From NCBI RefSeq assembly GCF_002902905.1, contig NZ_CP026124.1, positions 186,001 through 250,000 on the forward strand: DNA of 64,000 nucleotides. Reading direction: 5' to 3'. The notes under the pieces are model-generated. The model worked only from the letters and a program-made list of their open reading frames with translations. It did not search any database and was not told the origin of the DNA. The number at the start of each line of letters is the position of its first letter. The first letter of the stretch is position 1. This DNA is from Achromobacter sp. AONIH1 (GTDB lineage Bacteria; Pseudomonadota; Gammaproteobacteria; Burkholderiales; Burkholderiaceae_B). Both the position numbers and the translations under genes were made by a program. Positions 1 through 64,000 of the stretch are shown here, piece by piece.

Positions 1-1194
1 CCGGTCAGCACCTGGCTGGCCGGCCGCTGGGGCGCGCGCAGGCTCATGGCCGGATCCATGCTGGCGTTCGCGCTGGCGGTCTGGGCCTGCGGCCTGGCCG
101 GCACGTTCGGCCAGCTGATCGGCTGGCGCTTCGTCCAGGGCATGGCCGGCGGCCTGATGATTCCGGTGGGACAAGCCGCCGCCTTCAATCTGTTCCAGGG
201 ACCTGAGCGCGCCCGGATCTCCACGCTGGTCATGGCGGTGGCGCTGATCGCGCCCGCGCTCTCGCCGTGGCTGGGCGGGCTGATCGTGGATCATGGGTCC
301 TGGCGCTGGATCTTCCATTCGAACATTCCGCTGGCGCTGGCCGCCGCGGCGCTGGCCTGGGGCTGGGTGCGCGACACCCCGTCCGAGCGTCCGCCGCGTC
401 CGGACCTCAAGGGGCTGGCGCTGATCAGCATCGCGCTGGCCAGCCTGCTGACCGGCATGTCGCTCTATGGCGCCGGCCAGGACATGACGCCGGCCTGGAT
501 GTGCCTGGCGACGGGCGCGGCATCCGCCTTGGCGTATGTCGTCCACTATCGCGGATCGACCCATGCCATCGTGGAACTGAAGCTGCTCGGCAGTCCGCGC
601 CTGCGCCTGTCGGTCGCTATCTATCATGCCATTCCCGGCGTCTTCACCGGCGTGAACCTGCTCAACATTTTCTATCTGCAGGACGTGCTGGGCATGAGCG
701 CGCGGGCCACCGGCACGCTCATGATCGTCTACGCCTGCGGCGCCTTCGTGGCCATGATGGCCGGCGGCCGGTTGTACAACCGGGCCGGCATGCGGCCGTT
801 GTTCCTGGCCAGCATGGCGCTGCACAGCCTGGGCGTGGCCGCGCTGGCCGGCGTGACGGCCGCGACCGACACCTGGCTGCTGGTCGCCGCCTACGGCCTG
901 ATGGGACTGGGCGGCGGCATGGGCGCAAACACCGCGCAGACCACTGCGCTGCTGGACTTCGACGGCCGGCAGACGCATCAGGCCAGCGTCATCTGGAACA
1001 TCAACCGGCAAATGGCGTTCAGCGTCGGCGCGGCGTTCTTCCTGATGATCTTCAATTCCCTAGCCACCCACCTGGATGCCAGCCGGGCCTGTCACCTGAC
1101 GTTCGTGATCGCGTCGTTGATGGGACTGTTGCCCGCGCTGCAACTGGGATTCTTCAATACAGGAAAACGCCATCGTGCAGGACACAGCCATTGA
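1..1194 (+). CDS. MFS multidrug-type exporter, 5' end missing
   Basis: This is a major facilitator superfamily transporter of the DHA2 (EmrB/QacA-like) type, an inner-membrane proton-driven exporter. The frame is open from base 1, and its first codons read as the loop 2-3 motif (GRWGARR), so the gene starts upstream of the window and roughly the first two membrane segments are missing. The visible 397 residues hold many hydrophobic segments (for example around residues 20-70, 120-170, 200-300 and 330-380) and end in a short basic tail (GKRHRAGHSH). The methionine at base 46 is internal. The next gene starts inside this one, which implies co-transcription. The family is clear, but the substrate cannot be read from sequence. 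Confidence 0.85.
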   Translation, partial: PVSTWLAGRWGARRLMAGSMLAFALAVWACGLAGTFGQLIGWRFVQGMAGGLMIPVGQAAAFNLFQGPERARISTLVMAVALIAPALSPWLGGLIVDHGSWRWIFHSNIPLALAAAALAWGWVRDTPSERPPRPDLKGLALISIALASLLTGMSLYGAGQDMTPAWMCLATGAASALAYVVHYRGSTHAIVELKLLGSPRLRLSVAIYHAIPGVFTGVNLLNIFYLQDVLGMSARATGTLMIVYACGAFVAMMAGGRLYNRAGMRPLFLASMALHSLGVAALAGVTAATDTWLLVAAYGLMGLGGGMGANTAQTTALLDFDGRQTHQASVIWNINRQMAFSVGAAFFLMIFNSLATHLDASRACHLTFVIASLMGLLPALQLGFFNTGKRHRAGHSH

Positions 1195-1573
1195 ACTGGC
1201 CACGCGCAACATCCACCGGGTCCACGACCTGATCCATGCCATCTTCACCCACCCGACGGACTCGCAGGCCGCGCTGGACGCGCTGCTGCCCATGTTCACG
1301 CCCGGGTTCAGCATGGTCACCACGGCGGGCGATGTCGTCGCGCTGGGCCAGGTGACGCAGATGTTCAGGCTCTCTGCCGGCAAGCGTCCGGGACTGGAGA
1401 TCGCCGTGGCCGAGGTGCAGCCGGTCTGGCAGGATGAAACCGGCATCGCGATGCGCTACCGGGAAACCCATCGGCTGAATGGGGTGGAAACCTCGCGCCG
1501 CTCCGTCGTGATCATGCAGCGGGCGAGCCAGGGCTTGCTGTGGCACTATCTGCAGGAAACGGCCTTGCCTTGA
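1175..1573 (+). CDS. SnoaL/NTF2-like small protein
   Basis: The 132-residue product has the length and pattern of the NTF2/SnoaL fold: an N-terminal helical stretch (IHRVHDLIHAIF), a middle strand-rich part, and a C-terminal LLWHYLQE ending. Such proteins are small-molecule-binding or isomerase-like, and the function here is unknown. The start is GTG at 1175, overlapping the 3' end of the transporter gene by 20 bases, which suggests translational coupling and a role linked to the exporter. No catalytic residues can be assigned with confidence. It might equally be a DUF4440-type protein. Confidence 0.6.
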   Translation: MQDTAIELATRNIHRVHDLIHAIFTHPTDSQAALDALLPMFTPGFSMVTTAGDVVALGQVTQMFRLSAGKRPGLEIAVAEVQPVWQDETGIAMRYRETHRLNGVETSRRSVVIMQRASQGLLWHYLQETALP

Positions 1574-1725
1574 TCGCGCCTTCACGGCCAGCCTTGTCCA
1601 CCGCGTCATCGGGATCGGCGCGGCGGCCCTACCCGGCGCGGATGCAGCCGTCCGCCCGGCATGCCGCCCAGGCTTGAATTCGTCCGGGTATTCAAGCGAT
1701 GCAAGCTGATTCAGGCATCTGAAAA

Positions 1726-1962
1726 ATGAGCGAACTGAACGTGGAAATCGACCTGGCCAAATGCCTGACGCAGCACGGCTTTGTCCTGCACATGAACGAG
1801 ATATTCCAATTCCCGGGAGACTTCTGGAACGCCGTCAGCGTCGTCGACAGCGGCATGCAGGACCTGGGCTGGATTGCGGAGCGGCGCATCAACATCACGC
1901 TGGTCAATCTGAACAAGGCGAAAAAGAAACCCAACGACGGTCCGAATCATGGCCTGAAGTAG
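1726..1962 (+). CDS. Small hypothetical protein (weakly barstar-like)
   Basis: This is a 78-residue soluble protein without signal peptide or membrane segment. The central part has the order FP, aromatic, acidic DS, DLGW, then a hydrophobic strand (ITLVNLN). That is loosely reminiscent of barstar-type ribonuclease inhibitors, which carry an FP...NWDAL...DL.W core, but the NWDAL core is not intact and I do not assign the function. The tail is basic (KAKKKP). No strong ribosome binding site is visible upstream. The next open stretch encodes another small cytosolic protein family, so the two may be a cassette of small accessory proteins. Confidence 0.4.
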   Translation: MSELNVEIDLAKCLTQHGFVLHMNEIFQFPGDFWNAVSVVDSGMQDLGWIAERRINITLVNLNKAKKKPNDGPNHGLK

Positions 1963-2141
1963 GCCATGGATCGCTTTGACATGTACCAGCGATACTGGGA
2001 CCGCCCTGGCAGGCAGAAGTCATTTCATGTCGCGTGCCGCGACTGAACGGGACGCGCGGATAGGGGAATCGGGCCGCGCCTGCTGCGCAGGCATCCTGGG
2101 CAGCGCAAACAGATCAACCAATCAACGAACATCACCAACAG

Positions 2142-2408
2142 AAATGGATCTGGGTTTTCACCGGCGAATCAGCCCAATTCTGCTCCGCGGTCTTTGACGA
2201 TAAGGCGCTCGCCGAGGAATGGATCAGAAGCCAGTCCGTGTCGGGCGTGCTGACGAGAATGCCGCTTAACCTGAGCGCCTATGACTGGGCAACGGGCGCC
2301 GGACACTTCGTGCCCAGGTGGGACGAACAGAAGACGCCGAGGTTCATACAGCGGTTCAGCTGCGCGTCGCTGGAGCATGGGCACTATGTGGATGGGATGC
2401 AAGGCTGA
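2142..2408 (+). pseudogene. DUF7710-like small protein with no usable start codon
   Basis: The frame starting at the AAA codon at 2142 reads as a recognisable small family: KWIWVFTGE at the start, then AVF..KALAEEWI, SGVLTR.PLN, YDWA and a C-terminal HGHYVDG. It ends at TGA 2406-2408. From memory this is the DUF7710 family, whose members normally begin with Met directly before KWVWVFTGE. Here the preceding codon is CAG. The frame stays open back to about 2064 but contains no ATG, GTG or TTG. Either the start codon has been lost or translation uses a non-standard start. The rest of the protein looks undamaged (88 codons). The function of the family is unknown. Confidence 0.55.
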
Positions 2409-2728
2409 GTGTTCGCCAGGGAAACCATCGATTATTCGCTGCGCAAGACGCTCGATGCCCTGATGGCGTGGATAGGCCTCGCGAGCCGAGGCCGATTCCA
2501 GATCGCCGCCGGCCAATTCCGCCACTATCTCTCAGCCTCCAATCGCGCTTCCGGGCCACCAAAGAAGCCCTGAGCTATTGGGCTGGTGTTTTCAATACCA
2601 ATCACACATTGGCGCACGAATGTTATCTCGTGCTTGAATGCGGTCTCTATATTTCACAAGATTATTCACTGCCCGCAAGAAAATCGTCTTTTATCGTCAG
2701 CTCGTTCGTTTCCTCTTGGAGAATACGC
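2409..2728. other. Noncoding gap before the HAF-repeat gene
   Basis: About 320 bases with lower GC than the flanks. Frames that run through it are extensions of neighbouring frames without their own start signals. I see no clear RNA gene, terminator or repeat here. The promoter of the downstream secreted protein is presumably in the AT-richer part after 2580. Confidence 0.4.
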
Positions 2729-3940
2729 ATGACTGCTTCGGTTTCTTGTTTTTCTTTGATTATCTCCGGCAGCCTGCTTCTTACCATTCCCGTGGCTCAG
2801 GCGGGGCCCATGCAGGATATAGGCGCGTCCTCGGGCCCGCAGTGCGTAGGCCTGAATGTCAACGATTCCGGATATGTAGTGGGCATCTGCTCCGAATCGA
2901 ACGGGTCGGCATCGGGCTTTGTCGCGCAGGCGGCTGGCAATGCCGTGGATCTGGCGCATCTGGTCGCAGGTCGCAATTGCGCGGCAGGCGCCATCACCAA
3001 TGTGGGCCGCATCCTCGGCCGTTGCTTTAACAGCAATTCGCTGTACACGGGTGTCGTCTGGAATGCCACGGCCCCCACGTCTGTACAGGCTTTGCAGGCG
3101 TTGGTTGGCGGTGTTCGCACCAAAGTCACCGCCTTGAGCCAGAGCGGCGCCATTGCGGGGGTCAGTGTCAGCGCAGACAACACCGCGCTGCCCGTGATGT
3201 GGCGCAATAACGAGACGACCGCCCGTTCGTTGCCTGCAGGGTTGTTGGGGCTGGTTGCCACGAACTGCATGCCGGCCGACATTGATGATTATTCCGAAAA
3301 TTCCACGATGCCCAGCATCGTCGGCAACTGCCCAGGCAGCAATGGCCGACCCCAGCCTGTGCTCTGGTCACCGGGGTTGTTGGGCGCCTATGCGTCCGCT
3401 GCGCTGCCCTTGCCCGCCGATGCGCTGTATTGCCGTGCCGGCCAGTTAGTAAACGCGCGCATCCTGGGCCAGTGCGATTTTGGCGCACAAGGCGGCCACG
3501 CAGTGCTGTGGAACAATCCGACCTCTGCGCCCATGGTGCTGACCACCGGCGCCCAGCGCAGCGTTGCCATGAAGTTGAACTCCCATGGTCAGGTCATAGG
3601 CAAGTACGCCAACACCAATGGGGATTCAATTCCTTTTTATTGGGATAGCACGACAAATATCCGCACGGATATTCCCGCGCCGATCGGCGGCCTGCATCCC
3701 TCGGTGACGGATATCGGCAACAATGGCAACGTCATCGGTTCCAGCGAAATGAACGATGGTACCCGCCATGCCTTCAAATGGACCCTTGGTGGCGGTTCGG
3801 TGGACTTGGGCACGCTGCCAGGGGGCAAGAACAGCGGAGCCATCGCACTCAGCCAGGACGGATGCTATCTGGCAGGCGGCAGCGAAACGGGCTCAGGGCA
3901 GGATTTACACGCAATCGTGCAGAACCTCTGCACACCGTAA
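2729..3940 (+). CDS. Secreted HAF-repeat protein
   Basis: The 403-residue product starts with a typical signal peptide of about 24 residues ending PVAQA, so it is exported. The mature part consists of imperfect repeats of the HAF family: segments with HAF.W plus DLGTLPGG and a following 'SGAIALSQDG..AGGS' unit near the C-terminus, and similar G-rich 'NSHGQVIG', 'GNNGNVIG' units before it. HAF repeats occur in extracellular or surface proteins of uncertain function. ATG 2729 is chosen because it starts the signal peptide and has a TTGGAGA ribosome binding site, although the frame is open far upstream. GC is lower than in the ICE genes. Confidence 0.65.
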   Translation: MTASVSCFSLIISGSLLLTIPVAQAGPMQDIGASSGPQCVGLNVNDSGYVVGICSESNGSASGFVAQAAGNAVDLAHLVAGRNCAAGAITNVGRILGRCFNSNSLYTGVVWNATAPTSVQALQALVGGVRTKVTALSQSGAIAGVSVSADNTALPVMWRNNETTARSLPAGLLGLVATNCMPADIDDYSENSTMPSIVGNCPGSNGRPQPVLWSPGLLGAYASAALPLPADALYCRAGQLVNARILGQCDFGAQGGHAVLWNNPTSAPMVLTTGAQRSVAMKLNSHGQVIGKYANTNGDSIPFYWDSTTNIRTDIPAPIGGLHPSVTDIGNNGNVIGSSEMNDGTRHAFKWTLGGGSVDLGTLPGGKNSGAIALSQDGCYLAGGSETGSGQDLHAIVQNLCTP

Positions 3941-3983
3941 TTGCATGAACCACCTTTTGTTCCAACCGCAAATGGAGCATCTT

Positions 3984-4286
3984 ATGAACCCATCAGGTTT
4001 CCCTGGTCGCCGCTCAATTCACAAGTCCGTCTGTTGCTTCTTCTTGTTTCTCTTGTCGATGAGCACTTACGTTCAAAGTCATGCACAGGGCTCGAAGGAC
4101 GATTTGGTTGGAAAATATCTGCAACTTGGCAAGGACGTGGCTCGCAATAGTGGTGCGTGGTTGGAGCGGGCAAACGGTGATGACCTGTCTGAAGAGGACA
4201 TTGACGAGATGATCACCGACGTTGACTCCGACGGAAGTCCTCCGATAACTGCCGAGGAATTCCGCCGGATCATGTCAGAGGAATAG
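3984..4286 (+). CDS. Small secreted EF-hand-like protein
   Basis: A 100-residue protein with an N-terminal hydrophobic export signal (CCFFLFLLSM) and a probable cleavage near SHA-QG. The C-terminal third is acidic and has DVDSDG followed by an I and EEF. That is an EF-hand calcium loop pattern with about two extra residues (PP) after the glycine. The ATG at 3984 is preferred over ATG 3972 because GGAG lies 6-9 bases before it. It follows the HAF-repeat gene by 43 bases on the same strand, so the two exported proteins may be co-transcribed. Calcium binding is an inference. Confidence 0.5.
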   Translation: MNPSGFPGRRSIHKSVCCFFLFLLSMSTYVQSHAQGSKDDLVGKYLQLGKDVARNSGAWLERANGDDLSEEDIDEMITDVDSDGSPPITAEEFRRIMSEE

Positions 4287-4725
4287 GATATCCAAACGGC
4301 TCCCACTGGCGTTCTCCCAAAAAACGGGGGTGACGCCATCACTCATCCCTGTCGCCGTCCTCGCTCGCCCATTGACTGGGGTGGTGTTTACGGGACGGAG
4401 GTCATATCGAGCCAAAGCGAGACTGCGATGACAACAATCCATGTGATACGCCGAAGACCGCATTTAGAGGCCAAAAGGCGTGCCTAATTATGGGGAGGCT
4501 GTGGGCAGATATCACTGATTGCCAGCGAAGCCCACACGAGAAATTTCCCATAACGTCAAAAACTTGGGAAACCTCTCAGAATCACAAGTTAGATGTGATG
4601 TTCAAAATAAGCGGGCGACGGGAATCGAATCCTGCACATAGCCTATTGATTCATACTTGCTTATCCCTGCCCACAGAGCAGCGATGGACTCGATTCCGTA
4701 CCATTTGACATCTGGTGGTGAGTTC
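4287..4725. other. Intergenic stretch before hipBA
   Basis: No credible coding frame. It holds one tRNA-Gly-3'-end-like sequence (4611-4632, listed separately). The rest shows no recognisable RNA or repeat. Confidence 0.4.
4611..4632 (-). other. Degenerate tRNA-Gly 3' end (attachment-site-like)
   Basis: Read on the minus strand, this stretch resembles the T-loop and acceptor end of tRNA-Gly: GATTCGATTCCC followed by GTCGCCCGCT. The expected CCA is not kept, and no D arm or anticodon arm is found. The 3' end of tRNA-Gly is the known target of ICEclc-type integrases. A second related sequence lies at 6833-6850 in the same orientation. I read it as an old distal attachment site, but chance similarity is possible. 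Confidence 0.35.
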
Positions 4726-4754
4726 TTGCTACAGGCTATTAATTTCCCTATTAT
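4726..4754 (+). promoter_or_regulatory. Predicted hipBA promoter
   Basis: A -35-like TTGCTA (4726-4731) and a -10-like TATTAT (4749-4754) are separated by 17 bases. The -10 box overlaps the left arm of the palindrome at 4751-4782, as expected for an autorepressed promoter. Confidence 0.5.
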
Positions 4755-4782
4755 GGACAAAATTTGATTTTTTTGTCCATAA
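4751..4782. promoter_or_regulatory. Perfect 12-bp inverted repeat, probable HipB operator
   Basis: The arms TTATGGACAAAA (4751-4762) and TTTTGTCCATAA (4771-4782) are exact inverted repeats around 8 bases. It sits 8 bases before hipB and over the predicted -10 box. HipB-type antitoxins autoregulate through palindromes of this kind. Confidence 0.65.
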
Positions 4783-4790
4783 TAGAAAAC

Positions 4791-5147
4791 ATGCCTCGCA
4801 AACCACCTGTTGTCTTTCCCCAAGAGCAGCGCCTGCTCTCCGAGCTGGGTGAACGGCTGCGTCTTGCGCGCAAGAGGCGCAAGCTGAGCAGCGCGGTAGT
4901 GGCACAACGTGCGGGGATTTCCAGGACCACCGTGTACAAGGTCGAGGCAGGCGCCCCGGGCGCGACCCTGGGCACCTATGTCAGGGTACTGGCTGTACTG
5001 GGCCTTGAAGGCGATCTCAATCTGCTGGCTGCCGACGACCGGATCGGGCGCAAATTGCAGGATCTGGCGTTGGAGCCATCACCCGATGCCAGGCGCCGAA
5101 AGGTCGCTAGCCCTTCGTCGGCCCGGAACCGCGAGGGGTCTGAATGA
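4791..5147 (+). CDS. hipB: HipB-like antitoxin (Xre-family HTH)
   Basis: A 118-residue DNA-binding protein with an Xre-type helix-turn-helix at residues about 20-75 (LGERLRLARKRRKLS...AGISRTTVYKVEAG). It is encoded directly before a HipA kinase and overlaps it by 4 bases (ATGA), the normal antitoxin-toxin arrangement. HipB neutralises HipA and represses the operon. I start it at ATG 4791 (MPRKPP) rather than at the ATG at 4764, because the latter lies inside the palindromic operator. The C-terminal 40 residues are basic and probably disordered. Confidence 0.8.
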   Translation: MPRKPPVVFPQEQRLLSELGERLRLARKRRKLSSAVVAQRAGISRTTVYKVEAGAPGATLGTYVRVLAVLGLEGDLNLLAADDRIGRKLQDLALEPSPDARRRKVASPSSARNREGSE

Positions 5148-6415
5148 GCAAGCAGCAGGACAGCGCCCTGGAAGTCTGGCTGGACGATGACCTCGGCCCT
5201 CCATGTCTGGTCGGCACGCTGGCTCATGACCGTGGCCAGATCCGCTTTCACTACGAACGGGACTGGCTCAAAGACCCTCGCGCCTTTGCGCTGGACCCCG
5301 GCCTCTCCCTGGACGAGCACCCCTTCTTTCCGAAGCCGGAACTGGGCAACTTCGGGATCTTCCTGGACTCATCGCCTGACCGCTGGGGCCAAACGCTAAT
5401 GAAGCGCCGTGAGGCATTGCTGGCCAAGGACGAGAAGCGGCCGCCCCGCACGCTCTACGCCTGGGACTTCCTGGTTGGTGTGCAGGACCAGACCCGCCAG
5501 GGCGCATTGCGCTTTCGTCGGCCGGGCACGGAAACCTTCCTTGGTGACGAGAAGATGGCGGCTCCGCCAGTGACGACCTTGCGCGAACTGGAAGCGGTGG
5601 CCTATCAGCTCAGCAACCGGCGCATCGACGACCTCGATGCCCTGCGCAGGTGGCTGGCGGTACTTGTCGCGCCGGGTGCCTCGTTGGGCGGGGCCAGGCC
5701 AAAGGCCAACTTCACCGAAGCCGACAGCTCGCTCTGGATCGCCAAGTTCCCCGCCCGTGATGACGACCGGGACGTTGGAGCCTGGGAGTACGTTGCTCAT
5801 CAACTGGCCCGGAAGGCTGGCGTGGATGTGCCCCCCGCAAGACTGATCAGGCTGGGCAACGACTTCCACACCTTCTGCGTGCAAAGGTTCGATCGCACAC
5901 ATGGCGCCCGGCGCTTCTACGCCTCGGCGATGACGCTGCTGCGCAAGACGCAGAGCGAGGGCACGAGCTACCTGGAACTGGCGCAGTTCATCCGGGCCCA
6001 GGGCGATGCGGAACATGCAGACGCAGACCTGGCACAACTTTTCCGTCGCGTGGCATTCAACGTCGCGATCGGCAACCGAGACGATCACCTGCGCAACCAC
6101 GGCTTCGTGCTTGGCAAGACAGGGTGGCGCCTCGCGCCAGCGTTTGACGTCAACCCGAACATCGACAAAGCGGAGCATGTCCTGAACATCGACGACGTCG
6201 ACAATCGGCCGAATCTGCAGATGGTTCTCGGCACGGCGGCGTTCTACGGACTTGGCGACGGCCCTGCCCGGCAGGTGGTGGAGGAAGTGGCGGCAGCGGT
6301 CGATGTGTGGCAGGAAGCAGCGCGCAGGGCTGGTATTGCAGGGGCCGATATTGCTCTGACGGCGGGAGCTTTCGTGGCCCATGCAGAGTTTCGTGCAGTC
6401 GCACGTCGCGACTGA
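5144..6415 (+). CDS. hipA: HipA-type serine/threonine kinase toxin
   Basis: This 423-residue protein matches the length and layout of HipA. In Escherichia coli HipA phosphorylates glutamyl-tRNA synthetase and causes growth arrest and persistence. A glycine-rich ATP loop is seen at about 178-187 (GASLGGARPK), the ATP lysine region at IAKFP (about 199-203), the catalytic loop GNRDDHLRN at 310-318 with Asp313 and Asn318, and a metal-binding Asp335 in AFDV. All key residues appear present, so the kinase is probably active. It is coupled to hipB by an ATGA overlap. The pair lies between two tRNA-Gly-like att remnants, so it is probably cargo of a decayed island. Confidence 0.85.
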   Translation: MSKQQDSALEVWLDDDLGPPCLVGTLAHDRGQIRFHYERDWLKDPRAFALDPGLSLDEHPFFPKPELGNFGIFLDSSPDRWGQTLMKRREALLAKDEKRPPRTLYAWDFLVGVQDQTRQGALRFRRPGTETFLGDEKMAAPPVTTLRELEAVAYQLSNRRIDDLDALRRWLAVLVAPGASLGGARPKANFTEADSSLWIAKFPARDDDRDVGAWEYVAHQLARKAGVDVPPARLIRLGNDFHTFCVQRFDRTHGARRFYASAMTLLRKTQSEGTSYLELAQFIRAQGDAEHADADLAQLFRRVAFNVAIGNRDDHLRNHGFVLGKTGWRLAPAFDVNPNIDKAEHVLNIDDVDNRPNLQMVLGTAAFYGLGDGPARQVVEEVAAAVDVWQEAARRAGIAGADIALTAGAFVAHAEFRAVARRD

Positions 6416-6444
6416 AACTTTTCCACGTCAGCGTTCAACATCGC

Positions 6445-6600
6445 CGTCATCATCTGGGCGCCCCCGCCCCAACGAAAGCGAAAATGCCAAGCCTTGCGGC
6501 CGTGTACGGGGATCAGCAAGGAGAGACCGAGGTCATCGGCCAGCGTGCGCTTCTTGGCGGTGGGCAGTGCCTTGCGGCATGCAAATTCGGAAAGTGCCAT
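6445..6600 (-). pseudogene. N-terminal fragment of a P4-type tyrosine integrase
   Basis: On the minus strand from ATG 6600 the first ~52 codons read like the N-terminal arm-binding domain of P4-type phage and island integrases: MALSEFACRKALPTAKKR, then LADDLGLSLLI, GRKAWHFRFR and WGGGAQM. After that the similarity ends and the frame runs into the 3' part of hipA, so the catalytic domain is missing. Its start lies ~230 bases from the att-like sequence at 6833-6850, and both read on the minus strand. That is the usual tRNA-att-int order of such islands. It is therefore taken as the remnant integrase of an element beside the ICE. Confidence 0.65.
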
Positions 6601-7018
6601 GGTTCCAACTCCAGTGAGTTGGTGCGAGCTTGGCGTCCTCGCTTGCGCTATCCCATCAACAATCCGGATCCGCCGCAACCGTATTCCGATCTACACATGA
6701 ATCTACACATTCGACGGCGCTTGCGGTGGATTTCCATGGATGCCAGTGGACGCTAGATTTTGGAATACCTTCCCAAAATCAACCACTTACAACGCTCGTT
6801 GGACGAGCCTGGAGTTCCTTGGATGATGATGCTGGAGCGGGTGATGGGAACATCATCGTGTTCCCAACTCGTTGATTGATAACGAGTTTTCCGCACTCGG
6901 CGAACCGAGATGGACATAATTATGGACTGAAAACCACGCTTGGTCAACGCGCGCTCCGAGCAAGTCCAGTGCGAGCCATGGACAGCCAGCAGTAGCCAAT
7001 GTACCCGAGCGCTCAACG
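6601..7018. other. Noncoding att-proximal region
   Basis: About 420 bases without a credible gene. It contains the att-like sequence at 6833-6850, followed by a small hairpin (GGGAACA/TGTTCCC around 6846-6864). No full tRNA can be built around the att core. This is probably the ICE-to-flank junction. Confidence 0.4.
6833..6850 (-). other. tRNA-Gly 3'-end-like att core, probable ICE boundary
   Basis: The 18 bases read on the minus strand as TTCCCATCACCCGCTCCA. This differs at two positions from the 18-bp core I recall for ICEclc-type elements (TTCCCTTCGCCCGCTCCA), and it includes the CCA end. The ICE lies to its right and an integrase fragment to its left. The orientation fits an attR of the ICE whose int end is beyond the right edge of the window. 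Confidence 0.5.
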
Positions 7019-7927
7019 TCACGAGGCCGGTTCATCTCCCTTTGGCAGGAACTCCTCGCGGGCGCGCTGCAGAAACCGCTTCATGGGCTCAGAGGGTTCG
7101 GCGCTGCGGCGCAGCAGGTAGGTAGACAGCATGGGCGGCGTGCCGGCCAAGGGGCGAACGGTTATGTCGGGGCGGTTCAGGGTCTGCACCTGCGAGGCAA
7201 TGGCGAAACCTAGGCCATAACCGGCACCGACCAGAGTCAGCATCACGCCTAGGCTCGTCACCTGATCTACCAGCTTGAGCGGCTTGGACGCACCTTGAAG
7301 CACCGCCTGGATCTGGTGGTGGCAGCCCGATCCCGCGTCCGGATGGCACAGTACCAACGGAAACTTCAAGGCTTCATCCAATGGCACTTCCGCGTGCGCC
7401 AACAAGGGGTGGCGCACGGGCACGATCACCGACAGAGGATCGGTCCACACGGGCTCGGCGACAAGGCCTTCGCTCACCGCGTCCGACAGCGCAAAGCCGA
7501 TGTCCAGCAGATCGTTGTGCAGGCCCTTGAGCTGCTGCGCGAAAGGCAGCTCGAAGACGCGAATCTCCAGTTCGGGCTCTTCCTCGCGGCTGCGCGCCAG
7601 CAAGGTGGCAATGTGGGGCTGCGCCAAGCTGTCGCAGATGGCGATGCGCAGATAACCCTGATAGCCCTGCGCCGCCGCCTTTGCGGCACTCACCGCCTGC
7701 TCCACGGTGGCCAGCACACGCCGGCACTCACCGAGGAACACTTGACCGGCCCAGGTCAGTCGCGTCTGGTGCGCGCTGCGGTCGAACAACTGCACGCCGA
7801 GCGTGGCTTCGAGATTGCGCATTGCGCGCGACACAGGCGATTGTTCTACGCCAAGGCGCTCGGCCGCTCGCGCGAAATGCAGTTCTTCCGCGACCGCAAC
7901 GAAATAGCGCAGTAGTCTGAGTTCCAA
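7019..7927 (-). CDS. LysR-family transcriptional regulator
   Basis: A LysR regulator with an N-terminal winged helix (LRLLRYFVAVAEELHFARAAERL, residues about 2-60) and a two-lobed ligand-binding domain. The frame is open further upstream, but TTG 7927 is chosen: it is preceded at 6 bases by a perfect AGGAGG and gives 302 residues, the usual family length starting (M)ELRLLRYF. It shares much of its domain pattern with the LysR at 25,713. The two stand on either side of the stress-tolerance cluster, reading on opposite strands. LysR proteins usually control a neighbouring or divergent gene with a small aromatic or acidic effector, and the effector is unknown here. Confidence 0.8.
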   Translation of the reverse strand: MELRLLRYFVAVAEELHFARAAERLGVEQSPVSRAMRNLEATLGVQLFDRSAHQTRLTWAGQVFLGECRRVLATVEQAVSAAKAAAQGYQGYLRIAICDSLAQPHIATLLARSREEEPELEIRVFELPFAQQLKGLHNDLLDIGFALSDAVSEGLVAEPVWTDPLSVIVPVRHPLLAHAEVPLDEALKFPLVLCHPDAGSGCHHQIQAVLQGASKPLKLVDQVTSLGVMLTLVGAGYGLGFAIASQVQTLNRPDITVRPLAGTPPMLSTYLLRRSAEPSEPMKRFLQRAREEFLPKGDEPAS

Positions 7928-8159
7928 TGCGGCCTCCTGTTTGCCTCGTTCCTGGCCTGCGTCCACCTCATGCGGATTGCGCCTCGCTTTCTCCTTCGAT
8001 GATTGGCAAGAGGTTCCGGCGTTGCATGCTTGCCTATTCGGATAGGCAGATCGCATCCGAAAATTACGGAGGTTGAGGCGGAACGCTACCTGGCCGAAGA
8101 CCTGAGAACCTCAATCACCGCGACGCTGCACTACCGCCTGATCCACAGGTTCAGTTCAA

Positions 8160-9311
8160 TCAATTCCCGGGTTGCAGCTCCACACGCACCTCGCGCGATT
8201 TGCCGGCCCGTTCCACTGACAAGACCACCACATCGCCGACCTTCCTGTCGTCTAGCCGCGCGAGCAGCTTGGCCACATCGTCCGTCGCCTTGCCATCAAC
8301 ATCGATGATGCGGTCGCCCGGCACGATGCCTTGCGGCGTGACTTCGACACCCGCGAGGCCGGCCTTGTGCGCTGCCGAACCAGGGGTAACACGCAACACG
8401 AACACGCCCTTGCTTCCGGTCAGTGCAAGCAGACGCTGATTGAGCTGTTCGTCCACCTCAATGCCCAGCGCCGGACGGATGTACTTACCGGTCTTGATGA
8501 GTTGCGGGACTACGCGCATGACGGTGTCCACCGGCACGGCGAAACCAATCCCGGCCGAGGCGCCGGAGGGGCTATAGATCGCCGTGTTGATGCCGATGAG
8601 CCTTCCTGCCGAATCGAGCAGCGGCCCACCGGAGTTGCCAGGGTTGATGGCGGCGTCGGTCTGGATCAGGTGATCGATGGCCGGGCCGCCCGCTTCTCCG
8701 GGTAACGAGCGGTCGAGCGCGGAGACGATGCCGGTGGTGAGCGTCCAGTCCAGGCCGAAGGGGTTGCCGATAGCGAACACCTTCTGACCCACCTTGAGGT
8801 CGGCACTGGTGCCGACCGGCACGGCCGGCGGGCGCTTGAAACCGACGCCAATCTTGAGCACGGCGATGTCGTGCGCTGGGCTCGTCCCCACCAGCGCGGC
8901 CTGGTAGTCGCGGCCATCGGCGAGTTTGACCGTGGCTTCAGAAGCACCCTGGATGACGTGGAAGTTGGTGACGACGTGGCCGGCATCGTCCCAGATAAAG
9001 CCCGAACCGGTGCCGCGCGGCATGGAAAAGACATTGCGAGTCCAGACGTCGCGCACCAGCTGCGCGGTGGTGATGTAGACCACCGAGGCGCGTGATTTTT
9101 CGAACAGTTCGATGGTGGCCTTTTCGTCCGCCGCCAAGTCGCCGCGCGCCGTCACGGTGCGCTCTGCCGCCTCGCGCGGACTGAACCATGCCTCGATGGC
9201 GGGCAGGAACTGCCACAGCAGCATGAGCGCAGCAATGCAGGCGGTGATGAAGAGCCAGCGCCGGATGAAGGGATCCGGTGCGGGGCGTGGATACGGGTCA
9301 GGGTAGGCCAT
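8160..9311 (-). CDS. degP: DegP/HtrA-type serine protease of the tLST
   Basis: A periplasmic S1C serine protease, membrane-anchored by one hydrophobic segment (residues about 19-37). The catalytic triad is visible: His118 in TNFHV, Asp148 in AHDIAV and Ser227 in GNSGGP. One PDZ domain follows (residues about 285-380), so it is DegS/HtrA-like rather than two-PDZ DegP. It degrades misfolded envelope proteins. It is the last gene of the stress-tolerance operon, and ATG 9311 has AGGAG at 8 bases. In described tLST islands a degP-like gene closes the cluster, as here. Confidence 0.85.
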   Translation of the reverse strand: MAYPDPYPRPAPDPFIRRWLFITACIAALMLLWQFLPAIEAWFSPREAAERTVTARGDLAADEKATIELFEKSRASVVYITTAQLVRDVWTRNVFSMPRGTGSGFIWDDAGHVVTNFHVIQGASEATVKLADGRDYQAALVGTSPAHDIAVLKIGVGFKRPPAVPVGTSADLKVGQKVFAIGNPFGLDWTLTTGIVSALDRSLPGEAGGPAIDHLIQTDAAINPGNSGGPLLDSAGRLIGINTAIYSPSGASAGIGFAVPVDTVMRVVPQLIKTGKYIRPALGIEVDEQLNQRLLALTGSKGVFVLRVTPGSAAHKAGLAGVEVTPQGIVPGDRIIDVDGKATDDVAKLLARLDDRKVGDVVVLSVERAGKSREVRVELQPGN

Positions 9312-9335
9312 GAGAAGTCTCCTGTTGATAGGCAA

Positions 9336-10301
9336 TCAGCGCCATAGCCCGCTCGGGCGCCAGCGCGGCGGGCGCGGCGTCACAGCGGATTCCGGCAAGA
9401 AATGGATCTCGTGAAACGGCAACGCTGATGCTGGCCTGGGCGCCAACGTCAGCAGGCGTGAGATGCGCTCTTGCGTTGCCGGATGCGTGCGCAACCAGGA
9501 GGGCTTGGGATTGCCCCATCCCGGCCACAGCCAGGCACGCCAGGAGCGGCTGACCCGCTCGATTATCGCCAGCGCAGACGCAAGCCCCTTCGGGTCGCCC
9601 GTCAGTTCCGCCGCGAGGCGGTCAGCGTCGAACTCACGCACGCGAGACAAGCCGAGCTGTGCGAGCAGGGCCAGCTGGGGCGATGCGGCCAATAACAATA
9701 GACCAGGCCAATAGACCTCCGCCGCGCCAACCAGCAGCGCAGGCAGGCTCAGCAGGATCGCGATCTGTCCCATAAGGGCCAGTAGGCTCGTGAGGCGACT
9801 GACGGAATCCGCCAGCCCCATGACGCGCAGATCCTCATTGGCGATGTGCGCGATCTCGTGCGCGAGCACACCCGCCAGCTCGCGTGGGCTCAGGCGGCGC
9901 AGCAGGCCATCGGTGAGGGCGATCGATGCCTCCTGCTTCGATCCGGTGGCGAAGGCGTTGACGACGGCACTGGGCACGTAGTGCGGCACCGGCGTTGCGG
10001 GCAAACCGGCACGGACGGACAGTTCGCGCAACATGGCCCAAATCTCGGGGGCTTCGTGCGGGTGCAGTGCCCGCGCGCGATACAGGCGCAGGGTCAGCGC
10101 CGACGCGGCTGCCGGCTCCAGCAGCAGCGTGCCTGCAACGGCAAACAGCGCGAGCCACAGGCCGCTTTCCCCGAACAGCAGGCTTCCTGCGGCGGCTGCG
10201 ATCCCGACCAGGGTCAGGACCAACAGCCCGGTCTGCAGGCGGTTGAGCCAGCGGTGTTGCAACAGCGCCGTGCGCGGATCACTGGGATGATGACGGGTCA
10301 T
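9336..10301 (-). CDS. M48-family membrane metalloprotease (HtpX-like)
   Basis: A 321-residue zinc protease with two N-terminal membrane segments (about 25-65), the zinc motif HEIAH at 148-152, further hydrophobic segments around 175-215 and a conserved ...EFDAD region supplying the third ligand. HtpX-type enzymes cleave damaged inner-membrane proteins. ATG 10301 overlaps the end of psiE by 23 bases, indicating coupling. It is the penultimate tLST gene, and the combination of FtsH, this protease and DegP gives the cluster membrane and periplasmic quality control. Confidence 0.8.
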   Translation of the reverse strand: MTRHHPSDPRTALLQHRWLNRLQTGLLVLTLVGIAAAAGSLLFGESGLWLALFAVAGTLLLEPAAASALTLRLYRARALHPHEAPEIWAMLRELSVRAGLPATPVPHYVPSAVVNAFATGSKQEASIALTDGLLRRLSPRELAGVLAHEIAHIANEDLRVMGLADSVSRLTSLLALMGQIAILLSLPALLVGAAEVYWPGLLLLAASPQLALLAQLGLSRVREFDADRLAAELTGDPKGLASALAIIERVSRSWRAWLWPGWGNPKPSWLRTHPATQERISRLLTLAPRPASALPFHEIHFLPESAVTPRPPRWRPSGLWR

Positions 10302-10776
10302 GCTCAGAGGTCGCGGCGGCGCGGTCGCCGCGCTCGCGCAGCAGCCAGTAGGTCGCACCCAGAGCCAGCGTGGCGCCTGCCAGCGCGGCTATCTTTGCGG
10401 GGCTCGCCTCGGGGTCAAGGATCACGAACTTGCGCGCCAGCGCGATCAGGCCGATGAGTATCACGGTCTTGACCTGGATGATGCTGTCCCGACGCAGCGC
10501 CACGCGCACGATGGAATGCTTGAACTCCATCGCGATCAAGAGCGTCATGATCATGCCGAACACACTCTGGAATACCTTGTGATCCAGGGGATTGAAGGGA
10601 TCGAGAACCAGCAGCGTGAAGACGATGGAGATGAGCTGGAACAGCGACACCACGATGATGACGGCAATCACCGCCGACAGCACGAGCGCGACGACCTGCT
10701 CGAAGCGCTCGTAAAAACTCATGATGGCCAATTGGTCGCGCAAGACCTGAAGTGGGTTAAGGCGTGTTGATTTCAT
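10279..10776 (-). CDS. psiE: PsiE-family membrane protein
   Basis: A 165-residue inner-membrane protein with four hydrophobic segments (about 28-55, 65-85, 100-120 and 130-145). It belongs to the phosphate-starvation-inducible PsiE family, whose molecular role is not established. It begins with ATG overlapping the kefB stop (ATGA at 10773-10776). PsiE is a regular member of tLST islands between kefB and the M48 protease. The C-terminus is charged (RERGDRAA). Confidence 0.75.
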   Translation of the reverse strand: MKSTRLNPLQVLRDQLAIMSFYERFEQVVALVLSAVIAVIIVVSLFQLISIVFTLLVLDPFNPLDHKVFQSVFGMIMTLLIAMEFKHSIVRVALRRDSIIQVKTVILIGLIALARKFVILDPEASPAKIAALAGATLALGATYWLLRERGDRAAATSEHDPSSSQ

Positions 10777-12488
10777 GACGATGAACTCCCTGGAAAACGG
10801 CTGCTGTCGAGACGGCGGCGCATTGCGCTGATGTGTCCTTCAATCAGCTCGGTCGACATGCCAAGCGTCGACATCACCTGTTCCGCCAGCCCAATAGCTG
10901 CGGCAAAGGATTGCTGGTACACGCGCACGTTGGGCATGGCGCGAAATGCATCGGCCGCGGTCGTACTTCTGCATGACACCCACAAGGTCAGCGCCGGACG
11001 GCGCTCGGCAATCGCCTGGGCGATGCGCAACGCTTGCTGGGCATGGGCGAACGTCAGCACCACCATGTGCGCATGCGTCAAGCCGGCAGCCAGCAAGGTA
11101 TCGGGCCGACTGGCATCGCCATGGAACACCGGCGCGCCGGCGGCACGCGCGGCCTCGACCTTCTGCGCGTCCGCCTCCAGCAACAGATGCGCCACGCCGG
11201 CGTGGCGAAGAATCTCGCTGACTGTCAGGCCAAGCTCGCCCGCGCCGCACACGATGACATGGTCTCGATATCGCGCCGTCTGCGCGGCGATCTCAACTTC
11301 TTCAGCCTGGGGTGGCTGAATGACGCCGCCGGTGCGGCTCAAGAACCGGGCAAGTACATCGTGATGGCGGATCAGCAGCGGTGCCAAGGCCATGCTGAGC
11401 ACCAGCGCGACCAGCATGGGTTGTACGACGGTCGCGGGGATCAGATGCTGCTGCAAGACCATGCCCAACAACAGCAGGGCGAACTCGCCGCCATGCCCCA
11501 ACGCTATGCCCGTGCGCCAGGCATCGAGGGCGGACAGGCGCGTCGCCCGCAAGGCCAGGGTGTTGAGCCCGATCTTGACCGGTACCAGCACTGCCAGCCA
11601 CGCCAACACCGTCAGCGGTGCCGAAAGAATCTGTGCTCCGTCCAGTTGCAGGCCGATGGTCACGAAGAACACGCCCGACAACACATCGCGAAACGGCCTG
11701 AGGTGGCTTTCCATGTGGTGCCGGAAGTCGCTCTCGCCCAGCACCATCCCGGCGAGGAAGGCCCCTAGGGCGGCGGATACGCCGACCGCGTGCGCAGCGG
11801 CGGCGGCAGCCACCACCACGCACAAGGAGACGAGCACGAACGATTCCTCGTGGCCCCGCCGCGCCACCCAGCCCAGCAGGCCATGCAACAGACGGCGCGA
11901 AGCAACCGCCGCTGCTGCGAACAACACCAGCACGCCCAACACTTCGAGCAGCATGCTCTCGACCTTCGGCGACTCGCCGCGCGCCCAGATCGCCAGCAAG
12001 GCCAACAGGGGCACGCTGGCCAGATCCTGAAAGACCAGCACGGCGATGGCGCTGCGGCCATGGCGTGTGGTGAGTTCACCCTGGTCGGCCAACTGCCGGC
12101 TGACCAGCGCCGTGGAAGACATGGCCGCCGCAGTGCTGAGCAACGCAGCGCTCTGAACTGGCTGTCCCAGCCACATCAACATCAAGGTCAGTGGCGTGGC
12201 GACAGCGATCATCTGCAAGCTGCCGGCCGCCAATACGGTTTTACGGGAAAGCCAGAAGTGCCCGAGGGAGAACTCCAGCCCAACCATGAACAGCAGCAGG
12301 GCCACGCCCAGCTCGGACAGAAAATCAAGCGCTTCTCCCGGCGCGACTACACCGCTGACCGACGGGCCCAGCAAGGCGCCGACGGCGAGGTAACCCAGCA
12401 AGGCGGGTACTCTGAACGCCGCCGTCGCCACCGCCGCGAGGCTGCATGCCGCCAGCAGGATCAGGGTGGCGCCGAGCAAGTCCTGCAT
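10773..12488 (-). CDS. kefB: KefB/KefC-type monovalent cation:proton antiporter
   Basis: A 571-residue CPA2 transporter with a hydrophobic domain of about 12 segments (residues 1-380) followed by a cytosolic TrkA-N (RCK) nucleotide-binding domain starting at HVIVCGAGELG (about residue 412). KefB/KefC export potassium in exchange for protons when activated by glutathione adducts, acidifying the cytosol and protecting against electrophiles. The glutathione-sensing residues cannot be verified here. It starts 3 bases after the thioredoxin stop and overlaps psiE by 4 bases, so it is tightly embedded in the tLST operon. Confidence 0.85.
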   Translation of the reverse strand: MQDLLGATLILLAACSLAAVATAAFRVPALLGYLAVGALLGPSVSGVVAPGEALDFLSELGVALLLFMVGLEFSLGHFWLSRKTVLAAGSLQMIAVATPLTLMLMWLGQPVQSAALLSTAAAMSSTALVSRQLADQGELTTRHGRSAIAVLVFQDLASVPLLALLAIWARGESPKVESMLLEVLGVLVLFAAAAVASRRLLHGLLGWVARRGHEESFVLVSLCVVVAAAAAAHAVGVSAALGAFLAGMVLGESDFRHHMESHLRPFRDVLSGVFFVTIGLQLDGAQILSAPLTVLAWLAVLVPVKIGLNTLALRATRLSALDAWRTGIALGHGGEFALLLLGMVLQQHLIPATVVQPMLVALVLSMALAPLLIRHHDVLARFLSRTGGVIQPPQAEEVEIAAQTARYRDHVIVCGAGELGLTVSEILRHAGVAHLLLEADAQKVEAARAAGAPVFHGDASRPDTLLAAGLTHAHMVVLTFAHAQQALRIAQAIAERRPALTLWVSCRSTTAADAFRAMPNVRVYQQSFAAAIGLAEQVMSTLGMSTELIEGHISAMRRRLDSSRFPGSSSS

Positions 12489-12491
12489 CGG

Positions 12492-12932
12492 TCAGCGCCC
12501 CACCTGTGCAGATGCCCAGCGCACGATGTCCTGCGCGCCCAAGGCGCCGGCCTGACGCCCGATCTCCCGCCCACCCTGGAACAGGGCGAGCGTCGGAATG
12601 CTGCGGATGCCGAACTGCGCGGCCAGGTGGGGTTCTGCCTCGGTATTGACCTTGGCCAGCCTGACCCTGGGTTCGAGCTGGCGCGCCGCTTGCTGGAACT
12701 GCGGGGCCATCATCTTGCACGGCCCGCACCAAGGTGCCCAGAAATCGACCAACAGCGGCAAATCGCTGCGCTCCACGTGGCGCGAGAACGTCGCCGTGGT
12801 CAACTCGATGGGTTCGCCCGTGAACAAGGGCTGCTGGCAGCGGCCGCAGTTGGGATGTTCCGATAGCTTCGCAGTCGGTACGCGGTTGATGGACTGGCAA
12901 TGCGGACAGACGAGGTGAAGATCATTCTTCAT
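12492..12932 (-). CDS. Thioredoxin-2-like protein with N-terminal zinc ribbon
   Basis: A 146-residue thioredoxin of the TrxC type. Two N-terminal CxxC pairs (CPHC and CGRC, residues about 9-12 and 29-32) form a zinc ribbon, and the thioredoxin fold carries the WCGPC active site at about 68-72. It reduces protein disulfides in the cytosol, and zinc-ribbon thioredoxins are linked to oxidative stress. The start overlaps the preceding gene by 11 bases. It is the trx gene of the tLST, and all active-site residues are present. Confidence 0.85.
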   Translation of the reverse strand: MKNDLHLVCPHCQSINRVPTAKLSEHPNCGRCQQPLFTGEPIELTTATFSRHVERSDLPLLVDFWAPWCGPCKMMAPQFQQAARQLEPRVRLAKVNTEAEPHLAAQFGIRSIPTLALFQGGREIGRQAGALGAQDIVRWASAQVGR

Positions 12933-14067
12933 GGTTCGCCTCCTTGGACCACAGTGAGGCTGCCGCGCTTCGGGTCACAGACAATGCCGACCAATCAACG
13001 CCTTGGAGCCAATCGTTCCCGTTTTTGCTTACTCCGGCCTCTTCCAAATGAGCAGCGATGAACGCTTCGGCCTGCATGAGCCACCTTTGGACAGTATCTT
13101 CCTTACTAGGAATCAGCAGGATTTCAGAGACGCTGCTGGCATCCAGCCCGTCCACACGGATAAGCAGAAAAATGCGCCGCCACAAACGCGGCATGTCCTT
13201 CAGCAGGTCGAATGCAAAAGCGAACTCGCTCGACCGATCAACTAGCTCCTCCTGTTCCGCGATCGTTGCGGCATCGGGATGCTGACTGTCAGCGATGATA
13301 TCGGCCAGCCTGAGTGTGTCATCGGGCTGATAAAATTCGAAGACTTCCTCTTCCACCATGGCCTCGGCGACGTCCTGGGCATCCGCTTCGACCGGCGCGT
13401 CCAGAGAAACGAATTCGCCAAATTGCCGGCTGTTTGCCACTTCGTTATCCAGGACGGCGAACAGATGCTTCAAAAGACCGGTGTAAGCCTCTTTTCCCCC
13501 CGCCACGGATTGCCATTCCACCTCAGCTCGGACAATCGCTTCATCCACCACGTCGCGCAGCGTCGGATAATCGCGCGGTAAATCGCCGACGGCCCGCAGA
13601 TAAGCCAGCTCACGCCTTGCGACAGCCTCAAGTTTCGACAGTAGAGGCATTCGGGTCACCTCGGCCTCATGGGCGGCTGATGCGGGTTTTGCGGCAATCC
13701 GCACCTTGAGCTCGCGCAAGCGCTCGCGTCGTGCTTTGCGCTTGATTTGATCCTGAGCATGCAGTCGGTCAAAATGCTTCTTGGCCTGACGGAACAACGA
13801 CTGTGCGAGCATCTGCGCGAGGGGCGTCAGCTCGTCATGTGATGCAGTAACGCTGACAGTCTTTTTGCCGGGCAGGTGCATATAGCCACTGGCCAGAAAT
13901 TGCCGCTTGATCTTGTCGCGATCAAGGACGATTTGAAGTCGCACTGAATCTTTAGTGTGTTTGTCGAGCAATGGCTTGAGGGCGTGCTCGATCACATTTC
14001 CCAAAGCTCTCTGCCAAGGTTCATGAAACTCTTTGTCGATAGCTCGATAGCTATATTGCATCTGCAT
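12922..14067 (-). CDS. tLST orf11-type protein with ribosome-hibernation-like N-terminus and sigma-like C-terminus
   Basis: A 381-residue cytosolic protein found at this position in tLST islands. The N-terminal ~100 residues (residues 1-60 contain basic KKHF and strand-helix patterns) resemble ribosome-hibernation/HPF-like domains in outline. The C-terminal part contains a helix-rich segment (LLKDMPRLWRRIFLLIRVDGLDASSVSEIL) like region 4 of ECF sigma factors. Both readings are from pattern only. ATG 14067 (MQMQYSYR) is chosen over ATG 14088 because AAGGAG lies 6 bases before it. It may control the translation or transcription response of the locus, but the function is unproven. Confidence 0.55.
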   Translation of the reverse strand: MQMQYSYRAIDKEFHEPWQRALGNVIEHALKPLLDKHTKDSVRLQIVLDRDKIKRQFLASGYMHLPGKKTVSVTASHDELTPLAQMLAQSLFRQAKKHFDRLHAQDQIKRKARRERLRELKVRIAAKPASAAHEAEVTRMPLLSKLEAVARRELAYLRAVGDLPRDYPTLRDVVDEAIVRAEVEWQSVAGGKEAYTGLLKHLFAVLDNEVANSRQFGEFVSLDAPVEADAQDVAEAMVEEEVFEFYQPDDTLRLADIIADSQHPDAATIAEQEELVDRSSEFAFAFDLLKDMPRLWRRIFLLIRVDGLDASSVSEILLIPSKEDTVQRWLMQAEAFIAAHLEEAGVSKNGNDWLQGVDWSALSVTRSAAASLWSKEANHEE

Positions 14068-14146
14068 GTATGACTCCTTCGATGTCATTTCTATGGAGGT
14101 ATGAATCGAGGATGCTCATATCCATAGAATTTAGTTTGACCCGCTC

Positions 14147-14758
14147 TTATCCCTGGCGCGTTTTGCGAAGACGCCAACTCAAGAACAAAAGCGTGACACC
14201 ATAGACTGCCGCATAGAAGCCCAACAGCCAGCCTGCGGCCAGGAATGACTCGACCGGACGGGAAAAAAATATCCACAAGACGATAGCGCCAAGGACAATC
14301 GAGAGCAGTCCACTGAAGGCAAGCCAAATTTCACCCTTGATTTCTTGACGCAGCCGAACGGCGGCGGATATCTCCAGCACACCGGTGAAAATCGCCCAGA
14401 AGCCCACGCTAGCCCATAAAAAAGAAGCCAAGACTATCGTGGCGACCCAAGGAGCAACCAGGACGACGACGCCGGTAAGTATGCCGACAATGCCGCTGAA
14501 CAGCAGCCAGCCCCAGCGCTCTTTTTTCTGGATATGGCGCACCGCTGCAACCAAGTTGAAAGCGCCATTGACCAAGGAAAATGCGCCGAACATGATGGTC
14601 ATGGCCAACAGAGCCGATTGTGGCATCCAGAACGCAAGGGCTGCAAAAATCAATGCCAAGACACCGCGCAGCACAAAAAGCCACCAATTTTGGCTCAGCG
14701 AACACAGTGCTTTGGTGGGGTCATCCGCATTGGAATTAGCGATGGTGTCTGTGTTCAT
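14147..14758 (-). CDS. hdeD: HdeD-family membrane protein
   Basis: A 203-residue inner-membrane protein with six hydrophobic segments (about 27-190), typical of HdeD, an acid-resistance protein of Escherichia coli active at high cell density. The start ATG 14758 has AGGAGAT at 7 bases. It lies between yfdX2 and the orf11-type gene, the standard tLST order. A strong hairpin lies between yfdX2 and this gene and may lower its transcription. Confidence 0.8.
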   Translation of the reverse strand: MNTDTIANSNADDPTKALCSLSQNWWLFVLRGVLALIFAALAFWMPQSALLAMTIMFGAFSLVNGAFNLVAAVRHIQKKERWGWLLFSGIVGILTGVVVLVAPWVATIVLASFLWASVGFWAIFTGVLEISAAVRLRQEIKGEIWLAFSGLLSIVLGAIVLWIFFSRPVESFLAAGWLLGFYAAVYGVTLLFLSWRLRKTRQG

Positions 14759-14813
14759 GCAATATCTCCTAAAGATCTATACAAAATAAAAAATCAAACA
14801 CTCATGGGACAAG

Positions 14814-14838
14814 AGAGGGGGCGCTATGCGCCCCCTCT
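14814..14838 (-). terminator. Perfect 11-bp hairpin between yfdX2 and hdeD
   Basis: AGAGGGGGCGC and GCGCCCCCTCT flank a TAT loop. On the transcribed minus strand a T-rich stretch follows only about 20 bases later, so it is a partial terminator or RNA-stability element inside the operon rather than a classic terminator. Confidence 0.5.
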
Positions 14839-14847
14839 CCAGGGGTT

Positions 14848-15735
14848 TCAGAACAACTTGGACAGTTTTGCCTTGATTTCATCGAGCCAGCCTTTTCCGC
14901 CGCCTCCCCCAGCCGTCTTTTGCTTGACTTTCTTGAGTTCAGCATACAGGGGCTCAAAGTCCTTCTTCTTTCCATAGCCCAGCAGTTCTGCCATTTCCAA
15001 CTGCTGCCGCGCTTCGTTCAATAATGTCTCCAGGCGCTCATTGGACGCTTCGCTCCGCTGACCATCTTCTACCAAGGTCTCGGCGCGCTTCAGGAGCAGC
15101 TTCGCACGCAGGACGGGCAGCGGAAGCACGCTGCGCTCCTCGACCAGCGTGCTGAGCGCTGACTGCAGCGCGGCTTTGGCTTCTTCGATCTTGCCCTGAT
15201 CGATCAGCGGCACGACTGCCTTCACGGCTGCGGGATAGGACGCCAGAGGGATGTTGGTGACCGCGATCACGATTTCACTGGCCAGCAAAGCCAGCACGTG
15301 ACGTGCCTGTTGCACCTCGCCATGTTTGAGGGCATCCAGCGCCTCGTCGGTCATCGCCTCAATGGTTTGCGTGTTGGCGAACAAGTCGTGCACGATGGTG
15401 CGCACATCAACGGGGGCCAGGGCGAGCGTGGGTTCGCGCGCAACGATCAGCTCCAGCTTTCCCGTCACTTCGGCCAGCGTTGCCAATGCGCGTGCAGCGT
15501 CCTTGCCGTCAAGTGCGGCCAGCGCTGATTTGGTCAGCGACAAGGCCGAGACTGCCTCATCGAGGACTTGTTTACGTTTGTCTGCCGCCTGCGAGTCCGT
15601 TTCCTTCTGAACCTCAGGCTGTACCTCCGTGACGACTTCAGGCTTGGCCTGTGGACTGACAGGAAGGCTGCTTACCGCGGCCTGTTCGTTTATTTCTTTG
15701 TTCGTCGCATTGGGATTCGATGTTTGCTCATTCAT
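14848..15735 (-). CDS. yfdX2: YfdX-family protein 2 (no signal peptide)
   Basis: A 295-residue soluble, helix-rich protein of the YfdX family. It shows the same core as its upstream neighbour: SALAALDGKDAARALATLAE, LAPVDVRTIVHDLFAN, LASEIVIAVTNIPLASYPAA and a C-terminal GYGKKKDFEPLY. Unlike the neighbour it has an acidic, low-complexity N-terminus and no export signal, so one copy acts in the cytosol and one in the periplasm. YfdX proteins are small stress proteins linked to acid and antibiotic tolerance, and their mechanism is unknown. It is tLST gene yfdX2, 102 bases after yfdX1. Confidence 0.75.
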   Translation of the reverse strand: MNEQTSNPNATNKEINEQAAVSSLPVSPQAKPEVVTEVQPEVQKETDSQAADKRKQVLDEAVSALSLTKSALAALDGKDAARALATLAEVTGKLELIVAREPTLALAPVDVRTIVHDLFANTQTIEAMTDEALDALKHGEVQQARHVLALLASEIVIAVTNIPLASYPAAVKAVVPLIDQGKIEEAKAALQSALSTLVEERSVLPLPVLRAKLLLKRAETLVEDGQRSEASNERLETLLNEARQQLEMAELLGYGKKKDFEPLYAELKKVKQKTAGGGGGKGWLDEIKAKLSKLF

Positions 15736-15837
15736 GGTGATATGCCTCGTGTGAGTTAGTGAAAATAGGCGAATCTATTGGGGCTGACTGCGAACATCGC
15801 GAGACTGACCGACCGAACAGTCGGCCCCTTCATCACC

Positions 15838-16752
15838 TCAAAACAGCTTTTGGAGGCGCGTCTTCAACTCGTCGAACCATCCCTTGCCGCTTTTGCCACC
15901 AGCCGACTTTTGCTCAATGGACTTCACATGATCGAAGATGGGTTTGAAATCCGCCTTCTTGCCATAACCCAGGATCTGCGCCATCTCGATCTCCGTGCGC
16001 ACGGACGACAGCAAGGTGCTGAGCTCCTCGTTCTGCTTGGCATCGCGCTTGTCGGTCTCGGCCAGCTTTTCAGCTTTTGCCATCGCGGCTTCAGCCCGTA
16101 GCACGGGCAGAGGAAAGGCGACCGAGGTCACCACCAGCGTGTTCAGTGCTCGGGCGAGTTCCGCCTTGGCGTCGTCGATCTTGCCGCTGTCGATGAGCCG
16201 TGCGGCCGACTTGATCGCTGCCGGGTACGTTGCCATCGGCAGGTTGTCGGTTTCGATCACGATTTCGCTGGCCAGATTGGCGACGATGGGCCGGGCCTTT
16301 TGAACCTCGCCATCACCCAACAACTCCCGAGACAACTTGACCGCTTTCTTCACCGTTTCCACGTTGGCGTGGATATCGCGGGTGATGACGCGTACATGGA
16401 CCGGCGCCAAAGCAAGTTTGGCGTCGCGTGCCAATACCAGTTCCAGCTTTCCGCTGGCCAGTTCCAGCGCAGCGAGCGCCTCCTTGGTCTTCTTTGCATC
16501 AAGAAGTGTCAAAGCCTCCTGGGTCTTGGTGAGCGCCGTGATGGCGTCCTGAGTGAGCTCAGCACGCTTTTTTTCGGCTTCCCGGGCGGCCTTGTCATCT
16601 ACCTGTGGCTGCGCCGCCTTGGAAGCGGCAGAGGGTGCTGCAGCACCTGGGCTAGAACCTGCCGCCGATTGGGCCTGAGCCGGTCCGCTCAGTCCGACGA
16701 CGACCGCCAGGGCAAGTGCGGAGAAGGTTGATTGGGGCTGTTTGATATTCAT
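15838..16752 (-). CDS. yfdX1: YfdX-family protein 1 (exported)
   Basis: A 304-residue YfdX protein with a signal peptide (first ~28 residues, ending AQAQS), so it is periplasmic. An Ala/Pro/Ser linker precedes a helix-rich domain with LAPVHVRVITRDIHANV, NLASEIVIETDNLPMATYPAA and GYGKKADFKPIFDHVK. It is a tandem paralogue of the next gene. ATG 16752 has AGGAG upstream. A role in acid or heat survival is inferred from the family and the operon. Confidence 0.75.
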   Translation of the reverse strand: MNIKQPQSTFSALALAVVVGLSGPAQAQSAAGSSPGAAAPSAASKAAQPQVDDKAAREAEKKRAELTQDAITALTKTQEALTLLDAKKTKEALAALELASGKLELVLARDAKLALAPVHVRVITRDIHANVETVKKAVKLSRELLGDGEVQKARPIVANLASEIVIETDNLPMATYPAAIKSAARLIDSGKIDDAKAELARALNTLVVTSVAFPLPVLRAEAAMAKAEKLAETDKRDAKQNEELSTLLSSVRTEIEMAQILGYGKKADFKPIFDHVKSIEQKSAGGKSGKGWFDELKTRLQKLF

Positions 16753-16774
16753 GATATTGGGCTCCTAAGTAAAG

Positions 16775-17235
16775 TTAGTTGACTGAGATTTCAATCTGTT
16801 TCGGTTTGGCTTGCTCGGCCTTGACAAGCCGCACTTCCAGTGCGCCGTCTTTCATCGAAGCCGTCACCTTGGTCGGATCAATGTTGTCAGGCAAGACAAA
16901 GCTGCGCACAAAGCGGCCATACGCACGTTCGATGCGGTGGAACTTCTTGCCCTGCTCCTCTTTTTCCAGTTTGCGCTCGCCGCTGATGGTGAGCACGCCG
17001 TTTTCCGCGCTGACGCGCACGGCATCCTTGGGGACCTCCGGCAGATCCAGCTTGAGGAGGAATGCGTTCTCATCCTCGCTGATGTCCACCATTGGTTCCC
17101 AGTCCGCCGTGGTCATGGCTTCGTTGCCAGTACGGGCGCCCTGTCGCTGGGGGGGGGCCGTCCCAACATCGTCGCCAGGCGGTTTTGCAATTCATCCAGT
17201 TCCCGGAAGGGGTCCCACGGAGTCAATGCAGTCAT
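16775..17235 (-). pseudogene. Second Hsp20 gene split by a +1 frameshift in a run of nine C
   Basis: The N-terminal part (MTALTPWDPFRELDEL, start 17235 with AAGGAG) ends early in a wrong frame at 17113. The alpha-crystallin domain continues in another frame from ATG 17116 (MVDISEDENAFLLKLDLPEV ... SVN), ending at 16775. The break lies at a homopolymer of nine C on the coding strand (17149-17157). With eight C the two frames join into one ordinary small heat-shock protein of about 153 residues. The first frame's TGA overlaps the second ATG (ATGA), so the crystallin domain alone could still be made by reinitiation. It could be a sequencing error, a fixed mutation or a phase-variable tract. Confidence 0.75.
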
Positions 17236-17313
17236 ATCGGTTCTCCTTGAACAATGCCGGCGAATTGGATGACGCACCGAACAGAGCCGCCGGTTCACTC
17301 TGAATAGCGCCTA

Positions 17314-19143
17314 CTACTTTTCGTTCCTATCAAGAACAAGTCCTTGGGTCAATTGAAGGATGTCGTTCTCGTCGAGCGTTTCCCGCGCCAGCAGTTCGCG
17401 CGCACAACGCTCCAGCACCGCGCGGTTGGTGTCGAGGATCCGGTAGGCGCGCTCGAACACGCCCATCACGATGTCGCGGATGGCCTGATCGATGCGCGCC
17501 TGGGTCGATTCGGCCACCCGGCAGCCGCCGTGGGCCAGTTCCGGTGTATCGAGAAAGCGTGGCCGCTGCGCCTCGAAGGCGATGTAGCCCAGTCCTTCGT
17601 CCATGCCAAAGCGGGTGATCATGTCGCGGGCAATGTCGGTGGCCCGTGCGAGGTCATCGGCAGCCCCGGTGGACAGCTCGCCGAACACGAGCTTCTCGGC
17701 CGCACGACCGCCCAGCAGCACGGCGATCTTGTGTTCCAGATCGGCGCGCGTCATCAGGAAGCGGTCTTCGGTGGGCCGCTGCAGGGTGTAGCCGAGTGCA
17801 CCGATGCCACGCGGAACGATTGAAATCTTGTGTACCGGATCGGTGCCGGGCAGCGCCAGCGCCACCAGCGCATGGCCCATCTCGTGATAGGCCACGGTTT
17901 CCCGCTCCTTGGGATTGAGCACGCGGTTCTTCTTCTCCAGGCCCGCCACGATGCGCTCGATGGCGGCGGTGAAATCCTGCAACTCCACGGCGGACGCTTT
18001 GCGCCGGGTCGCGGCCAGCGCGGCCTCGTTGACCAGGTTCGCGAGGTCTGCACCCGAAAAGCCCGTGGTCAGCGCAGCCACCTGTTCGAGATCGATATCC
18101 TGAGCCAGCGTCACCTTCTTGACGTGGACTTTCAGGATGTCCAGCCGTCCCTTCTTGTCGGGCCGGTCCACCAGCACCTGACGGTCGAAGCGACCGGCGC
18201 GCAGCAGCGCCTGGTCGAGGATTTCGGGGCGGTTGGTGGCGGCGAGGATGATCAGCCCGACCGAGCTGTCGAAGCCGTCCATCTCCGTGAGCAGCTGGTT
18301 GAGGGTCTGCTCGCGCTCGTCGTGGCCGCCGATGGGGCCGCCGACGCCGCGCGCGCGGCCCAGCGCATCGAGCTCGTCGATGAAGATGATGGCCGGCGCC
18401 TGCCCGCGGGCCTGCTCGAACAGGTCGCGCACGCGCGCTGCACCCACGCCGACGAACATCTCGACGAACTCCGAGCCTGAGATGGAAAAGAACGGTACCC
18501 CGGCCTCGCCCGCCACGGCCTTGGCCAGCAGGGTCTTGCCCGTGCCGGGCGGGCCAACCAGCAACACACCTTTCGGGATGCGCGCGCCGAGGCGGCCGTA
18601 ATCCTGCGGGTTCTTCAGGAAGTCGACGATTTCGACCAGCTCGGCCTTGGCCTCATCGACACCCGCGACATCGGCAAAGGTGACGCCGGTGTTCTTCTCC
18701 ATGAACACCTTGGCGCGGCTCTTGCCGATGCTCAGGAAGCCGCCCATGCCCTGCTTCTCGGCGAAGCGGCGGAACAGGAAGAACCAGACGCCGAAGAAAG
18801 CCACGGCCGGCAGAATCCAGGAGAGCACATCACGCAGCCAGGTGTTTTCCACCACTCGCGCGTAGGGCACGTCGTATTTCGACAGCCGCTCGGCCAGATC
18901 GGGTTCGACGCGGGTGGCCACGAGGGTGGTCTTGCCACGACTGTCCGGTGATTTCAGGCGCCCGGTGACCGTGCGGTCCGACACCAGCACTTCGGCGACG
19001 CGCCCCTCGGCCAGCGCCTTCTCGAATTCGCTGTAGGGCACGGGCTCGACGGTCTTGGCCGCCTGCCAGTAGTTCTGCAGCGTCAGCAGCAACAGGCCGG
19101 CGACGATCCAGTAGCCAATGTTCCATTGATCTTTCTTTTCCAT
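17314..19143 (-). CDS. ftsH: FtsH-type membrane AAA+ metalloprotease (tLST copy)
   Basis: A 609-residue FtsH. It has two membrane segments (about 10-26 and 105-125), an AAA+ domain with Walker A GPPGTGKT at 197-204, Walker B IIFIDE at about 252-257 and the arginine-finger region RAGRFDR at about 315-321, and a zinc protease domain with HEMGH at 420-424. It degrades misfolded membrane and cytosolic proteins. ATG 19143 (MEKKDQ) has GAGGAA upstream. This accessory copy, together with ClpK, is the functional core of the stress-tolerance locus. Confidence 0.9.
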
Positions 19144-19170
19144 GGGCAATGTTCCTCGCAAGTCGTGCCG

Positions 19171-20601
19171 CTAGAGAATGGGGGTGAACAGACGGGCCAC
19201 CCCGTCGCGCAAGCGGATGGCCAGCGGGCGGGCGCGCAACGCCATGGCCGATATCTCGTTCGATGCATCACGGGCGGCATCAAAAAGGGATGACAGCCGC
19301 GTAGACAACGCGGTGTCGTACACCTCCACATTGAACTCGAAGTTGAGGCGCAAACTGCGCGCATCCCAATTGGCCGAACCCAGGCAGCACCACGCTCCGT
19401 CTACCAGCATCAGCTTGCTGTGGTCGAACGGGCCAGGCCGTTCGAAGATGCGCACACCGTGCTCCAGCACCTGCCAGTAGTGGGCGCGCGCGGCCCATTG
19501 CACCGTGGGATGGTCGCCGTTTGCGGGCGTCAGCACCTCGACGCGCACGCCGCGCAACGCGGCCGTGCTCAGCGCCGCGATCATCGGCTGATCGGGCACG
19601 AAGTAAGGTGTCCAGATGCGCACCGAATGCTTCGCCGCGCTCAAAGCGCCCATGAAGGTCCAGCGCAGCCGGTCCAGGGCCTCATCGGGACCAGCTTCGA
19701 TGCCGCGCGCCCAAGAGGTTCCTTGCTCATCAGCCGTTGCGGGCGGTTCGCCCCAGAAACCCTCGTTGAGCCGCTCGCCCGTGGTATCGCACCAATCGTC
19801 AGTGAAGCACCGCATCAGATGCGCAACCACCGGCCCGCGCAGACGAAAGTGCAAATCGTGACAGGCCTGCCCCGGCGCATCGGGCCGCCAATACGGGCTG
19901 AAGATGTTCATGCCGCCGGTGAAACCCGTCTCGCCATCGATCACCAGCAGCTTGCGGTGATTGCGCAGATGCGCGGCATGCAGGCGCGCGGGAATCAACG
20001 TCGGGTTGAACGTCGCCGCCGGAACGCCGGCGCGCTGCAAGGCGCGGTAGGCGCTGCGGGGCGTCCAGCGGGCATACACGTCGTCGATCAGCACCCGCAC
20101 TTGCACGCCGCGCTCATGAGCCCGGCGCAGCGCATCGACGAACTGCGCCCCGATGCCTTGGCTGTCGAAGATGTACGAAGCCAGCGCGACGCTGTGCCGC
20201 GCCGACTCGATGGCAGCGAGCATGGCCGGGTAGGCCTGCTCGCCATCGCCGAGCGGCTCGATGCGGTTGCCGCTGGTCAGCGACTGGCCGGTGGCGCGTC
20301 CCACCAGGTGGGCCAGACCGGCAAGCGGCGGCGATACAGCCTCGGGCATCGTGGGCGAGAGGTCCTGCCGAACAGCAGGATCTGCCCCCGGAAGCAGCCG
20401 CCGCGCCCGCCGCTGGTAACGGTTGATGCCGAACAGCCCATACAGCAGCGAACCGCCCAGCGGCAACAGCGCGATCAGCAGCACCCACAGCGTGGCCGAT
20501 CGAGGGTCACGCTTGTAGATGACCGCGTGCCCCGCTGTGGGGATAGCGACCGCCAGCGACACGAGGGTGGCTGCCCATGTCAGCCCGTTGGGGTCGGACA
20601 C
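19171..20601 (-). CDS. cls: Cardiolipin synthase-like phospholipase D protein
   Basis: A 476-residue member of the phospholipase D superfamily. Two N-terminal hydrophobic segments precede two catalytic HxK motifs, seen as NHRKLLVIDGETGFTGG and DHSKLMLVDGAWCCLGSAN. It probably joins phosphatidylglycerol to cardiolipin in the inner membrane. I choose GTG 20601 (VSDPNG), which has GGGGAGG at 6 bases. A TTG at 20622 overlapping the clpK stop would add seven residues. It lies between clpK and ftsH, so a membrane-lipid change may be part of the heat response. Confidence 0.8.
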   Translation of the reverse strand: MSDPNGLTWAATLVSLAVAIPTAGHAVIYKRDPRSATLWVLLIALLPLGGSLLYGLFGINRYQRRARRLLPGADPAVRQDLSPTMPEAVSPPLAGLAHLVGRATGQSLTSGNRIEPLGDGEQAYPAMLAAIESARHSVALASYIFDSQGIGAQFVDALRRAHERGVQVRVLIDDVYARWTPRSAYRALQRAGVPAATFNPTLIPARLHAAHLRNHRKLLVIDGETGFTGGMNIFSPYWRPDAPGQACHDLHFRLRGPVVAHLMRCFTDDWCDTTGERLNEGFWGEPPATADEQGTSWARGIEAGPDEALDRLRWTFMGALSAAKHSVRIWTPYFVPDQPMIAALSTAALRGVRVEVLTPANGDHPTVQWAARAHYWQVLEHGVRIFERPGPFDHSKLMLVDGAWCCLGSANWDARSLRLNFEFNVEVYDTALSTRLSSLFDAARDASNEISAMALRARPLAIRLRDGVARLFTPIL

Positions 20602-20618
20602 GACAGCCTCCCCATGAC

Positions 20619-23468
20619 TCAAGATTCGCCGCCCGCTGACTTCTTCTTGCGCGCAGGCTTGCTCGCGTCGCTCGGCGGCGTCTCGGCCACGTTCGCGGCA
20701 TCGGGCTTCTCAGGCTCGACCGGCTTCGCGGGTGGCTCCTGGCGCTCGAAGACCACCCGTTCGGCCTTGTCGTCCCAGCGGGCGCTGGCGTGATCGGCCT
20801 TGCCGATACCGCCACCCAGCATCTCGCGCGCCAGAGCAGTTTCCAGCTCGCTGCGGATCAGCCGCTTGAGCTCACGCGCGCCGAACTCGGGCTTGTAGCC
20901 TTCCTCCGCGAAGTGATCGATCAAGGTCTGATCGAAGGTCAGCGTCACGCCCTGGCTGGCGGCGTTGCGGGCCACACGATCGAGCTGCAGGCCGACGATA
21001 TGGCGGATCTCCTCCTTGCCCAGCGCATGGAAGACGATGATCTCGTCGATGCGGTTGAGGAACTCGGGGCGGAAGTGTCCGCGCAGCACGTCCATCACCT
21101 CGGACTTGGTCTTCTCGTATTCCTCGCCGGCGGCGCCACGGGCCTTCAGCCGACGCTGGATGATGTCCGAGCCCAAGTTCGAGGTGGCGATGATGATGGT
21201 ATTGGTGAAATCCACCACCCGGCCCTTGCCGTCGGTGAGCCGCCCGTCGTCGAACACCTGCAGCAGGATGTTGTAGACGTCGGGGTGAGCCTTCTCGATC
21301 TCGTCCAGCAGCAACACGCTGTAGGGCTTGCGGCGCACCTTCTCGGTGAGCTGGCCGCCCTCGTCGTAGCCCACATAACCCGGAGGCGCGCCCACCAGGC
21401 GTGCCACGGTGTGGCGTTCCCCGTACTCGGACATGTCGATGCGCAGCAGTGCGCCCTCATCGCCATAGATGGACTCGGCCAGCGCCTTGGCGAGCTCGGT
21501 CTTGCCCACGCCGGTCGGCCCGAGGAACAGAAAAGTCGCCACTGGCTTGCTGCCTTCGCGCAGGCCCGCGCGCGACAACCGCACGGCGTCGGCCACGGCG
21601 CGCACCGCTTCGTCCTGGCCCACGAGGCGCTCGTGCAGCCGCTGCTCCAGATGCAGCAGCTTCTCGCGTTCTTCCACTGTCAGCTCGTTGACCGGAATGC
21701 CGGTCAGGCGCGAGACGATCTGCGCGACATGCTCGGCCTTGACTTCGGCGCTGCCCGAGGCGCGCTCGCGTTCCCATTCCTCGACGAGCTTCTTGAGTTC
21801 AGCCTCCTTGGCCTCGATGCGCTTGCCCAGCTCGGCGGCCTTGTCGTACTGCTTGCGCGAGGCCACATAGTCCTGCTCACGCCGCAGCTGGTGCAGTTCG
21901 GACTCCAGCTCTTGCACCGCCACCGGGCGGGCCGTGGCCGACAGCTTCACGCGTGCGGCCGCCTGGTCGAGCAGGTCGATGGCCTTGTCGGGCAAAAAGC
22001 GCGCGGTGATGTAGCGGTCGGACAACTCGGCGGCGGCGATGATCGCATCCTCGCTGATGCTGACCTTGTGGTGCGCCTCGAAGGTGTCGCGCAGGCCGCG
22101 CAGGATCATCATGGTCTGCGCCACGGTCGGCTCGGGCACCATCACCGGCTGGAAGCGACGCTCCAGTGCGGCATCCTTTTCGATGTACTTCTGATACTCG
22201 TTGAGCGTGGTGGCGCCGATCAGGTTCAGTTCGCCGCGCGCCATCATCGGCTTGAACACGTTGGCCACGTCCAGCCCGCCTTCGCCGCCACCCTGGCCGG
22301 CACCGACGATGGTGTGCACCTCGTCGATGAAGAGAATCAGCTCACCCTGGTGCTCGGTCACTTCCTTGAGCACCTTCTGCACGCGCTCCTCGAACTCGCC
22401 GCGGTACTTGGCGCCGGCCACCATGGCATTGATGTTGAGTTCCACCAGGCGCTTGTCGCGCAGCGTCTCGGGCACTTCGCCAGCGACCATCCGCTGCGCC
22501 AGCCCTTCGACGATGGCGGTCTTGCCGACGCCGGGCTCGCCGATCAGCACCGGGTTGTTCTTCTTGCGCCGGGCCAGCACTTCGATGGTCGTCTCGATCT
22601 CCTGCGCGCGGCCGATGACCGGATCGAGCTTGCCCTCGCGCGCCATCTTGGTGAGGTCGCGCGAATACTTTTCGAGTTCCGGCGTGTTGGTCGGCGTCTC
22701 GGCGCGGCCATCCTCGGCCCCTTTGCCGACCACCTTGCTGACCTGCTGGCGCAGCGCTTGCGGCGTGAGGCCGTAACGGCGCAGCAGGTTGGCCGCCAAA
22801 CCTTCGCCTTCCTCGGCGAGCCCGATCAGGAAATGCTCCGGCCCGACATAAGAGTGGCCGAGTTCGTTGGAGGCCACGAAAGCACGGCTGAGCGCGTCCT
22901 TGACCCGGGGCGACACGCCGATCTCGCCCTCGAACGGCTTATCGCCGCGCTTGGCTTCGGATTCGATCTGGCGCTTGAGGTCATCGACCTTGATCTTGAA
23001 CTGCCCCAGGATGGTCTTGACCACGTCGCTGTCGGATAGCGCCAGCAGCAGGTGTTCGGTATCGACTTCGGCGCGCCCGAACTCTGCAGCGTGTCGGGCG
23101 GCCTCCTGCAATAGGGCCTCGGACTGTTCGCTGATACGGCTGGCGAGCCCACTGCCGCGACGGCGCGCGGTGCCCGTACCGGCCGGGGCGGGTTCGCCGA
23201 ACGAGGCATCGACGACCTCGTCGGTATCGGCCGCCATGGACGGTGCGTCGTCACCGATGCGGAAGAAGTCGCTGCCAAGGAAGTCTTCGAACAGCCCGCT
23301 GCGCGAGCCGAACAAGGCTTCCAGCGGTGAGACGGTGCGCTTTTGCTGGCGCACCAGTTGGCGATAGTGATCGTCACACAACAGCATGGTGCTGTGGCGA
23401 CCATTGAGATTGGCTTCCACCCGCACCGTGGCGGGCTGGCCGCAGACTTGGCATTGTTTTCTGGCCAT
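20619..23468 (-). CDS. clpK: ClpK (ClpG_GI) stand-alone disaggregase
   Basis: A 949-residue Hsp100 AAA+ protein, the length known for ClpK. It has an N-terminal zinc site (Cys6, Cys9, Cys31, His34), a Clp-N repeat domain at about 110-245, a first AAA+ domain with Walker A at 310-317 and IDE at 381-383, a middle coiled region at about 515-575, a second AAA+ domain with Walker A at 650-657, and a basic C-terminal tail. Islands with ClpK give high heat resistance by solubilising protein aggregates without DnaK. ATG 23468 (MARKQC) has AGGAG at 8 bases. It follows the first Hsp20 gene and overlaps or abuts cls. Confidence 0.95.
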
Positions 23469-23561
23469 GCTGATGCTCCTGTAAAGATTGATCTGACGAG
23501 GCACCGCCGATCACGGTGCCTCATCTCTTTGTGGTTTTTGAGAAAAACGCGCTGCCCCGCG

Positions 23562-24131
23562 TCAGCCGTTGATCGGGATCGAGCGCCCCTGCTTGGGCGT
23601 ACTGGCCTCGCGCTTTTCCATCGTGATCGTGAGCACGCCGTTCTTGAAAGCGGCCTTGATCGTGTCCTGGTTGGCATCGGCCGGCAGATTCAGAGCGCGC
23701 TGAAAGCTGCCGTAGGAGCGCTCCACCCGGTGGAAACCACCGTCTTTGCTTTCCTGCTCCTGACGCTTTTCACCGCGCACCAGCAGCACGTCGTTGTCGA
23801 GCGTGATCTGGATGTCTTTTTCCTCGATGCCGGGTACTTCCAGGGCGATCTTGTACTGCTTGTCGGTCTCCTGGATGTCCAGCGCCGGCTTCAGCATGCC
23901 CGGCCAGTCCGACGGCCAGCGTGGCATGGCCAGCGTCGGGAAACCGAAGCCTCGAAACGCGTCGTCGAACAGGCGGTCGATCTCGCGATGCAATTGCAGG
24001 ATGGGACTGACGGGCCCACCCGCCACCGGCAGGTCATTGCGCTGCACCGGCAGCGAGGCAGTGCTCTGTTGTTCTTCCTGCTCCTTTTTGAACCAGTTCC
24101 AGGGAGCCAATTTCTTGAAATCAATGTCCAT
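23562..24131 (-). CDS. hsp20: Small heat-shock protein Hsp20 (first tLST copy)
   Basis: A 189-residue small heat-shock protein. The alpha-crystallin domain spans about residues 70-175 (MLKPALDIQETDKQYKIALE ... GVLTITMEK) and is followed by the C-terminal IPING motif (I-x-I/V type) used for oligomer assembly. It holds unfolding proteins for ClpK. ATG 24131 (MDIDFKK) is preceded by GGAGG at 8 bases. It is the second gene from the operon promoter. Unlike the second Hsp20 gene it is intact. Confidence 0.9.
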   Translation of the reverse strand: MDIDFKKLAPWNWFKKEQEEQQSTASLPVQRNDLPVAGGPVSPILQLHREIDRLFDDAFRGFGFPTLAMPRWPSDWPGMLKPALDIQETDKQYKIALEVPGIEEKDIQITLDNDVLLVRGEKRQEQESKDGGFHRVERSYGSFQRALNLPADANQDTIKAAFKNGVLTITMEKREASTPKQGRSIPING

Positions 24132-24163
24132 GTCATACCTCCAGAAATCAATTGAAGACTCAC

Positions 24164-24445
24164 TCAATCCGCTTGCCTGCGGCTATGGATAGCGCGCCCA
24201 GGCAACACGGGATGTTTCGCTGACTTCGGCTGCTCATCTGTGCGTATCACCTCCTTCTTTCTGCCTGCTTGGATCTGATCATTGATCCATTGATCGATTT
24301 CACTTTGACGAAACCGCCACGTCCCGCCGACCTTGAAGGCCGGAATTTCCCCGTGCGCGGCGAGCCGGTAAAGCGTCCGCTTGCCGACCTTTAAGTAGGT
24401 AGCCAACTCGTCGAGTGTGAAGATCGCCTGCTGGCGCGCTGTCAT
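24164..24445 (-). CDS. Excisionase/MerR-type helix-turn-helix regulator, first tLST gene
   Basis: A 93-residue protein with a winged helix of the excisionase (HTH_17) type: FTLDELATYLKVGKRTLYRLAAHGEIPAFKVGGTWRFRQSEIDQWI (described in short pieces; residues about 8-55). ATG 24445 (MTARQQ) gives a protein of normal size and has a GGGGGT ribosome binding site. Described tLST islands start with such a DNA-binding gene. A perfect palindrome in its promoter makes autoregulation likely. Confidence 0.75.
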   Translation of the reverse strand: MTARQQAIFTLDELATYLKVGKRTLYRLAAHGEIPAFKVGGTWRFRQSEIDQWINDQIQAGRKKEVIRTDEQPKSAKHPVLPGRAIHSRRQAD

Positions 24446-24491
24446 ACCACCCCCACATGTTCCGTCGTCACGCGGCCTCGCTCGAGGAAGT

Positions 24492-24511
24492 TCTTGCAAG
24501 ACTTTGCAAGA
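24492..24511. promoter_or_regulatory. Perfect palindrome at the tLST promoter, probable operator
   Basis: TCTTGCAA (24492-24499) and TTGCAAGA (24504-24511) are exact inverted repeats around 4 bases. The site touches the predicted -10 box and lies ~50 bases before the HTH gene, fitting repression by that protein. Confidence 0.55.
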
Positions 24512-24538
24512 TAGTGCGCCTAAAATGCCGAAAGTCAA
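24510..24538 (-). promoter_or_regulatory. Predicted tLST operon promoter
   Basis: On the minus strand a -35 TTGACT (24538-24533) and a -10-like ACTATC (24515-24510) stand 17 bases apart. The -10 box is a weak match. No clear sigma-32 motif was found. Confidence 0.4.
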
Positions 24539-24668
24539 GAGTCAACATCCAGCGATCTGCTGGCCGATCGATGTGAATCAATCGTAAGCAGCGAGGAAAC
24601 AAATGTTGGCTGCCGCCGCGATGGTGCTCCCCAAGTCGTCAATCTGTAGCCATGTGAAGGGGAAGTCC

Positions 24669-25055
24669 ATGAACGAGATTGCCCGAGTCGGGGTGGATCT
24701 GGCCAAGCGGGTTATCTAGGTGCATGCGGTGGATGCGCGCGTGGTGGTTGCCAAGGCGCTGGCCGCTGACAAGTTTGCGGCCTGGTGCGTGGAGCTGCCT
24801 CCCGGCTGCCTGGTGGCCCTGGAGGCCTGCGGCGGTGCGCATCACTGGGCACGCAAGCTGCGCGGCTATGGGCTGGATGCGCGGCTGATTGCAGGCCACT
24901 TCGTCACGCGCTACCGCATGGCCGGCAAGGGACGCAAGAACGGTGCGGCCGATGCCGCAGCGATCTGCGAGGCGGCAACCCGCCCGCACATGCGCTTCGT
25001 GCCGGTGAAGCCGCCGGCGCAGACGCTGCTGACCACCCATCAGCTGCGCAAACCT
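24669..25055 (+). pseudogene. IS110-family transposase remnant
   Basis: The frame from ATG 24669 reads MNEIARVGVDLAKRVI, then a TAG stop (24717-24719), then continues VHAVDARVV...EACGGAHHWARKL...DARLIAGHFV...KNGAADAAAICEA. This is the N-terminal DEDD domain of an IS110-family transposase. The stop replaces a Gln codon usual at this place. The C-terminal half is missing after about 25,055, where the IS66 fragment begins. It is inactive and lies just upstream of the tLST promoter. Confidence 0.75.
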
Positions 25056-25096
25056 CCCGATTCACTCACGCAGCTGATTCCTGCTTGCCTAGGGAC

Positions 25097-25590
25097 GACC
25101 GTGTAAGCGGCAGATGGTCGGAGTCCTTTGCGACCAGCACCTACGTGAGCAGCCCGGAGGTGGGGATGCCCTTGGCGATGATCTCCGCCGGGACTGGCGC
25201 CTGGGTCAGCGTTCGGCACCTGTGCGCAGGTCCACTTGCCGCGGATGTGGCACTCTACCGTGAATACGCCCGGTGTGTTGTCCAGCTTCTCGCTGATGCG
25301 CTTGAGCGCACAGCCGCACGCGCAGCGAGTGTTCTCGGGCTCGTGGTGGCAGTCCACGCGCGGCAGGTCCGCCGGCAAGGCGGTGCGCTTAGGCATCGCG
25401 CCAGGCGTAGCCGGCGGCTTCTTCTTGCCCAGCAGTTCCTGGAGCTGCGCCTCAGCCGCGGCAAGGTCGGCGTCCAGAGCCTCGTCGAACAGCGCGCGTT
25501 GTTCGGCATCGAGCTGCTCGCTCTTCTTGCCGAACTTCAGGCGTCGCAGCTGGGCGATCTCGAACGAGAGCTTCGCCGTAGGCGCTGACA
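25097..25590 (-). pseudogene. IS66-family TnpC transposase remnant
   Basis: On the minus strand the frame reads EIAQLRRLKFGKKSEQLDAEQRALFDEALDADLAAAEAQL, then LPRVDCHHEP and CGCALKRI...LDNTPGVFTVECHIRGKW, which is the N-terminal part of an IS66 TnpC. A one-base insertion after the CAQ codons shifts the frame, and a TAG follows where CAG or CAC is expected in IPTSGLLT-V. Both termini of the gene are missing. It abuts the IS110 remnant head to head. Confidence 0.75.
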
Positions 25591-25712
25591 TGGGCGAAAA
25601 GCATCCGAGCATCACCCCCCAGGATGGCTCTCATCTCGATACAGAGGTGAATCCTCCGCACTATTCGGCTCCCTACGATGATATGGACTGATCACATCGG
25701 TAGGGAGAAAGC

Positions 25713-26621
25713 ATGAACTTACGCCATCTTCGCTGCTTCATCGCCGTAGCCGAGGAACTGCACTTCGGCCGGGCTGCTCGACGGCTGCACATCGAACAGT
25801 CTCCACTGTCGCGCACGATCCGCCAGATGGAGGCGGATTTAGGGGTGCCGCTGCTCAACCGCTTGCCACGCAGTGTTCGTCTCACACCGGCGGGACAGGT
25901 CTTCCTCGAAGAAGCCCGGCGCGTACTGCTGGCCTTCGAGCAAGCGCAGACCAAGGCACGCGCCGCAGCGAACCAGCGGAACACGCTGCGCATCGCACTA
26001 TCTGGTGACATGGGGCAGGCCCGCTTGTCGGCGTTGCTTGCGCTTTGCCGCGAGGAGGCACCACAGGTCGGCATTCGGATATTTGAAACGCCACTGGCGC
26101 AGTTGGTGACTGGACTGCGCAACGACTTGTATGACGCAGGTTTTGCATTGGCTGGTGAAATGGACGCCGGCATCGTCGCCATGCCGGTGTGGCGAGACCC
26201 GCTGGTGGTGGCTTTGCCCGCCAGGCATCCGCTGCTGGCTTTCAAGGAAGTGCCGCTGGAGGAAGTGGCGAGCTATCCGCTGGTGCTGTGCGATCCCCAG
26301 GTCTGCGAAGGTTGCAGCCGGCAGCGCGAACGGCTGCTCCGCACGGTGGATGCGCAGCCGACGGTAGCCGAGTACGTCAAGACCCATTCCCTGATGCTGG
26401 CCCTCGTGGCCGCCGGCTACGGCGTGGGCTTTTCGAGCGCGGCGCATCTGGCGGGTTGCCATCAGGCCGATGTCGTCGTGCGGCCGCTGGCCGACGAGAC
26501 CGCTTCGCTGACGACCTATCTACTGCGACCCGAAGGCGAAATCATGGAGCCGCTGCGGCAGTTCATCGACCGCGTGGAGCGTGTCGGACGCCCGCAAGGC
26601 ACCGATCAACGCCCGATGTGA
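25713..26621 (+). CDS. LysR-family transcriptional regulator
   Basis: A 302-residue LysR regulator with a winged helix at residues 1-60 (MNLRHLRCFIAVAEELHFGRAARRL) and an effector-binding domain. ATG 25713 has TAGGGAGAAAG upstream. It is similar in length and layout to the LysR at 7,019-7,927, and the two enclose the stress-tolerance cluster. In ICEclc a LysR regulator (TciR) lies near the same end of the element and helps start transfer competence. This gene may be its counterpart, but that is an inference from position and family only. Confidence 0.8.
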   Translation: MNLRHLRCFIAVAEELHFGRAARRLHIEQSPLSRTIRQMEADLGVPLLNRLPRSVRLTPAGQVFLEEARRVLLAFEQAQTKARAAANQRNTLRIALSGDMGQARLSALLALCREEAPQVGIRIFETPLAQLVTGLRNDLYDAGFALAGEMDAGIVAMPVWRDPLVVALPARHPLLAFKEVPLEEVASYPLVLCDPQVCEGCSRQRERLLRTVDAQPTVAEYVKTHSLMLALVAAGYGVGFSSAAHLAGCHQADVVVRPLADETASLTTYLLRPEGEIMEPLRQFIDRVERVGRPQGTDQRPM

Positions 26622-27160
26622 CGCGGGGATTTTGGACGGTACGATTCCCTTTCGGTCTGGACCTTGACCCGCATTGCATCGGCGGCCGACCTTTTGCGTC
26701 ACGGGCATGGATGGCGAATCGGGCCTATCCACCCGGCATCAAGCAAGGCACCTTCAAGCTGTCGAGGTCACAGCAGTGACGCAGAACGCATGAGCCCTTG
26801 CTGGATGCAAACCGGCTCAGCCGGAAGTCGCATTGGCGCTTTACCCCGCCCGTATTCCTACGAAAACTTTGCCCTGGTTTTCCGGTAAAGCGCAGCATCC
26901 CTTCCTGATCGAACTTGGATGCGCGGCTTTTCAGACCGTTGCGCCGGTAACAAGATTTTTCGCAGGTGCATTATGGTTGAGGTGTAGCGGGCACCGCAAG
27001 AAGGTTTGCCCCCTGCGTAACGCTCGGCGACATCGCCGCACCCAACGTCCACCACGATGCCGACCGGCTCGCGCTTCATCGGGTTCTTTGGGCAATCGCT
27101 GCGCCCATGTGGGCCGCGCGCGCTTGCCATGTGTCGATCCGACGATGGGAAGAGCGCGAT
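26622..27160. other. Noncoding region upstream of the ICE control operon
   Basis: About 540 bases with no gene that has a start signal and recognisable product. It contains one nested inverted repeat (26836-26893, separate entry). GC is lower than in the flanking genes. Confidence 0.4.
26836..26893. repeat. Nested inverted repeats (cruciform-like)
   Basis: Outer arms GCGCTTTACC (26836-26845) and GGTAAAGCGC (26884-26893) match exactly. Inside them GAAAAC (26862-26867) and GTTTTC (26877-26882) form a second hairpin. It could be a terminator of the LysR gene, a recombination or transfer site, or an operator. Confidence 0.5.
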
Positions 27161-27919
27161 ATGCCGAAATCGAGCAGCCACGCCTTTGGCGCAAAGACGT
27201 ACTACCGACCGATCGAGGCGGCCGTCCGCTGGTGCGGTCTCCTGCGCTTCGAGCAGCGTATTCTGGAAGCGCTGGAGCAGCGTGCCATGCCGGAGCCCGG
27301 CGAATTCCCGCGCTGGCCGCTGCTGCGCCTGTATGCCGAGCGCATCTTCGACGCGCTGACGCATGGCGAATTGCCCGGTGGCAAGGCCGGCATCGTGCTG
27401 GACTCGCAGCGGCCGGCGCTCGACGACCCCGAGCTGACCGTGCGCCACGTGGACTTGAAAGCGTGGATGTCGCAGTTCTACCCCGGCGATCGGCCGGGGT
27501 TTTTGTTTGACGGCATCGAACGCGCGGTGCATCCGGCGGTGAGCGTGGACACGCTCAACATTCTGCTGGCCGATCGCGAAGCAGCGAAGTCGCAACTTGC
27601 CGAACTTGCCCTGGTGCATGAAACGCTGCGCACCGCGCACGAAGCACTGGCGAAGGAACATGCCACGCGCGCGGCCAACGACGAACAGGCGCGCGAGCCT
27701 GGCCTGCGCAGCGAGACGACTTACCTCAACATCATCGGCGGACTGCTGACGCTGCTGCTGGGCAATTCGCCGTCAGGCGCGGCCTATTCGTCGTTCCGCA
27801 GCATGGATGCCGTGGTCAGCGCGCTGATCGCACACCATGAGGGGCGGCCGGGTCTCAGCGAGCGGACGCTGTGGAGCAAGCTCGCGCAGGCGCGGCGCCA
27901 CCTGGAGGCGTCGCGCTGA
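27161..27919 (+). CDS. Conserved ICE protein of unknown function
   Basis: A 252-residue protein, ATG 27161 with GGGAAGAG upstream. Residues about 120-180 form a heptad-rich helical stretch (LLADREAAKSQLAELALVHETL...). The C-terminal third (TYLNIIGGLLTLLLGNSPSG, SSFRSMDAVVSALIAHH, GLSERTLWSKLAQARRHL) is a conserved block I have seen in proteins from proteobacterial mobile elements, with no defined activity. It precedes alpA by 141 bases that carry two palindromes. Its place beside the control operon suggests a regulatory role, unproven. Confidence 0.6.
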   Translation: MPKSSSHAFGAKTYYRPIEAAVRWCGLLRFEQRILEALEQRAMPEPGEFPRWPLLRLYAERIFDALTHGELPGGKAGIVLDSQRPALDDPELTVRHVDLKAWMSQFYPGDRPGFLFDGIERAVHPAVSVDTLNILLADREAAKSQLAELALVHETLRTAHEALAKEHATRAANDEQAREPGLRSETTYLNIIGGLLTLLLGNSPSGAAYSSFRSMDAVVSALIAHHEGRPGLSERTLWSKLAQARRHLEASR

Positions 27920-27951
27920 CGACGCGGCCAGCATGATGCCGATGCGGCGCA

Positions 27952-27984
27952 CTGCAATTGCAGTCGCTGCTTCTGCAATTGCAG
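27952..27984. promoter_or_regulatory. Two identical 12-bp palindromes upstream of alpA
   Basis: CTGCAATTGCAG occurs at 27952-27963 and 27973-27984, 21 bases apart start to start, i.e. two helical turns on the same DNA face. They lie ~77 bases before the alpA start. This suits a cooperative dimeric regulator (the BisDC-type activator or a ParB/AlpA-like repressor). Confidence 0.6.
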
Positions 27985-28060
27985 TGATTTCGGCGACCGC
28001 GGTGTATTGAATACGAGGCACTTTCCGAACAGCGCCAGTGAGCGTCAAGGAGTGTCTCTC

Positions 28061-28279
28061 ATGTCTTCGCAGACCACCGCGCCGGCAGTGCCGGCCGAGC
28101 ACCGCATCCTGCGTCGCGCCGAAGTCGAGGCCAAAACCGGCTTCAAGCGCGCGCATATCTACAGCCTGATGAAAGAAGGCAAGTTCCCCAAGGCGCTGCG
28201 CTTGGGCGTGCGCGCCGTGGGCTGGGACTCGGCGGAGGTCGAGCAATGGATCGCCGATCGCCTCGATGAGCGCGCCTGA
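28061..28279 (+). CDS. alpA: AlpA-family DNA-binding regulator
   Basis: A 72-residue winged-helix protein: ILRRAEVEAKTGFKRAHIYSLMKEGKFPKALRL and WDSAEVEQWIADRL are the signature of AlpA/phage-excisionase regulators. ATG 28061 has AAGGAG at 8 bases. The frame overlaps the upstream part of the parA frame but ends before parA starts. In ICEclc, alpA is the first gene of the control operon alpA-parA-shi-parB, and the same order is seen here. Confidence 0.8.
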   Translation: MSSQTTAPAVPAEHRILRRAEVEAKTGFKRAHIYSLMKEGKFPKALRLGVRAVGWDSAEVEQWIADRLDERA

Positions 28280-28319
28280 CGCTTTTCCTCGGTACATGCC
28301 ATTCAACCGGGAGAGGCCC

Positions 28320-29186
28320 ATGCAGGTGGTGTCCATCATTTCGACCAAGGGCGGCGTCGGCAAGACCACGACGGCGGCCAACCTGGGCGGCTTCGCAGCC
28401 GACACCGGGCTGCGCGTGCTGCTGCTGGACCTGGACGTGCAGCCCACGCTGTCGAGCTACTTCACGCTGGCCGAGCGCGCGCCGGCCGGGATCTACGAGA
28501 TGCTGGCCTACAACGAGCAGCGCGCCGAGCAACTGGTGTCGCGCACCGCGATCGAGCGGCTTGACCTGGTGCTCTCGAACGACGACCGCGGCGAGCTGAA
28601 CACGCTGCTGCTGCACGCGCCCGATGGCAGATTGCGGCTGCGCCACCTGCTGCCCACGCTGGCGCCGCACTACGACCTGCTGCTGATCGACACCCAGGGC
28701 GCGCGCAGCGTGCTGCTGGAGATGGCGGTGCTGGCCTCGAACTTGGCGCTTTCGCCGGTGACGCCGGAAATCCTCGCGGCGCGCGAGCTGCGGCGCGGCA
28801 CGCTGCAACTCATCGAGGACATCGCGCCGTACCGCCACCTCGGCATCGAGCCGCCGCCGCTGCACCTGCTCATCAACCGCGTGCATCCGGTGTCGTCGAA
28901 TGCGCGGCTGATCCAGCAGGCGCTGCGTCAGGTATTCCAGGAGCAGCCTGGCGTGCGCGTGCTGGACACCGACGTGCCGGCGATTGAAGCCTATCCGCGC
29001 GCCGCGACGCGCGGACTGCCGGTGCATCGGGTGGAATACCGCCAGCCGGCGGGCCGCACGGCACCTGCCGCATTGGAGACCATGCGCGCGCTGGCCGGCG
29101 AGCTGTTCCCGGCGTGGCAGGAGCGCTTTGCGCTCGTCACCGGCCGAGGCGACGCGGGAGGGGCCGGCCATGGCCAGCGCACATGA
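28320..29186 (+). CDS. parA: ParA-family ATPase
   Basis: A 288-residue MinD/ParA-type ATPase with the deviant Walker A KGGVGKTT at about 10-17, a Walker A' LLLDLDVQ at about 37-44 and Walker B LLLIDT. It partitions DNA with ParB. In ICEclc, ParA together with Shi stops cell division in transfer-competent cells. ATG 28320 has GGGAGAGG upstream. It overlaps the next gene by 17 bases. Confidence 0.85.
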   Translation: MQVVSIISTKGGVGKTTTAANLGGFAADTGLRVLLLDLDVQPTLSSYFTLAERAPAGIYEMLAYNEQRAEQLVSRTAIERLDLVLSNDDRGELNTLLLHAPDGRLRLRHLLPTLAPHYDLLLIDTQGARSVLLEMAVLASNLALSPVTPEILAARELRRGTLQLIEDIAPYRHLGIEPPPLHLLINRVHPVSSNARLIQQALRQVFQEQPGVRVLDTDVPAIEAYPRAATRGLPVHRVEYRQPAGRTAPAALETMRALAGELFPAWQERFALVTGRGDAGGAGHGQRT

Positions 29187-29427
29187 CCTGGCCCGCGGCC
29201 ACAAGCGGCTGCGAGGGCTGATCGAGTTCGCCCTGGGAGAAGGTTGGAAGGTGGTGCGCACCCGCGGCGGGCACCTGCTGTTCACGAAGCAAGGCTGCGC
29301 GCCGATCTACACCAGCTCGACGGCGAGCGACCACCGCGCCGAGCGCAACGCCCGTGCGCAGCTTCGCCGCGCCGACCGACAGGCGGCCCAGGGTGTTGCA
29401 GCATCTCAGGAGAATGGCCGTGGCTGA
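29170..29427 (+). CDS. Small HicA-like protein (Shi-type)
   Basis: An 85-residue basic protein starting MASAHDLARGHKRL with a HicA-like core: EGWKVVRTRGGHLLFTK and SSTASDHRAERNARAQLRRA. HicA toxins are small double-stranded-RNA-binding mRNA interferases with a conserved GGSH-type histidine. Here RGGH is kept. It lies between parA and parB exactly where ICEclc has shi, whose product inhibits division with ParA. The HicA resemblance offers a testable mechanism. No HicB-like antitoxin is beside it. Confidence 0.65.
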   Translation: MASAHDLARGHKRLRGLIEFALGEGWKVVRTRGGHLLFTKQGCAPIYTSSTASDHRAERNARAQLRRADRQAAQGVAASQENGRG

Positions 29428-31081
29428 CCTGACGCCGCAGGACATGGCCGCCAATCTGCTGGCCTCGGGCTTCGAGCGCAACGGCCCTTCGGTCGCGGCC
29501 CTGAGCGACCCCATCGCCGACACGCCGATGGTGGTGACGCTGGACCAGTTGCGCCCCTACGACCACGACCCGCGCGTGACGCGCAACCCGGCCTACGAGG
29601 ACATCAAGGCCTCGATCCGCGAACGCGGGCTCGATGCGCCGCCCGCGATCACGCGCCGGCCCGGCGAACCGCACTACATCATCCGCAACGGCGGCAACAC
29701 GCGCCTGGCGATCCTGCGCGAGCTGTGGAGCGAGACGAAAGACGAACGGTTCTTCCGCATCCCCTGCCTGTTCCGCCCGTGGCCGCAGCGCGGCGAAGTG
29801 GTGATGCTGACCGGGCACCTGGCCGAGAACGAGTTGCGCGGCGGGCTCAGCTTCATCGAGCGGGCCTTGGGCGTGGAGAAGGCGCGCGAGTTCTACGAGC
29901 AGGAAATGGGGCGGGACAGCGGCCAGCCGCTGTCGCAGAGCGAGCTGGCGCGGCGGCTTACGGCCGATGGCTTCCCGCTGCCGCAGTCGCACATCAGCCG
30001 CATGCAGGACGCCGTGCACTACCTGCTCCCGGCGATCCCCACGCTGCTGTACGGCGGGCTCGGCCGGCATCAGGTGGAACGGCTCGCGGTGCTGCGCAAG
30101 GCCTGCGAACGCACCTGGGAGCGGCATGCCCTGAGGCGCAACCTGTCGATGGACTTCGCTACGCTGTTCCAGGACCTGCTGGCGCAGTTCGACACGCAGC
30201 CCGACAACTTCTCACCGCAGCGTGTGCAGGACGAGCTGGTCGGCCAGATGGCCGAGCTGCTGGAAGCGGACTACGACACGCTGAGCCTGGAAATCGACGA
30301 CAGCGAGAGCCGGCAGCGCGCATTGACCAGCGATCCTGCGCCGCTGCAGGCGGCAAGACCTGCGGTGCCGGCCGGGCCACCGCGACCACCGTCACCGCCT
30401 TCGCTGCCGCCCGGCCCCTCGGTGCAGTCGTCGGAGCCTGGCCCTGGCCAGGCTGCGCAGGCCGGTTCCACGCCGGCCGCCAGCGACAAGGGCATGCAGC
30501 AGGATGACGAACGCCTGCAGGGTCACATCGTGTCCCCGGCCCCGACCACCGAACGCCTGCAATCCATCCAGCGCATGGTGGCCGATCAGATGGGCGACAA
30601 GCTGCCCGACTTCGAGGCCGACGCGCTGCGCGCGATCCCTGTGCAGGCGGGCGGGCTCTACCCCATCTCGGATGTCTGGTACATCGAGCCCGGCCTGGAT
30701 GTGCCGGATCGGCTGCGGGTGCACATCGCACAGTTCGCGCGCGAGATCGCCGAGGAAGCCGACGTGGCCGGGCAGGTCGAACCCAGCGAAGGCGGCATGG
30801 GCTTCGTCTGCGTGGCGCCCCCGGCGGTGCGCGCATTGCCTCCGTTCGCGTGTGCGGTGCTGACCTTGCTGCATGCGCTGTGCGCCGCGCCCCGACCCGC
30901 CCCCGGCTTCGATGGCGCCCGGCTGGCCGACGACCTTGCGGCCTTGCTGCATGGCGGCGGCGCATATCCGCGCCTGAGCGATGCCGGGCTGGTAAAGCTG
31001 TTCCGGCTGCTGCGCATGGCGCGCCGGCTGCTGGATCTGGAGACCGGCGCGGCCTTCAGCAACCCCGGCCACGGCGCCTGA
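29414..31081 (+). CDS. parB: ICE-type ParB-family protein
   Basis: A 555-residue protein. The N-terminal ParB/Srx domain is at about 35-110 (VTLDQLRPYDHDPRV...IRERGLDAPPAI...YIIRNGGNTRLAIL), then a helix-turn-helix at about 165-200 (SQSELARRLTADGFPLPQSHISRM), a proline-rich linker at about 310-360 and a C-terminal domain. The long form is typical of PFGI-1/ICEclc elements. ATG 29414 overlaps shi by 14 bases with CAGGAGA upstream. It works with ParA in element segregation. Confidence 0.85.
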   Translation: MAVADLTPQDMAANLLASGFERNGPSVAALSDPIADTPMVVTLDQLRPYDHDPRVTRNPAYEDIKASIRERGLDAPPAITRRPGEPHYIIRNGGNTRLAILRELWSETKDERFFRIPCLFRPWPQRGEVVMLTGHLAENELRGGLSFIERALGVEKAREFYEQEMGRDSGQPLSQSELARRLTADGFPLPQSHISRMQDAVHYLLPAIPTLLYGGLGRHQVERLAVLRKACERTWERHALRRNLSMDFATLFQDLLAQFDTQPDNFSPQRVQDELVGQMAELLEADYDTLSLEIDDSESRQRALTSDPAPLQAARPAVPAGPPRPPSPPSLPPGPSVQSSEPGPGQAAQAGSTPAASDKGMQQDDERLQGHIVSPAPTTERLQSIQRMVADQMGDKLPDFEADALRAIPVQAGGLYPISDVWYIEPGLDVPDRLRVHIAQFAREIAEEADVAGQVEPSEGGMGFVCVAPPAVRALPPFACAVLTLLHALCAAPRPAPGFDGARLADDLAALLHGGGAYPRLSDAGLVKLFRLLRMARRLLDLETGAAFSNPGHGA

Positions 31082-31093
31082 GCAGAGGCCATC

Positions 31094-31654
31094 ATGTCGG
31101 CACCGCATCCGCTCAACCAGGCCGTCATCGCACAGGCGCTGCACGACCTGCGCAATGGGCAACTGCGGCGCTGCAAGGCGATGGGCTTCGGCGAGGAGGA
31201 GCTGGACGCGCTCAAGCACCCCGAACTCGTGAGCATGCTGGTGAACGCCACGGTGTCGTGGTGTTCGGTGTCGGTGAACCGCGATGTGCTGAAGCGGCTG
31301 CTGAGCCAAGTGCACGACGTGGAGCGAGAGATCGCGACGGTCGACCGCATGCTGCGCCTGGGCGCCAGCACGGAGATGGTCAGCCGCTTCTACGGGCTTA
31401 CGCACCAGGAGGTGGCCCTGCGCCGCGACATCCTCGGCCTGCCCAAGCGCAAGGGGCGGCATCCGGTGCTGGACGAGGCGCAGGACACGGCGCTGTGGAA
31501 GCAGTGGAAGGCCGGCGTCATGGAGCGCGGCATCGCGCTGGACGATGAGGTGGCGATGCTGACGCTGACCATGGACCTGGCCGAGACCTTGAACCTGCCG
31601 ATGTCGGTGATCTGGTCGGCGATACGCAACTGGATCGACCAGGGGCTGGTGTAG
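31094..31654 (+). CDS. DUF2857 regulator, FlhC-like
   Basis: A 186-residue member of the DUF2857 (STY4526-like) family of ICEs. Residues about 80-125 (DRMLRLGASTEMVSRFYGLTHQEVALRRDILGLPKRKGRHP) line up in pattern with the FlhC N-terminal region (LGA, then a helix-turn-helix and a PxKG.LP end). In ICEclc the transfer activator BisDC is reported to be FlhDC-like and lies after parB. This gene is in the matching place, so I suggest it is one half of that activator; which half cannot be decided. ATG follows parB by 12 bases. Confidence 0.65.
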   Translation: MSAPHPLNQAVIAQALHDLRNGQLRRCKAMGFGEEELDALKHPELVSMLVNATVSWCSVSVNRDVLKRLLSQVHDVEREIATVDRMLRLGASTEMVSRFYGLTHQEVALRRDILGLPKRKGRHPVLDEAQDTALWKQWKAGVMERGIALDDEVAMLTLTMDLAETLNLPMSVIWSAIRNWIDQGLV

Positions 31655-31657
31655 GCC

Positions 31658-32908
31658 ATGGCGACCGGCGGCGCACCCCGGCGCGATGGCCCCGTGGCGC
31701 TGTCGGCACTGTTCGACGACGCGCTGCGGGAACTGGTGCCACGGGCACCACCGACACCGCCAGCCCCGCGCGGCGCTGCTGCTGCATTGCCGGCCGCGCC
31801 GGTCAGCGACGGCTTCCTCTACAGCGGCAACCGGCACGAGAGCGTGCCGCGTGCGCTGTTCCTCGACCGGCGCCTGACGCCGCTGGAGCGCAACGCCTGG
31901 CAGGTGCTCCGCCTGCAGCTCCAGAGCGACGGCGTGACGGCGTTCCCGACCTACGACCAGCTTCGCCCCTACCTCGCCTCGATGCCCTGCGCGGCGCAGG
32001 CCTCGCACGAGACCGTGGCGCGCGCCTTGACGCTGCTGCGGCTGACGCGCTGGCTGAGCCTGGTGCGACGGCGCCGCGACCCGAAGACCGGGCGCATCCT
32101 GAGCAACCTCTACGTGCTGCACGACGAACCGCTGACACCCTTCGAGGCGATGCAGCTCGACCCCGACTACCTCGGCCTGGTCAGCCAGGCGCTGACCCAT
32201 GCGGCGAAGGCGGTGCAGATCGTCGGCATGAACACCCTGCGCGAGATCGCCGAAGACCCGATGCTCAACGGCCGCACGCTGCCCACGCGGCTGCAGGTGC
32301 TGGCACAGCGCATGGCGCGCAACGAATGGGCGGACGCGAGTTATCCACAAGCGCCTGTGGATCACGAATCCGAAGAAGGCCAGGACGGCCTGCTTCGGAA
32401 TCTCGAAGGCCCGTCTTCGGAATCCGAAGCAGGGCTGAAATCCGCGCCAGACGGCTCACTTCGGAATCCGAAGGAGGACCGTACTGTACGTATGGATCGT
32501 ATAAATCAAGTACGTACAGTACCGCGCGCGAAGTCGTTGCAGCACCTGCGCCTGCCCGAGCGCCTGCTGCGCTTGAAGGACGAGCAGCAAAGCGGCGCGA
32601 TGGTGGCCTTGCAGCAGGTGGACGAGTCGCTGCGGCAGGCGGTGTTGGACGAATGGGATGCGCGCTGCCGCAAAAGCGCGGTACGCAACCCGGCCGGCTA
32701 TCTGTTCGGCATCATCCAGAAGGCGATGCGCGGCGAGTTCAAGGCCTGGGCCGGCGAAGGCGGTTCGCCATCGACGCCGCCTGCGCCGCCGCCACGGCCA
32801 GCCGCACCGGCACCGTCTGCACCGCCACCGCCCGCGCCGAACGGCCCTGGCCGCGAGGCAGCGCGGGCCTACCTGGCGAAACTGCGTTCAACCCTGGGCG
32901 ATTCCTGA
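31658..32908 (+). CDS. STY4528-type ICE replication or regulatory protein
   Basis: A 416-residue protein with three parts. A winged-helix domain lies at about 60-170 (LTPLERNAWQVLRLQLQ, TYDQLRPYL, ASHETVARALTLLRLTRWL). A low-complexity linker lies at about 225-290, and a conserved C-terminal domain at about 290-370 (LRLPERLLRLKDEQ..., NPAGYLFGIIQKAMRGEF), followed by a Pro/Ala-rich tail. The family is known only as an ICE marker. The fold order resembles initiators of the lambda O/RepA kind. The linker codons hold DnaA-like boxes and iterons (32341-32522), as an origin embedded in an initiator gene would. Whether it initiates replication is an inference. Confidence 0.65.
   Translation: MATGGAPRRDGPVALSALFDDALRELVPRAPPTPPAPRGAAAALPAAPVSDGFLYSGNRHESVPRALFLDRRLTPLERNAWQVLRLQLQSDGVTAFPTYDQLRPYLASMPCAAQASHETVARALTLLRLTRWLSLVRRRRDPKTGRILSNLYVLHDEPLTPFEAMQLDPDYLGLVSQALTHAAKAVQIVGMNTLREIAEDPMLNGRTLPTRLQVLAQRMARNEWADASYPQAPVDHESEEGQDGLLRNLEGPSSESEAGLKSAPDGSLRNPKEDRTVRMDRINQVRTVPRAKSLQHLRLPERLLRLKDEQQSGAMVALQQVDESLRQAVLDEWDARCRKSAVRNPAGYLFGIIQKAMRGEFKAWAGEGGSPSTPPAPPPRPAAPAPSAPPPPAPNGPGREAARAYLAKLRSTLGDS
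32341..32522. other. Origin-like repeat array inside the STY4528-type gene
   Basis: It begins with TTATCCACA (32341-32349), an exact DnaA box, and its inverted near-copy TGTGGATCA (32356-32364). Then come palindromic 15-mers CTTCGGAATCCGAAG at 32415-32429 and 32459-32473, a 16-base variant at 32393-32408 and a partial copy at 32365-32375. Finally 12-bp arms GTACTGTACGTA (32481-32492) and TACGTACAGTAC (32511-32522) enclose an AT-richer core. The start spacing of full copies is 22 and 44 bases. Confidence 0.6.
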
Positions 32909-32910
32909 GC

Positions 32911-32931
32911 AGCTATCCCCAGGGGATAGCT
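32911..32931. repeat. Palindrome CTATCCCC-A-GGGGATAG, copy 1
   Basis: The core palindrome (32913-32929) extends by AG/CT on both sides. It directly follows the stop of the STY4528-type gene. No T-run follows, so it is more likely a protein-binding or RNA-processing site than a terminator. Confidence 0.6.
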
Positions 32932-33001
32932 GGGACACGAAGCCTTCCAGGCATCGGCTTCGGTTCTGTCATGCGTCGCACGGTCGCAGCCCGGCGCGGA
33001 C

Positions 33002-33018
33002 CTATCCCCTGGGGATAG
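33002..33018. repeat. Palindrome CTATCCCC-T-GGGGATAG, copy 2
   Basis: Same 8-bp arms as copy 1 with T in the centre, 89 bases further on, before the TIGR03761 gene. Confidence 0.6.
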
Positions 33019-33137
33019 ACGGAACACGCGACCTTCCGGGGCGACAACCGGGAGCGCACCCGCTGCGGTTTGTTGACTGACGCCCTTCCGGGCGATGCCG
33101 ATGCTGGCGGCTCGTTCCCGTACCGCGAGTCGTCACC

Positions 33138-33917
33138 ATGGCCAATGAATCCCAGCCGCCCCTGCAGTTGAATCTCGGATCGCTGCGCAGCGCGATGTCG
33201 CTGACGCTGCACACCCACCACGCTTCACGCATCTGGCATGGCCGAGCGCCTGCCGAGGGCCGGCCCGGGATCATCGGCCTGAACGGCTACATCAGCGTGA
33301 TGAACAAGATGAAGCGCGGCGCCGAGCAGGACGATCCCTACTCGGATTTCTGGATGCTGCGCATCGAGGACAAGCTGACGCAGACCAAGGACAGCTTGCA
33401 GGCGCTGCGTGAGCAGGTGGACCAGGCGCTGGCCGACGTGCCGCCCGCGCTGTCGCTGGGCGAGAACATGAACGTGCAGCCCGTGAAGCTGCCGCTGTTC
33501 GTCAATGCGCAGCTCGGCTTCATAGCGGTGTACCTGCTGGCCGACTACGACGACCTGGCCCGCAAGCTGATCCTCGCCCACCACACCGCGCTGATCGACC
33601 GCAGCACGCTGGAACGCTGGCTCAACGACGGCGCGCATGCGCTGCGCAGCCTGTTCTCGCTGGCACAGCAGTACCGCTACTCCGGCGCGACGCGCGACGA
33701 CTTCGCCTCGAAGAACGCGGTGGCGCGGGCGGCGCTGGAGAAGTTCGGCGAGTTGCCGCAGGACGTGCTCGAAGGCACGCGCCGCTCGCGCTTTGCGCCA
33801 CCGATCGCACGGCGGTCGGGCAAGCCTGGTAAAGCCGCGGATGCCGCACCCAGCGCTGGCGCAGCCGACGTGGCGGACGACGACCACGACCATGACGGCG
33901 AAGGCACGAAGGCATGA
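33138..33917 (+). CDS. TIGR03761-family ICE protein (PFL_4669-like)
   Basis: A 259-residue protein of the TIGR03761 integrating-conjugative-element family. The recognised core is LHTHHASRIWHGR, GLNGYISVMNKMKRGAEQDDPYSDFWMLRIEDKL and the middle LPLFVNAQLGFIAVYLLADYDDLARK. The C-terminus is a charged tail with DDDHDHD. The function is unknown; its fixed position next to DUF3158, SSB and topoisomerase III suggests DNA processing. It overlaps the next gene by 4 bases. Confidence 0.8.
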   Translation: MANESQPPLQLNLGSLRSAMSLTLHTHHASRIWHGRAPAEGRPGIIGLNGYISVMNKMKRGAEQDDPYSDFWMLRIEDKLTQTKDSLQALREQVDQALADVPPALSLGENMNVQPVKLPLFVNAQLGFIAVYLLADYDDLARKLILAHHTALIDRSTLERWLNDGAHALRSLFSLAQQYRYSGATRDDFASKNAVARAALEKFGELPQDVLEGTRRSRFAPPIARRSGKPGKAADAAPSAGAADVADDDHDHDGEGTKA

Positions 33918-34465
33918 CAGCATCGTCTTCCAACGGCCAACCGGCGCGCTTCCTGCCGCTGGAACAGGCGGACTTCCAGCGCCTGGAACACGGCTCCTAC
34001 CTAAAAGGCCTTTTACAGCCTTTTAAAGGTAAGGGGAGTCTGGAGGCCTGGGCCAACCAGTGCACGGCGCTGCGCGACGACTTAATCGGGCTGGCGCAGC
34101 GGCGCGTGCTGCAACAGGCGCGGGCCTACCCCTTCTCGCTGCTCGACGTGCAACTGGCCCAGCAGACCACTGGCGCAGGCACGACCTTCCTGCGCTGGCG
34201 CAACCACGACCGTTCTTCCATGGGCGTGGCGCTGTGGGAATCGCTGCTCGACCGCCCGGCGACGCCGGCCTCGCTGATCGACGACCTGTACGCGATGGAG
34301 CTGCAGCGCATCGCTTTGAACATGCAGATCAGCCTCCTTCACACGCTGGGCCGCCAGGCCCAGGAGTGCGCCAGCAAGGCCGCGCAGGCCGAAGCGGCTT
34401 ACCTGCGACGTGTCCACGGGCATGCCGCGTCGGTTCCATCCACCACCCCCAAGGAGTCTCCATGA
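33914..34465 (+). CDS. DUF3158-family ICE protein
   Basis: A 183-residue, mainly helical protein of the DUF3158 family (FLPLEQADFQRLEHGSYLKGLLQPFKGKGSLEAW at the start, GVALWESLL in the middle). It is coupled by ATGA overlaps with both the TIGR03761 gene before and ssb after. It has no known function; the operon points to DNA metabolism of the element. Confidence 0.75.
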   Translation: MTASSSNGQPARFLPLEQADFQRLEHGSYLKGLLQPFKGKGSLEAWANQCTALRDDLIGLAQRRVLQQARAYPFSLLDVQLAQQTTGAGTTFLRWRNHDRSSMGVALWESLLDRPATPASLIDDLYAMELQRIALNMQISLLHTLGRQAQECASKAAQAEAAYLRRVHGHAASVPSTTPKESP

Positions 34466-34911
34466 GCACGCACTTCGTCGGCGAGGGCAACATCGGTTCC
34501 GCGCCGGACTATCGCGAATTCCCTAACGGCAACGACGAGCCGCGCCGGCTGCTGCGCCTGAACGTCTACTTCGACAACCCGATCCCAAAGAAGGACGGTG
34601 AATTCGAGGACCGCGGCGGCTTCTGGGCGCCGGTGGAGCTGTGGCACCGCGACGCCGACCACTGGAAAGACCTGTACCAGAAGGGCATGCGCGTGCTGGT
34701 AGAAGGCCGCACGGTGAAGGACGAGTGGGAGGACGCCGACGACAACGAGCGCACGACCTTCAAGATCGAGGCCCGCCGCATCGGCATTCTGCCGTACCGC
34801 ATCCAGGCCGTGACCCTCAGCGCCAGGACGCTGGAACCCGAGGCCGCAGTACCGCCGCCGAAGGAGACCAAGGGGACGAAGGCGTCGAAGGAAACCAAGG
34901 CCAAGGGCTGA
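34462..34911 (+). CDS. ssb: ICE single-stranded DNA-binding protein
   Basis: A 149-residue OB-fold protein of the ICE SSB type: FVGEGNIGSAPDYRE at the N-terminus, FWAPVELW and GMRVLVEGRTV in the fold, and a Lys/Glu-rich tail (KETKGTKASKETKAKG) instead of the acidic DDIPF tip of chromosomal SSB. It coats transferred single strands. ATG 34462 has AAGGAG upstream. Confidence 0.85.
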   Translation: MSTHFVGEGNIGSAPDYREFPNGNDEPRRLLRLNVYFDNPIPKKDGEFEDRGGFWAPVELWHRDADHWKDLYQKGMRVLVEGRTVKDEWEDADDNERTTFKIEARRIGILPYRIQAVTLSARTLEPEAAVPPPKETKGTKASKETKAKG

Positions 34912-34960
34912 TTCCCCGCAGGGGGCGGCTGTAGCAACCGTCAGACGCCCGCCATGCACC

Positions 34961-34981
34961 AGCTATCCCCAGGGGATAGCT
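34961..34981. repeat. Palindrome CTATCCCC-A-GGGGATAG, copy 3
   Basis: Identical over the whole 21 bases to copy 1 at 32911-32931, placed between ssb and topB. The three copies bracket the DNA-processing genes. Confidence 0.6.
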
Positions 34982-35188
34982 CCAGGGTGTTCCACCGGGT
35001 TCCAGCCGCCCTCCCGAAACGACGCTCCCGCTGCGCCAGCCGTTGCGGCTTCGCGCATGCCGCTGCGGCAACGCATCGCCTGCCGATCACAAAGCGGTGT
35101 CTGCGCCAATCGGCTTCCTTGCTGCCGTCATCCGCTGGCCCGGCCAAGCTGGGGCCATCCGATGACCGCACACTTCCAAGGAGGCTTC

Positions 35189-37204
35189 ATGCGCGTGTTC
35201 CTGTGCGAGAAGCCGTCCCAGGGCAAGGACATCGCCCGTGTGCTGGGCGCCGGCCAACGCGGCAACGGCTGCTACAGCGGTGCGGGTGTCGTCGTGACCT
35301 GGTGCATCGGTCATCTGGTCGAAGCGGTTCCGCCCGAAGGCTACGGCGAGCAGTACAAGCGCTGGGGCATCGAGCAACTGCCTATTCTTCCCGAGCGTTG
35401 GCGTGTCGAGCCCAAGGCGGCGACCGCGGCGCAGTTCAAGGTCGTGCAGCAGCTCGTCGCCAAGGCGGGCGAACTGGTGATCGCGACCGACGCCGACCGC
35501 GAGGGCGAGATGATTGCCCGCGAGATCATCGAGCTGTGCGGCTACCGCGGCCCGATCCAGCGCCTGTGGCTGTCGGCGCTCAACGATGCGTCGATCCGCA
35601 AGGCCCTGGGCACGCTCAAGCCGTCCGCCGAGACGCTGCCGCTTTACTTCTCCGCGCTCGCCCGATCGCGTGCCGACTGGCTGATCGGGATGAACCTGAG
35701 CCGCCTGTTCACGTTGCTCGGGCGCCAGGCCGGCTACACCGGCGTGCTGTCGGTCGGGCGCGTGCAGACACCGACGCTCAAGCTGGTGGTGGACCGTGAC
35801 CGCGAGATCGCGCGTTTCGTTTCGGTGCCGTTCTGGGCCATCGAGGTTGCACTCTCACATGCGGGCCAGTCCTTCGTCGCAAGCTGGACGCCGCCGCAGG
35901 GCAGCACCGACGACGCCGGCCGCTGCCTGCAACAGCCGGTGGCGCAGCAGGCTGCCGAGCGCCTGCGCGCGGCCGGTGCCGCCCAGGTGCTGTCGGTGGA
36001 AACAGAGCGCGTGCGCGAAGGGCCGCCGCTGCCGTTCGACCTCGGCACGCTGCAGGAGGTGTGCTCGAAGCAGTTGGGTCTGGACGTGCAGGAGACGCTG
36101 GACATTGCCCAGGCGCTGTACGAGACGCACAAGGCGACCACCTATCCGCGCTCGGACTCAGGCTACCTGCCCGAGAGCATGTTGGCCGAGGTGCCCACCG
36201 TACTCGACAGCCTGCTCAAGACCGACCCCGGCCTGCGCCCGCTGATCGACCGCCTGGATCGCCAGCAGCGTTCGCGGGCCTGGAACGACGGCAAGGTCAC
36301 GGCGCACCACGGCATCATTCCCACGCTGGAACCGGCGAACCTCTCGGCGATGAGCGACAAGGAGCTGGCCGTCTACAGGCTGATCCGCGCCCACTACCTC
36401 GCGCAGTTCCTGCCGCACCACGAATTCGACCGGACGGTGGCGCAGCTTACGTGCGGCGGGCAGTCGCTGGTCGCGGTCGGTAAGCAGATCGCGGTGGCCG
36501 GATGGCGCCAGGTACTGGCGGCGCCGGAGCCCGACGACGCGGACGGCGAGGAAGCGCAGCGCGGCCAGGTGCTGCCGGCGCTGCGTGCTGGAGCTTCCTG
36601 CCAGGTCGGCCAGGTCGATCTGAAGGCGTTGAAGACGCTGCCGCCCAAGCCCTACACGCAGGGCGAGCTGGTCAAAGCCATGAAGGGCGTCGCCAAGCTC
36701 GTGACCGACCCACGCCTGAAGCAGAAGCTCAAGGACACCACGGGCATCGGCACCGAGGCCACGCGCGCCAACGTCATCAGCGCCTTACTGGCACGCGGCT
36801 ATCTTGTGAAGAAGGGCCGTGCCATCCGCGCATCGGATGCGGCTTTCACGCTGATCGACGCGGTGCCGGCGGCCATCGCCGATCCGGGCACGACGGCGGT
36901 GTGGGAGCAGGCGCTGGACATGATCGAGGCCGGCCAGATGACGCTGGACACCTTCATCGCCAAGCAATCGGCCTGGGTCGCCCAGCTCGTGCAGCAGTAC
37001 CGCGGCGCAACGCTCCCCCTCAAGCTGCCGCCCGCGCCGAGCTGCCCGCAGTGCGGCGCCCCGATGCGCCAGCGCACTGGCAAGAACGGCGCGTTCTGGT
37101 CGTGCAGCCGCTACCCGGACTGCAAGGGCACGGAGCCGGTCGAAACCGCGACAGGCAAGCCCGCAGCGCCAAGCCCGCGGCGTCGGTCTCCGAAGGCGAG
37201 CTGA
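35189..37204 (+). CDS. topB: Topoisomerase III of the ICE (TopB/TraE type)
   Basis: A 671-residue type IA topoisomerase. The TOPRIM domain is at the N-terminus (VFLCEKPSQGKDIA, then DADREGE at about 100-106). The active-site tyrosine lies in TTYPRSDSGYLP, and a GIGTEATRA motif and a C-terminal zinc ribbon (CPQCGAPM...CSRYPDC) follow. It unlinks DNA during conjugative replication. ATG 35189 has AAGGAGG at 5 bases; upstream in-frame ATGs lack such a site. Confidence 0.9.
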   Translation: MRVFLCEKPSQGKDIARVLGAGQRGNGCYSGAGVVVTWCIGHLVEAVPPEGYGEQYKRWGIEQLPILPERWRVEPKAATAAQFKVVQQLVAKAGELVIATDADREGEMIAREIIELCGYRGPIQRLWLSALNDASIRKALGTLKPSAETLPLYFSALARSRADWLIGMNLSRLFTLLGRQAGYTGVLSVGRVQTPTLKLVVDRDREIARFVSVPFWAIEVALSHAGQSFVASWTPPQGSTDDAGRCLQQPVAQQAAERLRAAGAAQVLSVETERVREGPPLPFDLGTLQEVCSKQLGLDVQETLDIAQALYETHKATTYPRSDSGYLPESMLAEVPTVLDSLLKTDPGLRPLIDRLDRQQRSRAWNDGKVTAHHGIIPTLEPANLSAMSDKELAVYRLIRAHYLAQFLPHHEFDRTVAQLTCGGQSLVAVGKQIAVAGWRQVLAAPEPDDADGEEAQRGQVLPALRAGASCQVGQVDLKALKTLPPKPYTQGELVKAMKGVAKLVTDPRLKQKLKDTTGIGTEATRANVISALLARGYLVKKGRAIRASDAAFTLIDAVPAAIADPGTTAVWEQALDMIEAGQMTLDTFIAKQSAWVAQLVQQYRGATLPLKLPPAPSCPQCGAPMRQRTGKNGAFWSCSRYPDCKGTEPVETATGKPAAPSPRRRSPKAS

Positions 37205-37793
37205 CGCCCACGTTTCCCTCTGCCACGCCGGCTGCTGCCGACGGCGGGGCAAACCTCCCGCACCCCGCGGGACTCCCCAGCGCGCGTTCCCTTCTGCAAC
37301 GGTGTGCGCGTCCTGCAGGCCCATCACGGCCTGCTGGGCGAGAAGGTCATTTCTCCCCGGATCGCGTTCGCCGCGGTTCCCCTGATCGAGGTGCTTCCGC
37401 CGATACGCGAGCGGTCTCCTGACGCCTTGGTGTGCAAAACTGCGAGGCGCCAGGAGACCGCTTGCGGTCGACGGTATTCGGTGCCGGTGCCCGCCGGCGG
37501 AACAACGGGCTCCCTTTGTGTGTGGATGCACGCCAGAGGATTCCGGCCCCCAGCCACGAAACGGGCCGGGTGAGATTGCTGACGCAGCGAATGGCTTTGA
37601 CGATGGCCTGGCCTGCTTGCAGCCCACAGGTGGATTGATTTCTCTCCAGCCGAAGCCTTGCGAGGCTTCGGCGCCTTTGTCGTGGGCGAACGGAATCGTG
37701 CATCGCTGCTCTTGCCAGCGCTCGGCCCAAACTGGACGGCGTTCGGTTCCGTTTGATCAGCGACGGAGTGCCGCCGCGCTTTCATTCTTCCCG
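37205..37793. other. Long noncoding region after topB
   Basis: About 590 bases in which all open frames look like unsupported extensions. It includes one strong hairpin (37410-37462). No gene start with a ribosome binding site was found. Confidence 0.45.
37410..37462. repeat. Large hairpin in the topB-distal gap
   Basis: Arms AGCGGTCTCCTG (37410-37421) and CAGGAGACCGCT (37451-37462) match exactly. One mismatch later they continue as CGCCT (37423-37427) and AGGCG (37445-37449). This gives a 17-pair stem around a 17-base loop. No T-run follows. It may be an RNA element or a transfer/recombination site. Confidence 0.55.
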
Positions 37794-37873
37794 CATGTGT
37801 CGCTGACGGTCGTCAGCACCATGCCCTGGCAGCCCCGGTCCTCAAGGCTGCAACGCGGTTCGCCGCGTTGACC
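37794..37873 (+). ncRNA. Repeated three-hairpin leader element, copy A
   Basis: CATG, hairpin P1 (GCTGACG/CGTCAGC), CATGCCC, hairpin P2 (GCAGCC/GGCTGC with an 11-base loop), then hairpin P3 (AACGCGG/CCGCGTT with a TTCG loop). It lies 136 bases before the gene at 38,010. All three stems are complete. Compensatory changes against copies B-D support an RNA structure. Confidence 0.7.
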
Positions 37874-37947
37874 GATCCAGTCCGCTTCGCACCGACCACC
37901 GCGGACGCGCGTCGCCACGACGCGGGTGCTTTTCATGTTCAACCCTT

Positions 37948-37966
37948 CGGGAGGTATCCGCTCCCG
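37948..37966 (+). promoter_or_regulatory. Leader hairpin before the gene at 38,010
   Basis: CGGGAG (37948-37953) pairs with CTCCCG (37961-37966) around 7 bases. It lies 43 bases before the start codon. Confidence 0.4.
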
Positions 37967-38009
37967 TCAGGGCGTGGTGCTCCCGGTCTTCAACCAACAG
38001 GAGAAAACC

Positions 38010-38261
38010 ATGTCCCTTGCGCTCGCATCGGCACCTTTGAGTGCTGAACAGGCCCGAGCCGAATCCATCGGCTACCAGGCCCTGGCCTGCGTCGGCAAGC
38101 GCCTGCCCCTGCAAGTGCTGTGCAGCGCAGCCGGCCACTACATCGGCACCGCCGATGCGGACGGCCCGGTCTCGCGGGAGTCGGTCAGCTACTTCCGCTC
38201 GCACCACGCCGCCGAGCACGCCCTGCAAACGGGCCGCTGGCAGCAGCGCCTCCACCCGTGA
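38010..38261 (+). CDS. Small conserved ICE protein of unknown function
   Basis: An 83-residue protein starting MSLALASAPLSAEQARAESIGYQALACVG and ending ...HALQTGRWQQRLHP. ATG 38010 has CAGGAGAAA upstream. No motif is recognised. It is preceded by copy A of the repeated RNA element and by a private hairpin. The short gene spacing to the next frame (25 bases) suggests one transcript. Confidence 0.55.
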   Translation: MSLALASAPLSAEQARAESIGYQALACVGKRLPLQVLCSAAGHYIGTADADGPVSRESVSYFRSHHAAEHALQTGRWQQRLHP

Positions 38262-38286
38262 TGTCCAACCACCAGGAGCCCATGTC

Positions 38287-38679
38287 ATGAACCGTGCCCT
38301 GCCTCAAGAGGTACTTGATCAGATCGAGCTGGAACACCAGCACTTCGCCGCCGCGCCCCAAGCCTTCTTCGAGGCGTGGAAACGCGGCGTCGACATCGCC
38401 GGAGCCGAATGGTTCGGCGACGGCACCCGCGAAGGCCTGCAGCGTGCCACCACCAAGTGGGATCTGCGGCCGAAGCTGCTGATGCTCAACGATGCCCTCG
38501 GCGTCCTGAGCAGCGGCCAGCGGATGTTCCTGTCCGCGATGGTGAGCTTCTACAACGCCCGCGAGGGCGGTGCGATGCTCAAGCGTTGCGGCTTCGAGGG
38601 TCTGTCCGACCTGGGCGGCCTCGACCTGGAACGGCGCAAGGTCGTCGCCGACCTGACGCTGAACTACAACGGCTGGTGA
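38287..38679 (+). CDS. Conserved ICE protein of unknown function
   Basis: A 130-residue soluble protein (MNRALPQEVLDQIELEHQ...). It has an acidic helical N-terminus and a central stretch MLNDALGVLSSGQRMFLSAMVSFYNAREGG. No catalytic motif is seen. It resembles uncharacterised proteins of ICE accessory blocks. The ATG follows a Met at 38,283 and I choose 38287 for frame reasons. Confidence 0.6.
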   Translation: MNRALPQEVLDQIELEHQHFAAAPQAFFEAWKRGVDIAGAEWFGDGTREGLQRATTKWDLRPKLLMLNDALGVLSSGQRMFLSAMVSFYNAREGGAMLKRCGFEGLSDLGGLDLERRKVVADLTLNYNGW

Positions 38680-38724
38680 GCCGCGCTGCGGCCTGCCGAC
38701 GTTCTTCTTTTCTTCCCACCCCAC

Positions 38725-38760
38725 GAGGGACATGCGTCCCTGCATGGGGCCATGTCCCTC
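38725..38760 (+). promoter_or_regulatory. Leader hairpin before the gene at 38,783
   Basis: GAGGGACATG (38725-38734) and CATGTCCCTC (38751-38760) are exact inverted repeats followed by CTTTTCTT and then the ribosome binding site AAGGAG. It looks like a terminator or attenuator placed directly before a gene. Confidence 0.55.
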
Positions 38761-38782
38761 CTTTTCTTGAAAGGAGTGATTC

Positions 38783-39247
38783 ATGTCCCCTGACTTTTCC
38801 ATCGGTCTGCTCGTGACCGACGACGACATCGATGCGGTCATCCTTGAAGGCTGGCCGGCCGACGTGCGCAAGCCGCGCATCGTGGTGTTCGACTACGCCG
38901 GCAATGATGTGCCCGACGAGTATGTGCTGCATGTCAGCAGCGGAACCCCGAATACCGGATTGACCGGGCGCGAGGTGTTCCCGGTCGAGTACGGACCCGA
39001 CTGCCGCTACCCATCGCCCGCTGAAGTCCTTTCGGTGCTCGATGCACCTAAGCCGGCCGGAAAACCTTCCGCGCTGAGCATCGCCCGCAACGTGCACCAG
39101 AGCATCCTCAACCTGGATGCGCGGCTGGATCGCCTGGAGCAGGCGCCGACCGGCGACGACTACAACCGCCTGTACCAGCTTGCGAATGGCGGCCTGCTCG
39201 ACCTGTTGAAGGCGCTGGGCGACCCGTCCTCTACCGCTGCCGGCTGA
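38783..39247 (+). CDS. Conserved ICE protein of unknown function
   Basis: A 154-residue acidic protein (MSPDFSIGLLVTDDDIDAVILEGW...). The first 80 residues look like a small alpha/beta domain, and residues about 100-135 form a predicted coiled-coil (SIARNVHQSILNLDARLDRLEQ). There is no recognised motif. AAGGAG lies 7 bases before ATG 38783. A private hairpin precedes it. Confidence 0.6.
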   Translation: MSPDFSIGLLVTDDDIDAVILEGWPADVRKPRIVVFDYAGNDVPDEYVLHVSSGTPNTGLTGREVFPVEYGPDCRYPSPAEVLSVLDAPKPAGKPSALSIARNVHQSILNLDARLDRLEQAPTGDDYNRLYQLANGGLLDLLKALGDPSSTAAG

Positions 39248-39270
39248 CCGGCTGCCACTTCATCCACCCG

Positions 39271-39318
39271 CTGGGGTTCAATCCCCAGCAGGGGATTGCC
39301 TCGGCCATCCCCTGCTGG
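39271..39318 (+). promoter_or_regulatory. Mutually exclusive leader hairpins before the gene at 39,328
   Basis: Three pairings compete. CTGGGG (39271-39276) can pair with CCCCAG (39283-39288). AATCCCC (39280-39286) can pair with GGGGATT (39291-39297). CCAGCAGGGGAT (39285-39296) can pair with ATCCCCTGCTGG (39307-39318). The last stem ends at the ribosome binding site region, so folding could switch translation. Confidence 0.5.
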
Positions 39319-39327
39319 AGAAATCCC

Positions 39328-40044
39328 ATGTCCTACTCGAACAACAATCCCTTTGTCCGCGGCTACGACGGCCTGTCCGTCCAGCGGCTGCTCGCCATCT
39401 CCTACGACGACGACTGCCCGCTGACCTACCTGCCGCTGCATCCTTCGCAGTCGAATCTGCCGGACAGCCAGGTCGAACGGCGGGCCTGCATCTTCTCGGA
39501 CGACTTCGTGCTGATCACCGAGGACCAGGTGGTCCCCAACGAGTTGCAGGCGCAATGCCGCAGCCACGGGCTCGCCCGCAACGTGGTCTATGCCGTGATG
39601 GCCGAGGAAGACGGCAAGCCACTGCACGTGGGCGACACTTACTCCGAAGAAGCGGCGCGGGAAGTCGTGCGGCGCCTGCGCTATGAAACCGGCTACTACA
39701 GCCGGTGCTGGGAAATCAGCAGCGCGCACCTCGACGCCGACGCACACCGCTTCCTCGCCGAACTGGCGGACATCGCCACGCCGACGCTGTTCCTGTTCGT
39801 CGCCTTCCGCATCCCGTACGGCCCGGCCATCGGGTTGAAGCTGATCGCCACGCCCTGGACCGACGAGAACCTGCGCGCGGTCGAAGGCATCACGGCCAAG
39901 CGGCTGATGCAGGAGCATCGCAAGAAGGGCATGCCGGAATCCCTCATGCACGTGCTGCACCTGGCCGCGCTCGCCGACGTGCGCATGCTGGTCTTCGATG
40001 CCGATGCGCAGGTGCTGGACGGCCTGCCGATCTACGACGACTGA
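39328..40044 (+). CDS. Conserved ICE protein of unknown function
   Basis: A 238-residue soluble protein (MSYSNNNPFVRGYDGLSVQRLLAISYDDDCPLTYLPLHPSQ...). The middle contains GDTYSEEAAREVVRRL and a YYSRCWEISSAHL stretch. It has no signal peptide, membrane segment or recognised domain. It is a typical single-gene unit of the ICE accessory block, with its own hairpin leader before and a terminator after. Confidence 0.6.
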   Translation: MSYSNNNPFVRGYDGLSVQRLLAISYDDDCPLTYLPLHPSQSNLPDSQVERRACIFSDDFVLITEDQVVPNELQAQCRSHGLARNVVYAVMAEEDGKPLHVGDTYSEEAAREVVRRLRYETGYYSRCWEISSAHLDADAHRFLAELADIATPTLFLFVAFRIPYGPAIGLKLIATPWTDENLRAVEGITAKRLMQEHRKKGMPESLMHVLHLAALADVRMLVFDADAQVLDGLPIYDD

Positions 40045-40054
40045 CACCACCTTT

Positions 40055-40082
40055 CGAGCCCCCACGCGGGGCTCGTATTCTT
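40055..40082 (+). terminator. Rho-independent-type terminator
   Basis: CGAGCCCC (40055-40062) and GGGGCTCG (40068-40075) form an 8-pair stem followed by the T-rich TATTCTTT. It closes the gene ending at 40,044. Confidence 0.65.
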
Positions 40083-40155
40083 TCTGGACGAAGCCGGTGG
40101 ACGCGCAGTGCCGATTCCCCCGCGTCGCTGGCCCACGCCTGACGCACGCTGCTCG

Positions 40156-40234
40156 CATGTTCGCTGGCGTTGCCGGCAAGCATGCCCAGGCAGTCGAGAC
40201 CTTCGAGGCTGCGGCACGGTTCGCCGTGCTGGTT
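40156..40234 (+). ncRNA. Repeated three-hairpin leader element, copy B
   Basis: P1 is GCTGGC/GCCGGC (one G-T pair), P2 is GCAGTC/GGCTGC (one G-T pair) with loop GAGACCTTCGA, and P3 is GCACGG/CCGTGC with a TTCG loop. CATG boxes and CATGCCCAGG are conserved. The gene at 40,337 starts 102 bases later. Confidence 0.7.
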
Positions 40235-40278
40235 GCTATTCCTTCTCCGGGCGCATGTCGCGTCCATCCACCTCACCC

Positions 40279-40317
40279 CCAAGGGACACACCTCCCTTGC
40301 GGGCGGAAGTCCCTTGG
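40279..40317 (+). promoter_or_regulatory. Leader hairpin before the gene at 40,337
   Basis: CCAAGGGAC (40279-40287) and GTCCCTTGG (40309-40317) match exactly around a 21-base loop. The stem ends 19 bases before the start codon. Confidence 0.5.
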
Positions 40318-40336
40318 TTGCCACAAGGAGTCTTCC

Positions 40337-41134
40337 ATGGATACCCAAGCCATCCGCGCACAGATGCCGACGCTGGTTCGCGGCCACGTGCCTTCCAACG
40401 TCCGCAGCTTCAAGTTCAACATCTTCGACGGCCAGCCCAAGGTTTCGACGCTGGGCTTCCACGTTGATCCCAAGCCCTTCGAGGGCAAGGTCATCGCCAC
40501 CACCGACGAGGCCATCGTCGTCAAGACGGGGCGGGCCGAGTTCGCGGTGCTCGACAAGGCCCTCGTCACCGACGTGCCCGACGAAGGCGCCAAGGTGCAG
40601 GTCGAACCGTATGCGCGGCGCCGCTTCGACGGCTTGCGCGCGGATACGCCCGAGGAGAGCACTGAGTTCACCGCCGACGGCCAGCCGTACACGGTGAAGC
40701 GGCTCATCCTGGGTTCCGCGCCGGCCAAGCTGCCGATCCCCGAGCCGCAGTGCCCCGAGCTGCAGGAGCTGATCCACCAACTGGAGCAGTTGCCCGCGCC
40801 CGATGGATTCCGCCGCATCACGCACCTGCTGGTGGATGCCGGCGCGCGGGACTTCACGGTGGTCGATCCGAGCCCCAGCAACATCATCGCCACGCCGCCG
40901 GCCATCGGCTTCACCGTCGCTTCGGCGAAGTTCCAGGGGCGCGTCACCGTGCTCTACGAACGCGGCCTCGACACCTACGCGGTGGAGCTGCATCGCGAAG
41001 GCGAGCTGGTCGAGCGGGTCGATGAAGTGTTCTTCGACACCTTGGGCCAGGTGCTGGAGCGGCTGATCGACGACGGGAGCTGGCGCCTCATCCGCGTACA
41101 GCGCCTGTCCGGTCGCAAGCCCGTCCAGCACTGA
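40337..41134 (+). CDS. Conserved ICE protein of unknown function
   Basis: A 265-residue soluble protein. Residues about 35-100 (FHVDPKPFEGKVIATTDEAIVVKTGRAEFAVLDKALV...VQVEPYARRRFDGLR) have the strand pattern of a small beta-domain, faintly like KfrB-type plasmid domains. The C-terminal half repeats a similar strand pattern (FQGRVTVLYERGLDTYAVEL). ATG 40337 has AAGGAG upstream. It is the first gene after RNA copy B and is probably co-transcribed with the DUF3085 gene. No function is assigned. Confidence 0.6.
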   Translation: MDTQAIRAQMPTLVRGHVPSNVRSFKFNIFDGQPKVSTLGFHVDPKPFEGKVIATTDEAIVVKTGRAEFAVLDKALVTDVPDEGAKVQVEPYARRRFDGLRADTPEESTEFTADGQPYTVKRLILGSAPAKLPIPEPQCPELQELIHQLEQLPAPDGFRRITHLLVDAGARDFTVVDPSPSNIIATPPAIGFTVASAKFQGRVTVLYERGLDTYAVELHREGELVERVDEVFFDTLGQVLERLIDDGSWRLIRVQRLSGRKPVQH

Positions 41135-41156
41135 TCCCCTCACGTCCCCAAGCGGC

Positions 41157-41177
41157 TTCCCGTCCTCGCGGCGGGAA
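41157..41177 (+). promoter_or_regulatory. Leader hairpin before the DUF3085 gene
   Basis: TTCCCG (41157-41162) and CGGGAA (41172-41177) form a short stem 33 bases before the ATG. Confidence 0.35.
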
Positions 41178-41209
41178 ACCTTCTTCCTTCACCGTTGGAG
41201 ACCACTTCC

Positions 41210-41575
41210 ATGACTGTTCGATTCAAAGGCACCGAGCTTCGGCCCGTGCTTGCCGAGGCGGCGGCCAACCAGTGCCGCGTCATCCTGGTCAAGGACCAGG
41301 GCGTGTATTTCATGGCCGAGCACGGCGAGAGCCGGCCCGATGGGCGGCGCAAGACCATCGCCTACGCCGTGGGCTGCAACCCCGATGTCGATGCGTTCGA
41401 CGACTGGTGGGAACTGGCGCGCGCCGAATTCGGCGGCGACGACTTCGGCGAGTTCTTCGCCCTGCAGGAACGGGTCCTCACCCGTATCCTGCACAGCGAG
41501 GACGACCTCGAAGTGTCGGCCACGGTCACGCACCTGTCGATGCAGGCGGTATCCGCTGCACCGGCCGGCCACTGA
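41210..41575 (+). CDS. DUF3085-family protein
   Basis: A 121-residue protein with the DUF3085 signature: MTVRFKGTELRPVLAEA, CRVILVKDQGVYFMAEHGE and PDGRRKTIAYAVGCNP, followed by an acidic DDWWELARAEFGGDDFGEFF segment. It is a marker of ICE and plasmid accessory blocks with unknown function. ATG 41210 (with GGAG) is preferred over the in-frame TTG at 41195. A terminator follows. Confidence 0.75.
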   Translation: MTVRFKGTELRPVLAEAAANQCRVILVKDQGVYFMAEHGESRPDGRRKTIAYAVGCNPDVDAFDDWWELARAEFGGDDFGEFFALQERVLTRILHSEDDLEVSATVTHLSMQAVSAAPAGH

Positions 41576-41589
41576 CCGTACTGCTTCCC

Positions 41590-41616
41590 AGCCCCCTTCA
41601 CGGGGGCTTCTCTTTA
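41590..41616 (+). terminator. Rho-independent-type terminator after DUF3085
   Basis: AGCCCCC (41590-41596) and GGGGGCT (41602-41608) form a 7-pair stem followed by TCTCTTTAT. Confidence 0.6.
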
Positions 41617-41718
41617 TCTCGTGCCGCGGCCCATGGCCGCATCGCACGCGCTCGTCTCCAGTCCGGCTCGGGCCGCTCACGCCGGCATCTGCCGGTGCCA
41701 CCGCCTGGTGACGCCTGC

Positions 41719-42063
41719 ATGCGAGACCCGTTCAAGATCGAGCAACCGACCTGCATCAGCTTCAGCGGCGGCCGCACCAGCGCGTACATGCTCTGGCGCG
41801 TGCTGCAAGCCAACGGCGGCCTGCCCGCAGATGCCGTCGTCTGCTTCGCCAACACCGGAAAAGAAGTGGAAGCCACCTTGCGCTTCGTGCGCGACTGCGC
41901 CGAGCACTGGCAAGTGCCGATCCACTGGCTGGAGTACCGGCCCATCGAACCGGGCTTCGTGGTGGTGGACTTCGATACCGCCAGCCGCGCGGGCGAGCCC
42001 TTCGAGATGCTGGTCCGCAAGCGGCAGTACCTGCCCAACCCGGTGGCGAGAGGGTGCCACTAA
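41719..42063 (+). pseudogene. Truncated PAPS-reductase-like (PP-loop ATPase) gene
   Basis: The 114-residue frame starts MRDPFKIEQP and holds the PP-loop SFSGGRTSA at about 14-22 and CFANTGKE, as in phosphoadenosine phosphosulfate reductase-like proteins of ICEs. Those full proteins are, from memory, about 280-300 residues. Here the frame ends at RKRQYLPNPVARGCH, just where the conserved R.C region should continue, so about 60 percent is missing. The sequence after the stop is already the upstream part of RNA copy C, which suggests a deletion. PP-loop proteins of this type occur in phosphorothioation and antiphage systems, but this one is probably dead. Confidence 0.65.
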
Positions 42064-42126
42064 TGCGGACAGCCGCCGGTGCCGATTGCCGCTCGCGCGG
42101 GCGCGCGCCTGGCGCCACGCTGCCGC

Positions 42127-42208
42127 CATGTTCCGCTGACGCCCGTCAGCAGCATGCCCAGGCAGTCTCGATCTTCAAGACTGCGACGCGGTTCCGACCG
42201 CGTTGATC
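42127..42208 (+). ncRNA. Repeated three-hairpin leader element, copy C
   Basis: P1 is GCTGACG/CGTCAGC, P2 is GCAGTC/GACTGC (a perfect stem, with the C-G pair of copy A changed to T-A), and P3 is ACGCGGT/ACCGCGT with a TCCG loop. The flanking CATG and CATGCCCAGG are conserved. The DUF3577 gene starts 153 bases later. Confidence 0.7.
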
Positions 42209-42241
42209 AACCAGTTCGCTCCGGCATCCCAGCGCGAACAG

Positions 42242-42260
42242 CCATCGGTTCTCCCGATGG
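42242..42260 (+). promoter_or_regulatory. Additional leader hairpin after RNA copy C
   Basis: CCATCGG (42242-42248) and CCGATGG (42254-42260) are exact inverted repeats with a 5-base loop, between the RNA element and the DUF3577 gene. Confidence 0.45.
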
Positions 42261-42361
42261 TGATGCCACCCAAGCTGTTCCTTCAACCCACGCGGGGGTT
42301 CCACACCTTCCCCGCCTTGGGTCGGGTGTGTCTCCGCCTCATTGTTCTCAGGAGATTCACC

Positions 42362-42925
42362 ATGACCACTTCCACCGACAAGTCCTACTTCGACCTGCAC
42401 ATCACCGGACTCGGGTATCTCAATCGCATCCGCGAAGTGAAGCCCAAGAAAGGCGATGCGTTCCTGGCCTGCGACATCGCGGCGCTCAACGGCCCCAGCG
42501 ATGACGTGGCCTACGTGCGTTTCGACACGCGCGTCTCGGGCTCCGAAGCGCAGCACCTCGTGCGCCGCTGCATCCAAGCGGTCGATGCCGAGAAGAAAGT
42601 GATGATCGGCTTCCGTCTGGGCGACCTGTGGGCCGACACCTTCACCTACTCCAAGGGCAAGCGTGCCGGCGAGCAGGGGGTGAGCTTCAAGGCCCGCCTG
42701 CTGTTCGTCAGTTGGATCAAGGTCGACGGCAAGCTCGTCTACAAGGCCGAGCCCAAGCCGACCGATGCCGACCAGCGCGACGAACGCGACGTGCGTAACA
42801 CGGATGTCCCCGCGACGTTCGCTGAGCCGCAAGCCGCTGCGTTCGAGCCCGCCAGGCCCGCCGCCGAAGCTGCCGACGAAGCCACTGCCGATGCGCCTGC
42901 ATTGGAAGTTGCCGAGTCGTTCTGA
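42362..42925 (+). CDS. DUF3577 (STY4534-type) ICE protein
   Basis: A 187-residue protein with the DUF3577 core: KSYFDLHITGLGYLNRIREVKPKKGDAFLACDIAALNG and YVRFDTRVSGSEAQHLVRRC...KVMIGFRLGDLW. This is a common ICE accessory protein with an OB-like pattern, possibly a single-strand-binding or replication accessory protein. The C-terminal 50 residues are low-complexity and acidic. ATG 42362 has CAGGAG upstream. RNA copy C lies in its leader. Confidence 0.75.
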   Translation: MTTSTDKSYFDLHITGLGYLNRIREVKPKKGDAFLACDIAALNGPSDDVAYVRFDTRVSGSEAQHLVRRCIQAVDAEKKVMIGFRLGDLWADTFTYSKGKRAGEQGVSFKARLLFVSWIKVDGKLVYKAEPKPTDADQRDERDVRNTDVPATFAEPQAAAFEPARPAAEAADEATADAPALEVAESF

Positions 42926-42932
42926 TCCGCAA

Positions 42933-42968
42933 GGCCCCGACTCTGAATTGAGTCCGGGGCTTTGTCTT
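42933..42968 (+). terminator. Terminator after the DUF3577 gene
   Basis: GCCCCG-ACTC and GAGTCCGGGGC form a stem with one bulge around TGAATT, followed by TTTGTCTT. Confidence 0.65.
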
Positions 42969-43045
42969 CTCCCACTCGCGTGCGCATGCGACCGTCGCCA
43001 TGACGGCCGTGTGCGTGATCGCAGCTTCGTCCGCAGGAGTTCTTC

Positions 43046-43675
43046 ATGATCACCATTCCCGGCCAATTGGCCATCAAGACCATCCACGGCCGTAACGGCG
43101 ACTTCAACGTCGGGCGCCTTGCGACCTCCATCGGCGAGTTCGTCGTGAAGAACGCCGAACTCGACCAGTACGCCGAAGGCAAGTACGAGGGCGATTTCGC
43201 CATCGCGGAGATTCGCCCGTCCACGTACACCGCCAACGGCCGCATGGTCATTGAGATCCGCGCCCTCCTGGGTGGGATGACTTTGTCCAACATCGACGCC
43301 CTGAGCCGTGACGACGCCCGCCGGCTGAGTCCGCAGGAAGTCGATCCGATCGACGAGGAAGCGCAGACCGCCACGCCGACGCCGACGACCGCCCCCAAGG
43401 CGGCCGGCCGGAAGAAGGCGCGCAGCTCGCGCGACCCGCTGGTCGATACCACGCCGTTCGGCAGCGAGCCGGCTGCTGCGTCTGCCGAGGCTACGGCCCA
43501 TGCGGACGACGACGGCGACGCGGCGCTGTTCGGCACACTCTGGCCGCTGGGCGATGTCGTCAAGCTCGATGCCACCGTGGATCGGCGCGTGCTGCGTCAG
43601 CAGCGCGACCGCCTCGGCGACCTGGGCTACGAGTTCGCTCCGCTGTCCCAGGACTGGCACCTCACCAGGGTCTGA
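43046..43675 (+). CDS. DUF3275-family protein
   Basis: A 209-residue protein with the DUF3275 start MITIPGQLAIKTIHGRNGDFNVGRL and a KYEGDFAIAEIRPSTY core. A Thr/Pro/Ala-rich linker (about 110-150) leads to a C-terminal 50-residue domain (VVKLDATVDRRVLRQQRDRLGDLGYEF). It is typical of ICE accessory blocks, with unknown function. A GCAGGAG-type ribosome binding site lies before ATG 43046. Confidence 0.75.
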   Translation: MITIPGQLAIKTIHGRNGDFNVGRLATSIGEFVVKNAELDQYAEGKYEGDFAIAEIRPSTYTANGRMVIEIRALLGGMTLSNIDALSRDDARRLSPQEVDPIDEEAQTATPTPTTAPKAAGRKKARSSRDPLVDTTPFGSEPAAASAEATAHADDDGDAALFGTLWPLGDVVKLDATVDRRVLRQQRDRLGDLGYEFAPLSQDWHLTRV

Positions 43676-43717
43676 TCCCATCGCCATTTCACGCCGCATG
43701 CCTGCGGCTTTCCACCA

Positions 43718-43743
43718 CCCGCCGGGGCTCCTTCCCCGGCGGG
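43718..43743 (+). promoter_or_regulatory. Leader hairpin before the gene at 43,777
   Basis: CCCGCCGGGG (43718-43727) and CCCCGGCGGG (43734-43743) pair exactly around 6 bases. The gene starts 34 bases later. Confidence 0.5.
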
Positions 43744-43776
43744 AGGACTCCGGCCCTTTCTCACAGGAGTCATTCC

Positions 43777-44169
43777 ATGGGCTGGACATTCGTTCGATTG
43801 ACGCGCGATCAGTTGATCCGCGAGCTGACCGCAACCGAGGAAACCGAGCGGTCGCGCAGTGAGGTCATCGACCACACGCTGGTCGGCAACGTGCTGTGGA
43901 CGGTGGCGCGCGTCACCGCCAAGCAGGCCGGCGTCCTGGGTCTCGCACCCGGCGAGTCGGCCACCTTGATCGGCTGCCATCTGCTGGAAAGCGAGGGCCG
44001 CGAATGGGGCTACAAGTTCCTGGTCGAGGCCGAGCACCCGTACTACTACTCGTGCCCGCTGCGCTATCTCGACATGGCGCCGCAGCGCTGCGCCACCTGG
44101 CGCGCAAGGGTGCATGCCTTCCACCAGCAGCCGACGCGCAAAGCGGCCGGCGATGCAGCCACCGACTGA
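43777..44169 (+). CDS. Conserved ICE protein of unknown function
   Basis: A 130-residue soluble protein starting MGWTFVRLTRDQLIREL. The middle has GHL-like strands (GESATLIGCHLLESEGREWGYKFLVEAEHPYYYSCPLRYLDM). No known domain is assigned. CAGGAG is before ATG 43777. It ends 7 bases before the next gene, so they form a pair. Confidence 0.6.
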   Translation: MGWTFVRLTRDQLIRELTATEETERSRSEVIDHTLVGNVLWTVARVTAKQAGVLGLAPGESATLIGCHLLESEGREWGYKFLVEAEHPYYYSCPLRYLDMAPQRCATWRARVHAFHQQPTRKAAGDAATD

Positions 44170-44176
44170 GGCGAAC

Positions 44177-44446
44177 ATGGACACCCTCATGTCGTCCTTG
44201 CCGCCCGAGCTGCTTCGCTTCGTCGAAGACCAGTTGGCCAACAACGAGGTTTCCGACGACGACGAACTGCGCGAGCACTTCATCGCCAACGGCCTGAGCG
44301 AAGAACAGGCGTGGCAGGCACTGACCTACCGCGCGCTGTACCTGCGACACGTCTTTCTCGACGGCTTCACGCCGATCCTCAAAGGCCAGGAAGCGCTTTG
44401 CTTCAACCCGCACAGCCGCGGCTGGGAGCCGGTTCCGAACCCATAG
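44177..44446 (+). CDS. Small conserved ICE protein of unknown function
   Basis: An 89-residue acidic, helical protein (MDTLMSSLPPELLRFVEDQLANNEVSDDDELREHF...). I choose ATG 44177 because it follows the preceding stop closely and the upstream in-frame codons overlap that gene. No motif is recognised. A terminator follows. Confidence 0.6.
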   Translation: MDTLMSSLPPELLRFVEDQLANNEVSDDDELREHFIANGLSEEQAWQALTYRALYLRHVFLDGFTPILKGQEALCFNPHSRGWEPVPNP

Positions 44447-44487
44447 GCCGGCCTTCACGCGGCGCACTTCTTCATCCCTTTCATCAG

Positions 44488-44512
44488 GCCCTGTTCAGCA
44501 GGGCTTTTCTTC
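44488..44512 (+). terminator. Rho-independent terminator
   Basis: GCCCTG (44488-44493) and CAGGGC (44499-44504) around TTCAG, followed by TTTTCTTC. Confidence 0.7.
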
Positions 44513-44529
44513 GTCCTACGCAATCGCAC

Positions 44530-44554
44530 GCATCCGGCCTCGGCCGCTGGATGC
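44530..44554 (+). promoter_or_regulatory. Leader hairpin before the DUF932 gene
   Basis: GCATCC (44530-44535) pairs with GGATGC (44549-44554), with an inner GGCC/GGCC pair. It ends 29 bases before the ATG. Confidence 0.45.
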
Positions 44555-44583
44555 CGATTGCTCCATTCCGCAAGGAGATCATC

Positions 44584-45411
44584 ATGCAACTCGCATCTCG
44601 CTTCGCCCCTCGTTCCCCGGTGCTGCGCGCCGACCATCCGTTGTCGGACGATCAGATTCGCACCGTGGCCCCATCCATCTTCGCGGACACCCCGCACGAA
44701 AGCCGCTCCGAACGGTACAGTTACATCCCCACGGCGGCTGTGCTGACCGAACTGCGCAGAGAAGGTTTCCAGCCGTTCATGGTGTGCCAGACCCGCGTGC
44801 GACACGAGGATCGCCGCGACTACACCAAGCACATGCTGCGCCTTCGCCACGCCAGCCAGATCAACGGCGCCGAGGCGAACGAGATCATCCTGCTCAACTC
44901 GCACGACGGCACCAGCAGCTACCAGATGCTCGCGGGCATGTTCAGATTCGTCTGCCACAACGGCCTGGTGTGCGGCGACACCTTCGCCGACGTGCGCGTG
45001 CCCCACAAGGGCAACGTCACCGATCACGTGATCGAAGGCGCCTACGAGGTGCTGCACGGCTTCGAGCGCGTGCAGGACTCGCGCGACGCCATGCGCGTCA
45101 TCACCCTCGACGACGGCGAGGCCGAAGTCTTCGCCAGGTCGGCGCTGACCTTGAAGTACGACGAGTCGGGCAAGGCCTTGCCCATCACGGAGACGCAGAT
45201 CCTGCGGCCTCGTCGTTTCGACGACAACCGTGCCGATCTTTGGTCGGTCTTCAACCGGGTTCAGGAGAACCTGGTCAAGGGCGGCCTGACTGGCCGTGCC
45301 GCCAACGGGCGCCAGCAGCGCACGCGACCCGTTCAGGGCATCGACCAGAACGTCCGGCTCAACCGGGCGCTTTGGCTGCTCGCGGATGGCCTGCGTCAGC
45401 TCAAAGCCTGA
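44584..45411 (+). CDS. DUF932-family protein
   Basis: A 275-residue protein of the DUF932 family, common on phages, plasmids and ICEs. Recognised segments are YIPTAAVLTELRREGFQPFMVCQTRVR, LNSHDGTSSYQMLAGMFRFVCHNGLVCGD and VIEGAYEVL. The role is unknown; some phage relatives are suspected DNA-processing proteins. ATG 44584 has AAGGAG at 7 bases. A terminator at 45418-45454 ends the unit. Confidence 0.8.
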   Translation: MQLASRFAPRSPVLRADHPLSDDQIRTVAPSIFADTPHESRSERYSYIPTAAVLTELRREGFQPFMVCQTRVRHEDRRDYTKHMLRLRHASQINGAEANEIILLNSHDGTSSYQMLAGMFRFVCHNGLVCGDTFADVRVPHKGNVTDHVIEGAYEVLHGFERVQDSRDAMRVITLDDGEAEVFARSALTLKYDESGKALPITETQILRPRRFDDNRADLWSVFNRVQENLVKGGLTGRAANGRQQRTRPVQGIDQNVRLNRALWLLADGLRQLKA

Positions 45412-45417
45412 CCCACA

Positions 45418-45454
45418 AGCGGATCGTGCCTCGCGGCATGGTCCGCTTTTTCTT
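45418..45454 (+). terminator. Terminator after the DUF932 gene
   Basis: AGCGGA/TCCGCT and the inner TGCC/GGCA form a two-part stem, followed by TTTTTCTTT. Confidence 0.65.
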
Positions 45455-45733
45455 TGGCGGCGCTGTGCTGCCAGCGCACCACGTTCAGTTTGGTTCGGTG
45501 TAACCCTAATGCGGCAATTCGCTGCCGCCGCGAAAATTGCGGTTCGACTGCATACCTCCCTGGCTTTTCCTCCCTGAGCCAAGCAGTCATCTTTGCCGCC
45601 TCGGTGTTCCCGGGGCGGTTTTCTTTTATGGCCGTCCTTCCAGGCCGCGGGCGATGCGCCAGCGCAAACAGGGTTGGACGCTGGGTCGGTTTTCCGCTCC
45701 CGCTGTAGGCGCACCTTGGCGCAGGCTATGTCC
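45455..45733. other. Noncoding stretch between DUF932 and RNA copy D
   Basis: No gene is seen. It contains a second terminator-like hairpin at 45595-45627 (GCCGCCTCGG paired with CCCGGGGCGG, then TTTTCTTTT), although no gene precedes it. That suggests a lost small gene or a terminated small RNA between 45,455 and 45,595. Confidence 0.4.
45595..45627 (+). terminator. Orphan terminator-like hairpin
   Basis: A GC-rich stem with a TGTT loop followed by a T-rich run, about 180 bases after the nearest gene stop. Confidence 0.5.
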
Positions 45734-45810
45734 CATGTCCGTCGGCGTTGCCGACAACATGCCCAGGTAGTCCAGACCTTCAAGGCTACGGTGCGTTGCG
45801 ACGCACGGTC
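45734..45810 (+). ncRNA. Repeated three-hairpin leader element, copy D
   Basis: P1 is GTCGGC/GCCGAC, P2 is GTAGTC/GGCTAC with loop CAGACCTTCAA, and P3 is GTGCGT/ACGCAC with a TGCG loop. Its stems differ in sequence from copies A-C at both sides of the same pairs. This is the strongest evidence that structure is conserved. The downstream gene starts 101 bases later. Confidence 0.75.
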
Positions 45811-45855
45811 TGATTCTTCACCACGACGCTCACCGCGTCTTCTTCCATCCCCCTG

Positions 45856-45870
45856 GGGCAGTGACTGCCC
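45856..45870 (+). promoter_or_regulatory. Leader hairpin before the gene at 45,912
   Basis: GGGCAG (45856-45861) and CTGCCC (45865-45870) with a TGA loop. Confidence 0.4.
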
Positions 45871-45911
45871 TCGCGGTTGGTGCTGTCTCCGCTCACTTCG
45901 AGGACATCACC

Positions 45912-46568
45912 ATGCCTGCACCTTCTTCCCCCAAGACGCTCTATCGCATCGACGAATGCCCCGACCTGATGGCCGATGGCGTCGTCGGTGACGAGAACGG
46001 CAACCTGGTCTTCATCTCCCTCTGGGCGCGCGACACCGCCGTCCAGGAATTCCTGGCCCGCCTCACCCTGGGCCGGGACGAACAGGGACTGGATCAGTTC
46101 CACGTCATCACCGAGCAGGGCGCCAGCATCCCGGTCTTCGTCGGCAACGTCGAGAACCTGGAGAAACGCAGCGCACGCGCCTACCGGCGCACGCTGTTCG
46201 GCTCGCTGACCAACATCTGGCTGTTCGATCGGCGCTGCGTCAAACCCGACAAGGCCAACGCCAGCGCACTGGCGCTCCTGCCTCGCGATTCCACGCACCG
46301 GCTCGACCGGCTGTGGACGCTGGTGCGGGACACGTGCCCGCTGCCGCTTCTCGATCCCTGGCGCGACAGCGTACTGGAACTGCTGCAGGCGAAGTCGATG
46401 CTGACGCGCCTGCCGTTCGCCCTCGGGCCTCTGGAAGGCCATCGGCTCGCCATCGACGTGCCGACGCTGACCGAGGTGCTGGGCGGCCTGATCCGCAGCG
46501 GCGCGCTCGTCGGCGGCGCACCCGCCAGCCGCACCCCCTCGGCGCAACCGCTCGAAGCGGTGGCTTGA
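45912..46568 (+). CDS. Conserved ICE protein of unknown function
   Basis: A 218-residue soluble protein (MPAPSSPKTLYRIDECPDLMADGVVGDENGNLVFISLWARDTAVQEFL...). It has no catalytic motif; the first 150 residues have an alternating strand-helix pattern, and the C-terminus is Ala/Pro-rich. It is headed by RNA copy D and a short hairpin. ATG 45912 has GAGGACATCACC before it. Confidence 0.6.
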   Translation: MPAPSSPKTLYRIDECPDLMADGVVGDENGNLVFISLWARDTAVQEFLARLTLGRDEQGLDQFHVITEQGASIPVFVGNVENLEKRSARAYRRTLFGSLTNIWLFDRRCVKPDKANASALALLPRDSTHRLDRLWTLVRDTCPLPLLDPWRDSVLELLQAKSMLTRLPFALGPLEGHRLAIDVPTLTEVLGGLIRSGALVGGAPASRTPSAQPLEAVA

Positions 46569-46579
46569 GGTTCCTTCAC

Positions 46580-46603
46580 CGGACATGCACGCGCGCATGT
46601 CCG
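46580..46603 (+). promoter_or_regulatory. Leader hairpin before the methyltransferase gene
   Basis: CGGACATGC (46580-46588) and GCATGTCCG (46595-46603) pair exactly around 6 bases. The gene starts 33 bases later. Confidence 0.5.
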
Positions 46604-46635
46604 CATCCCTTCATCTTCAATGCCAGGAGATTCCC

Positions 46636-47751
46636 ATGGCCCTCATGTTCCCGCGGCTCGCCCGCAACTTCGTCAAGAACGGGTACTTCCCCACGGATGA
46701 ACCCACGCTCGAAAGAGCACTCACCGCACTGGCGCCCGCCGAGGCCTCGGCCGGGCCGCTGTGCATCCTCGATCCCTGCGCCGGCGAAGGCGTGGCGATC
46801 GCCGAAGCCGCGCACGCCCTCGGGCGCGAGCAGGTCCAGGCCTTCGCCGTCGAGTACGAGGCCGAGCGCGCACGCCATGCCCGGCAACTGGTCGATCGCT
46901 GCATCCACGGCGACCTGATGGACACACTGATCAGCCGGCAGAGCTTCGGCCTGCTGTGGCTCAACCCGCCGTATGGCGACCTGTCCAAGGACACCAACGG
47001 CAACGTCGGCTACCAGGGCCAGGGCCGCGCTCGGCTGGAAAAGCTGTTCTATCAGAAGGCGCTGCCGCTGTTGCAGTACGGCGGCGTGCTGATCTACATC
47101 GTCCCGCACTACGTGCTCGACGCCGAGCTGGTCGGATGGCTGACCCGGCACTTCGCCGAGTTGCGCATCTACCGCGCGGTGGACACGCAGTTCAAGCAGG
47201 TCGTGATCTTCGGTCGCAAGGTTCGCCAGCGCGACCAGGCATCGGAGTCTGTCAAGGCCACGCGCGCGCTGCTGCTGCAGATAGGTCTTGGCGACGCCGA
47301 AGCGGAAGAGCTGCCAGTCGAATGGCCGTTCCTGCCCTACACGGTGCCTGCCACGGCCGAGCCGGAGCACTTCTACCGCGTGACGATGGAGCCCGAGCAG
47401 TTCGCCGAGGAAGTCGGCCGACTGCAAGGGCTCTGGCCGACGCTCGACACGCACCTGGGCGCCGCGCAGCAGTCGCTGCGGTCCCCGGCGCGAGGTTTAT
47501 CGCATTGGCATCTCGCCTTGGCACTCGCCGCAGGTGCGATCTCCGGAGTGGTGAAGTCCAAGACGGGCCGCGTGCTCGTCGTCAAAGGCGACACCCACAA
47601 GGAGAAGACCTTGCACACGGAGTACACCGAGCGCGACGACGGTTCCGTGGCCGAGACGCGCATCCTGACCGACAAGTTCGTGCCGGTCATCCGTGCCTGG
47701 GACATGACACCAGGCTCGCCGACCTGCGGCGAGGTGTTGACCATCCGCTGA
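46636..47751 (+). CDS. ICE DNA-methyltransferase-like protein (DUF6094 type)
   Basis: A 371-residue class I SAM-dependent methyltransferase fold. The SAM-binding segment is ILDPCAGEGVAIAEAA at about 44-59, and the catalytic NPPYG motif of N6-adenine or N4-cytosine methyltransferases is at 110-114. There is no clear target-recognition domain and no restriction gene beside it. It is found widely in this ICE family next to the SF2 helicase below. It may protect the incoming element from host restriction. ATG 46636 has CAGGAG upstream. Confidence 0.75.
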   Translation: MALMFPRLARNFVKNGYFPTDEPTLERALTALAPAEASAGPLCILDPCAGEGVAIAEAAHALGREQVQAFAVEYEAERARHARQLVDRCIHGDLMDTLISRQSFGLLWLNPPYGDLSKDTNGNVGYQGQGRARLEKLFYQKALPLLQYGGVLIYIVPHYVLDAELVGWLTRHFAELRIYRAVDTQFKQVVIFGRKVRQRDQASESVKATRALLLQIGLGDAEAEELPVEWPFLPYTVPATAEPEHFYRVTMEPEQFAEEVGRLQGLWPTLDTHLGAAQQSLRSPARGLSHWHLALALAAGAISGVVKSKTGRVLVVKGDTHKEKTLHTEYTERDDGSVAETRILTDKFVPVIRAWDMTPGSPTCGEVLTIR

Positions 47752-47824
47752 TCGCTGTTCCCTGACGGTCGCCGTCGATCTGTTCTTCCACTGCGGCTTC
47801 GCGCCGTTCTTCTCTTCCCACCCC

Positions 47825-47863
47825 GGGGCATGCCATCGCCCCGCAGGGGGAGGTGCATGCCCC
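47825..47863 (+). promoter_or_regulatory. Leader hairpin before the helicase gene
   Basis: GGGGCATGC (47825-47833) and GCATGCCCC (47855-47863) pair exactly; inside, GCCCC and GGGG can also pair. It is followed by ATCTTCTTTGGAG and the start codon 20 bases later. Confidence 0.5.
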
Positions 47864-47883
47864 ATCTTCTTTGGAGCATCACC

Positions 47884-50166
47884 ATGTCCCTCGATACCGA
47901 AGTCGTTCCCGCCGCTGATGGCACGCCCGTCCAGAGCGACGTGCTCGAAGCGACTGCTTCTCCCCTGGCGATGAGCCTTCAGGATTTCGTTGCCGAATTC
48001 GGCGACGAGCTGCTGGACTCGCTCAACCGCGCCAACCCTCCCGTCTACACCGGCCAGGCCCGGCCGCATCGCCAGCTCGTGCTGGCCAGTCTCAAGCGCA
48101 AGCTGTTCGGCGCGCAGGCCGAGGTGGTGCATGCCGTTACCGAGCTGCTGGCCGACCGCGGCGAACGCGCCGCGATCGTCAATGGCGAGATGGGCTGCGG
48201 CAAGACCACGGTCGGCATCGCCACGGCGGCCGTGCTGCACGCCGAAGGCTATCGCCGCACGCTGATCCTCTCGCCGCCTCACCTGGTCTACAAATGGCGC
48301 CGGGAAATCCAGGAGACGGTGGCCGGCGCCAAGGTCTGGGTGCTCAATGGCCCGGACACGCTGGTCAAGCTCATCAAACTGCGCGAGCAATTGGGCGTGC
48401 CGGTACGCGGCCAGGAGTTCTACGTTCTCGGTCGCGTGCGGATGCGCATGGGTTTCCACTGGAAGCCCGTCTTCAACGTGCGGCGCACGCGGCACGGCGA
48501 AGTGGGCGCATGCCCGGACTGCGGCCAGGTCATCACCAATCTCGACGGCGAGCCGATCAACCCGGTCGAACTCGAAGCCGAGGACTACCGCCGCCGGTGC
48601 AGCCATTGCGCCGCACCGCTGTGGACGCTGATGCGACCGCGGAGCCTGTCCGCCAGCGACCAGTCCACGGCCGTCTTCAAAGCCTTGCAGCGCATCCCGA
48701 CCATCGGAGAGGTCACGGCGCATAAGCTGATGAAGAAGTTCGGCGACGGCTTCCTGGCCTCAATGCTGGGCGACAACATCCACGAGTTCATCAACCTCAT
48801 GGATGCCAACGGTGAGCTGGTGTTCTCGGATCGTCAGGCGCACCGCATGGAGCGGGCGATGGCGAACATGGAGTTCGGCTTCGGCGAGGGCGGGTATCAG
48901 CCCAGCGAATTCATCAAAAGGTACTTGCCGCAAGGCACGTTCGACCTGCTCATCGCCGACGAGGCGCATGAGTACAAGAACGGCGGTAGCGCCCAAGGCC
49001 AGGCCATGGGCGTGCTCGCAGCGAAGGCGCGCAAGGCCTTGCTGCTCACTGGCACGCTGATGGGCGGCTACGGCGACGACCTGTTCCACCTGCTGTTCCG
49101 AGCCCTGCCTGGGCGAATGATCGAAGACGGCTACCGCCCGACCAAGAGCGGCAGCATGACCTCGGCCGCGATGGCGTTCATGAGGGATCACGGCATCCTC
49201 AAGGACATCTATTCCGAGAGCACGGGCACGGCGCACAAGACGGCCAAGGGCAGCAAGGTCTCGGTGCGCACGGTCAAGGCGCCGGGCTTCGGCCCGAAGG
49301 GCGTGCTGCGTTGCGTCCTGCCGTTCACGGTATTCCTCAAGTTGAAGGACATCGGCGGCAACGTGCTGCCGTCCTACGACGAGGAGTTCCGCGAGGTGGC
49401 GATGGACACGGCGCAAGCCGCGGCTTATCGCGATCTGTCGTTTCGTCTGACCTCGGCGCTGAAACAGGCGCTGGCCAAGCGCGACACGACGCTGCTCGGT
49501 GTGGTCCTCAACGTGCTGCTGGCCTGGCCGGATTGCTGCTTCCGGTCGGAGACGGTGGTGCACCCGCGCACACGCCAGACCTTGGCCTTCGTTCCGGCTC
49601 AGTTCAACGAGCTGGAGGTGATGCCCAAGGAGCGCGAGCTGATCGAGATCTGCAAGCAGGAGAAGGCTGCGGGTCGCAAGACGCTGGTCTATTCGGTCTA
49701 CACCGGCACGCGCGACACCACGTCGCGCTTGAAGGTGCTGCTGGAGCAGGAAGGCTTCAAGGTGGCGGTGCTGCGCGCAAGCGTGGATGCCTCCCGCCGC
49801 GAGGACTGGATCGCCGAGCAGTTGGACCGCGGCATCGACGTGCTGATCACGAACCCCGAGCTGGTGAAAACCGGCCTGGACCTGTTGGAGTTTCCGACGA
49901 TCGTGTTCATGCAGTCGGGCTACAACGTCTACAGCCTGCAGCAGGCGGCCCGGCGCTCATGGCGCATCGGCCAGAAGCTGCCGGTTCGCGTGATCTACCT
50001 CGGCTACGCGGCTTCCTCGCAGATGACCTGCCTGGGGCTGATGGCGCGAAAGATCATGGTCTCGCAGAGCACGTCGGGAGACGTGCCCGAGTCGGGATTG
50101 GACGTGCTGAACCAGGACGGTGATTCCGTCGAGGTGGCACTGGCCCGGCAACTCGTCGCGGCCTGA
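47884..50166 (+). CDS. ICE SF2 (SNF2-like) helicase
   Basis: A 760-residue superfamily 2 helicase. Walker A GEMGCGKTT is at 101-109, DEAH in LLIADEAHEYKN is at about 357-368, and a C-terminal helicase domain ends in the SNF2-like GYNVYSLQQAARRSWRIGQ. A zinc-binding insert with CPDC and CSHC pairs lies at about 204-242, together with a helix-hairpin-helix-like segment (IPTIGEVTAHKLMKKFGDGFL). It is probably an ATP-driven DNA translocase. It works next to the methyltransferase, and its own terminator follows. Confidence 0.8.
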   Translation: MSLDTEVVPAADGTPVQSDVLEATASPLAMSLQDFVAEFGDELLDSLNRANPPVYTGQARPHRQLVLASLKRKLFGAQAEVVHAVTELLADRGERAAIVNGEMGCGKTTVGIATAAVLHAEGYRRTLILSPPHLVYKWRREIQETVAGAKVWVLNGPDTLVKLIKLREQLGVPVRGQEFYVLGRVRMRMGFHWKPVFNVRRTRHGEVGACPDCGQVITNLDGEPINPVELEAEDYRRRCSHCAAPLWTLMRPRSLSASDQSTAVFKALQRIPTIGEVTAHKLMKKFGDGFLASMLGDNIHEFINLMDANGELVFSDRQAHRMERAMANMEFGFGEGGYQPSEFIKRYLPQGTFDLLIADEAHEYKNGGSAQGQAMGVLAAKARKALLLTGTLMGGYGDDLFHLLFRALPGRMIEDGYRPTKSGSMTSAAMAFMRDHGILKDIYSESTGTAHKTAKGSKVSVRTVKAPGFGPKGVLRCVLPFTVFLKLKDIGGNVLPSYDEEFREVAMDTAQAAAYRDLSFRLTSALKQALAKRDTTLLGVVLNVLLAWPDCCFRSETVVHPRTRQTLAFVPAQFNELEVMPKERELIEICKQEKAAGRKTLVYSVYTGTRDTTSRLKVLLEQEGFKVAVLRASVDASRREDWIAEQLDRGIDVLITNPELVKTGLDLLEFPTIVFMQSGYNVYSLQQAARRSWRIGQKLPVRVIYLGYAASSQMTCLGLMARKIMVSQSTSGDVPESGLDVLNQDGDSVEVALARQLVAA

Positions 50167-50179
50167 TCCACCCACCCAC

Positions 50180-50213
50180 GCCGGCTGCCCTTCGGGGCGC
50201 CGGCTTCTTTTTT
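50180..50213 (+). terminator. Terminator after the helicase gene
   Basis: GCCGGC (50180-50185) and GCCGGC (50199-50204) enclose an inner GCCC/GGGC stem, then TTCTTTTTT. The conjugation operon starts after it. Confidence 0.7.
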
Positions 50214-50325
50214 CCGTGCATCGATGGCGCGCGATGAAGTCGGGCGCCTGCCAGTTCCCTTTGTTTGCTGCCCGAACGCTTCGCGGCGGCGATGGTGAGG
50301 GCTCCGTGTTCCAGGGAATTGCCCC

Positions 50326-50937
50326 ATGCAACCACTCACCTGCGTCGCTCACCGCTTGGCTGTGCCTGCCTTGCTGGCCGGCTGCGTGCTCATCACCGGC
50401 TGCGCCGCCACGGGCACGACGAGCCCTCCCACTGTCCATGACTCGCTCCCCGAGCCTGCGGTGTTGGTCAGAACCATCGCCCCGGAGCCCGAGCCGGGCC
50501 TGATCCCGGTGGCCCGCTACGGGCGCTACACGCTGGTCGAGATGGTGCCGGAACCGGCACAGCGCGACCTGCTGCGACAGGTGATCGAGATTTCGATTCC
50601 GCCGATCTTGGACGCGAGCGTCGGCGATGCCCTTCGGCACGTGCTGCTGCGCACCGGCTACCGGCTCTGCGACGCGACGGAGGCGACCGCGCTGTACGCG
50701 TTGCCGCTGCCGGCGGCGCACCTGCGGCTCGGGCCGCTGCCGCTGCGCGATGCCTTGCTGGCACTCGCCGGCCCGGCCTGGGAGTTGTCCGTCGATGACG
50801 CTTCGCGCGCGGTGTGCTTCACGCGCGTGACGACTGCGCGTGCGCCGAGCGCAAGCCCGATTCCCGCGGCTCCGGCACCGAGCGCGCCGGCCGCCGAACC
50901 CGCCGATTCCCACGTGCCCCAGGAGGCCCAGCCATGA
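50326..50937 (+). CDS. pilL: PilL N-terminal-like lipoprotein (TIGR03748 type)
   Basis: A 203-residue protein with a lipoprotein signal (LLAGCVLITGC, cleavage before Cys) and a periplasmic domain (RYGRYTLVEMVPEPAQRDLLRQVIEISIP, VGDALRHVLLRTGYRL) as in the ICE PilL family. It has a Pro/Ala-rich tail. It opens the conjugation operon of PFGI-1/ICEclc-type elements and probably acts at the outer membrane with the mating pilus. It overlaps the next gene by ATGA. Confidence 0.75.
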   Translation: MQPLTCVAHRLAVPALLAGCVLITGCAATGTTSPPTVHDSLPEPAVLVRTIAPEPEPGLIPVARYGRYTLVEMVPEPAQRDLLRQVIEISIPPILDASVGDALRHVLLRTGYRLCDATEATALYALPLPAAHLRLGPLPLRDALLALAGPAWELSVDDASRAVCFTRVTTARAPSASPIPAAPAPSAPAAEPADSHVPQEAQP

Positions 50938-51578
50938 CCATCCCGCAGCTTCCCGACGAGAACGCCGGCCGCGCGCGCTGGTTGAAGATCACAGCGGCCG
51001 CATGGCTGCTGCTCGTGAGCATCCTGGCCGTGGTCAACAGCGTGGGCCTGTCGCGCCTGAGCGAGCAAAGCCAGGCCAGCGCCCAGGATGCCCACGTGCA
51101 GGCGCTCAACACGCGCGTCGCCGAACTCGAACAGCAGGCGGCGGCCTCGAAGAACCAGCCCAAGCCCGTCACCCAACCCGACTTCGAGGCCGCCCGCAAG
51201 TTGCTGGACGAACGCCTGGCACAGGTGGAGCACACCCAGGGCGCAGACGCCCATGCCGGCGACTTGCAGGCGCTGCAGGCGCGCATGGGCGACCTCGAAG
51301 CTCGCATGAAGCGAACCGCCGCGCCTGCCGCGGCACCCCGGCGCACCGCCGAGCCGGCCAAGCCCAAGGTGCCCGAACCGCCGTTCAACGTCGTGGGCGT
51401 GGAGCTGCGCGGCGGCGAGCGCTTCCTGTCGGTGGCGGCACCCAAGGCGTCGTCGGTGCTGGACGTGTGGCTGCTGCGCGAAGGCGATGCCGTGGGCGCG
51501 TGGCATCTGCTGGCGATCGAGGCGCGCGCCGCCGTGTTCCGCGTGGATGGACAGACCCAGCGCCTCGCGCTGCCGTAG
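50934..51578 (+). CDS. Membrane-anchored coiled-coil ICE protein
   Basis: A 214-residue protein with one N-terminal membrane segment (ITAAAWLLLVSILAVVNSVGL, about 19-39). A coiled-coil follows (residues about 40-130: RLSEQSQASAQDAHVQALNTRV...), then a compact C-terminal domain (FNVVGVELRGGERFLSVAAP...). It is likely a periplasm-facing structural part of the conjugation machine. It is in the same operon, overlapping PilL. Confidence 0.65.
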   Translation: MTIPQLPDENAGRARWLKITAAAWLLLVSILAVVNSVGLSRLSEQSQASAQDAHVQALNTRVAELEQQAAASKNQPKPVTQPDFEAARKLLDERLAQVEHTQGADAHAGDLQALQARMGDLEARMKRTAAPAAAPRRTAEPAKPKVPEPPFNVVGVELRGGERFLSVAAPKASSVLDVWLLREGDAVGAWHLLAIEARAAVFRVDGQTQRLALP

Positions 51579-51587
51579 GAGCCGGCC

Positions 51588-52319
51588 ATGAAGCACGCCG
51601 CGATCTGCTTCGCCGCCATCCTCGCCGCTGTCGCAGGAACGGCAGGCACGGCCTCGGCACAGTCGGCGCCGGTCGCGTCCTCGCGCACGGTGCCCGCCCA
51701 GATTCAGAACAGCAGCGACGCCGCGCTGGACGAACGGCTGGCGCGCGATTGGGGCCTGCGCTCCGATGAGTGGGCGCGCTACCGCCAACTGATGCAGGGG
51801 CCGCTGGGCATCTATTCCCCGAACCTCGATCCGCTCACGGCGCTGGGCATCGAGGCGCGCAGCGACGAGGAACGCAACCGCTATGCGGAGCTGCAGGTGC
51901 AGGCGGAATCGAAGCGCGTGGGCAAGACGCTGGCCTACCAGCGGGCCTACGACGCGGCGTGGAAGCGGCTCTATCCGGGACAGCAGCGCGTGAACATGCC
52001 GGGTGCGAAGGCGCCGGGCGCCGGCAACCGGGGCTCGGGCCGGCTGGCGGTTTTCGTGAAGGCCGAGTGCCCGTCGTGCGAGCAGCGCGTGCGCCAGCTG
52101 CAGGTGGCCGGCACCGCCTTCGACCTCTACATGGTCGGCAGCCGCCAGGAGGACGCCCGCATCCGCCAGTGGGCGACGCAGGCCGGCATCGACGCCGGCC
52201 GCGTGCGCTCCCGCACCATCACGCTCAACCATGACGCCGGGCGCTGGCTGTCGCTCGGCCTGCCCGGCGATCTGCCCGCCGTGGTGCGCGAGGTCAACGG
52301 CCAATGGCAGCGGCAGTAA
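51588..52319 (+). CDS. TIGR03759-family ICE protein
   Basis: A 243-residue exported protein (signal peptide to about residue 24, ASAQ). The middle is WGLRSDEWARYRQLMQGPLGIYSPNLDPLTALGIEARSDEERNRYAEL, and the C-terminal part is thioredoxin-like with an ECPSCEQRV motif (CxxC), as in TIGR03759. It may help fold disulfide-containing pilus or coat proteins. AGGAG is before ATG 51588. It overlaps the next gene by 16 bases. Confidence 0.8.
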   Translation: MKHAAICFAAILAAVAGTAGTASAQSAPVASSRTVPAQIQNSSDAALDERLARDWGLRSDEWARYRQLMQGPLGIYSPNLDPLTALGIEARSDEERNRYAELQVQAESKRVGKTLAYQRAYDAAWKRLYPGQQRVNMPGAKAPGAGNRGSGRLAVFVKAECPSCEQRVRQLQVAGTAFDLYMVGSRQEDARIRQWATQAGIDAGRVRSRTITLNHDAGRWLSLGLPGDLPAVVREVNGQWQRQ

Positions 52320-52888
52320 CCCGCCGTGCAGGCTGCGCGGCCTTGGTCCTCGGCCTCAGCGCCCATGCCGCCATCGTCTTCGGCCAGGAGGTGCCACCAC
52401 CCGCCTACCAGCTCGCCGCCCAGCAGGCGGGCGTGCCGTCGCCGGTGCTGTATGCGGTGGCGCTGCAGGAGAGCGGCGCCCGGCTGCGCGGCCGGCTGAT
52501 CCCGTGGCCGTGGACGCTCAACGTCGCCGGCCGCGCCGAACGCTATGCCACGCGGGCCGAGGCCTGCGCCGGCATCCGCCGGGCGCTCGCCCGCACGCCG
52601 GTCAACCGCATCGACGCCGGCCTCGGCCAGGTCAACCTCGGCTACCACGCGCACCGCTACGCGCATCCCTGCGAGCTGCTCGACCCATACCGCAACCTCG
52701 CCATCGCCGCGGAAATCCTGCAGGAGCAGCACACGCCGGGCGAGGACTGGCTGGTCGCCATCGGCCGCTACCACCGCCCCGCGGGCGGGGCGCCCGCCGC
52801 CCGTTACCGCCGCAGCGTCCACCAGCACCTGACCCGCGTGCTCGGGCCGGGAGCCTCACTTCCCTCTGCCCGGAGTCCCATGCCATGA
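52304..52888 (+). CDS. Lytic transglycosylase (SLT domain)
   Basis: A 194-residue exported protein with a short signal segment and an SLT-type transglycosylase fold: the catalytic Glu lies in VALQESGAR, followed by WTLNVAG and the second motif NRIDAGLGQVNLGY. It locally opens peptidoglycan for the mating channel. It overlaps the preceding and following genes (ATGA with the latter). Confidence 0.85.
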   Translation: MAAAVTRRAGCAALVLGLSAHAAIVFGQEVPPPAYQLAAQQAGVPSPVLYAVALQESGARLRGRLIPWPWTLNVAGRAERYATRAEACAGIRRALARTPVNRIDAGLGQVNLGYHAHRYAHPCELLDPYRNLAIAAEILQEQHTPGEDWLVAIGRYHRPAGGAPAARYRRSVHQHLTRVLGPGASLPSARSPMP

Positions 52889-53439
52889 ACCGCATCCTCG
52901 TCGCCGCGACTGCGGCGCTGCTGGCCACCACCGCAGACGCGCAGGACCGCGGCCCCGTTACCAAGAACAGTTCCCCGCCGCTGATCGTGGTCGAGGACAA
53001 AGGCGGCACCTCGGCGCTGCCGTACTACCGGGCCTTGAATCCGCAGGATGCGCAGCCCGGTCAGCCAGCCACGCCGCAAACCAAGCCGCGCATTGGCGGC
53101 CCGGCCGAAGCCGAGGCGGCCATGCTGCCGGTGCGCTCGATGCGGCTGACACCCGGCGACGAGCCGCGCCGCGTGATCCGCGCGCCGGGCCTGACGCCGC
53201 TGTTCCTGATCGGCGACGACGACCGCTCACGAGCCTGGCTCCAACGACGGGGCAAGGACTTGCAGGCGCTACGCGCCGTGGGCTTGGTGGTCAACGTGGC
53301 GACGCCCGAAGCCCTGGCCGCGTTGCGTCGCCTCGCACCGGGCTTGATGCTGTCGCCGGCCTCGGGCGACGAGCTGGCGCAGCGCTTGGGGCTCAAGCAC
53401 TACCCGGTGCTGATCACCGCCACCGGCATCGAGCCCTGA
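52885..53439 (+). CDS. TIGR03765-family ICE protein (PFL_4695-like)
   Basis: A 184-residue exported protein (signal peptide to about residue 20). The core is PLIVVEDKGGTSALPYYRAL and the C-terminal half LRAVGLVVNVATPEALAALRRLAPGLMLSPASGDELAQRLGLKHYPVLITATGIEP, typical of TIGR03765. Its role in the conjugation apparatus is unknown. It is coupled to the transglycosylase by ATGA, and TraD follows after 20 bases. Confidence 0.8.
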   Translation: MNRILVAATAALLATTADAQDRGPVTKNSSPPLIVVEDKGGTSALPYYRALNPQDAQPGQPATPQTKPRIGGPAEAEAAMLPVRSMRLTPGDEPRRVIRAPGLTPLFLIGDDDRSRAWLQRRGKDLQALRAVGLVVNVATPEALAALRRLAPGLMLSPASGDELAQRLGLKHYPVLITATGIEP

Positions 53440-53459
53440 CGTGACGTGAAGCACCCGCC

Positions 53460-55619
53460 ATGCCCCAGTCCCAAGCCGTCGAAGTCTTGCTGCGGCCAGC
53501 GGTGGAGCTATACACCGTCGCGGTCTGTGCGGGCGCCGCGTTTCTGTGCCTGGTGGCCCCGTGGTCGCTCGCGCTGAGTCCCTTGCTGGGCCTGGGCAGC
53601 GCGCTCGCTTTCCTCACCTTCGGCGCGCTGCGCTTTCGCGACGCCTGGGCCATCCTGCGCTACCGGCGCAACATCCGGCGCCTGCCGCGCTACGTGATGA
53701 CCAGCCGCGACGTGCCGGTCAGCCAGCAGCGGCTGTTCGTCGGCCGGGGCTTCCACTGGGACCAGCGTCACACGCACCGACTGATGCAGACGTATCGGTC
53801 GGAGTTCCGTCGCTACGTGGAGCCGACGGCAATCTATCGGATGGCACGGCGCATGGAAGAGCGCCTGGAGTTCGCGCCGTACCCGTTGTCCAAGATGGCG
53901 AAGGCCCTGGCCTGGGACAGCCCGCTGAACCCGGCGCGGCCGCTGCCGCCGGTGGGCGGCCTGCCGCGGCTGCACGGCATCGAGCCGCACGAGGTCGACG
54001 TCACCCTGCCGTTGGCCGAGCGCGTCGGCCACAGCTTGGTGTTAGGCACCACGCGCGTCGGCAAGACCCGCCTGGCCGAGCTGTTCATCACGCAGGACAT
54101 CCGGCGCAAGGTCAATGGACAGCACGAGGTCGTGATCGTCTTCGATCCCAAGGGCGATGCGGATCTGTTGAAGCGCATGTACGTGGAGGCCAAGCGCGCC
54201 GGACGCGAAGGCGAGTTCTACGTTTTCCACCTGGGCTGGCCGGACATCAGCGCCCGCTACAACGCGGTGGGCCGCTTCGGACGCATCTCGGAAGTTGCCA
54301 CGCGCATCGCCGGCCAGCTTTCCGGTGAAGGCAACAGCGCGGCGTTCCGCGAGTTCGCCTGGCGCTTCGTCAACATCATCGCGCGGGCGTTGGTCGAGCT
54401 GGGGCAGCGGCCCGACTACCTGCTGATCCAGCGCCATGTCATCAACATCGATGCGCTGTTCATCGAGTACGCCCAGCACTACTTCGCCCGGAACGAGCCC
54501 AAGGCCTGGGAGGTCATCGTCCAGCTCGAAGCCAAGCTGAACGACAAGAACATCCCGCGCAACATGATCGGCCGCGAGAAGCGCGTCGTCGCGCTGGAGC
54601 AGTACCTGTCGCAGGTGCGCATCTACGACCCTGTGCTCGACGGCCTGCGCAGCGCGGTGCGCTACGACAGGACGTACTTCGACAAGATCGTCGCATCGCT
54701 CCTACCGCTGCTGGAGAAGCTGACCACCGGCAAGATCGCGCAGTTGCTGGCGCCGAACTATTCGGACCTCGCCGACCCACGCCCGATCTTCGACTGGATG
54801 CAGATCATCAGGAAGCGGGCCGTGGTCTATGTCGGCCTCGATGCACTGTCGGACGCGGAAGTCGCGGCGGCGGTCGGCAATTCGATGTTCTCCGACCTCG
54901 TATCCGTCGCGGGTCACATCTACAAGTTCGGCATCGACGACGGCCTGCCGGGTGCCGCGACGGGCATCAAGGTGCCCATCAACGTCCATGCCGACGAGTT
55001 CAACGAACTCATGGGCGACGAGTTCATACCCATGGTCAACAAGGGCGGCGGCGCGGGCGTCCAGGTCACGGCCTACACGCAGACCCTCTCGGACATCGAG
55101 GCACGCATCGGCAACCGCGCGAAGGCGGGCCAGGTGGTGGGCAACTTCAACAACCTGTTCATGCTGCGCGTGCGCGAGACCGCCACGGCCGAACTGCTGA
55201 CGCGGCAACTGCCCAAGGTCGAGGTCTACACGACGACGGTGATGAGCGGCGCCACCGACAGCTCGGACCCGACCGGCAACACCGCCTTCACCTCCAACAC
55301 GCAGGACCGCATCAGCAGCAACAGCGTGCCGCTGATTGAACCGGCGCACGTGGTCGGGCTGCCCAAGGGCCAGTGCTTTGCACTGATCGAGGGCGGGCAC
55401 CTCTGGAAGGTGCGCATGCCCTTGCCGGCGCCCGACCCCGACGAGGCCATGCCCAAGGATTTGCAGGAGCTGGCCGGCTACATGCGCCAGCACTACGTCG
55501 AGGCCGGCGATTGGTGGGACAACAATGGGCTTCCCGGACTGCAGGACCAAGCACTGCCCGACGACTTGCTCGCCGACTTCAAGCAGATGGCCAGCGCGGA
55601 TGAAGGGGCCACGGCATGA
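53460..55619 (+). CDS. traD: TraD-type conjugative coupling ATPase (TIGR03743 type)
   Basis: A 719-residue type IV coupling protein. Two N-terminal membrane segments (about 15-60) are followed by a RecA-like ATPase with Walker A GTTRVGKT at 196-203 and a Walker B-like INVHADEFNE at about 500-509. Sequence VVIVFDPKGDADLLKRMY follows Walker A as in TraG/TraD proteins. It delivers the relaxase-DNA complex to the secretion channel. It is coupled to TIGR03747 by ATGA. Confidence 0.9.
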   Translation: MPQSQAVEVLLRPAVELYTVAVCAGAAFLCLVAPWSLALSPLLGLGSALAFLTFGALRFRDAWAILRYRRNIRRLPRYVMTSRDVPVSQQRLFVGRGFHWDQRHTHRLMQTYRSEFRRYVEPTAIYRMARRMEERLEFAPYPLSKMAKALAWDSPLNPARPLPPVGGLPRLHGIEPHEVDVTLPLAERVGHSLVLGTTRVGKTRLAELFITQDIRRKVNGQHEVVIVFDPKGDADLLKRMYVEAKRAGREGEFYVFHLGWPDISARYNAVGRFGRISEVATRIAGQLSGEGNSAAFREFAWRFVNIIARALVELGQRPDYLLIQRHVINIDALFIEYAQHYFARNEPKAWEVIVQLEAKLNDKNIPRNMIGREKRVVALEQYLSQVRIYDPVLDGLRSAVRYDRTYFDKIVASLLPLLEKLTTGKIAQLLAPNYSDLADPRPIFDWMQIIRKRAVVYVGLDALSDAEVAAAVGNSMFSDLVSVAGHIYKFGIDDGLPGAATGIKVPINVHADEFNELMGDEFIPMVNKGGGAGVQVTAYTQTLSDIEARIGNRAKAGQVVGNFNNLFMLRVRETATAELLTRQLPKVEVYTTTVMSGATDSSDPTGNTAFTSNTQDRISSNSVPLIEPAHVVGLPKGQCFALIEGGHLWKVRMPLPAPDPDEAMPKDLQELAGYMRQHYVEAGDWWDNNGLPGLQDQALPDDLLADFKQMASADEGATA

Positions 55620-56365
55620 GCGACCCCGCCGTCGCCGTCCAGCGCCAGCAGGTTCGCCAGCAGGGCCTGATCGCAGGCCTCATCACGCTGCCGTTCCGGC
55701 TGTTCGGGGTGTTGGCCGGTTCGCTGGTGCTGTGCATCGCGATCGAGTGCATCGGCATGCACTTCTTCTGGCCCGAGCAGGGCTGGCGCCATGCGCAGGG
55801 CATGCTGAACTACGAGCTGTCGCAGGTCTCGGAGCATTTCACGCAAAGCGTGCTGGTGCAGGAGCCGGGGCGCAGCGCCCTCCAGCTCGTCGAGTGGGCC
55901 TACCAAGGACTGTTCGTGAAAACGGGCCTGCTGGACTGGATACGCGACGCGGCGGCGCAATCGCGTGCCGGCGCGCGCAGCCAGGCGCAGGACTTCCGCT
56001 ACTACATCGGTCAGCTCTACGTGCATGTCGAGAGCTACCTGATCGCCTCGGCGTACACAGTGCTGGTGTTCCTCGTGCGGCTGCTGGTGCTGGTCCTGAC
56101 CTTGCCGCTGTTCCTGATGGCGGCCTTCACCGGCCTGGTGGACGGGCTCGTGCGCCGCGACGTGCGCGGCTTCGGCGCCGGCCGCGAATCGGGCTTCGTC
56201 TACCACCGGGCGAGAGCCAGCCTGATGCCGCTGGCGGTGCTGCCCTGGGTCACTTACCTCGCGCTGCCGGTCAGCGTGCATCCGCTGCTGATCCTGCTGC
56301 CCAGCGCGGCGCTGCTCGGCGTCGCGGTGTGCATCGCGTCGGCGACGTTCAAGAAGTATCTGTGA
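55616..56365 (+). CDS. TIGR03747-family ICE membrane protein
   Basis: A 249-residue inner-membrane protein with about four hydrophobic segments (about 20-50, 140-175 with LVRLLVLVLTLPLFLMAAFTGLVDGLVRRDVR, and 200-245). It regularly follows TraD in this ICE class. The next gene expected from the class, a RAQPRD-type protein, is displaced by the CBASS locus to 63,880. That makes the 3' end of this gene the left border of an inserted cargo module. Confidence 0.8.
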   Translation: MSDPAVAVQRQQVRQQGLIAGLITLPFRLFGVLAGSLVLCIAIECIGMHFFWPEQGWRHAQGMLNYELSQVSEHFTQSVLVQEPGRSALQLVEWAYQGLFVKTGLLDWIRDAAAQSRAGARSQAQDFRYYIGQLYVHVESYLIASAYTVLVFLVRLLVLVLTLPLFLMAAFTGLVDGLVRRDVRGFGAGRESGFVYHRARASLMPLAVLPWVTYLALPVSVHPLLILLPSAALLGVAVCIASATFKKYL

Positions 56366-56500
56366 AAGCGGTTCAAGATAATCTCCGTCTCACTCTTCAT
56401 GGCGACTCATCGACACCAAACATCTTTTGACCTTTGACACTGCATCCACCCTACATCTTCGAGGCCATGTGGCCACTCAGACACACGAACGCAAATGGCC

Positions 56501-57370
56501 TCAGCGGCGCCTGCTGCGTCCCGGCCACGGTAGCTGCCCAGTGAGTTCAGCCAAGCCACCGTCGTCCTCGACGCGTACACCGAAGCGGTTCACTTCGACC
56601 TCAGGTAAATCGTCGCTGTCGAACCAGAGCAGCGAGGTCGTGGTGTCAGTACGTGCGTAGTGCCTGGAGAGTTCCCAGAGATCGAGGCCCTTTTCCCAGT
56701 TGTCGAACCAGATGTCTTGTGCAACCTCATCTGTGTCGGCAGCACTGCTGCCTGAAGAACGGAGACGGTGAGCCACAGAGCCGACAGGAATGGCAGACCT
56801 GGGAGATATCCAAGCCCCAGCCTGTCGCAAACTGGTGGAGCGTGCCGCGTAGCGCACTGCACCGCGCTCCATGGTGACGAAGGCGCAAGGGATGTCGCTG
56901 AGGGAGGCGAACCGCGACGCAGCGGCGGGAAATGATGTGCTGAAAAGCGCCGCCATGCCCTGGATCAGCTCCAGCGAAGGTTCTTCCTTGGGCACAAGCG
57001 ATAGCCATTGCTGATACGGCATCAGCAACTCGGCGGCGAAAGTGTCGCATGCGATTTCGTTCGGATGCCGCTTCGCATAGGACCAGGACGGCACCTCTTC
57101 GTGGCTCGATTCCAGCGCAAGGACGATATGCGCAATTTCGTGGCAGATGGTGAAGCGTTGGCGTTCTTCTGTCTCCAGCGAATTCACCGTGATCACGTGC
57201 TTGCCATTCGGCTTGGTGATCGTGTAGCCGGACTCCCCCTCACTAAGCTCCTCTTTCTTGACTTTGGCGTTGGCCGCGACCACATAGGGCGTCAGGTCTT
57301 CTCGGATGCCGGACACATCAACCTTCGCAACAAAGGCCCGTGCTTTCTGTGTGACATCCGCTTCATCCAT
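56501..57370 (-). CDS. CapP-like ImmA/IrrE metallopeptidase
   Basis: A 289-residue COG2856-type zinc peptidase. HEIAH is at 77-81 and the third-ligand Glu114 lies in FAAELLMP. The C-terminal half holds a second, strand-rich domain. In CBASS operons the CapP peptidase, activated by single-stranded DNA after damage, cuts the repressor CapH. Here the gene is paired with an Xre repressor and divergent from CBASS genes, the same layout. Such peptidase pairs also occur with other mobile elements, so identity as CapP rests on context. Confidence 0.7.
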   Translation of the reverse strand: MDEADVTQKARAFVAKVDVSGIREDLTPYVVAANAKVKKEELSEGESGYTITKPNGKHVITVNSLETEERQRFTICHEIAHIVLALESSHEEVPSWSYAKRHPNEIACDTFAAELLMPYQQWLSLVPKEEPSLELIQGMAALFSTSFPAAASRFASLSDIPCAFVTMERGAVRYAARSTSLRQAGAWISPRSAIPVGSVAHRLRSSGSSAADTDEVAQDIWFDNWEKGLDLWELSRHYARTDTTTSLLWFDSDDLPEVEVNRFGVRVEDDGGLAELTGQLPWPGRSRRR

Positions 57371-57372
57371 AT

Positions 57373-57759
57373 TCAGTCATCCTCGTCCTCGAATGCTCGC
57401 TGTATCCGGGCGATCAGTGTCGCGGGATCGGGCCTTGTATTTCCACGATGCCTCACGCCTGCTGCAGCCGAAAAGATGTCGATGCTGATGGAAGGATCGT
57501 TCAGCACGAATTCAACAAGGCGGGGATCGGCCTCCGCATGGTCGACAAGCCACATCACCAGCGCAGCATCTCTTTCACCTGGTTTGAGAACCTTCAGCAG
57601 CTTCTCGACTAAGTCCACTGACGGATTTGTCTTTTCGCCGGACTCCAGCCGGTGGACATAGGCATGGTCCACCGAAGACAGTTGACCGATTTCGCGCAAT
57701 GAGAGGGTTCTGCGCTCGCGTAGCGTCTTGAGGGCGACGCCCAGGCCTGTTTGTGACAT
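57373..57759 (-). CDS. CapH-like Xre-family repressor
   Basis: A 128-residue protein with an N-terminal Xre helix-turn-helix at about 5-62 (LGVALKTLRERRTLSLREIGQLSSVDHAYVHRLESGE) and an acidic helical C-terminal part. ATG 57759 (MSQTGLG) is chosen; upstream in-frame codons lack a ribosome binding site. It ends 2 bases before the peptidase gene. It probably binds the palindrome at 57871-57890 and represses its own operon and the CBASS genes until cleaved. Confidence 0.7.
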   Translation of the reverse strand: MSQTGLGVALKTLRERRTLSLREIGQLSSVDHAYVHRLESGEKTNPSVDLVEKLLKVLKPGERDAALVMWLVDHAEADPRLVEFVLNDPSISIDIFSAAAGVRHRGNTRPDPATLIARIQRAFEDEDD

Positions 57760-57870
57760 CCGTTCCGTTCCTTGTGGCTGCGGCGGACAACGGTGTGTGT
57801 CCGGTCCGAAGCAGTTGCGTTCTGCGGCACCAATCCCACCATTTGCAGCTTGGCACCAAGTCTGATACAT

Positions 57871-57890
57871 TGTTGTCCAGCCAGACAACA
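57871..57890. promoter_or_regulatory. Palindromic operator between capH and the CBASS operon
   Basis: TGTTGTC (57871-57877) and GACAACA (57884-57890) are exact inverted repeats around 6 bases. It is the only clear palindrome in the divergent gap and lies ~110 bases before the capH-like start, as expected for its operator. Confidence 0.6.
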
Positions 57891-58035
57891 GAAGTGAGTT
57901 CTACGACTGCAGCAAGTTGATTTGGCTTGACTCGCCCGTTGTCTGCAAGAGCAACGAATTTTGCTTCAACCGGTGGTCATTGGCAACCCGGCCGGCTGGC
58001 CGGGGTCTCGATGGTTCAACTTTAGGAAATTCGCC

Positions 58036-58260
58036 ATGACAGGCAAAAATCAGCATGTAGTTCCTCACCAGGACGGTTGGGCCGTCAAGGGTGCCGGCAA
58101 TCAACGGGCAACCTCCGTGCACGATACGCAGCAGCAGGCCATTGACGCGGCGCGGGACATCGCACGCAACCAGCAGTCCGAACTGGTCATCCACCGTCCG
58201 GACGGTCGCATCCGTGACAAGGACAGCCACGGTAACGACTCCTTCCCGCCGAAGGGCTGA
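58036..58260 (+). CDS. DUF2188 protein, first gene of the CBASS operon
   Basis: A 74-residue basic protein with the DUF2188 pattern: KNQHVVPHQDGWAVKGAGNQRATSVHDTQQQAIDAARDIARNQQSELVIHRPDGRIRDKDSHGND. DUF2188 proteins are small and of unknown function. It ends 5 bases before capV, so it shares the transcript. Core type II CBASS operons do not normally include it. It may be an accessory or regulatory component. Confidence 0.75.
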   Translation: MTGKNQHVVPHQDGWAVKGAGNQRATSVHDTQQQAIDAARDIARNQQSELVIHRPDGRIRDKDSHGNDSFPPKG

Positions 58261-58770
58261 GTGCCATGATGGGCGTGCCCACCTACCATGTGCTCGCCCT
58301 GTCTGGGGGCGGCTATCGCGGCTTGTACACAGCGACGGTTCTTGCCGAGCTTGAAGCCGTGCTAGGCCGCCCCATCGCTTCTCACTTCGACCTGATCTGC
58401 GGCACCTCTGCAGGCGGGATGCTGGCCTTGGGGCTGGCCGCGGAAATCCCCGCCATTGAACTCAAAGCCTTGTTCGAACGACAGGGCTCCCGCATCTTTG
58501 GTTGCCGAAGTCTCGCTCGGCGCCTTCTGGGCTTCTGGTTGACCGCCAAGCACGACTCCGCAGGGTTGCGGGGCGTGCTGACCGAGCGCTTTCAAGACGC
58601 CACGATCGGCAACTTGAAGCACCGCGTTCTCGTGCCAGCCGTCAACTACTCGACGGGGCGCGGCCAGTTCTTCAAAACGCCTCACCATCCCTCATTTGAG
58701 ATGGACCACCGCATGAGGATCGTGGATGTGGCGTTGGCGACCGCCGCTGCGCCCGTTTACTTTCCGCTAG

Positions 58771-59948
58771 GGACGCTCTGCATAACCCCGGGCAAGTCTG
58801 CTACCGCATGAACTGAACAGCTGAGAGCATGCAGGTCATGAAGCAGACGAGTCTGGGCCTGGGGCAGTCGAACAAGCGAACGCGCAGGCGGGCGTTCCTC
58901 GAAGAGATGGACGCTGTGGTGCCGTGGTCGGAACTGGTCGAGCTGATCAGCCCCTTCATGCCCGAAGGCCGACGTGGCCGCCCGCCGTTTGCTGTCGAGG
59001 TCATGCTGCGGGTTCACTTCATGCAGCAGTGGTTCAACCTGAGCGACCCCGCCATGGAAGAGGCACTGCACGACATGGCGCTGTTCCGCGACTTCGCGGG
59101 CCTAGGCGGTTGGGACGAGCGGGTGCCCGACGAGAGCACCATCCTGCGCTTTCGGCGCGTGCTGGAGAAGCACAAGTTGGCGCCCAAGATCCTGCAGGCC
59201 ATCAACGACTTGCTGCGCAGCAAGGGGCTGATGCTGCGTGCCGGCACGGTGGTGGACGCCACGTTGATTGCCGCGCCCAGCTCGACCAAGAACGCCAGCG
59301 GCGAGCGTGATCCCGAGATGAAGCAGAGCAAGAAGGGCCAGCAGTGGTTCTTCGGCATGAAGGCCCACATCGGCGTGGACGCCGAGTCCGGCCTGGTGCA
59401 CACGGTGCGGGGCACAGCCGGCAGCGTCAGCGACGTGACCGAGGCCAACGCGCTGCTGCACGGTGAAGAGCGCGAGGCGTTTGGTGATGCGGGGTACCAG
59501 GGGGCTCACAAACGCCCTGACGCCAAGCCCGATGTGCGCTGGAGTGTCGCCATGCGCCCCGGCAAGCGCCGGGCGCTGGACAAGACGCGCGAGTCGAATC
59601 GCTTGATCGATGAACTGGAGCGGCTCAAGGCCAGCATCCGGGCCAAGGTGGAGCATCCGTTTCGGGTGATCAAGCGGCAGTTCGGCCACGTCAAGGTGCG
59701 CTACCGGGGGCTGGCGAAGAACACGGCCCAACTGCACACGCTGTTTGCGTTGTCCAACCTGTGGATGGCGCGCCGCAAATTGGGCGGGCTGCAGGCATGA
59801 GTGCGCCTGCAAAGCGCGCAAACCATCGCAGCAACGGCCTGCGAGCACTGGAATCGCCCCCAATCTCTCCGCCAAACGCATCCGCGAGACGGCGGCGTCC
59901 TTTCAATTCAAGCGGCGCACGGACTCTGGCGCTTTGTGCAGACCTTCC
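58771..59948 (+). mobile_element. IS5-group insertion sequence, 1178 bp
   Basis: The element is bounded by the target duplication CTAG (58767-58770 and 59949-59952). Its ends are imperfect inverted repeats: GGACGCTCTGCATAA on the left and GGAAGGTCTGCACAA read from the right, 12 of 15 identical. Size, ends and 4-bp YTAR-type target fit the IS5 group of the IS5 family. It carries one intact transposase gene in the same direction as the CBASS genes. The transposase and ends look intact, so it may still be active. Confidence 0.85.
58829..59800 (+). CDS. IS5-group transposase
   Basis: A 323-residue DDE transposase starting MQVMKQTSLGLGQSNKRTRRRAFLEEMDAVVPW. The first catalytic Asp is in VVDATLI, the second in FGDAGYQG, and the Glu in VEHPFRVIKRQFGHVKVRYRG with the Y-(2)-R-(3)-E-(6)-K type spacing of IS4/IS5 enzymes. 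The start could also be the ATG nine bases later. All three acidic residues are present. It interrupts capV. Confidence 0.9.
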   Translation: MQVMKQTSLGLGQSNKRTRRRAFLEEMDAVVPWSELVELISPFMPEGRRGRPPFAVEVMLRVHFMQQWFNLSDPAMEEALHDMALFRDFAGLGGWDERVPDESTILRFRRVLEKHKLAPKILQAINDLLRSKGLMLRAGTVVDATLIAAPSSTKNASGERDPEMKQSKKGQQWFFGMKAHIGVDAESGLVHTVRGTAGSVSDVTEANALLHGEEREAFGDAGYQGAHKRPDAKPDVRWSVAMRPGKRRALDKTRESNRLIDELERLKASIRAKVEHPFRVIKRQFGHVKVRYRGLAKNTAQLHTLFALSNLWMARRKLGGLQA

Positions 59949-60442
59949 CTAGCGCGCAACGATCGTGGCGTCTTTGCGGATGGAGGACTGGTCGGCAATG
60001 CGCCAGGACTGTTCGGGCTGCACGAAGTCAATACGTTCCTCGCGCCGAAACAGAATGCACTGGTCCGGGTGCTGTCCATCGGCACGATGACGATCGGTGC
60101 AACCGTCCGTGGCGGCGCCAGCCTCGACCGCGGATTCGGCAAGTGGCGCGGAGGGCTGTTCGATCTGGTGATCTCTGCCCAGGAGTCGTCGGTGGACTAC
60201 ATGCTGCGCCAGTCGTTGGGTAGCAACTACTTCCAGATCGACGACAAGGCCACGCCCGATCAAAGCAAGGACGTAAAGGCGCTGGACCGGGTTTCCATCG
60301 GCGCCACGAATACGCTGAAGGACCGCGGCAATCATGCAGCGCAGCGCGCGCTTGGCGACCCTCTTTTCCAACCGTTTCGAGCGCACCAGGCCGGCGCACC
60401 CACCTTCTATCACGGCCCCAACAAGAATGTGCCGGAGGCCGA

Positions 60443-61585
60443 ATGCTGAACCTGAGCCCGCTTTTCTTTACCACCGTCGATGACGAATCCTGCATGCATG
60501 ACGAGCTGGATCTGTCGCCCGAGCAACGAGCCTGGATCGCCAGCGCCCGAAATGATGTCAGGAACTGCCTTCGCACCGGAATTCCGCGCGTGCTGCGCGA
60601 ACGCGGGTACACGGACGACGTGCCGCAGCCACGCTTCTTCACGCAAGGATCGTGGGCGTACAAGACCTTGAACGGCCCGGCACAACGGCCCCAGCAGGCG
60701 GATGTCGATGATGGTTGCTATCTGCCGTTGAGTTTTGTCTCGCAGACGAAGCGTCCCAGCAGGGCCACAACGGTGTTCTTTGCAGCTGCTGAAGAAGCCT
60801 TGAGGCTGTTGGTCGAGGAGAAGCACTGGAAGCTTGTCACCGACAAGCCGACATGCATCCGGATTGTCATTGCGGCCTATGCCCACATCGACATTCCGTT
60901 GTACGCCATCCCCGACGAAGAATTCGTCACGCTCGCGAAAGCCTCGATGGAGCGATACGGCTATGACTCGCTGACGGAGGCGGTGAACATGGCAGAGCGG
61001 GATGCCTGGACGGCATTGCCCGCTGATAAAGTGCTCCTGGCTCACCGCGAGTGCAACTGGATGCCCTCCGACCCCAGGCCTGTGAAGGAATGGTTTTTGG
61101 GCGAGGTGGAGGCCAAGGGCGAACAGTTCCGCCGCGTGATTCGCTACTTGAAGGCGTTTCGCGATTGGCGGTGGTCGAGCGGTGGACCGGCTTCGATTCT
61201 GTTGATGGCCGCTGCGGCTCCGCTATTCGAGAAGCGGGATCGGCGCGACGACCTGGCGTTGCTGGATGTCGTCGCGGCATTGCCGGCCCGGCTGCGCGCG
61301 GGGGTGAACAACCCCGTTGATGAGTCGGAGTCGCTTACTGCACGCCTTGGTAAAGAGGGCGTCGAAGAGGCTGCGAAAGCGTTCGAAGCATTCGAAAAAG
61401 TGCTGCGCGGAGCCACCAACGCCGGCAGCCCTTCACAGGCCTGCGTCTGGATGCAAGGCGAATTCGGTCCGCGTTTTCCGAACGAGCCGGACCGGGTCAA
61501 GGTGGTATCCGTTGTCGCCACCATTGCCGCAGCGCCGGCTACGGCTGGTCCGAGCGAATTGGTCGGGCGCACGAAGGCCGGATGA
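60443..61585 (+). CDS. CBASS CD-NTase, DncV-type (cGAMP synthase)
   Basis: A 380-residue cGAS/DncV-like nucleotidyltransferase of clade A. Gly69-Ser70 in FFTQGSW, Asp87 and Asp89 in ADVDDG, and Asp150 in [10 protein letters not shown] form the active site, and the flanking sequence follows Vibrio DncV closely ([19 protein letters not shown]). It should make 3'3'-cGAMP upon phage infection. The C-terminus ends in Ala-Gly, as needed for Cap2 conjugation of the terminal glycine. The start overlaps the capV stop by 7 bases. Confidence 0.9.
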
Positions 61586-63210
61586 GCAGCGTCGCCGTGG
61601 TCTCCGATGTGGTCGAAGCCTTCAGGCTGCAAGGCTTCGAGTTTGTCGGCAAGACGGACGACGGCTGGTTCAAGCTGAGGGGGCCGTTGATCCCGTGCGG
61701 CGCGGACGATGGCATTCCATGTGAGGTTCAGCTCGACCCTACCTTCTTCGACCTGCCTCGCATTCGGCTGCTCGAAATTCCGCCTGAACTGCCCAATGCA
61801 GTTCCTCATCTTGGCGCGGAGGGCGGCCTTTGCTATCTGGCCAAGGGAACTGTCGTGCTGGACATCTACGATCCTGTAGGGCAGTCCTTGGCGTGCCTGC
61901 AACGGGCGGCAGCGGTGCTCGGGCAGATCTTGAAGGGCGAGATGATCGAAGATCTCGCCGAAGAGTTCTTTGCCTACTGGAACGGCTGGCTTTGTTTTGT
62001 GGACATGCAAGGCGAAGATCTGGGGCGACAAAACTGTATCGTTGCGCAAGCCAATGGGAATCCACTCTGGTTCATCACCGACAACGAAGATCGAACAACA
62101 AGAAAGTTGCATTCACTCGGCTACCAGGTCACTGATAAAACGGTGCTGACATACCGGGTCAAGACCACCGCGCAACCCCGCCCACTAACCAGCCACTGGC
62201 CCCCCGAAACGGTGGGGGACGTCTTGGCTTGGCAAAGCACCCTGGACCCACGGTGTCGGCGCAAGATTCACGAACGAATCAAGGAAGGGCAAAGCAAAAA
62301 AGCAAATGGCGTCCTGATCATCATCGAATCGCCACTGATGACCTACGGCTTTGCCGTGCTCTTTGACCACCAAGTGAGTCAAAAGACCAAGCTTGCTGAT
62401 CGCAGGGATTCGAGTTTTGGGCTGAAGGTAATGCCCGTCTCAGTGATCAGGATCGATGACCGGTATCTGGCCCAGCGCAACATCCCCAAGTCGAAAACGT
62501 TGGCGGGGAAACGAATCGCACTTGTGGGTTGCGGCACGATCGGCGGATACCTCTCGGACATGCTGGTCAAGGCCGGGGCAGGATCATGCGGAGGGAAACT
62601 CACGCTGGTGGATTTTGATGGCCTCCTTCCACAGAACATCGGACGGCATCGGCTCGGCTTCCCGGACCTGTTGTCGAACAAGGCTGAGGCGATGGCGAAG
62701 GAACTCAAGCGCTTGTCGCCAGGCGTCGAGGTTCATGCGCTCCCCGTGGACGTGAGACAGGCCCAACTGGGAAAGCTGGACCTACTCATCGATGCCACCG
62801 GCGAAGAATCCCTCGGGCATTGGCTGTGCGGCCGCTACAGGGCTCCCACGCCCATGCTTTCTGTTTGGATCGAAGGGCCGGGAACGGCTGTGCGTGCGCT
62901 CCTGAGAACGAACGCATCGGGTGCGTGCTACCGATGCCTATGGCAGAGCCACAGAAGAGGCGAACTTCGCTCGACCATTGATGCTCTGCCTAACATCTTG
63001 GCAGGCCACGGGTGCGAGGGCTTGTATGTGCCATTTCCGGCTTCGGTGTCGGTGCAGGCAGCCAGCTTGGGTGCTGAGATGGCCCTTGATTGGGTCAAGG
63101 GCGTCCACTCTCCTGCATTGCGGACCCGGCTGATCGACCAGACCCATCATCTGGCCACGCCTGACTGCGATCCTCTGCGAGATCATGATTGCCCTCTATG
63201 CAATTCCTAG
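61582..63210 (+). CDS. cap2: Cap2: E2-E1 ubiquitin-like conjugation enzyme of CBASS
   Basis: A 542-residue fusion. The E2-like domain has its Cys84 in GGLCYL, a linker follows, and the E1/ThiF domain starts near 305 with the ATP loop GCGTIGG (316-322). It has a probable catalytic Cys478 in GHGCEG and zinc pairs Cys449/452 and Cys537/540. Cap2 attaches the CD-NTase C-terminus to targets and raises its activity. It is coupled to the CD-NTase by ATGA. This gene defines the operon as type II (long form). Confidence 0.9.
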
Positions 63211-63674
63211 GGTCCTGGGCAACTGGCGACAAGAGCAGGTTGCTGCATTTTTCGACCCAGACGCTGGAGACATTCAGTCAGCATATCCAGGCTAGTGATG
63301 CCGACTGCGAAGCGGGCGGACTCTTGCTTGGTTCTGTACATGGAGCCCATTTGCTCATTGAGCAGGCGACGGTTCCTACCGCGTGGGACAAGCGGTTTCG
63401 CTATCTGTTCGAGCGGATGCCGTTTGGTCATGAGGCTATTGCGTTGTCGCGATGGACGGCGAGTCAGGGAACTGTCCGCTATTTAGGCGAATGGCATACC
63501 CACCCGGAAGACCATCCCCAGCCTTCTAGCCTTGACAGATCTGAATGGACTTTGTTGGCAGCGCAGCGTCGGGACAAGCGGCCAGTGCTCGCTGTCATCA
63601 TCGGGCGTAGATCTCTGTATGCAGAGTTGGTGCCGAGATCAGGCGAAGGGTCGATATTCTTCCCCGTGGAGTAG
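63198..63674 (+). CDS. cap3: Cap3: JAB/JAMM isopeptidase of CBASS
   Basis: A 158-residue JAMM zinc isopeptidase. Glu38 is in CEAGGLLLGS, and His100, His102, Ser110 and Asp113 are in EWHTHPEDHPQPSSLD, which is the full HxHx7Sx2D motif. Cap3 removes CD-NTase conjugates and opposes Cap2. ATG 63198 overlaps the cap2 end by 13 bases. An in-frame TTG at 63189 is less likely. Confidence 0.9.
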   Translation: MQFLGSWATGDKSRLLHFSTQTLETFSQHIQASDADCEAGGLLLGSVHGAHLLIEQATVPTAWDKRFRYLFERMPFGHEAIALSRWTASQGTVRYLGEWHTHPEDHPQPSSLDRSEWTLLAAQRRDKRPVLAVIIGRRSLYAELVPRSGEGSIFFPVE

Positions 63675-63879
63675 AGCACTAGCGCAACAACCATCATCGT
63701 CTTGACTTGCACCTCCACTCAGACGGTAGTGCATTAAAGACGACGTCATCGGGGAAATTCCTTCCTCTGCAGCGGAGTTTGCCGCGGAAAGCGGTGGCTG
63801 GCCGGTTCCGATTGATTGCGGCGCCGGAAGACCGGCCGTTTGAGCATCGAGCCATCCGCATCCCTCGGAGAACGGCTCG

Positions 63880-64000
63880 ATGGAAACCACTCGCAATCCC
63901 GCGCAGGTTCGGCGCTTCGCCGTCGAGGCACCCTGGGCCGTGCGTGTTGCCGCGCTGCTGCTTGCCGCTGCCGGATTGCAGCCCGCCATCGCCGCTGACG
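63880..64000 (+). CDS. Start of the next conjugation gene (probably RAQPRD type), cut by the window edge
   Basis: Forty visible codons: a short N-terminus (METTRNPAQVRRFAVEAPW) and a signal peptide (AALLLAAAGLQPAIA-AD). GGAG precedes ATG 63880. In PFGI-1/ICEclc-type operons a small exported RAQPRD (TIGR01690) protein follows TIGR03747. The position and signal peptide fit, but the diagnostic part lies outside the window. Confidence 0.45.
   Translation, partial: METTRNPAQVRRFAVEAPWAVRVAALLLAAAGLQPAIAAD

Follow-up and report, generated by a model that had tools for sequence, protein, structure and literature searches.

The window, a 64,000-nucleotide stretch of Achromobacter sp. AONIH1 DNA, carries the same structured element four times, each time in the leader of a different ICE gene. 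The locus raises two questions: what the element is, and what it does for the genes that follow it.

Identity of the Repeated Element

The Rfam family RF01754 (radC RNA, gathering cut-off 40 bits) matched all four sites on the + strand with 126, 120.7, 93.5 and 88.6 bits (E 1e-23 to 3e-15), and the full model was covered. By this match the ICE leader element is the known radC RNA and is not new as a family. The first-pass annotation had raised the DUF3085 motif as a possible identity. This was rejected, as no DUF3085 RNA match was found at E up to 1 in positions 37000-47000, a range that includes a DUF3085 gene at 41210.

The columns of the Weinberg 2010 table reportedly mean RNA, cis-regulatory and switch. 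In that table the radC row reads Y, y, ? and Proteobacteria (Weinberg et al. 2010, PMC2864571). radC RNA is an orphan cis-regulatory family that had no assigned function when it was catalogued. A text search of open PubMed Central papers found no functional study of radC RNA.

The four copies and the genes behind them are as follows.

37794..37930, + strand, radC RNA copy A (Rfam match 37784-37929)
38010..38261, + strand, gene for an 83-aa protein behind copy A, unmatched in Pfam
40156..40234, + strand, radC RNA copy B (Rfam match 40146-40306), with P1, P2, P3 and PK1
40337..41134, + strand, gene for a 265-aa protein behind copy B, with a weak KfrB-like match that stays under the Pfam cut-off
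42127..42267, + strand, radC RNA copy C (Rfam match 42117-42266), with P1-P3
42362..42925, + strand, gene of the DUF3577/STY4534-family ICE replication protein behind copy C
45734..45810, + strand, radC RNA copy D (Rfam match 45724-45877), with P1-P3
45912..46568, + strand, gene for a 218-aa protein behind copy D, unmatched in Pfam and NCBIfam

The coordinates of the four copies and all the P1, P2 and P3 arms named in the annotation are present in the sequence. Its spacing also held: from the ends of its intervals to the start codons (38010, 40337, 42362 and 45912, picked by the Shine-Dalgarno (SD) site) there are 136, 102, 153 and 101 bases. The conserved CATG and P2-loop words that it described do not apply to copy A, which has CATGCCCTGG and the loop GGTCCTCAA. 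The extent was underestimated: every annotated interval closes with four bases that form the 3' strand of the loop-tail pseudoknot, and a second pseudoknot carries copy A to 37930 and copy C to 42267.

radC RNA typically lies upstream of and on the same strand as a gene, often that of RadC or of another DNA-handling protein. Each window copy precedes a gene on the same (+) strand, with ICE core genes around it. Among representatives of the relatives, the downstream protein was DUF3577 in 22 of 76 and RadC in 12 of 76. The median distance from element start to start codon was 234 bases (147 of 169 matches with a callable gene), gene starts being called by an SD rule and the called genes at five leader loci (L117, L222, L228, L232 and L239) being doubtful. 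Outside alignment A4, short words served to guess the strand of each locus; one step used the best 80 of 121 relatives, and one ORF scan covered 67 of the 93 called ORFs. PHROGs annotation contributed little.

The host genome has 14 radC RNA copies in three islands, and every copy shares its strand with the three TraI genes. At least 165 of 298 Pseudomonas genomes contained matches, as did at least 39 of the 268 from the host's family. In a class-wide sample, only one of 239 genomes had a match, namely the host itself.

Covariation and Two Pseudoknots

The covariation alignment contained 121 matches (107 distinct rows, weak rows kept) and was fitted to P1-P3, not to PK1. Standard pairs occupied 95.2% of its pair cells, compared with 79.5% in column shuffles, and dropped to 26-49% when the partners were slid by 1-3 columns. 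Two-sided changes occurred in 25 of 27 pairs, and the covariation score of P1-P3 and PK1 was reached by none of 500 shuffles. The Rfam match and the alignment test therefore agree with the earlier proposal of a structured, strongly covarying RNA in the leaders of several ICE genes.

PK1: By sequence comparison, the P2 loop pairs with the bases following P3 in all four copies. This analysis excluded a truncated row and the last 7 of the 121, leaving 99 unique rows in 51 clusters. On average 5.0 of six pairs were formed, versus 3.98 (sd 0.10; best of 2000, 4.35) when the 3' strands were permuted among the clusters; the clusters ignore the tree, and permutation, like the swapping used below, leaves some relatedness.

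P4 and PK2: In copies A and C only, the loop of P4 pairs with the 3' end, again by comparison. Of 48 clusters, 45 showed P4 and PK2 as expected; the mean score was 33.3, versus 24.1 for shuffled tails. Unlike copies A and C, copies B and D showed no P4/PK2 module when it was looked for.

37802-37808/37811-37817, 37829-37834/37846-37851 and 37852-37858/37863-37869, + strand, copy A inner P1, P2 and P3
37837-37840 with 37870-37873, + strand, copy A PK1
37880-37885/37901-37906 and 37909-37914/37918-37923, + strand, copy A P4 and P5
37888-37893 with 37925-37930, + strand, copy A PK2
40198-40201 with 40231-40234, + strand, copy B PK1, one G.U
42170-42173 with 42205-42208, + strand, copy C PK1
42214-42219/42234-42239 and 42242-42248/42254-42260, + strand, copy C P4 and P5
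42223-42228 with 42262-42267, + strand, copy C PK2
45775-45778 with 45807-45810, + strand, copy D PK1

In Rfam 15 the structure line of RF01754 consists of P1, P2, P3 and P5 without any pseudoknot; PK1, P4 and PK2 are additions here, and the 3-base closing stem of Rfam takes P4 and PK2 bases in another pairing. Since a passage of PMC7657543 names radC among families with extra covarying pairs, leaving the pairs unspecified there, PK1 or PK2 may already be recorded.

Counted over the 51 clusters in inner P1, P2, P3 and the four core pairs of PK1, G.U pairs on the gene strand outnumbered A.C 56 to 9 (binomial p 2e-9; sums added by hand from a table, outer pairs excluded after the table was seen). 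When the loosely paired outer P1 and outer PK1 pairs were included, the counts were 78 and 30. This excess argues that the transcript is what folds.

Promoter Signals Place the Predicted RNA Start near P1

The best sigma70-type match ended within -3 to +1 of model position 1 in 38 of 64 clusters, 34 of these having TTGAC (mean best score 7.9, versus 7.0 in shuffled sequences). A start 7 bases on would therefore fall at model positions 6-10, and P1 begins at 9. Another set comprised 37 clusters; TTGAC was missing from 30 of them, and 29 of these 30 have a different motif beginning 61-63 bases before CATG (log-likelihood 319.6, versus 151-162 in eight shuffles). A promoter-type motif also precedes every window copy.

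37729..37754, + strand, copy A motif (AA-N2-NGG-N13-CCGTTT, differing from the strict pattern at one position), 65 bases before CATG
40091..40116, + strand, same motif, copy B, 65 bases before CATG
42062..42087, + strand, same motif, copy C, 65 bases before CATG
45667..45692, + strand, same motif, copy D, 67 bases before CATG
33046..33071, + strand, same motif directly upstream of the apparent counterpart of the ICEclc PinR promoter

The PinR counterpart (TTGACT at 33073, -10 box at 33096) served as the reference, with the start 42 bases after the motif end. On this basis the window RNAs are predicted to start at 37796, 40158, 42129 and 45734, 0-2 bases into CATG. Thus, with either of two unrelated promoter types, the predicted start would coincide with the first base of P1 or lie no more than 3 bases from it. 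In a search for ICEclc itself, a promoter-box pattern run against 43 host-genus and 398 Pseudomonas genomes gave six matches, all in Pseudomonas, which were taken as chance.

A 27-bp motif has been reported for eight ICEclc promoters, including those of PinR and TraI, and for no place outside these eight regions (PMC9286271). The positions of the radC copies do not support identity of the radC core with this motif, because here neither the PinR counterpart nor the 6 kb preceding TraI contains a copy. The 26-bp upstream motif may be the 27-bp motif, as it precedes the PinR counterpart. However, the distance to the PinR start is 152 bp for the latter (legend in PMC9286271) and about 42 for the former, and the 26-bp motif also precedes copies B and C, whereas the 27-bp motif is reported only for the eight regions.

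The ICEclc region UR84835 was without promoter activity in a reporter (PMC9286271). It was assigned to the gene behind copy C by arithmetic, with a misfit of 235 bases; ICEclc gene names were likewise mapped only by arithmetic on one locus (L079), assuming that ORF names are 3' coordinates. The inactivity of UR84835 counts against each radC copy having its own promoter.

A Covarying Hairpin over the Shine-Dalgarno Site

All four radC-led genes of the window have a hairpin just before the start codon.

37976..38009, + strand, SD hairpin of the gene at 38010, GGTGCTCC pairing with GGAG..ACC
40305..40336, + strand, hairpin covering the SD site of the gene at 40337
42325..42361, + strand, SD hairpin of the gene at 42362, GGTG-TCTCC with GGAGA-CACC
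45879..45911, + strand, hairpin covering the SD site of the gene at 45912

Forty radC-led leaders of 190-290 bases, with proteins of at least 70 aa, were used for the SD pairing, swap and second-partner tests. Their mean SD pairing was 0.84; chromosome genes (n = 65) averaged 0.37, and ICE-region genes lacking radC (n = 205) averaged 0.49. The energy between the two SD arms was -15.88, versus -12.53 when arms were swapped among the leaders (sd 0.47; lowest of 500, -13.84). In the controls own and swapped energies differed little (-10.8 and -11.5 in chromosome genes, -12.3 and -12.0 in ICE-region genes without radC). A nearer control was less sharp, with 0.865 in 52 leaders, 0.676 after the upstream letters were shuffled and 0.63 in 49 other genes of the same loci. 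Within the window, the four radC genes had values of 0.67-0.80, and four of the eight scored ICE genes without radC (39328, 43046, 43777 and 44584) reached 0.72-0.79, the other four having 0.16-0.56. Since these values overlap, SD pairing does not separate the radC genes inside the window. Taken over the family, the results suggest that a covarying hairpin hides the SD site of radC-led genes.

The hairpin directly upstream offers the anti-SD strand a further partner that also covaries with it (-14.96 versus -12.75 swapped, sd 0.43), which is what a switch would need. For the pseudoknot core, the energy with the anti-SD strand was -12.52 (swapped -12.29, sd 0.34), and for the P4/PK2 module it was -11.77 (swapped -11.96, sd 0.36); pairing was detected in neither case. 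The data thus gave no sign of a simple strand exchange between core and platform.

Discussion

The family, the stems, both pseudoknots, the folding strand and the SD hairpin come from comparison of sequences; from them we infer the RNA start at P1 and translational control. We consider it somewhat probable (about 55%) that a 5'-terminal radC leader governs translation of ICE replication and establishment genes. The radC RNA would form the 5' end of the mRNA, transcription beginning at or a few bases from the first base of P1. The nascent RNA would fold into P1 and the loop-tail pseudoknot (P2/P3/PK1), to which copies A and C would add P4, P5 and PK2. About 45-70 bases on, the hairpin would tie the SD site to the upstream strand, so that little or nothing is translated by default. 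If a shared factor or condition reads the common pseudoknot domain, several ICE genes, among them those of the replication protein DUF3577, RadC and small conserved proteins, could be translated, or silenced, together. That one factor acts on several ICE units via radC RNA is plausible.

Translational riboswitches consist of a compact pseudoknotted domain followed by an SD-sequestering hairpin, a layout that radC shares. Of the parts of such a platform, the SD hairpin and the alternative partner in the adjacent hairpin were seen in radC leaders; radC differs from these riboswitches in that a core partner for the anti-SD strand was not detected and the downstream genes are not metabolic. In FinP/traJ of F-type plasmids, a leader fold of the mRNA covers the ribosome site, and regulation is by an antisense RNA that this locus itself encodes. 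The likeness to radC lies in the conjugative element and the leader fold over the ribosome site. A search of both window strands with two conserved radC stretches gave only partial matches outside the copies and no clear candidate for a trans RNA partner. Like radC, the STAXI motif is pseudoknotted, repeated and near DNA-handling and antirestriction genes, as its entry in PMC2864571 describes; no STAXI Rfam match was found in the window.

Among other explanations, the least improbable, though still unlikely, is that the element is a 5' stabiliser shielding the mRNA from RNase E, or a cut site that splits a long ICE transcript into gene-sized mRNAs. The position of P1 at the predicted 5' end would suit this. 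Moreover, ICEclc RNA-seq coverage climbs without promoter activity at UR84835, which may be the counterpart of copy C, and at UR89247 and UR73676; the authors put such rises down to too-small fragments or transcript processing (PMC9286271). However, the conserved, covarying SD hairpin would be left unexplained, and since 34 of the 64 clusters have a TTGAC promoter in the expected place, many distant copies need no processing. The same hairpin is left unexplained by a processive antitermination leader of the put, EAR or JUMPstart type, a clearly less probable idea in which the element serves read-through of long ICE operons. It agrees with the known long ICE transcripts (PMC2892462) and with a pseudoknotted RNA where transcription is predicted to begin. 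On the other hand, several Pseudomonas loci carry two or three elements 0.6-1.5 kb apart, a spacing that fits about one short gene each and thus no long operon, and the JUMPstart and epsC/EAR families had no Rfam match in the window.

The strand evidence bears on two further readings at the DNA level. A single-stranded element of the transferred strand (an Frpo- or ssi-like promoter) would let establishment genes be read in the new host before second-strand synthesis. The repeated occurrence of the RNA within one element, ahead of RadC and replication-type genes, fits such a role, as does the strand shared by all host copies and the TraI genes; leading regions with anti-defence, methyltransferase and SSB genes on one strand and repeated Frpo are described in an excerpt of PMC11541004, which does not mention radC. 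We nevertheless regard it as improbable, since an Frpo-like fold is that of the template strand, where G.U becomes C.A, and the gene strand has the G.U excess. In addition, the double-strand promoter signals place the start at P1, so the structure lies inside the transcript. Most improbable of all is a double-strand DNA operator whose inverted repeats bind a protein, the RNA being incidental. The fixed-spacing DNA motif upstream of every window copy speaks for an operator, but it is separate from the radC element, and pairing-preserving two-sided changes across two pseudoknots together with the G.U excess are features of RNA.

Translational control by the radC leader is thus the reading that we prefer. 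Its wider form, that radC is an ICE-class translational switch in which a double-pseudoknot leader behind either promoter type lets one shared signal gate replication and establishment genes, is put forward tentatively, at a little under even odds. With the added structural elements, a predicted start of transcription and the SD hairpin, radC RNA becomes a directly testable regulator. In the wider form, a post-transcriptional layer would lie above the known promoter cascade of these elements. If translational control is right, the transfer genes of the well-studied ICEclc family would gain it beside the MfsR-TciR-BisR-BisDC cascade.

Identity and Distribution of the radC RNA Copies

Four intervals had been proposed in a first-pass annotation as copies of one structured element. 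All four matched Rfam RF01754 (radC RNA; full model, cut-off 40 bits), and they are genuine copies on the + strand. The functional-looking RNA is real, but its family was already known.

Copies of the radC RNA in the window, with strands of pseudoknot PK1, site of the upstream motif (offset from the conserved 5' CATG box, counted from AA), predicted RNA start and Shine-Dalgarno (SD) pairing
37794-37930, + strand: copy A, 120.7 bits; PK1 GGTC/GACC; motif 37729 (-65); start 37796; SD pairing 0.67
40156-40234, + strand: copy B, 93.5 bits; PK1 GACC/GGTT; motif 40091 (-65); start 40158; SD pairing 0.78
42127-42267, + strand: copy C, 126 bits; PK1 GATC/GATC; motif 42062 (-65); start 42129; SD pairing 0.80
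45734-45810, + strand: copy D, 88.6 bits; PK1 GACC/GGTC; motif 45667 (-67); start 45734; SD pairing 0.77

The neighbouring genes include topoisomerase, AcaB, DUF3577, DUF3275, DUF932, PilL2 and TraG/TraD-type genes. The host element is an ICE of the ICEclc/PAGI-2/PFGI-1 type. The genome carries 14 radC copies in three groups (5, 5 and 4). Every copy is on the + strand, and so are the genome's three TraI_2 relaxase genes.

Of 121 loci surrounding relatives of the copy C gene, we fetched the best 80. A covariance model made from 11 copies gave 242 matches across 89 sources, on the + strand in every case. Whole-genome searches were filtered strictly and kept few candidates for each genome, so all counts are lower bounds: radC matches were detected in at least 39 of the 268 genomes in the host's family, at least 165 of 298 Pseudomonas genomes and at least 1 of the 239 genomes sampled from the class, that one being the host itself. 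In six 20-kb Pseudomonas radC regions, a tally drawn from 67 of the 93 called ORFs contained the ICE core families TraI_2, TraG_N, TraC, DUF3577, DUF3275 and DUF6094. Protein by protein, ICE core genes were seen in L257, L258, L261 and L262, and none was found among the three proteins scanned in L259 and L260. Two or three radC leaders spaced 0.6-1.5 kb apart, many with their own TTGAC promoter, were observed in the Pseudomonas loci L147, L149, L150, L151 (which overlaps L173), L152, L162, L164, L179, L200 and L211.

Structure and Folding Strand

Across 121 aligned matches (107 distinct rows), 95.2% of cells were paired in stems P1, P2 and P3 and the PK1 core, and two-sided changes occurred in 25 of these 27 pairs. 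The covariation score was 0.423, versus 0.181 (sd 0.005) after shuffling and no more than 0.075 when partners were slid. In PK1, which is absent from the printed RF01754 structure line, the P2 loop pairs with the bases directly 3' of P3; 5.0 of its 6 pairs form in 51 clusters, versus 3.98 (sd 0.10) when permuted. A second module, in which the loop of P4 pairs beyond P5 (PK2), occurs as GCATCC/GGATGC, GCTTCC/GGAAGC, GCATTC/GAATGC, GCTTCT/AGAAGC, GCGTTC/GAACGC and GCACTC/GAGTGC. A parser that seeks the best fit recovered its expected form for 45 of 48 clusters, with shuffled tails as control (33.3 versus 24.1). Among these clusters, the parser found no module in copies B (L008) and D (L009), and its parse of L007 looks spurious. 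These structural facts are firm.

In the inner P1 pairs, P2, P3 and the PK1 core of 51 clusters, 56 G.U cells were counted versus 9 A.C cells (p 2e-9). The outer P1 pairs contributed 17 G.U and 10 A.C cells, the two outer PK1 pairs 5 G.U and 11 A.C cells; with these often unpaired positions included, the counts were 78 versus 30. A function on the opposite strand would invert this balance. Thus, the G.U excess on the gene strand, opposite to the expectation for a Frpo-like single-stranded DNA promoter (background in PMC11541004), speaks against the radC element being such a promoter.

Predicted RNA Start

Of 64 clusters, 38 had a best -35/-10 match that ended at -3 to +1 of model position 1, and in 34 of these 38 it contained TTGAC. 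These matches predict a start at model positions 6-10, and P1 starts at 9. The mean best score was 7.9, versus 7.0 for shuffled sequences. A second collection comprised 37 clusters, 7 with TTGAC and 30 without. An unrelated motif, AA-N2-(C/G/A)GG-N13-C(C/G)G(A/T)TT, was found at a fixed place in 29 of these 30, with its second block 61-63 bases 5' of CATG (log-likelihood 319.6 versus 151-162 in eight shuffles). A slightly looser pattern had 2 matches in 360,000 chromosomal strand-bases. In the 80 ICE loci it had 295 (many near-identical, some overlapping), of which 180 preceded a radC core. Its 7 matches in the window were at copies B, C and D, the PinR counterpart (33046-33071), 63788, 10168 (- strand) and 23647. 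The copy A motif is one base off. No radC element accompanies the motif at 63788.

The ICEclc PinR start was mapped 25 bases 5' of a start codon (PMC2892462); its promoter boxes are TTGACT and TGTCGATCCT. The counterpart in the window has TTGACT at 33073, TGCCGATGCT at 33096 and the start codon at 33138, and the motif ends at 33071, 42 bases from the predicted start. When this offset was transferred to the four copies, the predicted starts fell 0-2 bases into CATG. Since both predictions place the RNA start near P1, two unrelated promoter types agree, and we infer that the radC RNA starts at or close to the first base of P1. The ICE promoter motif common to the radC leaders and the PinR-type promoter may be where the transfer activator acts.

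Other Features in the Window

41719-42063: 114-aa reading frame ending right at the copy C promoter motif; weak PAPS-reductase-like match, under the Pfam cut-off
45536-45630, + strand: candidate trans-acting small RNA, flanked by the DUF932 gene and copy D
58266-63210: CBASS-like defence cargo, comprising genes for patatin, a DncV-like nucleotidyltransferase and ThiF/E2; a transposase gene separates the patatin gene from the others

The candidate small RNA weakly matched anti-hemB (RF02837; 37 bits, cut-off 49.5, E 5e-5) and, still more weakly, suhB/mmgR. It combines a hairpin in which CCTCCC occurs twice with a G+C-rich terminator that includes a T run. Blast matches were found in 15 fetched loci, including the window's own region (L009); in L023 and L040, the RNA part alone was matched. 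Its CCUCCC could pair with SD sites.

Downstream Genes and Proposed Translational Control

A callable gene lay 3' of the element in 147 of 169 matches, with a median of 234 from element start to start codon. The 76 representative proteins included DUF3577 (22) and RadC (12). Immediately 5' of the start codon, the SD site is paired with an upstream strand in a hairpin (arms GGTGTCTCC/GGAGATGCC in L148 and GAGTGTTTCC/GGAGACACTC in L157). The arm energy in 40 distinct leaders was -15.88, versus -12.53 (sd 0.47) with the arms swapped. Mean SD pairing was 0.84 in radC-led genes, versus 0.37 in 65 chromosome genes (p 4e-11) and 0.49 in 205 radC-less ICE-region genes (p 2e-12). In a cruder, earlier comparison, SD pairing was 0.865 across 52 leaders and 0.676 once their upstream letters were shuffled, and 49 other genes from the same loci gave 0.63. 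Since 4 of the 8 scored radC-less ICE genes in the window reached 0.72-0.79, SD hairpins occur outside radC-led genes as well; radC-less genes with such hairpins are at 39328, 43046, 43777 and 44584. In the hairpin that precedes it, the anti-SD strand has a covarying partner that competes for pairing; neither the pseudoknot core nor P4/PK2 showed a detectable partner.

The radC RNA would form a pseudoknotted leader at the 5' terminus of the mRNA, a hairpin would cover the ribosome site 3' of it, and one shared signal would control the translation of several ICE genes. Such translational control is the best reading of the leader together with the covered ribosome site, and we infer a translational role for the leader.

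The ICEclc data fit this reading in part. The ICEclc genes that arithmetic mapping places behind copies A and C lie on transcripts whose stationary-to-exponential log2 ratios are 6.5 and 6.3 (PMC2892462). In PMC9286271, P88400 is among the nine bimodal promoters, post-transcriptional layers and processing are suspected for some regions, and UR84835 is given as having no promoter activity. UR84835 is likely the counterpart of copy C, and its lack of promoter activity counts against the proposed reading.

What is added to the known radC family is a fuller structure, a start-site prediction and a proposed translational platform. Together, these make the function of the radC RNA testable.
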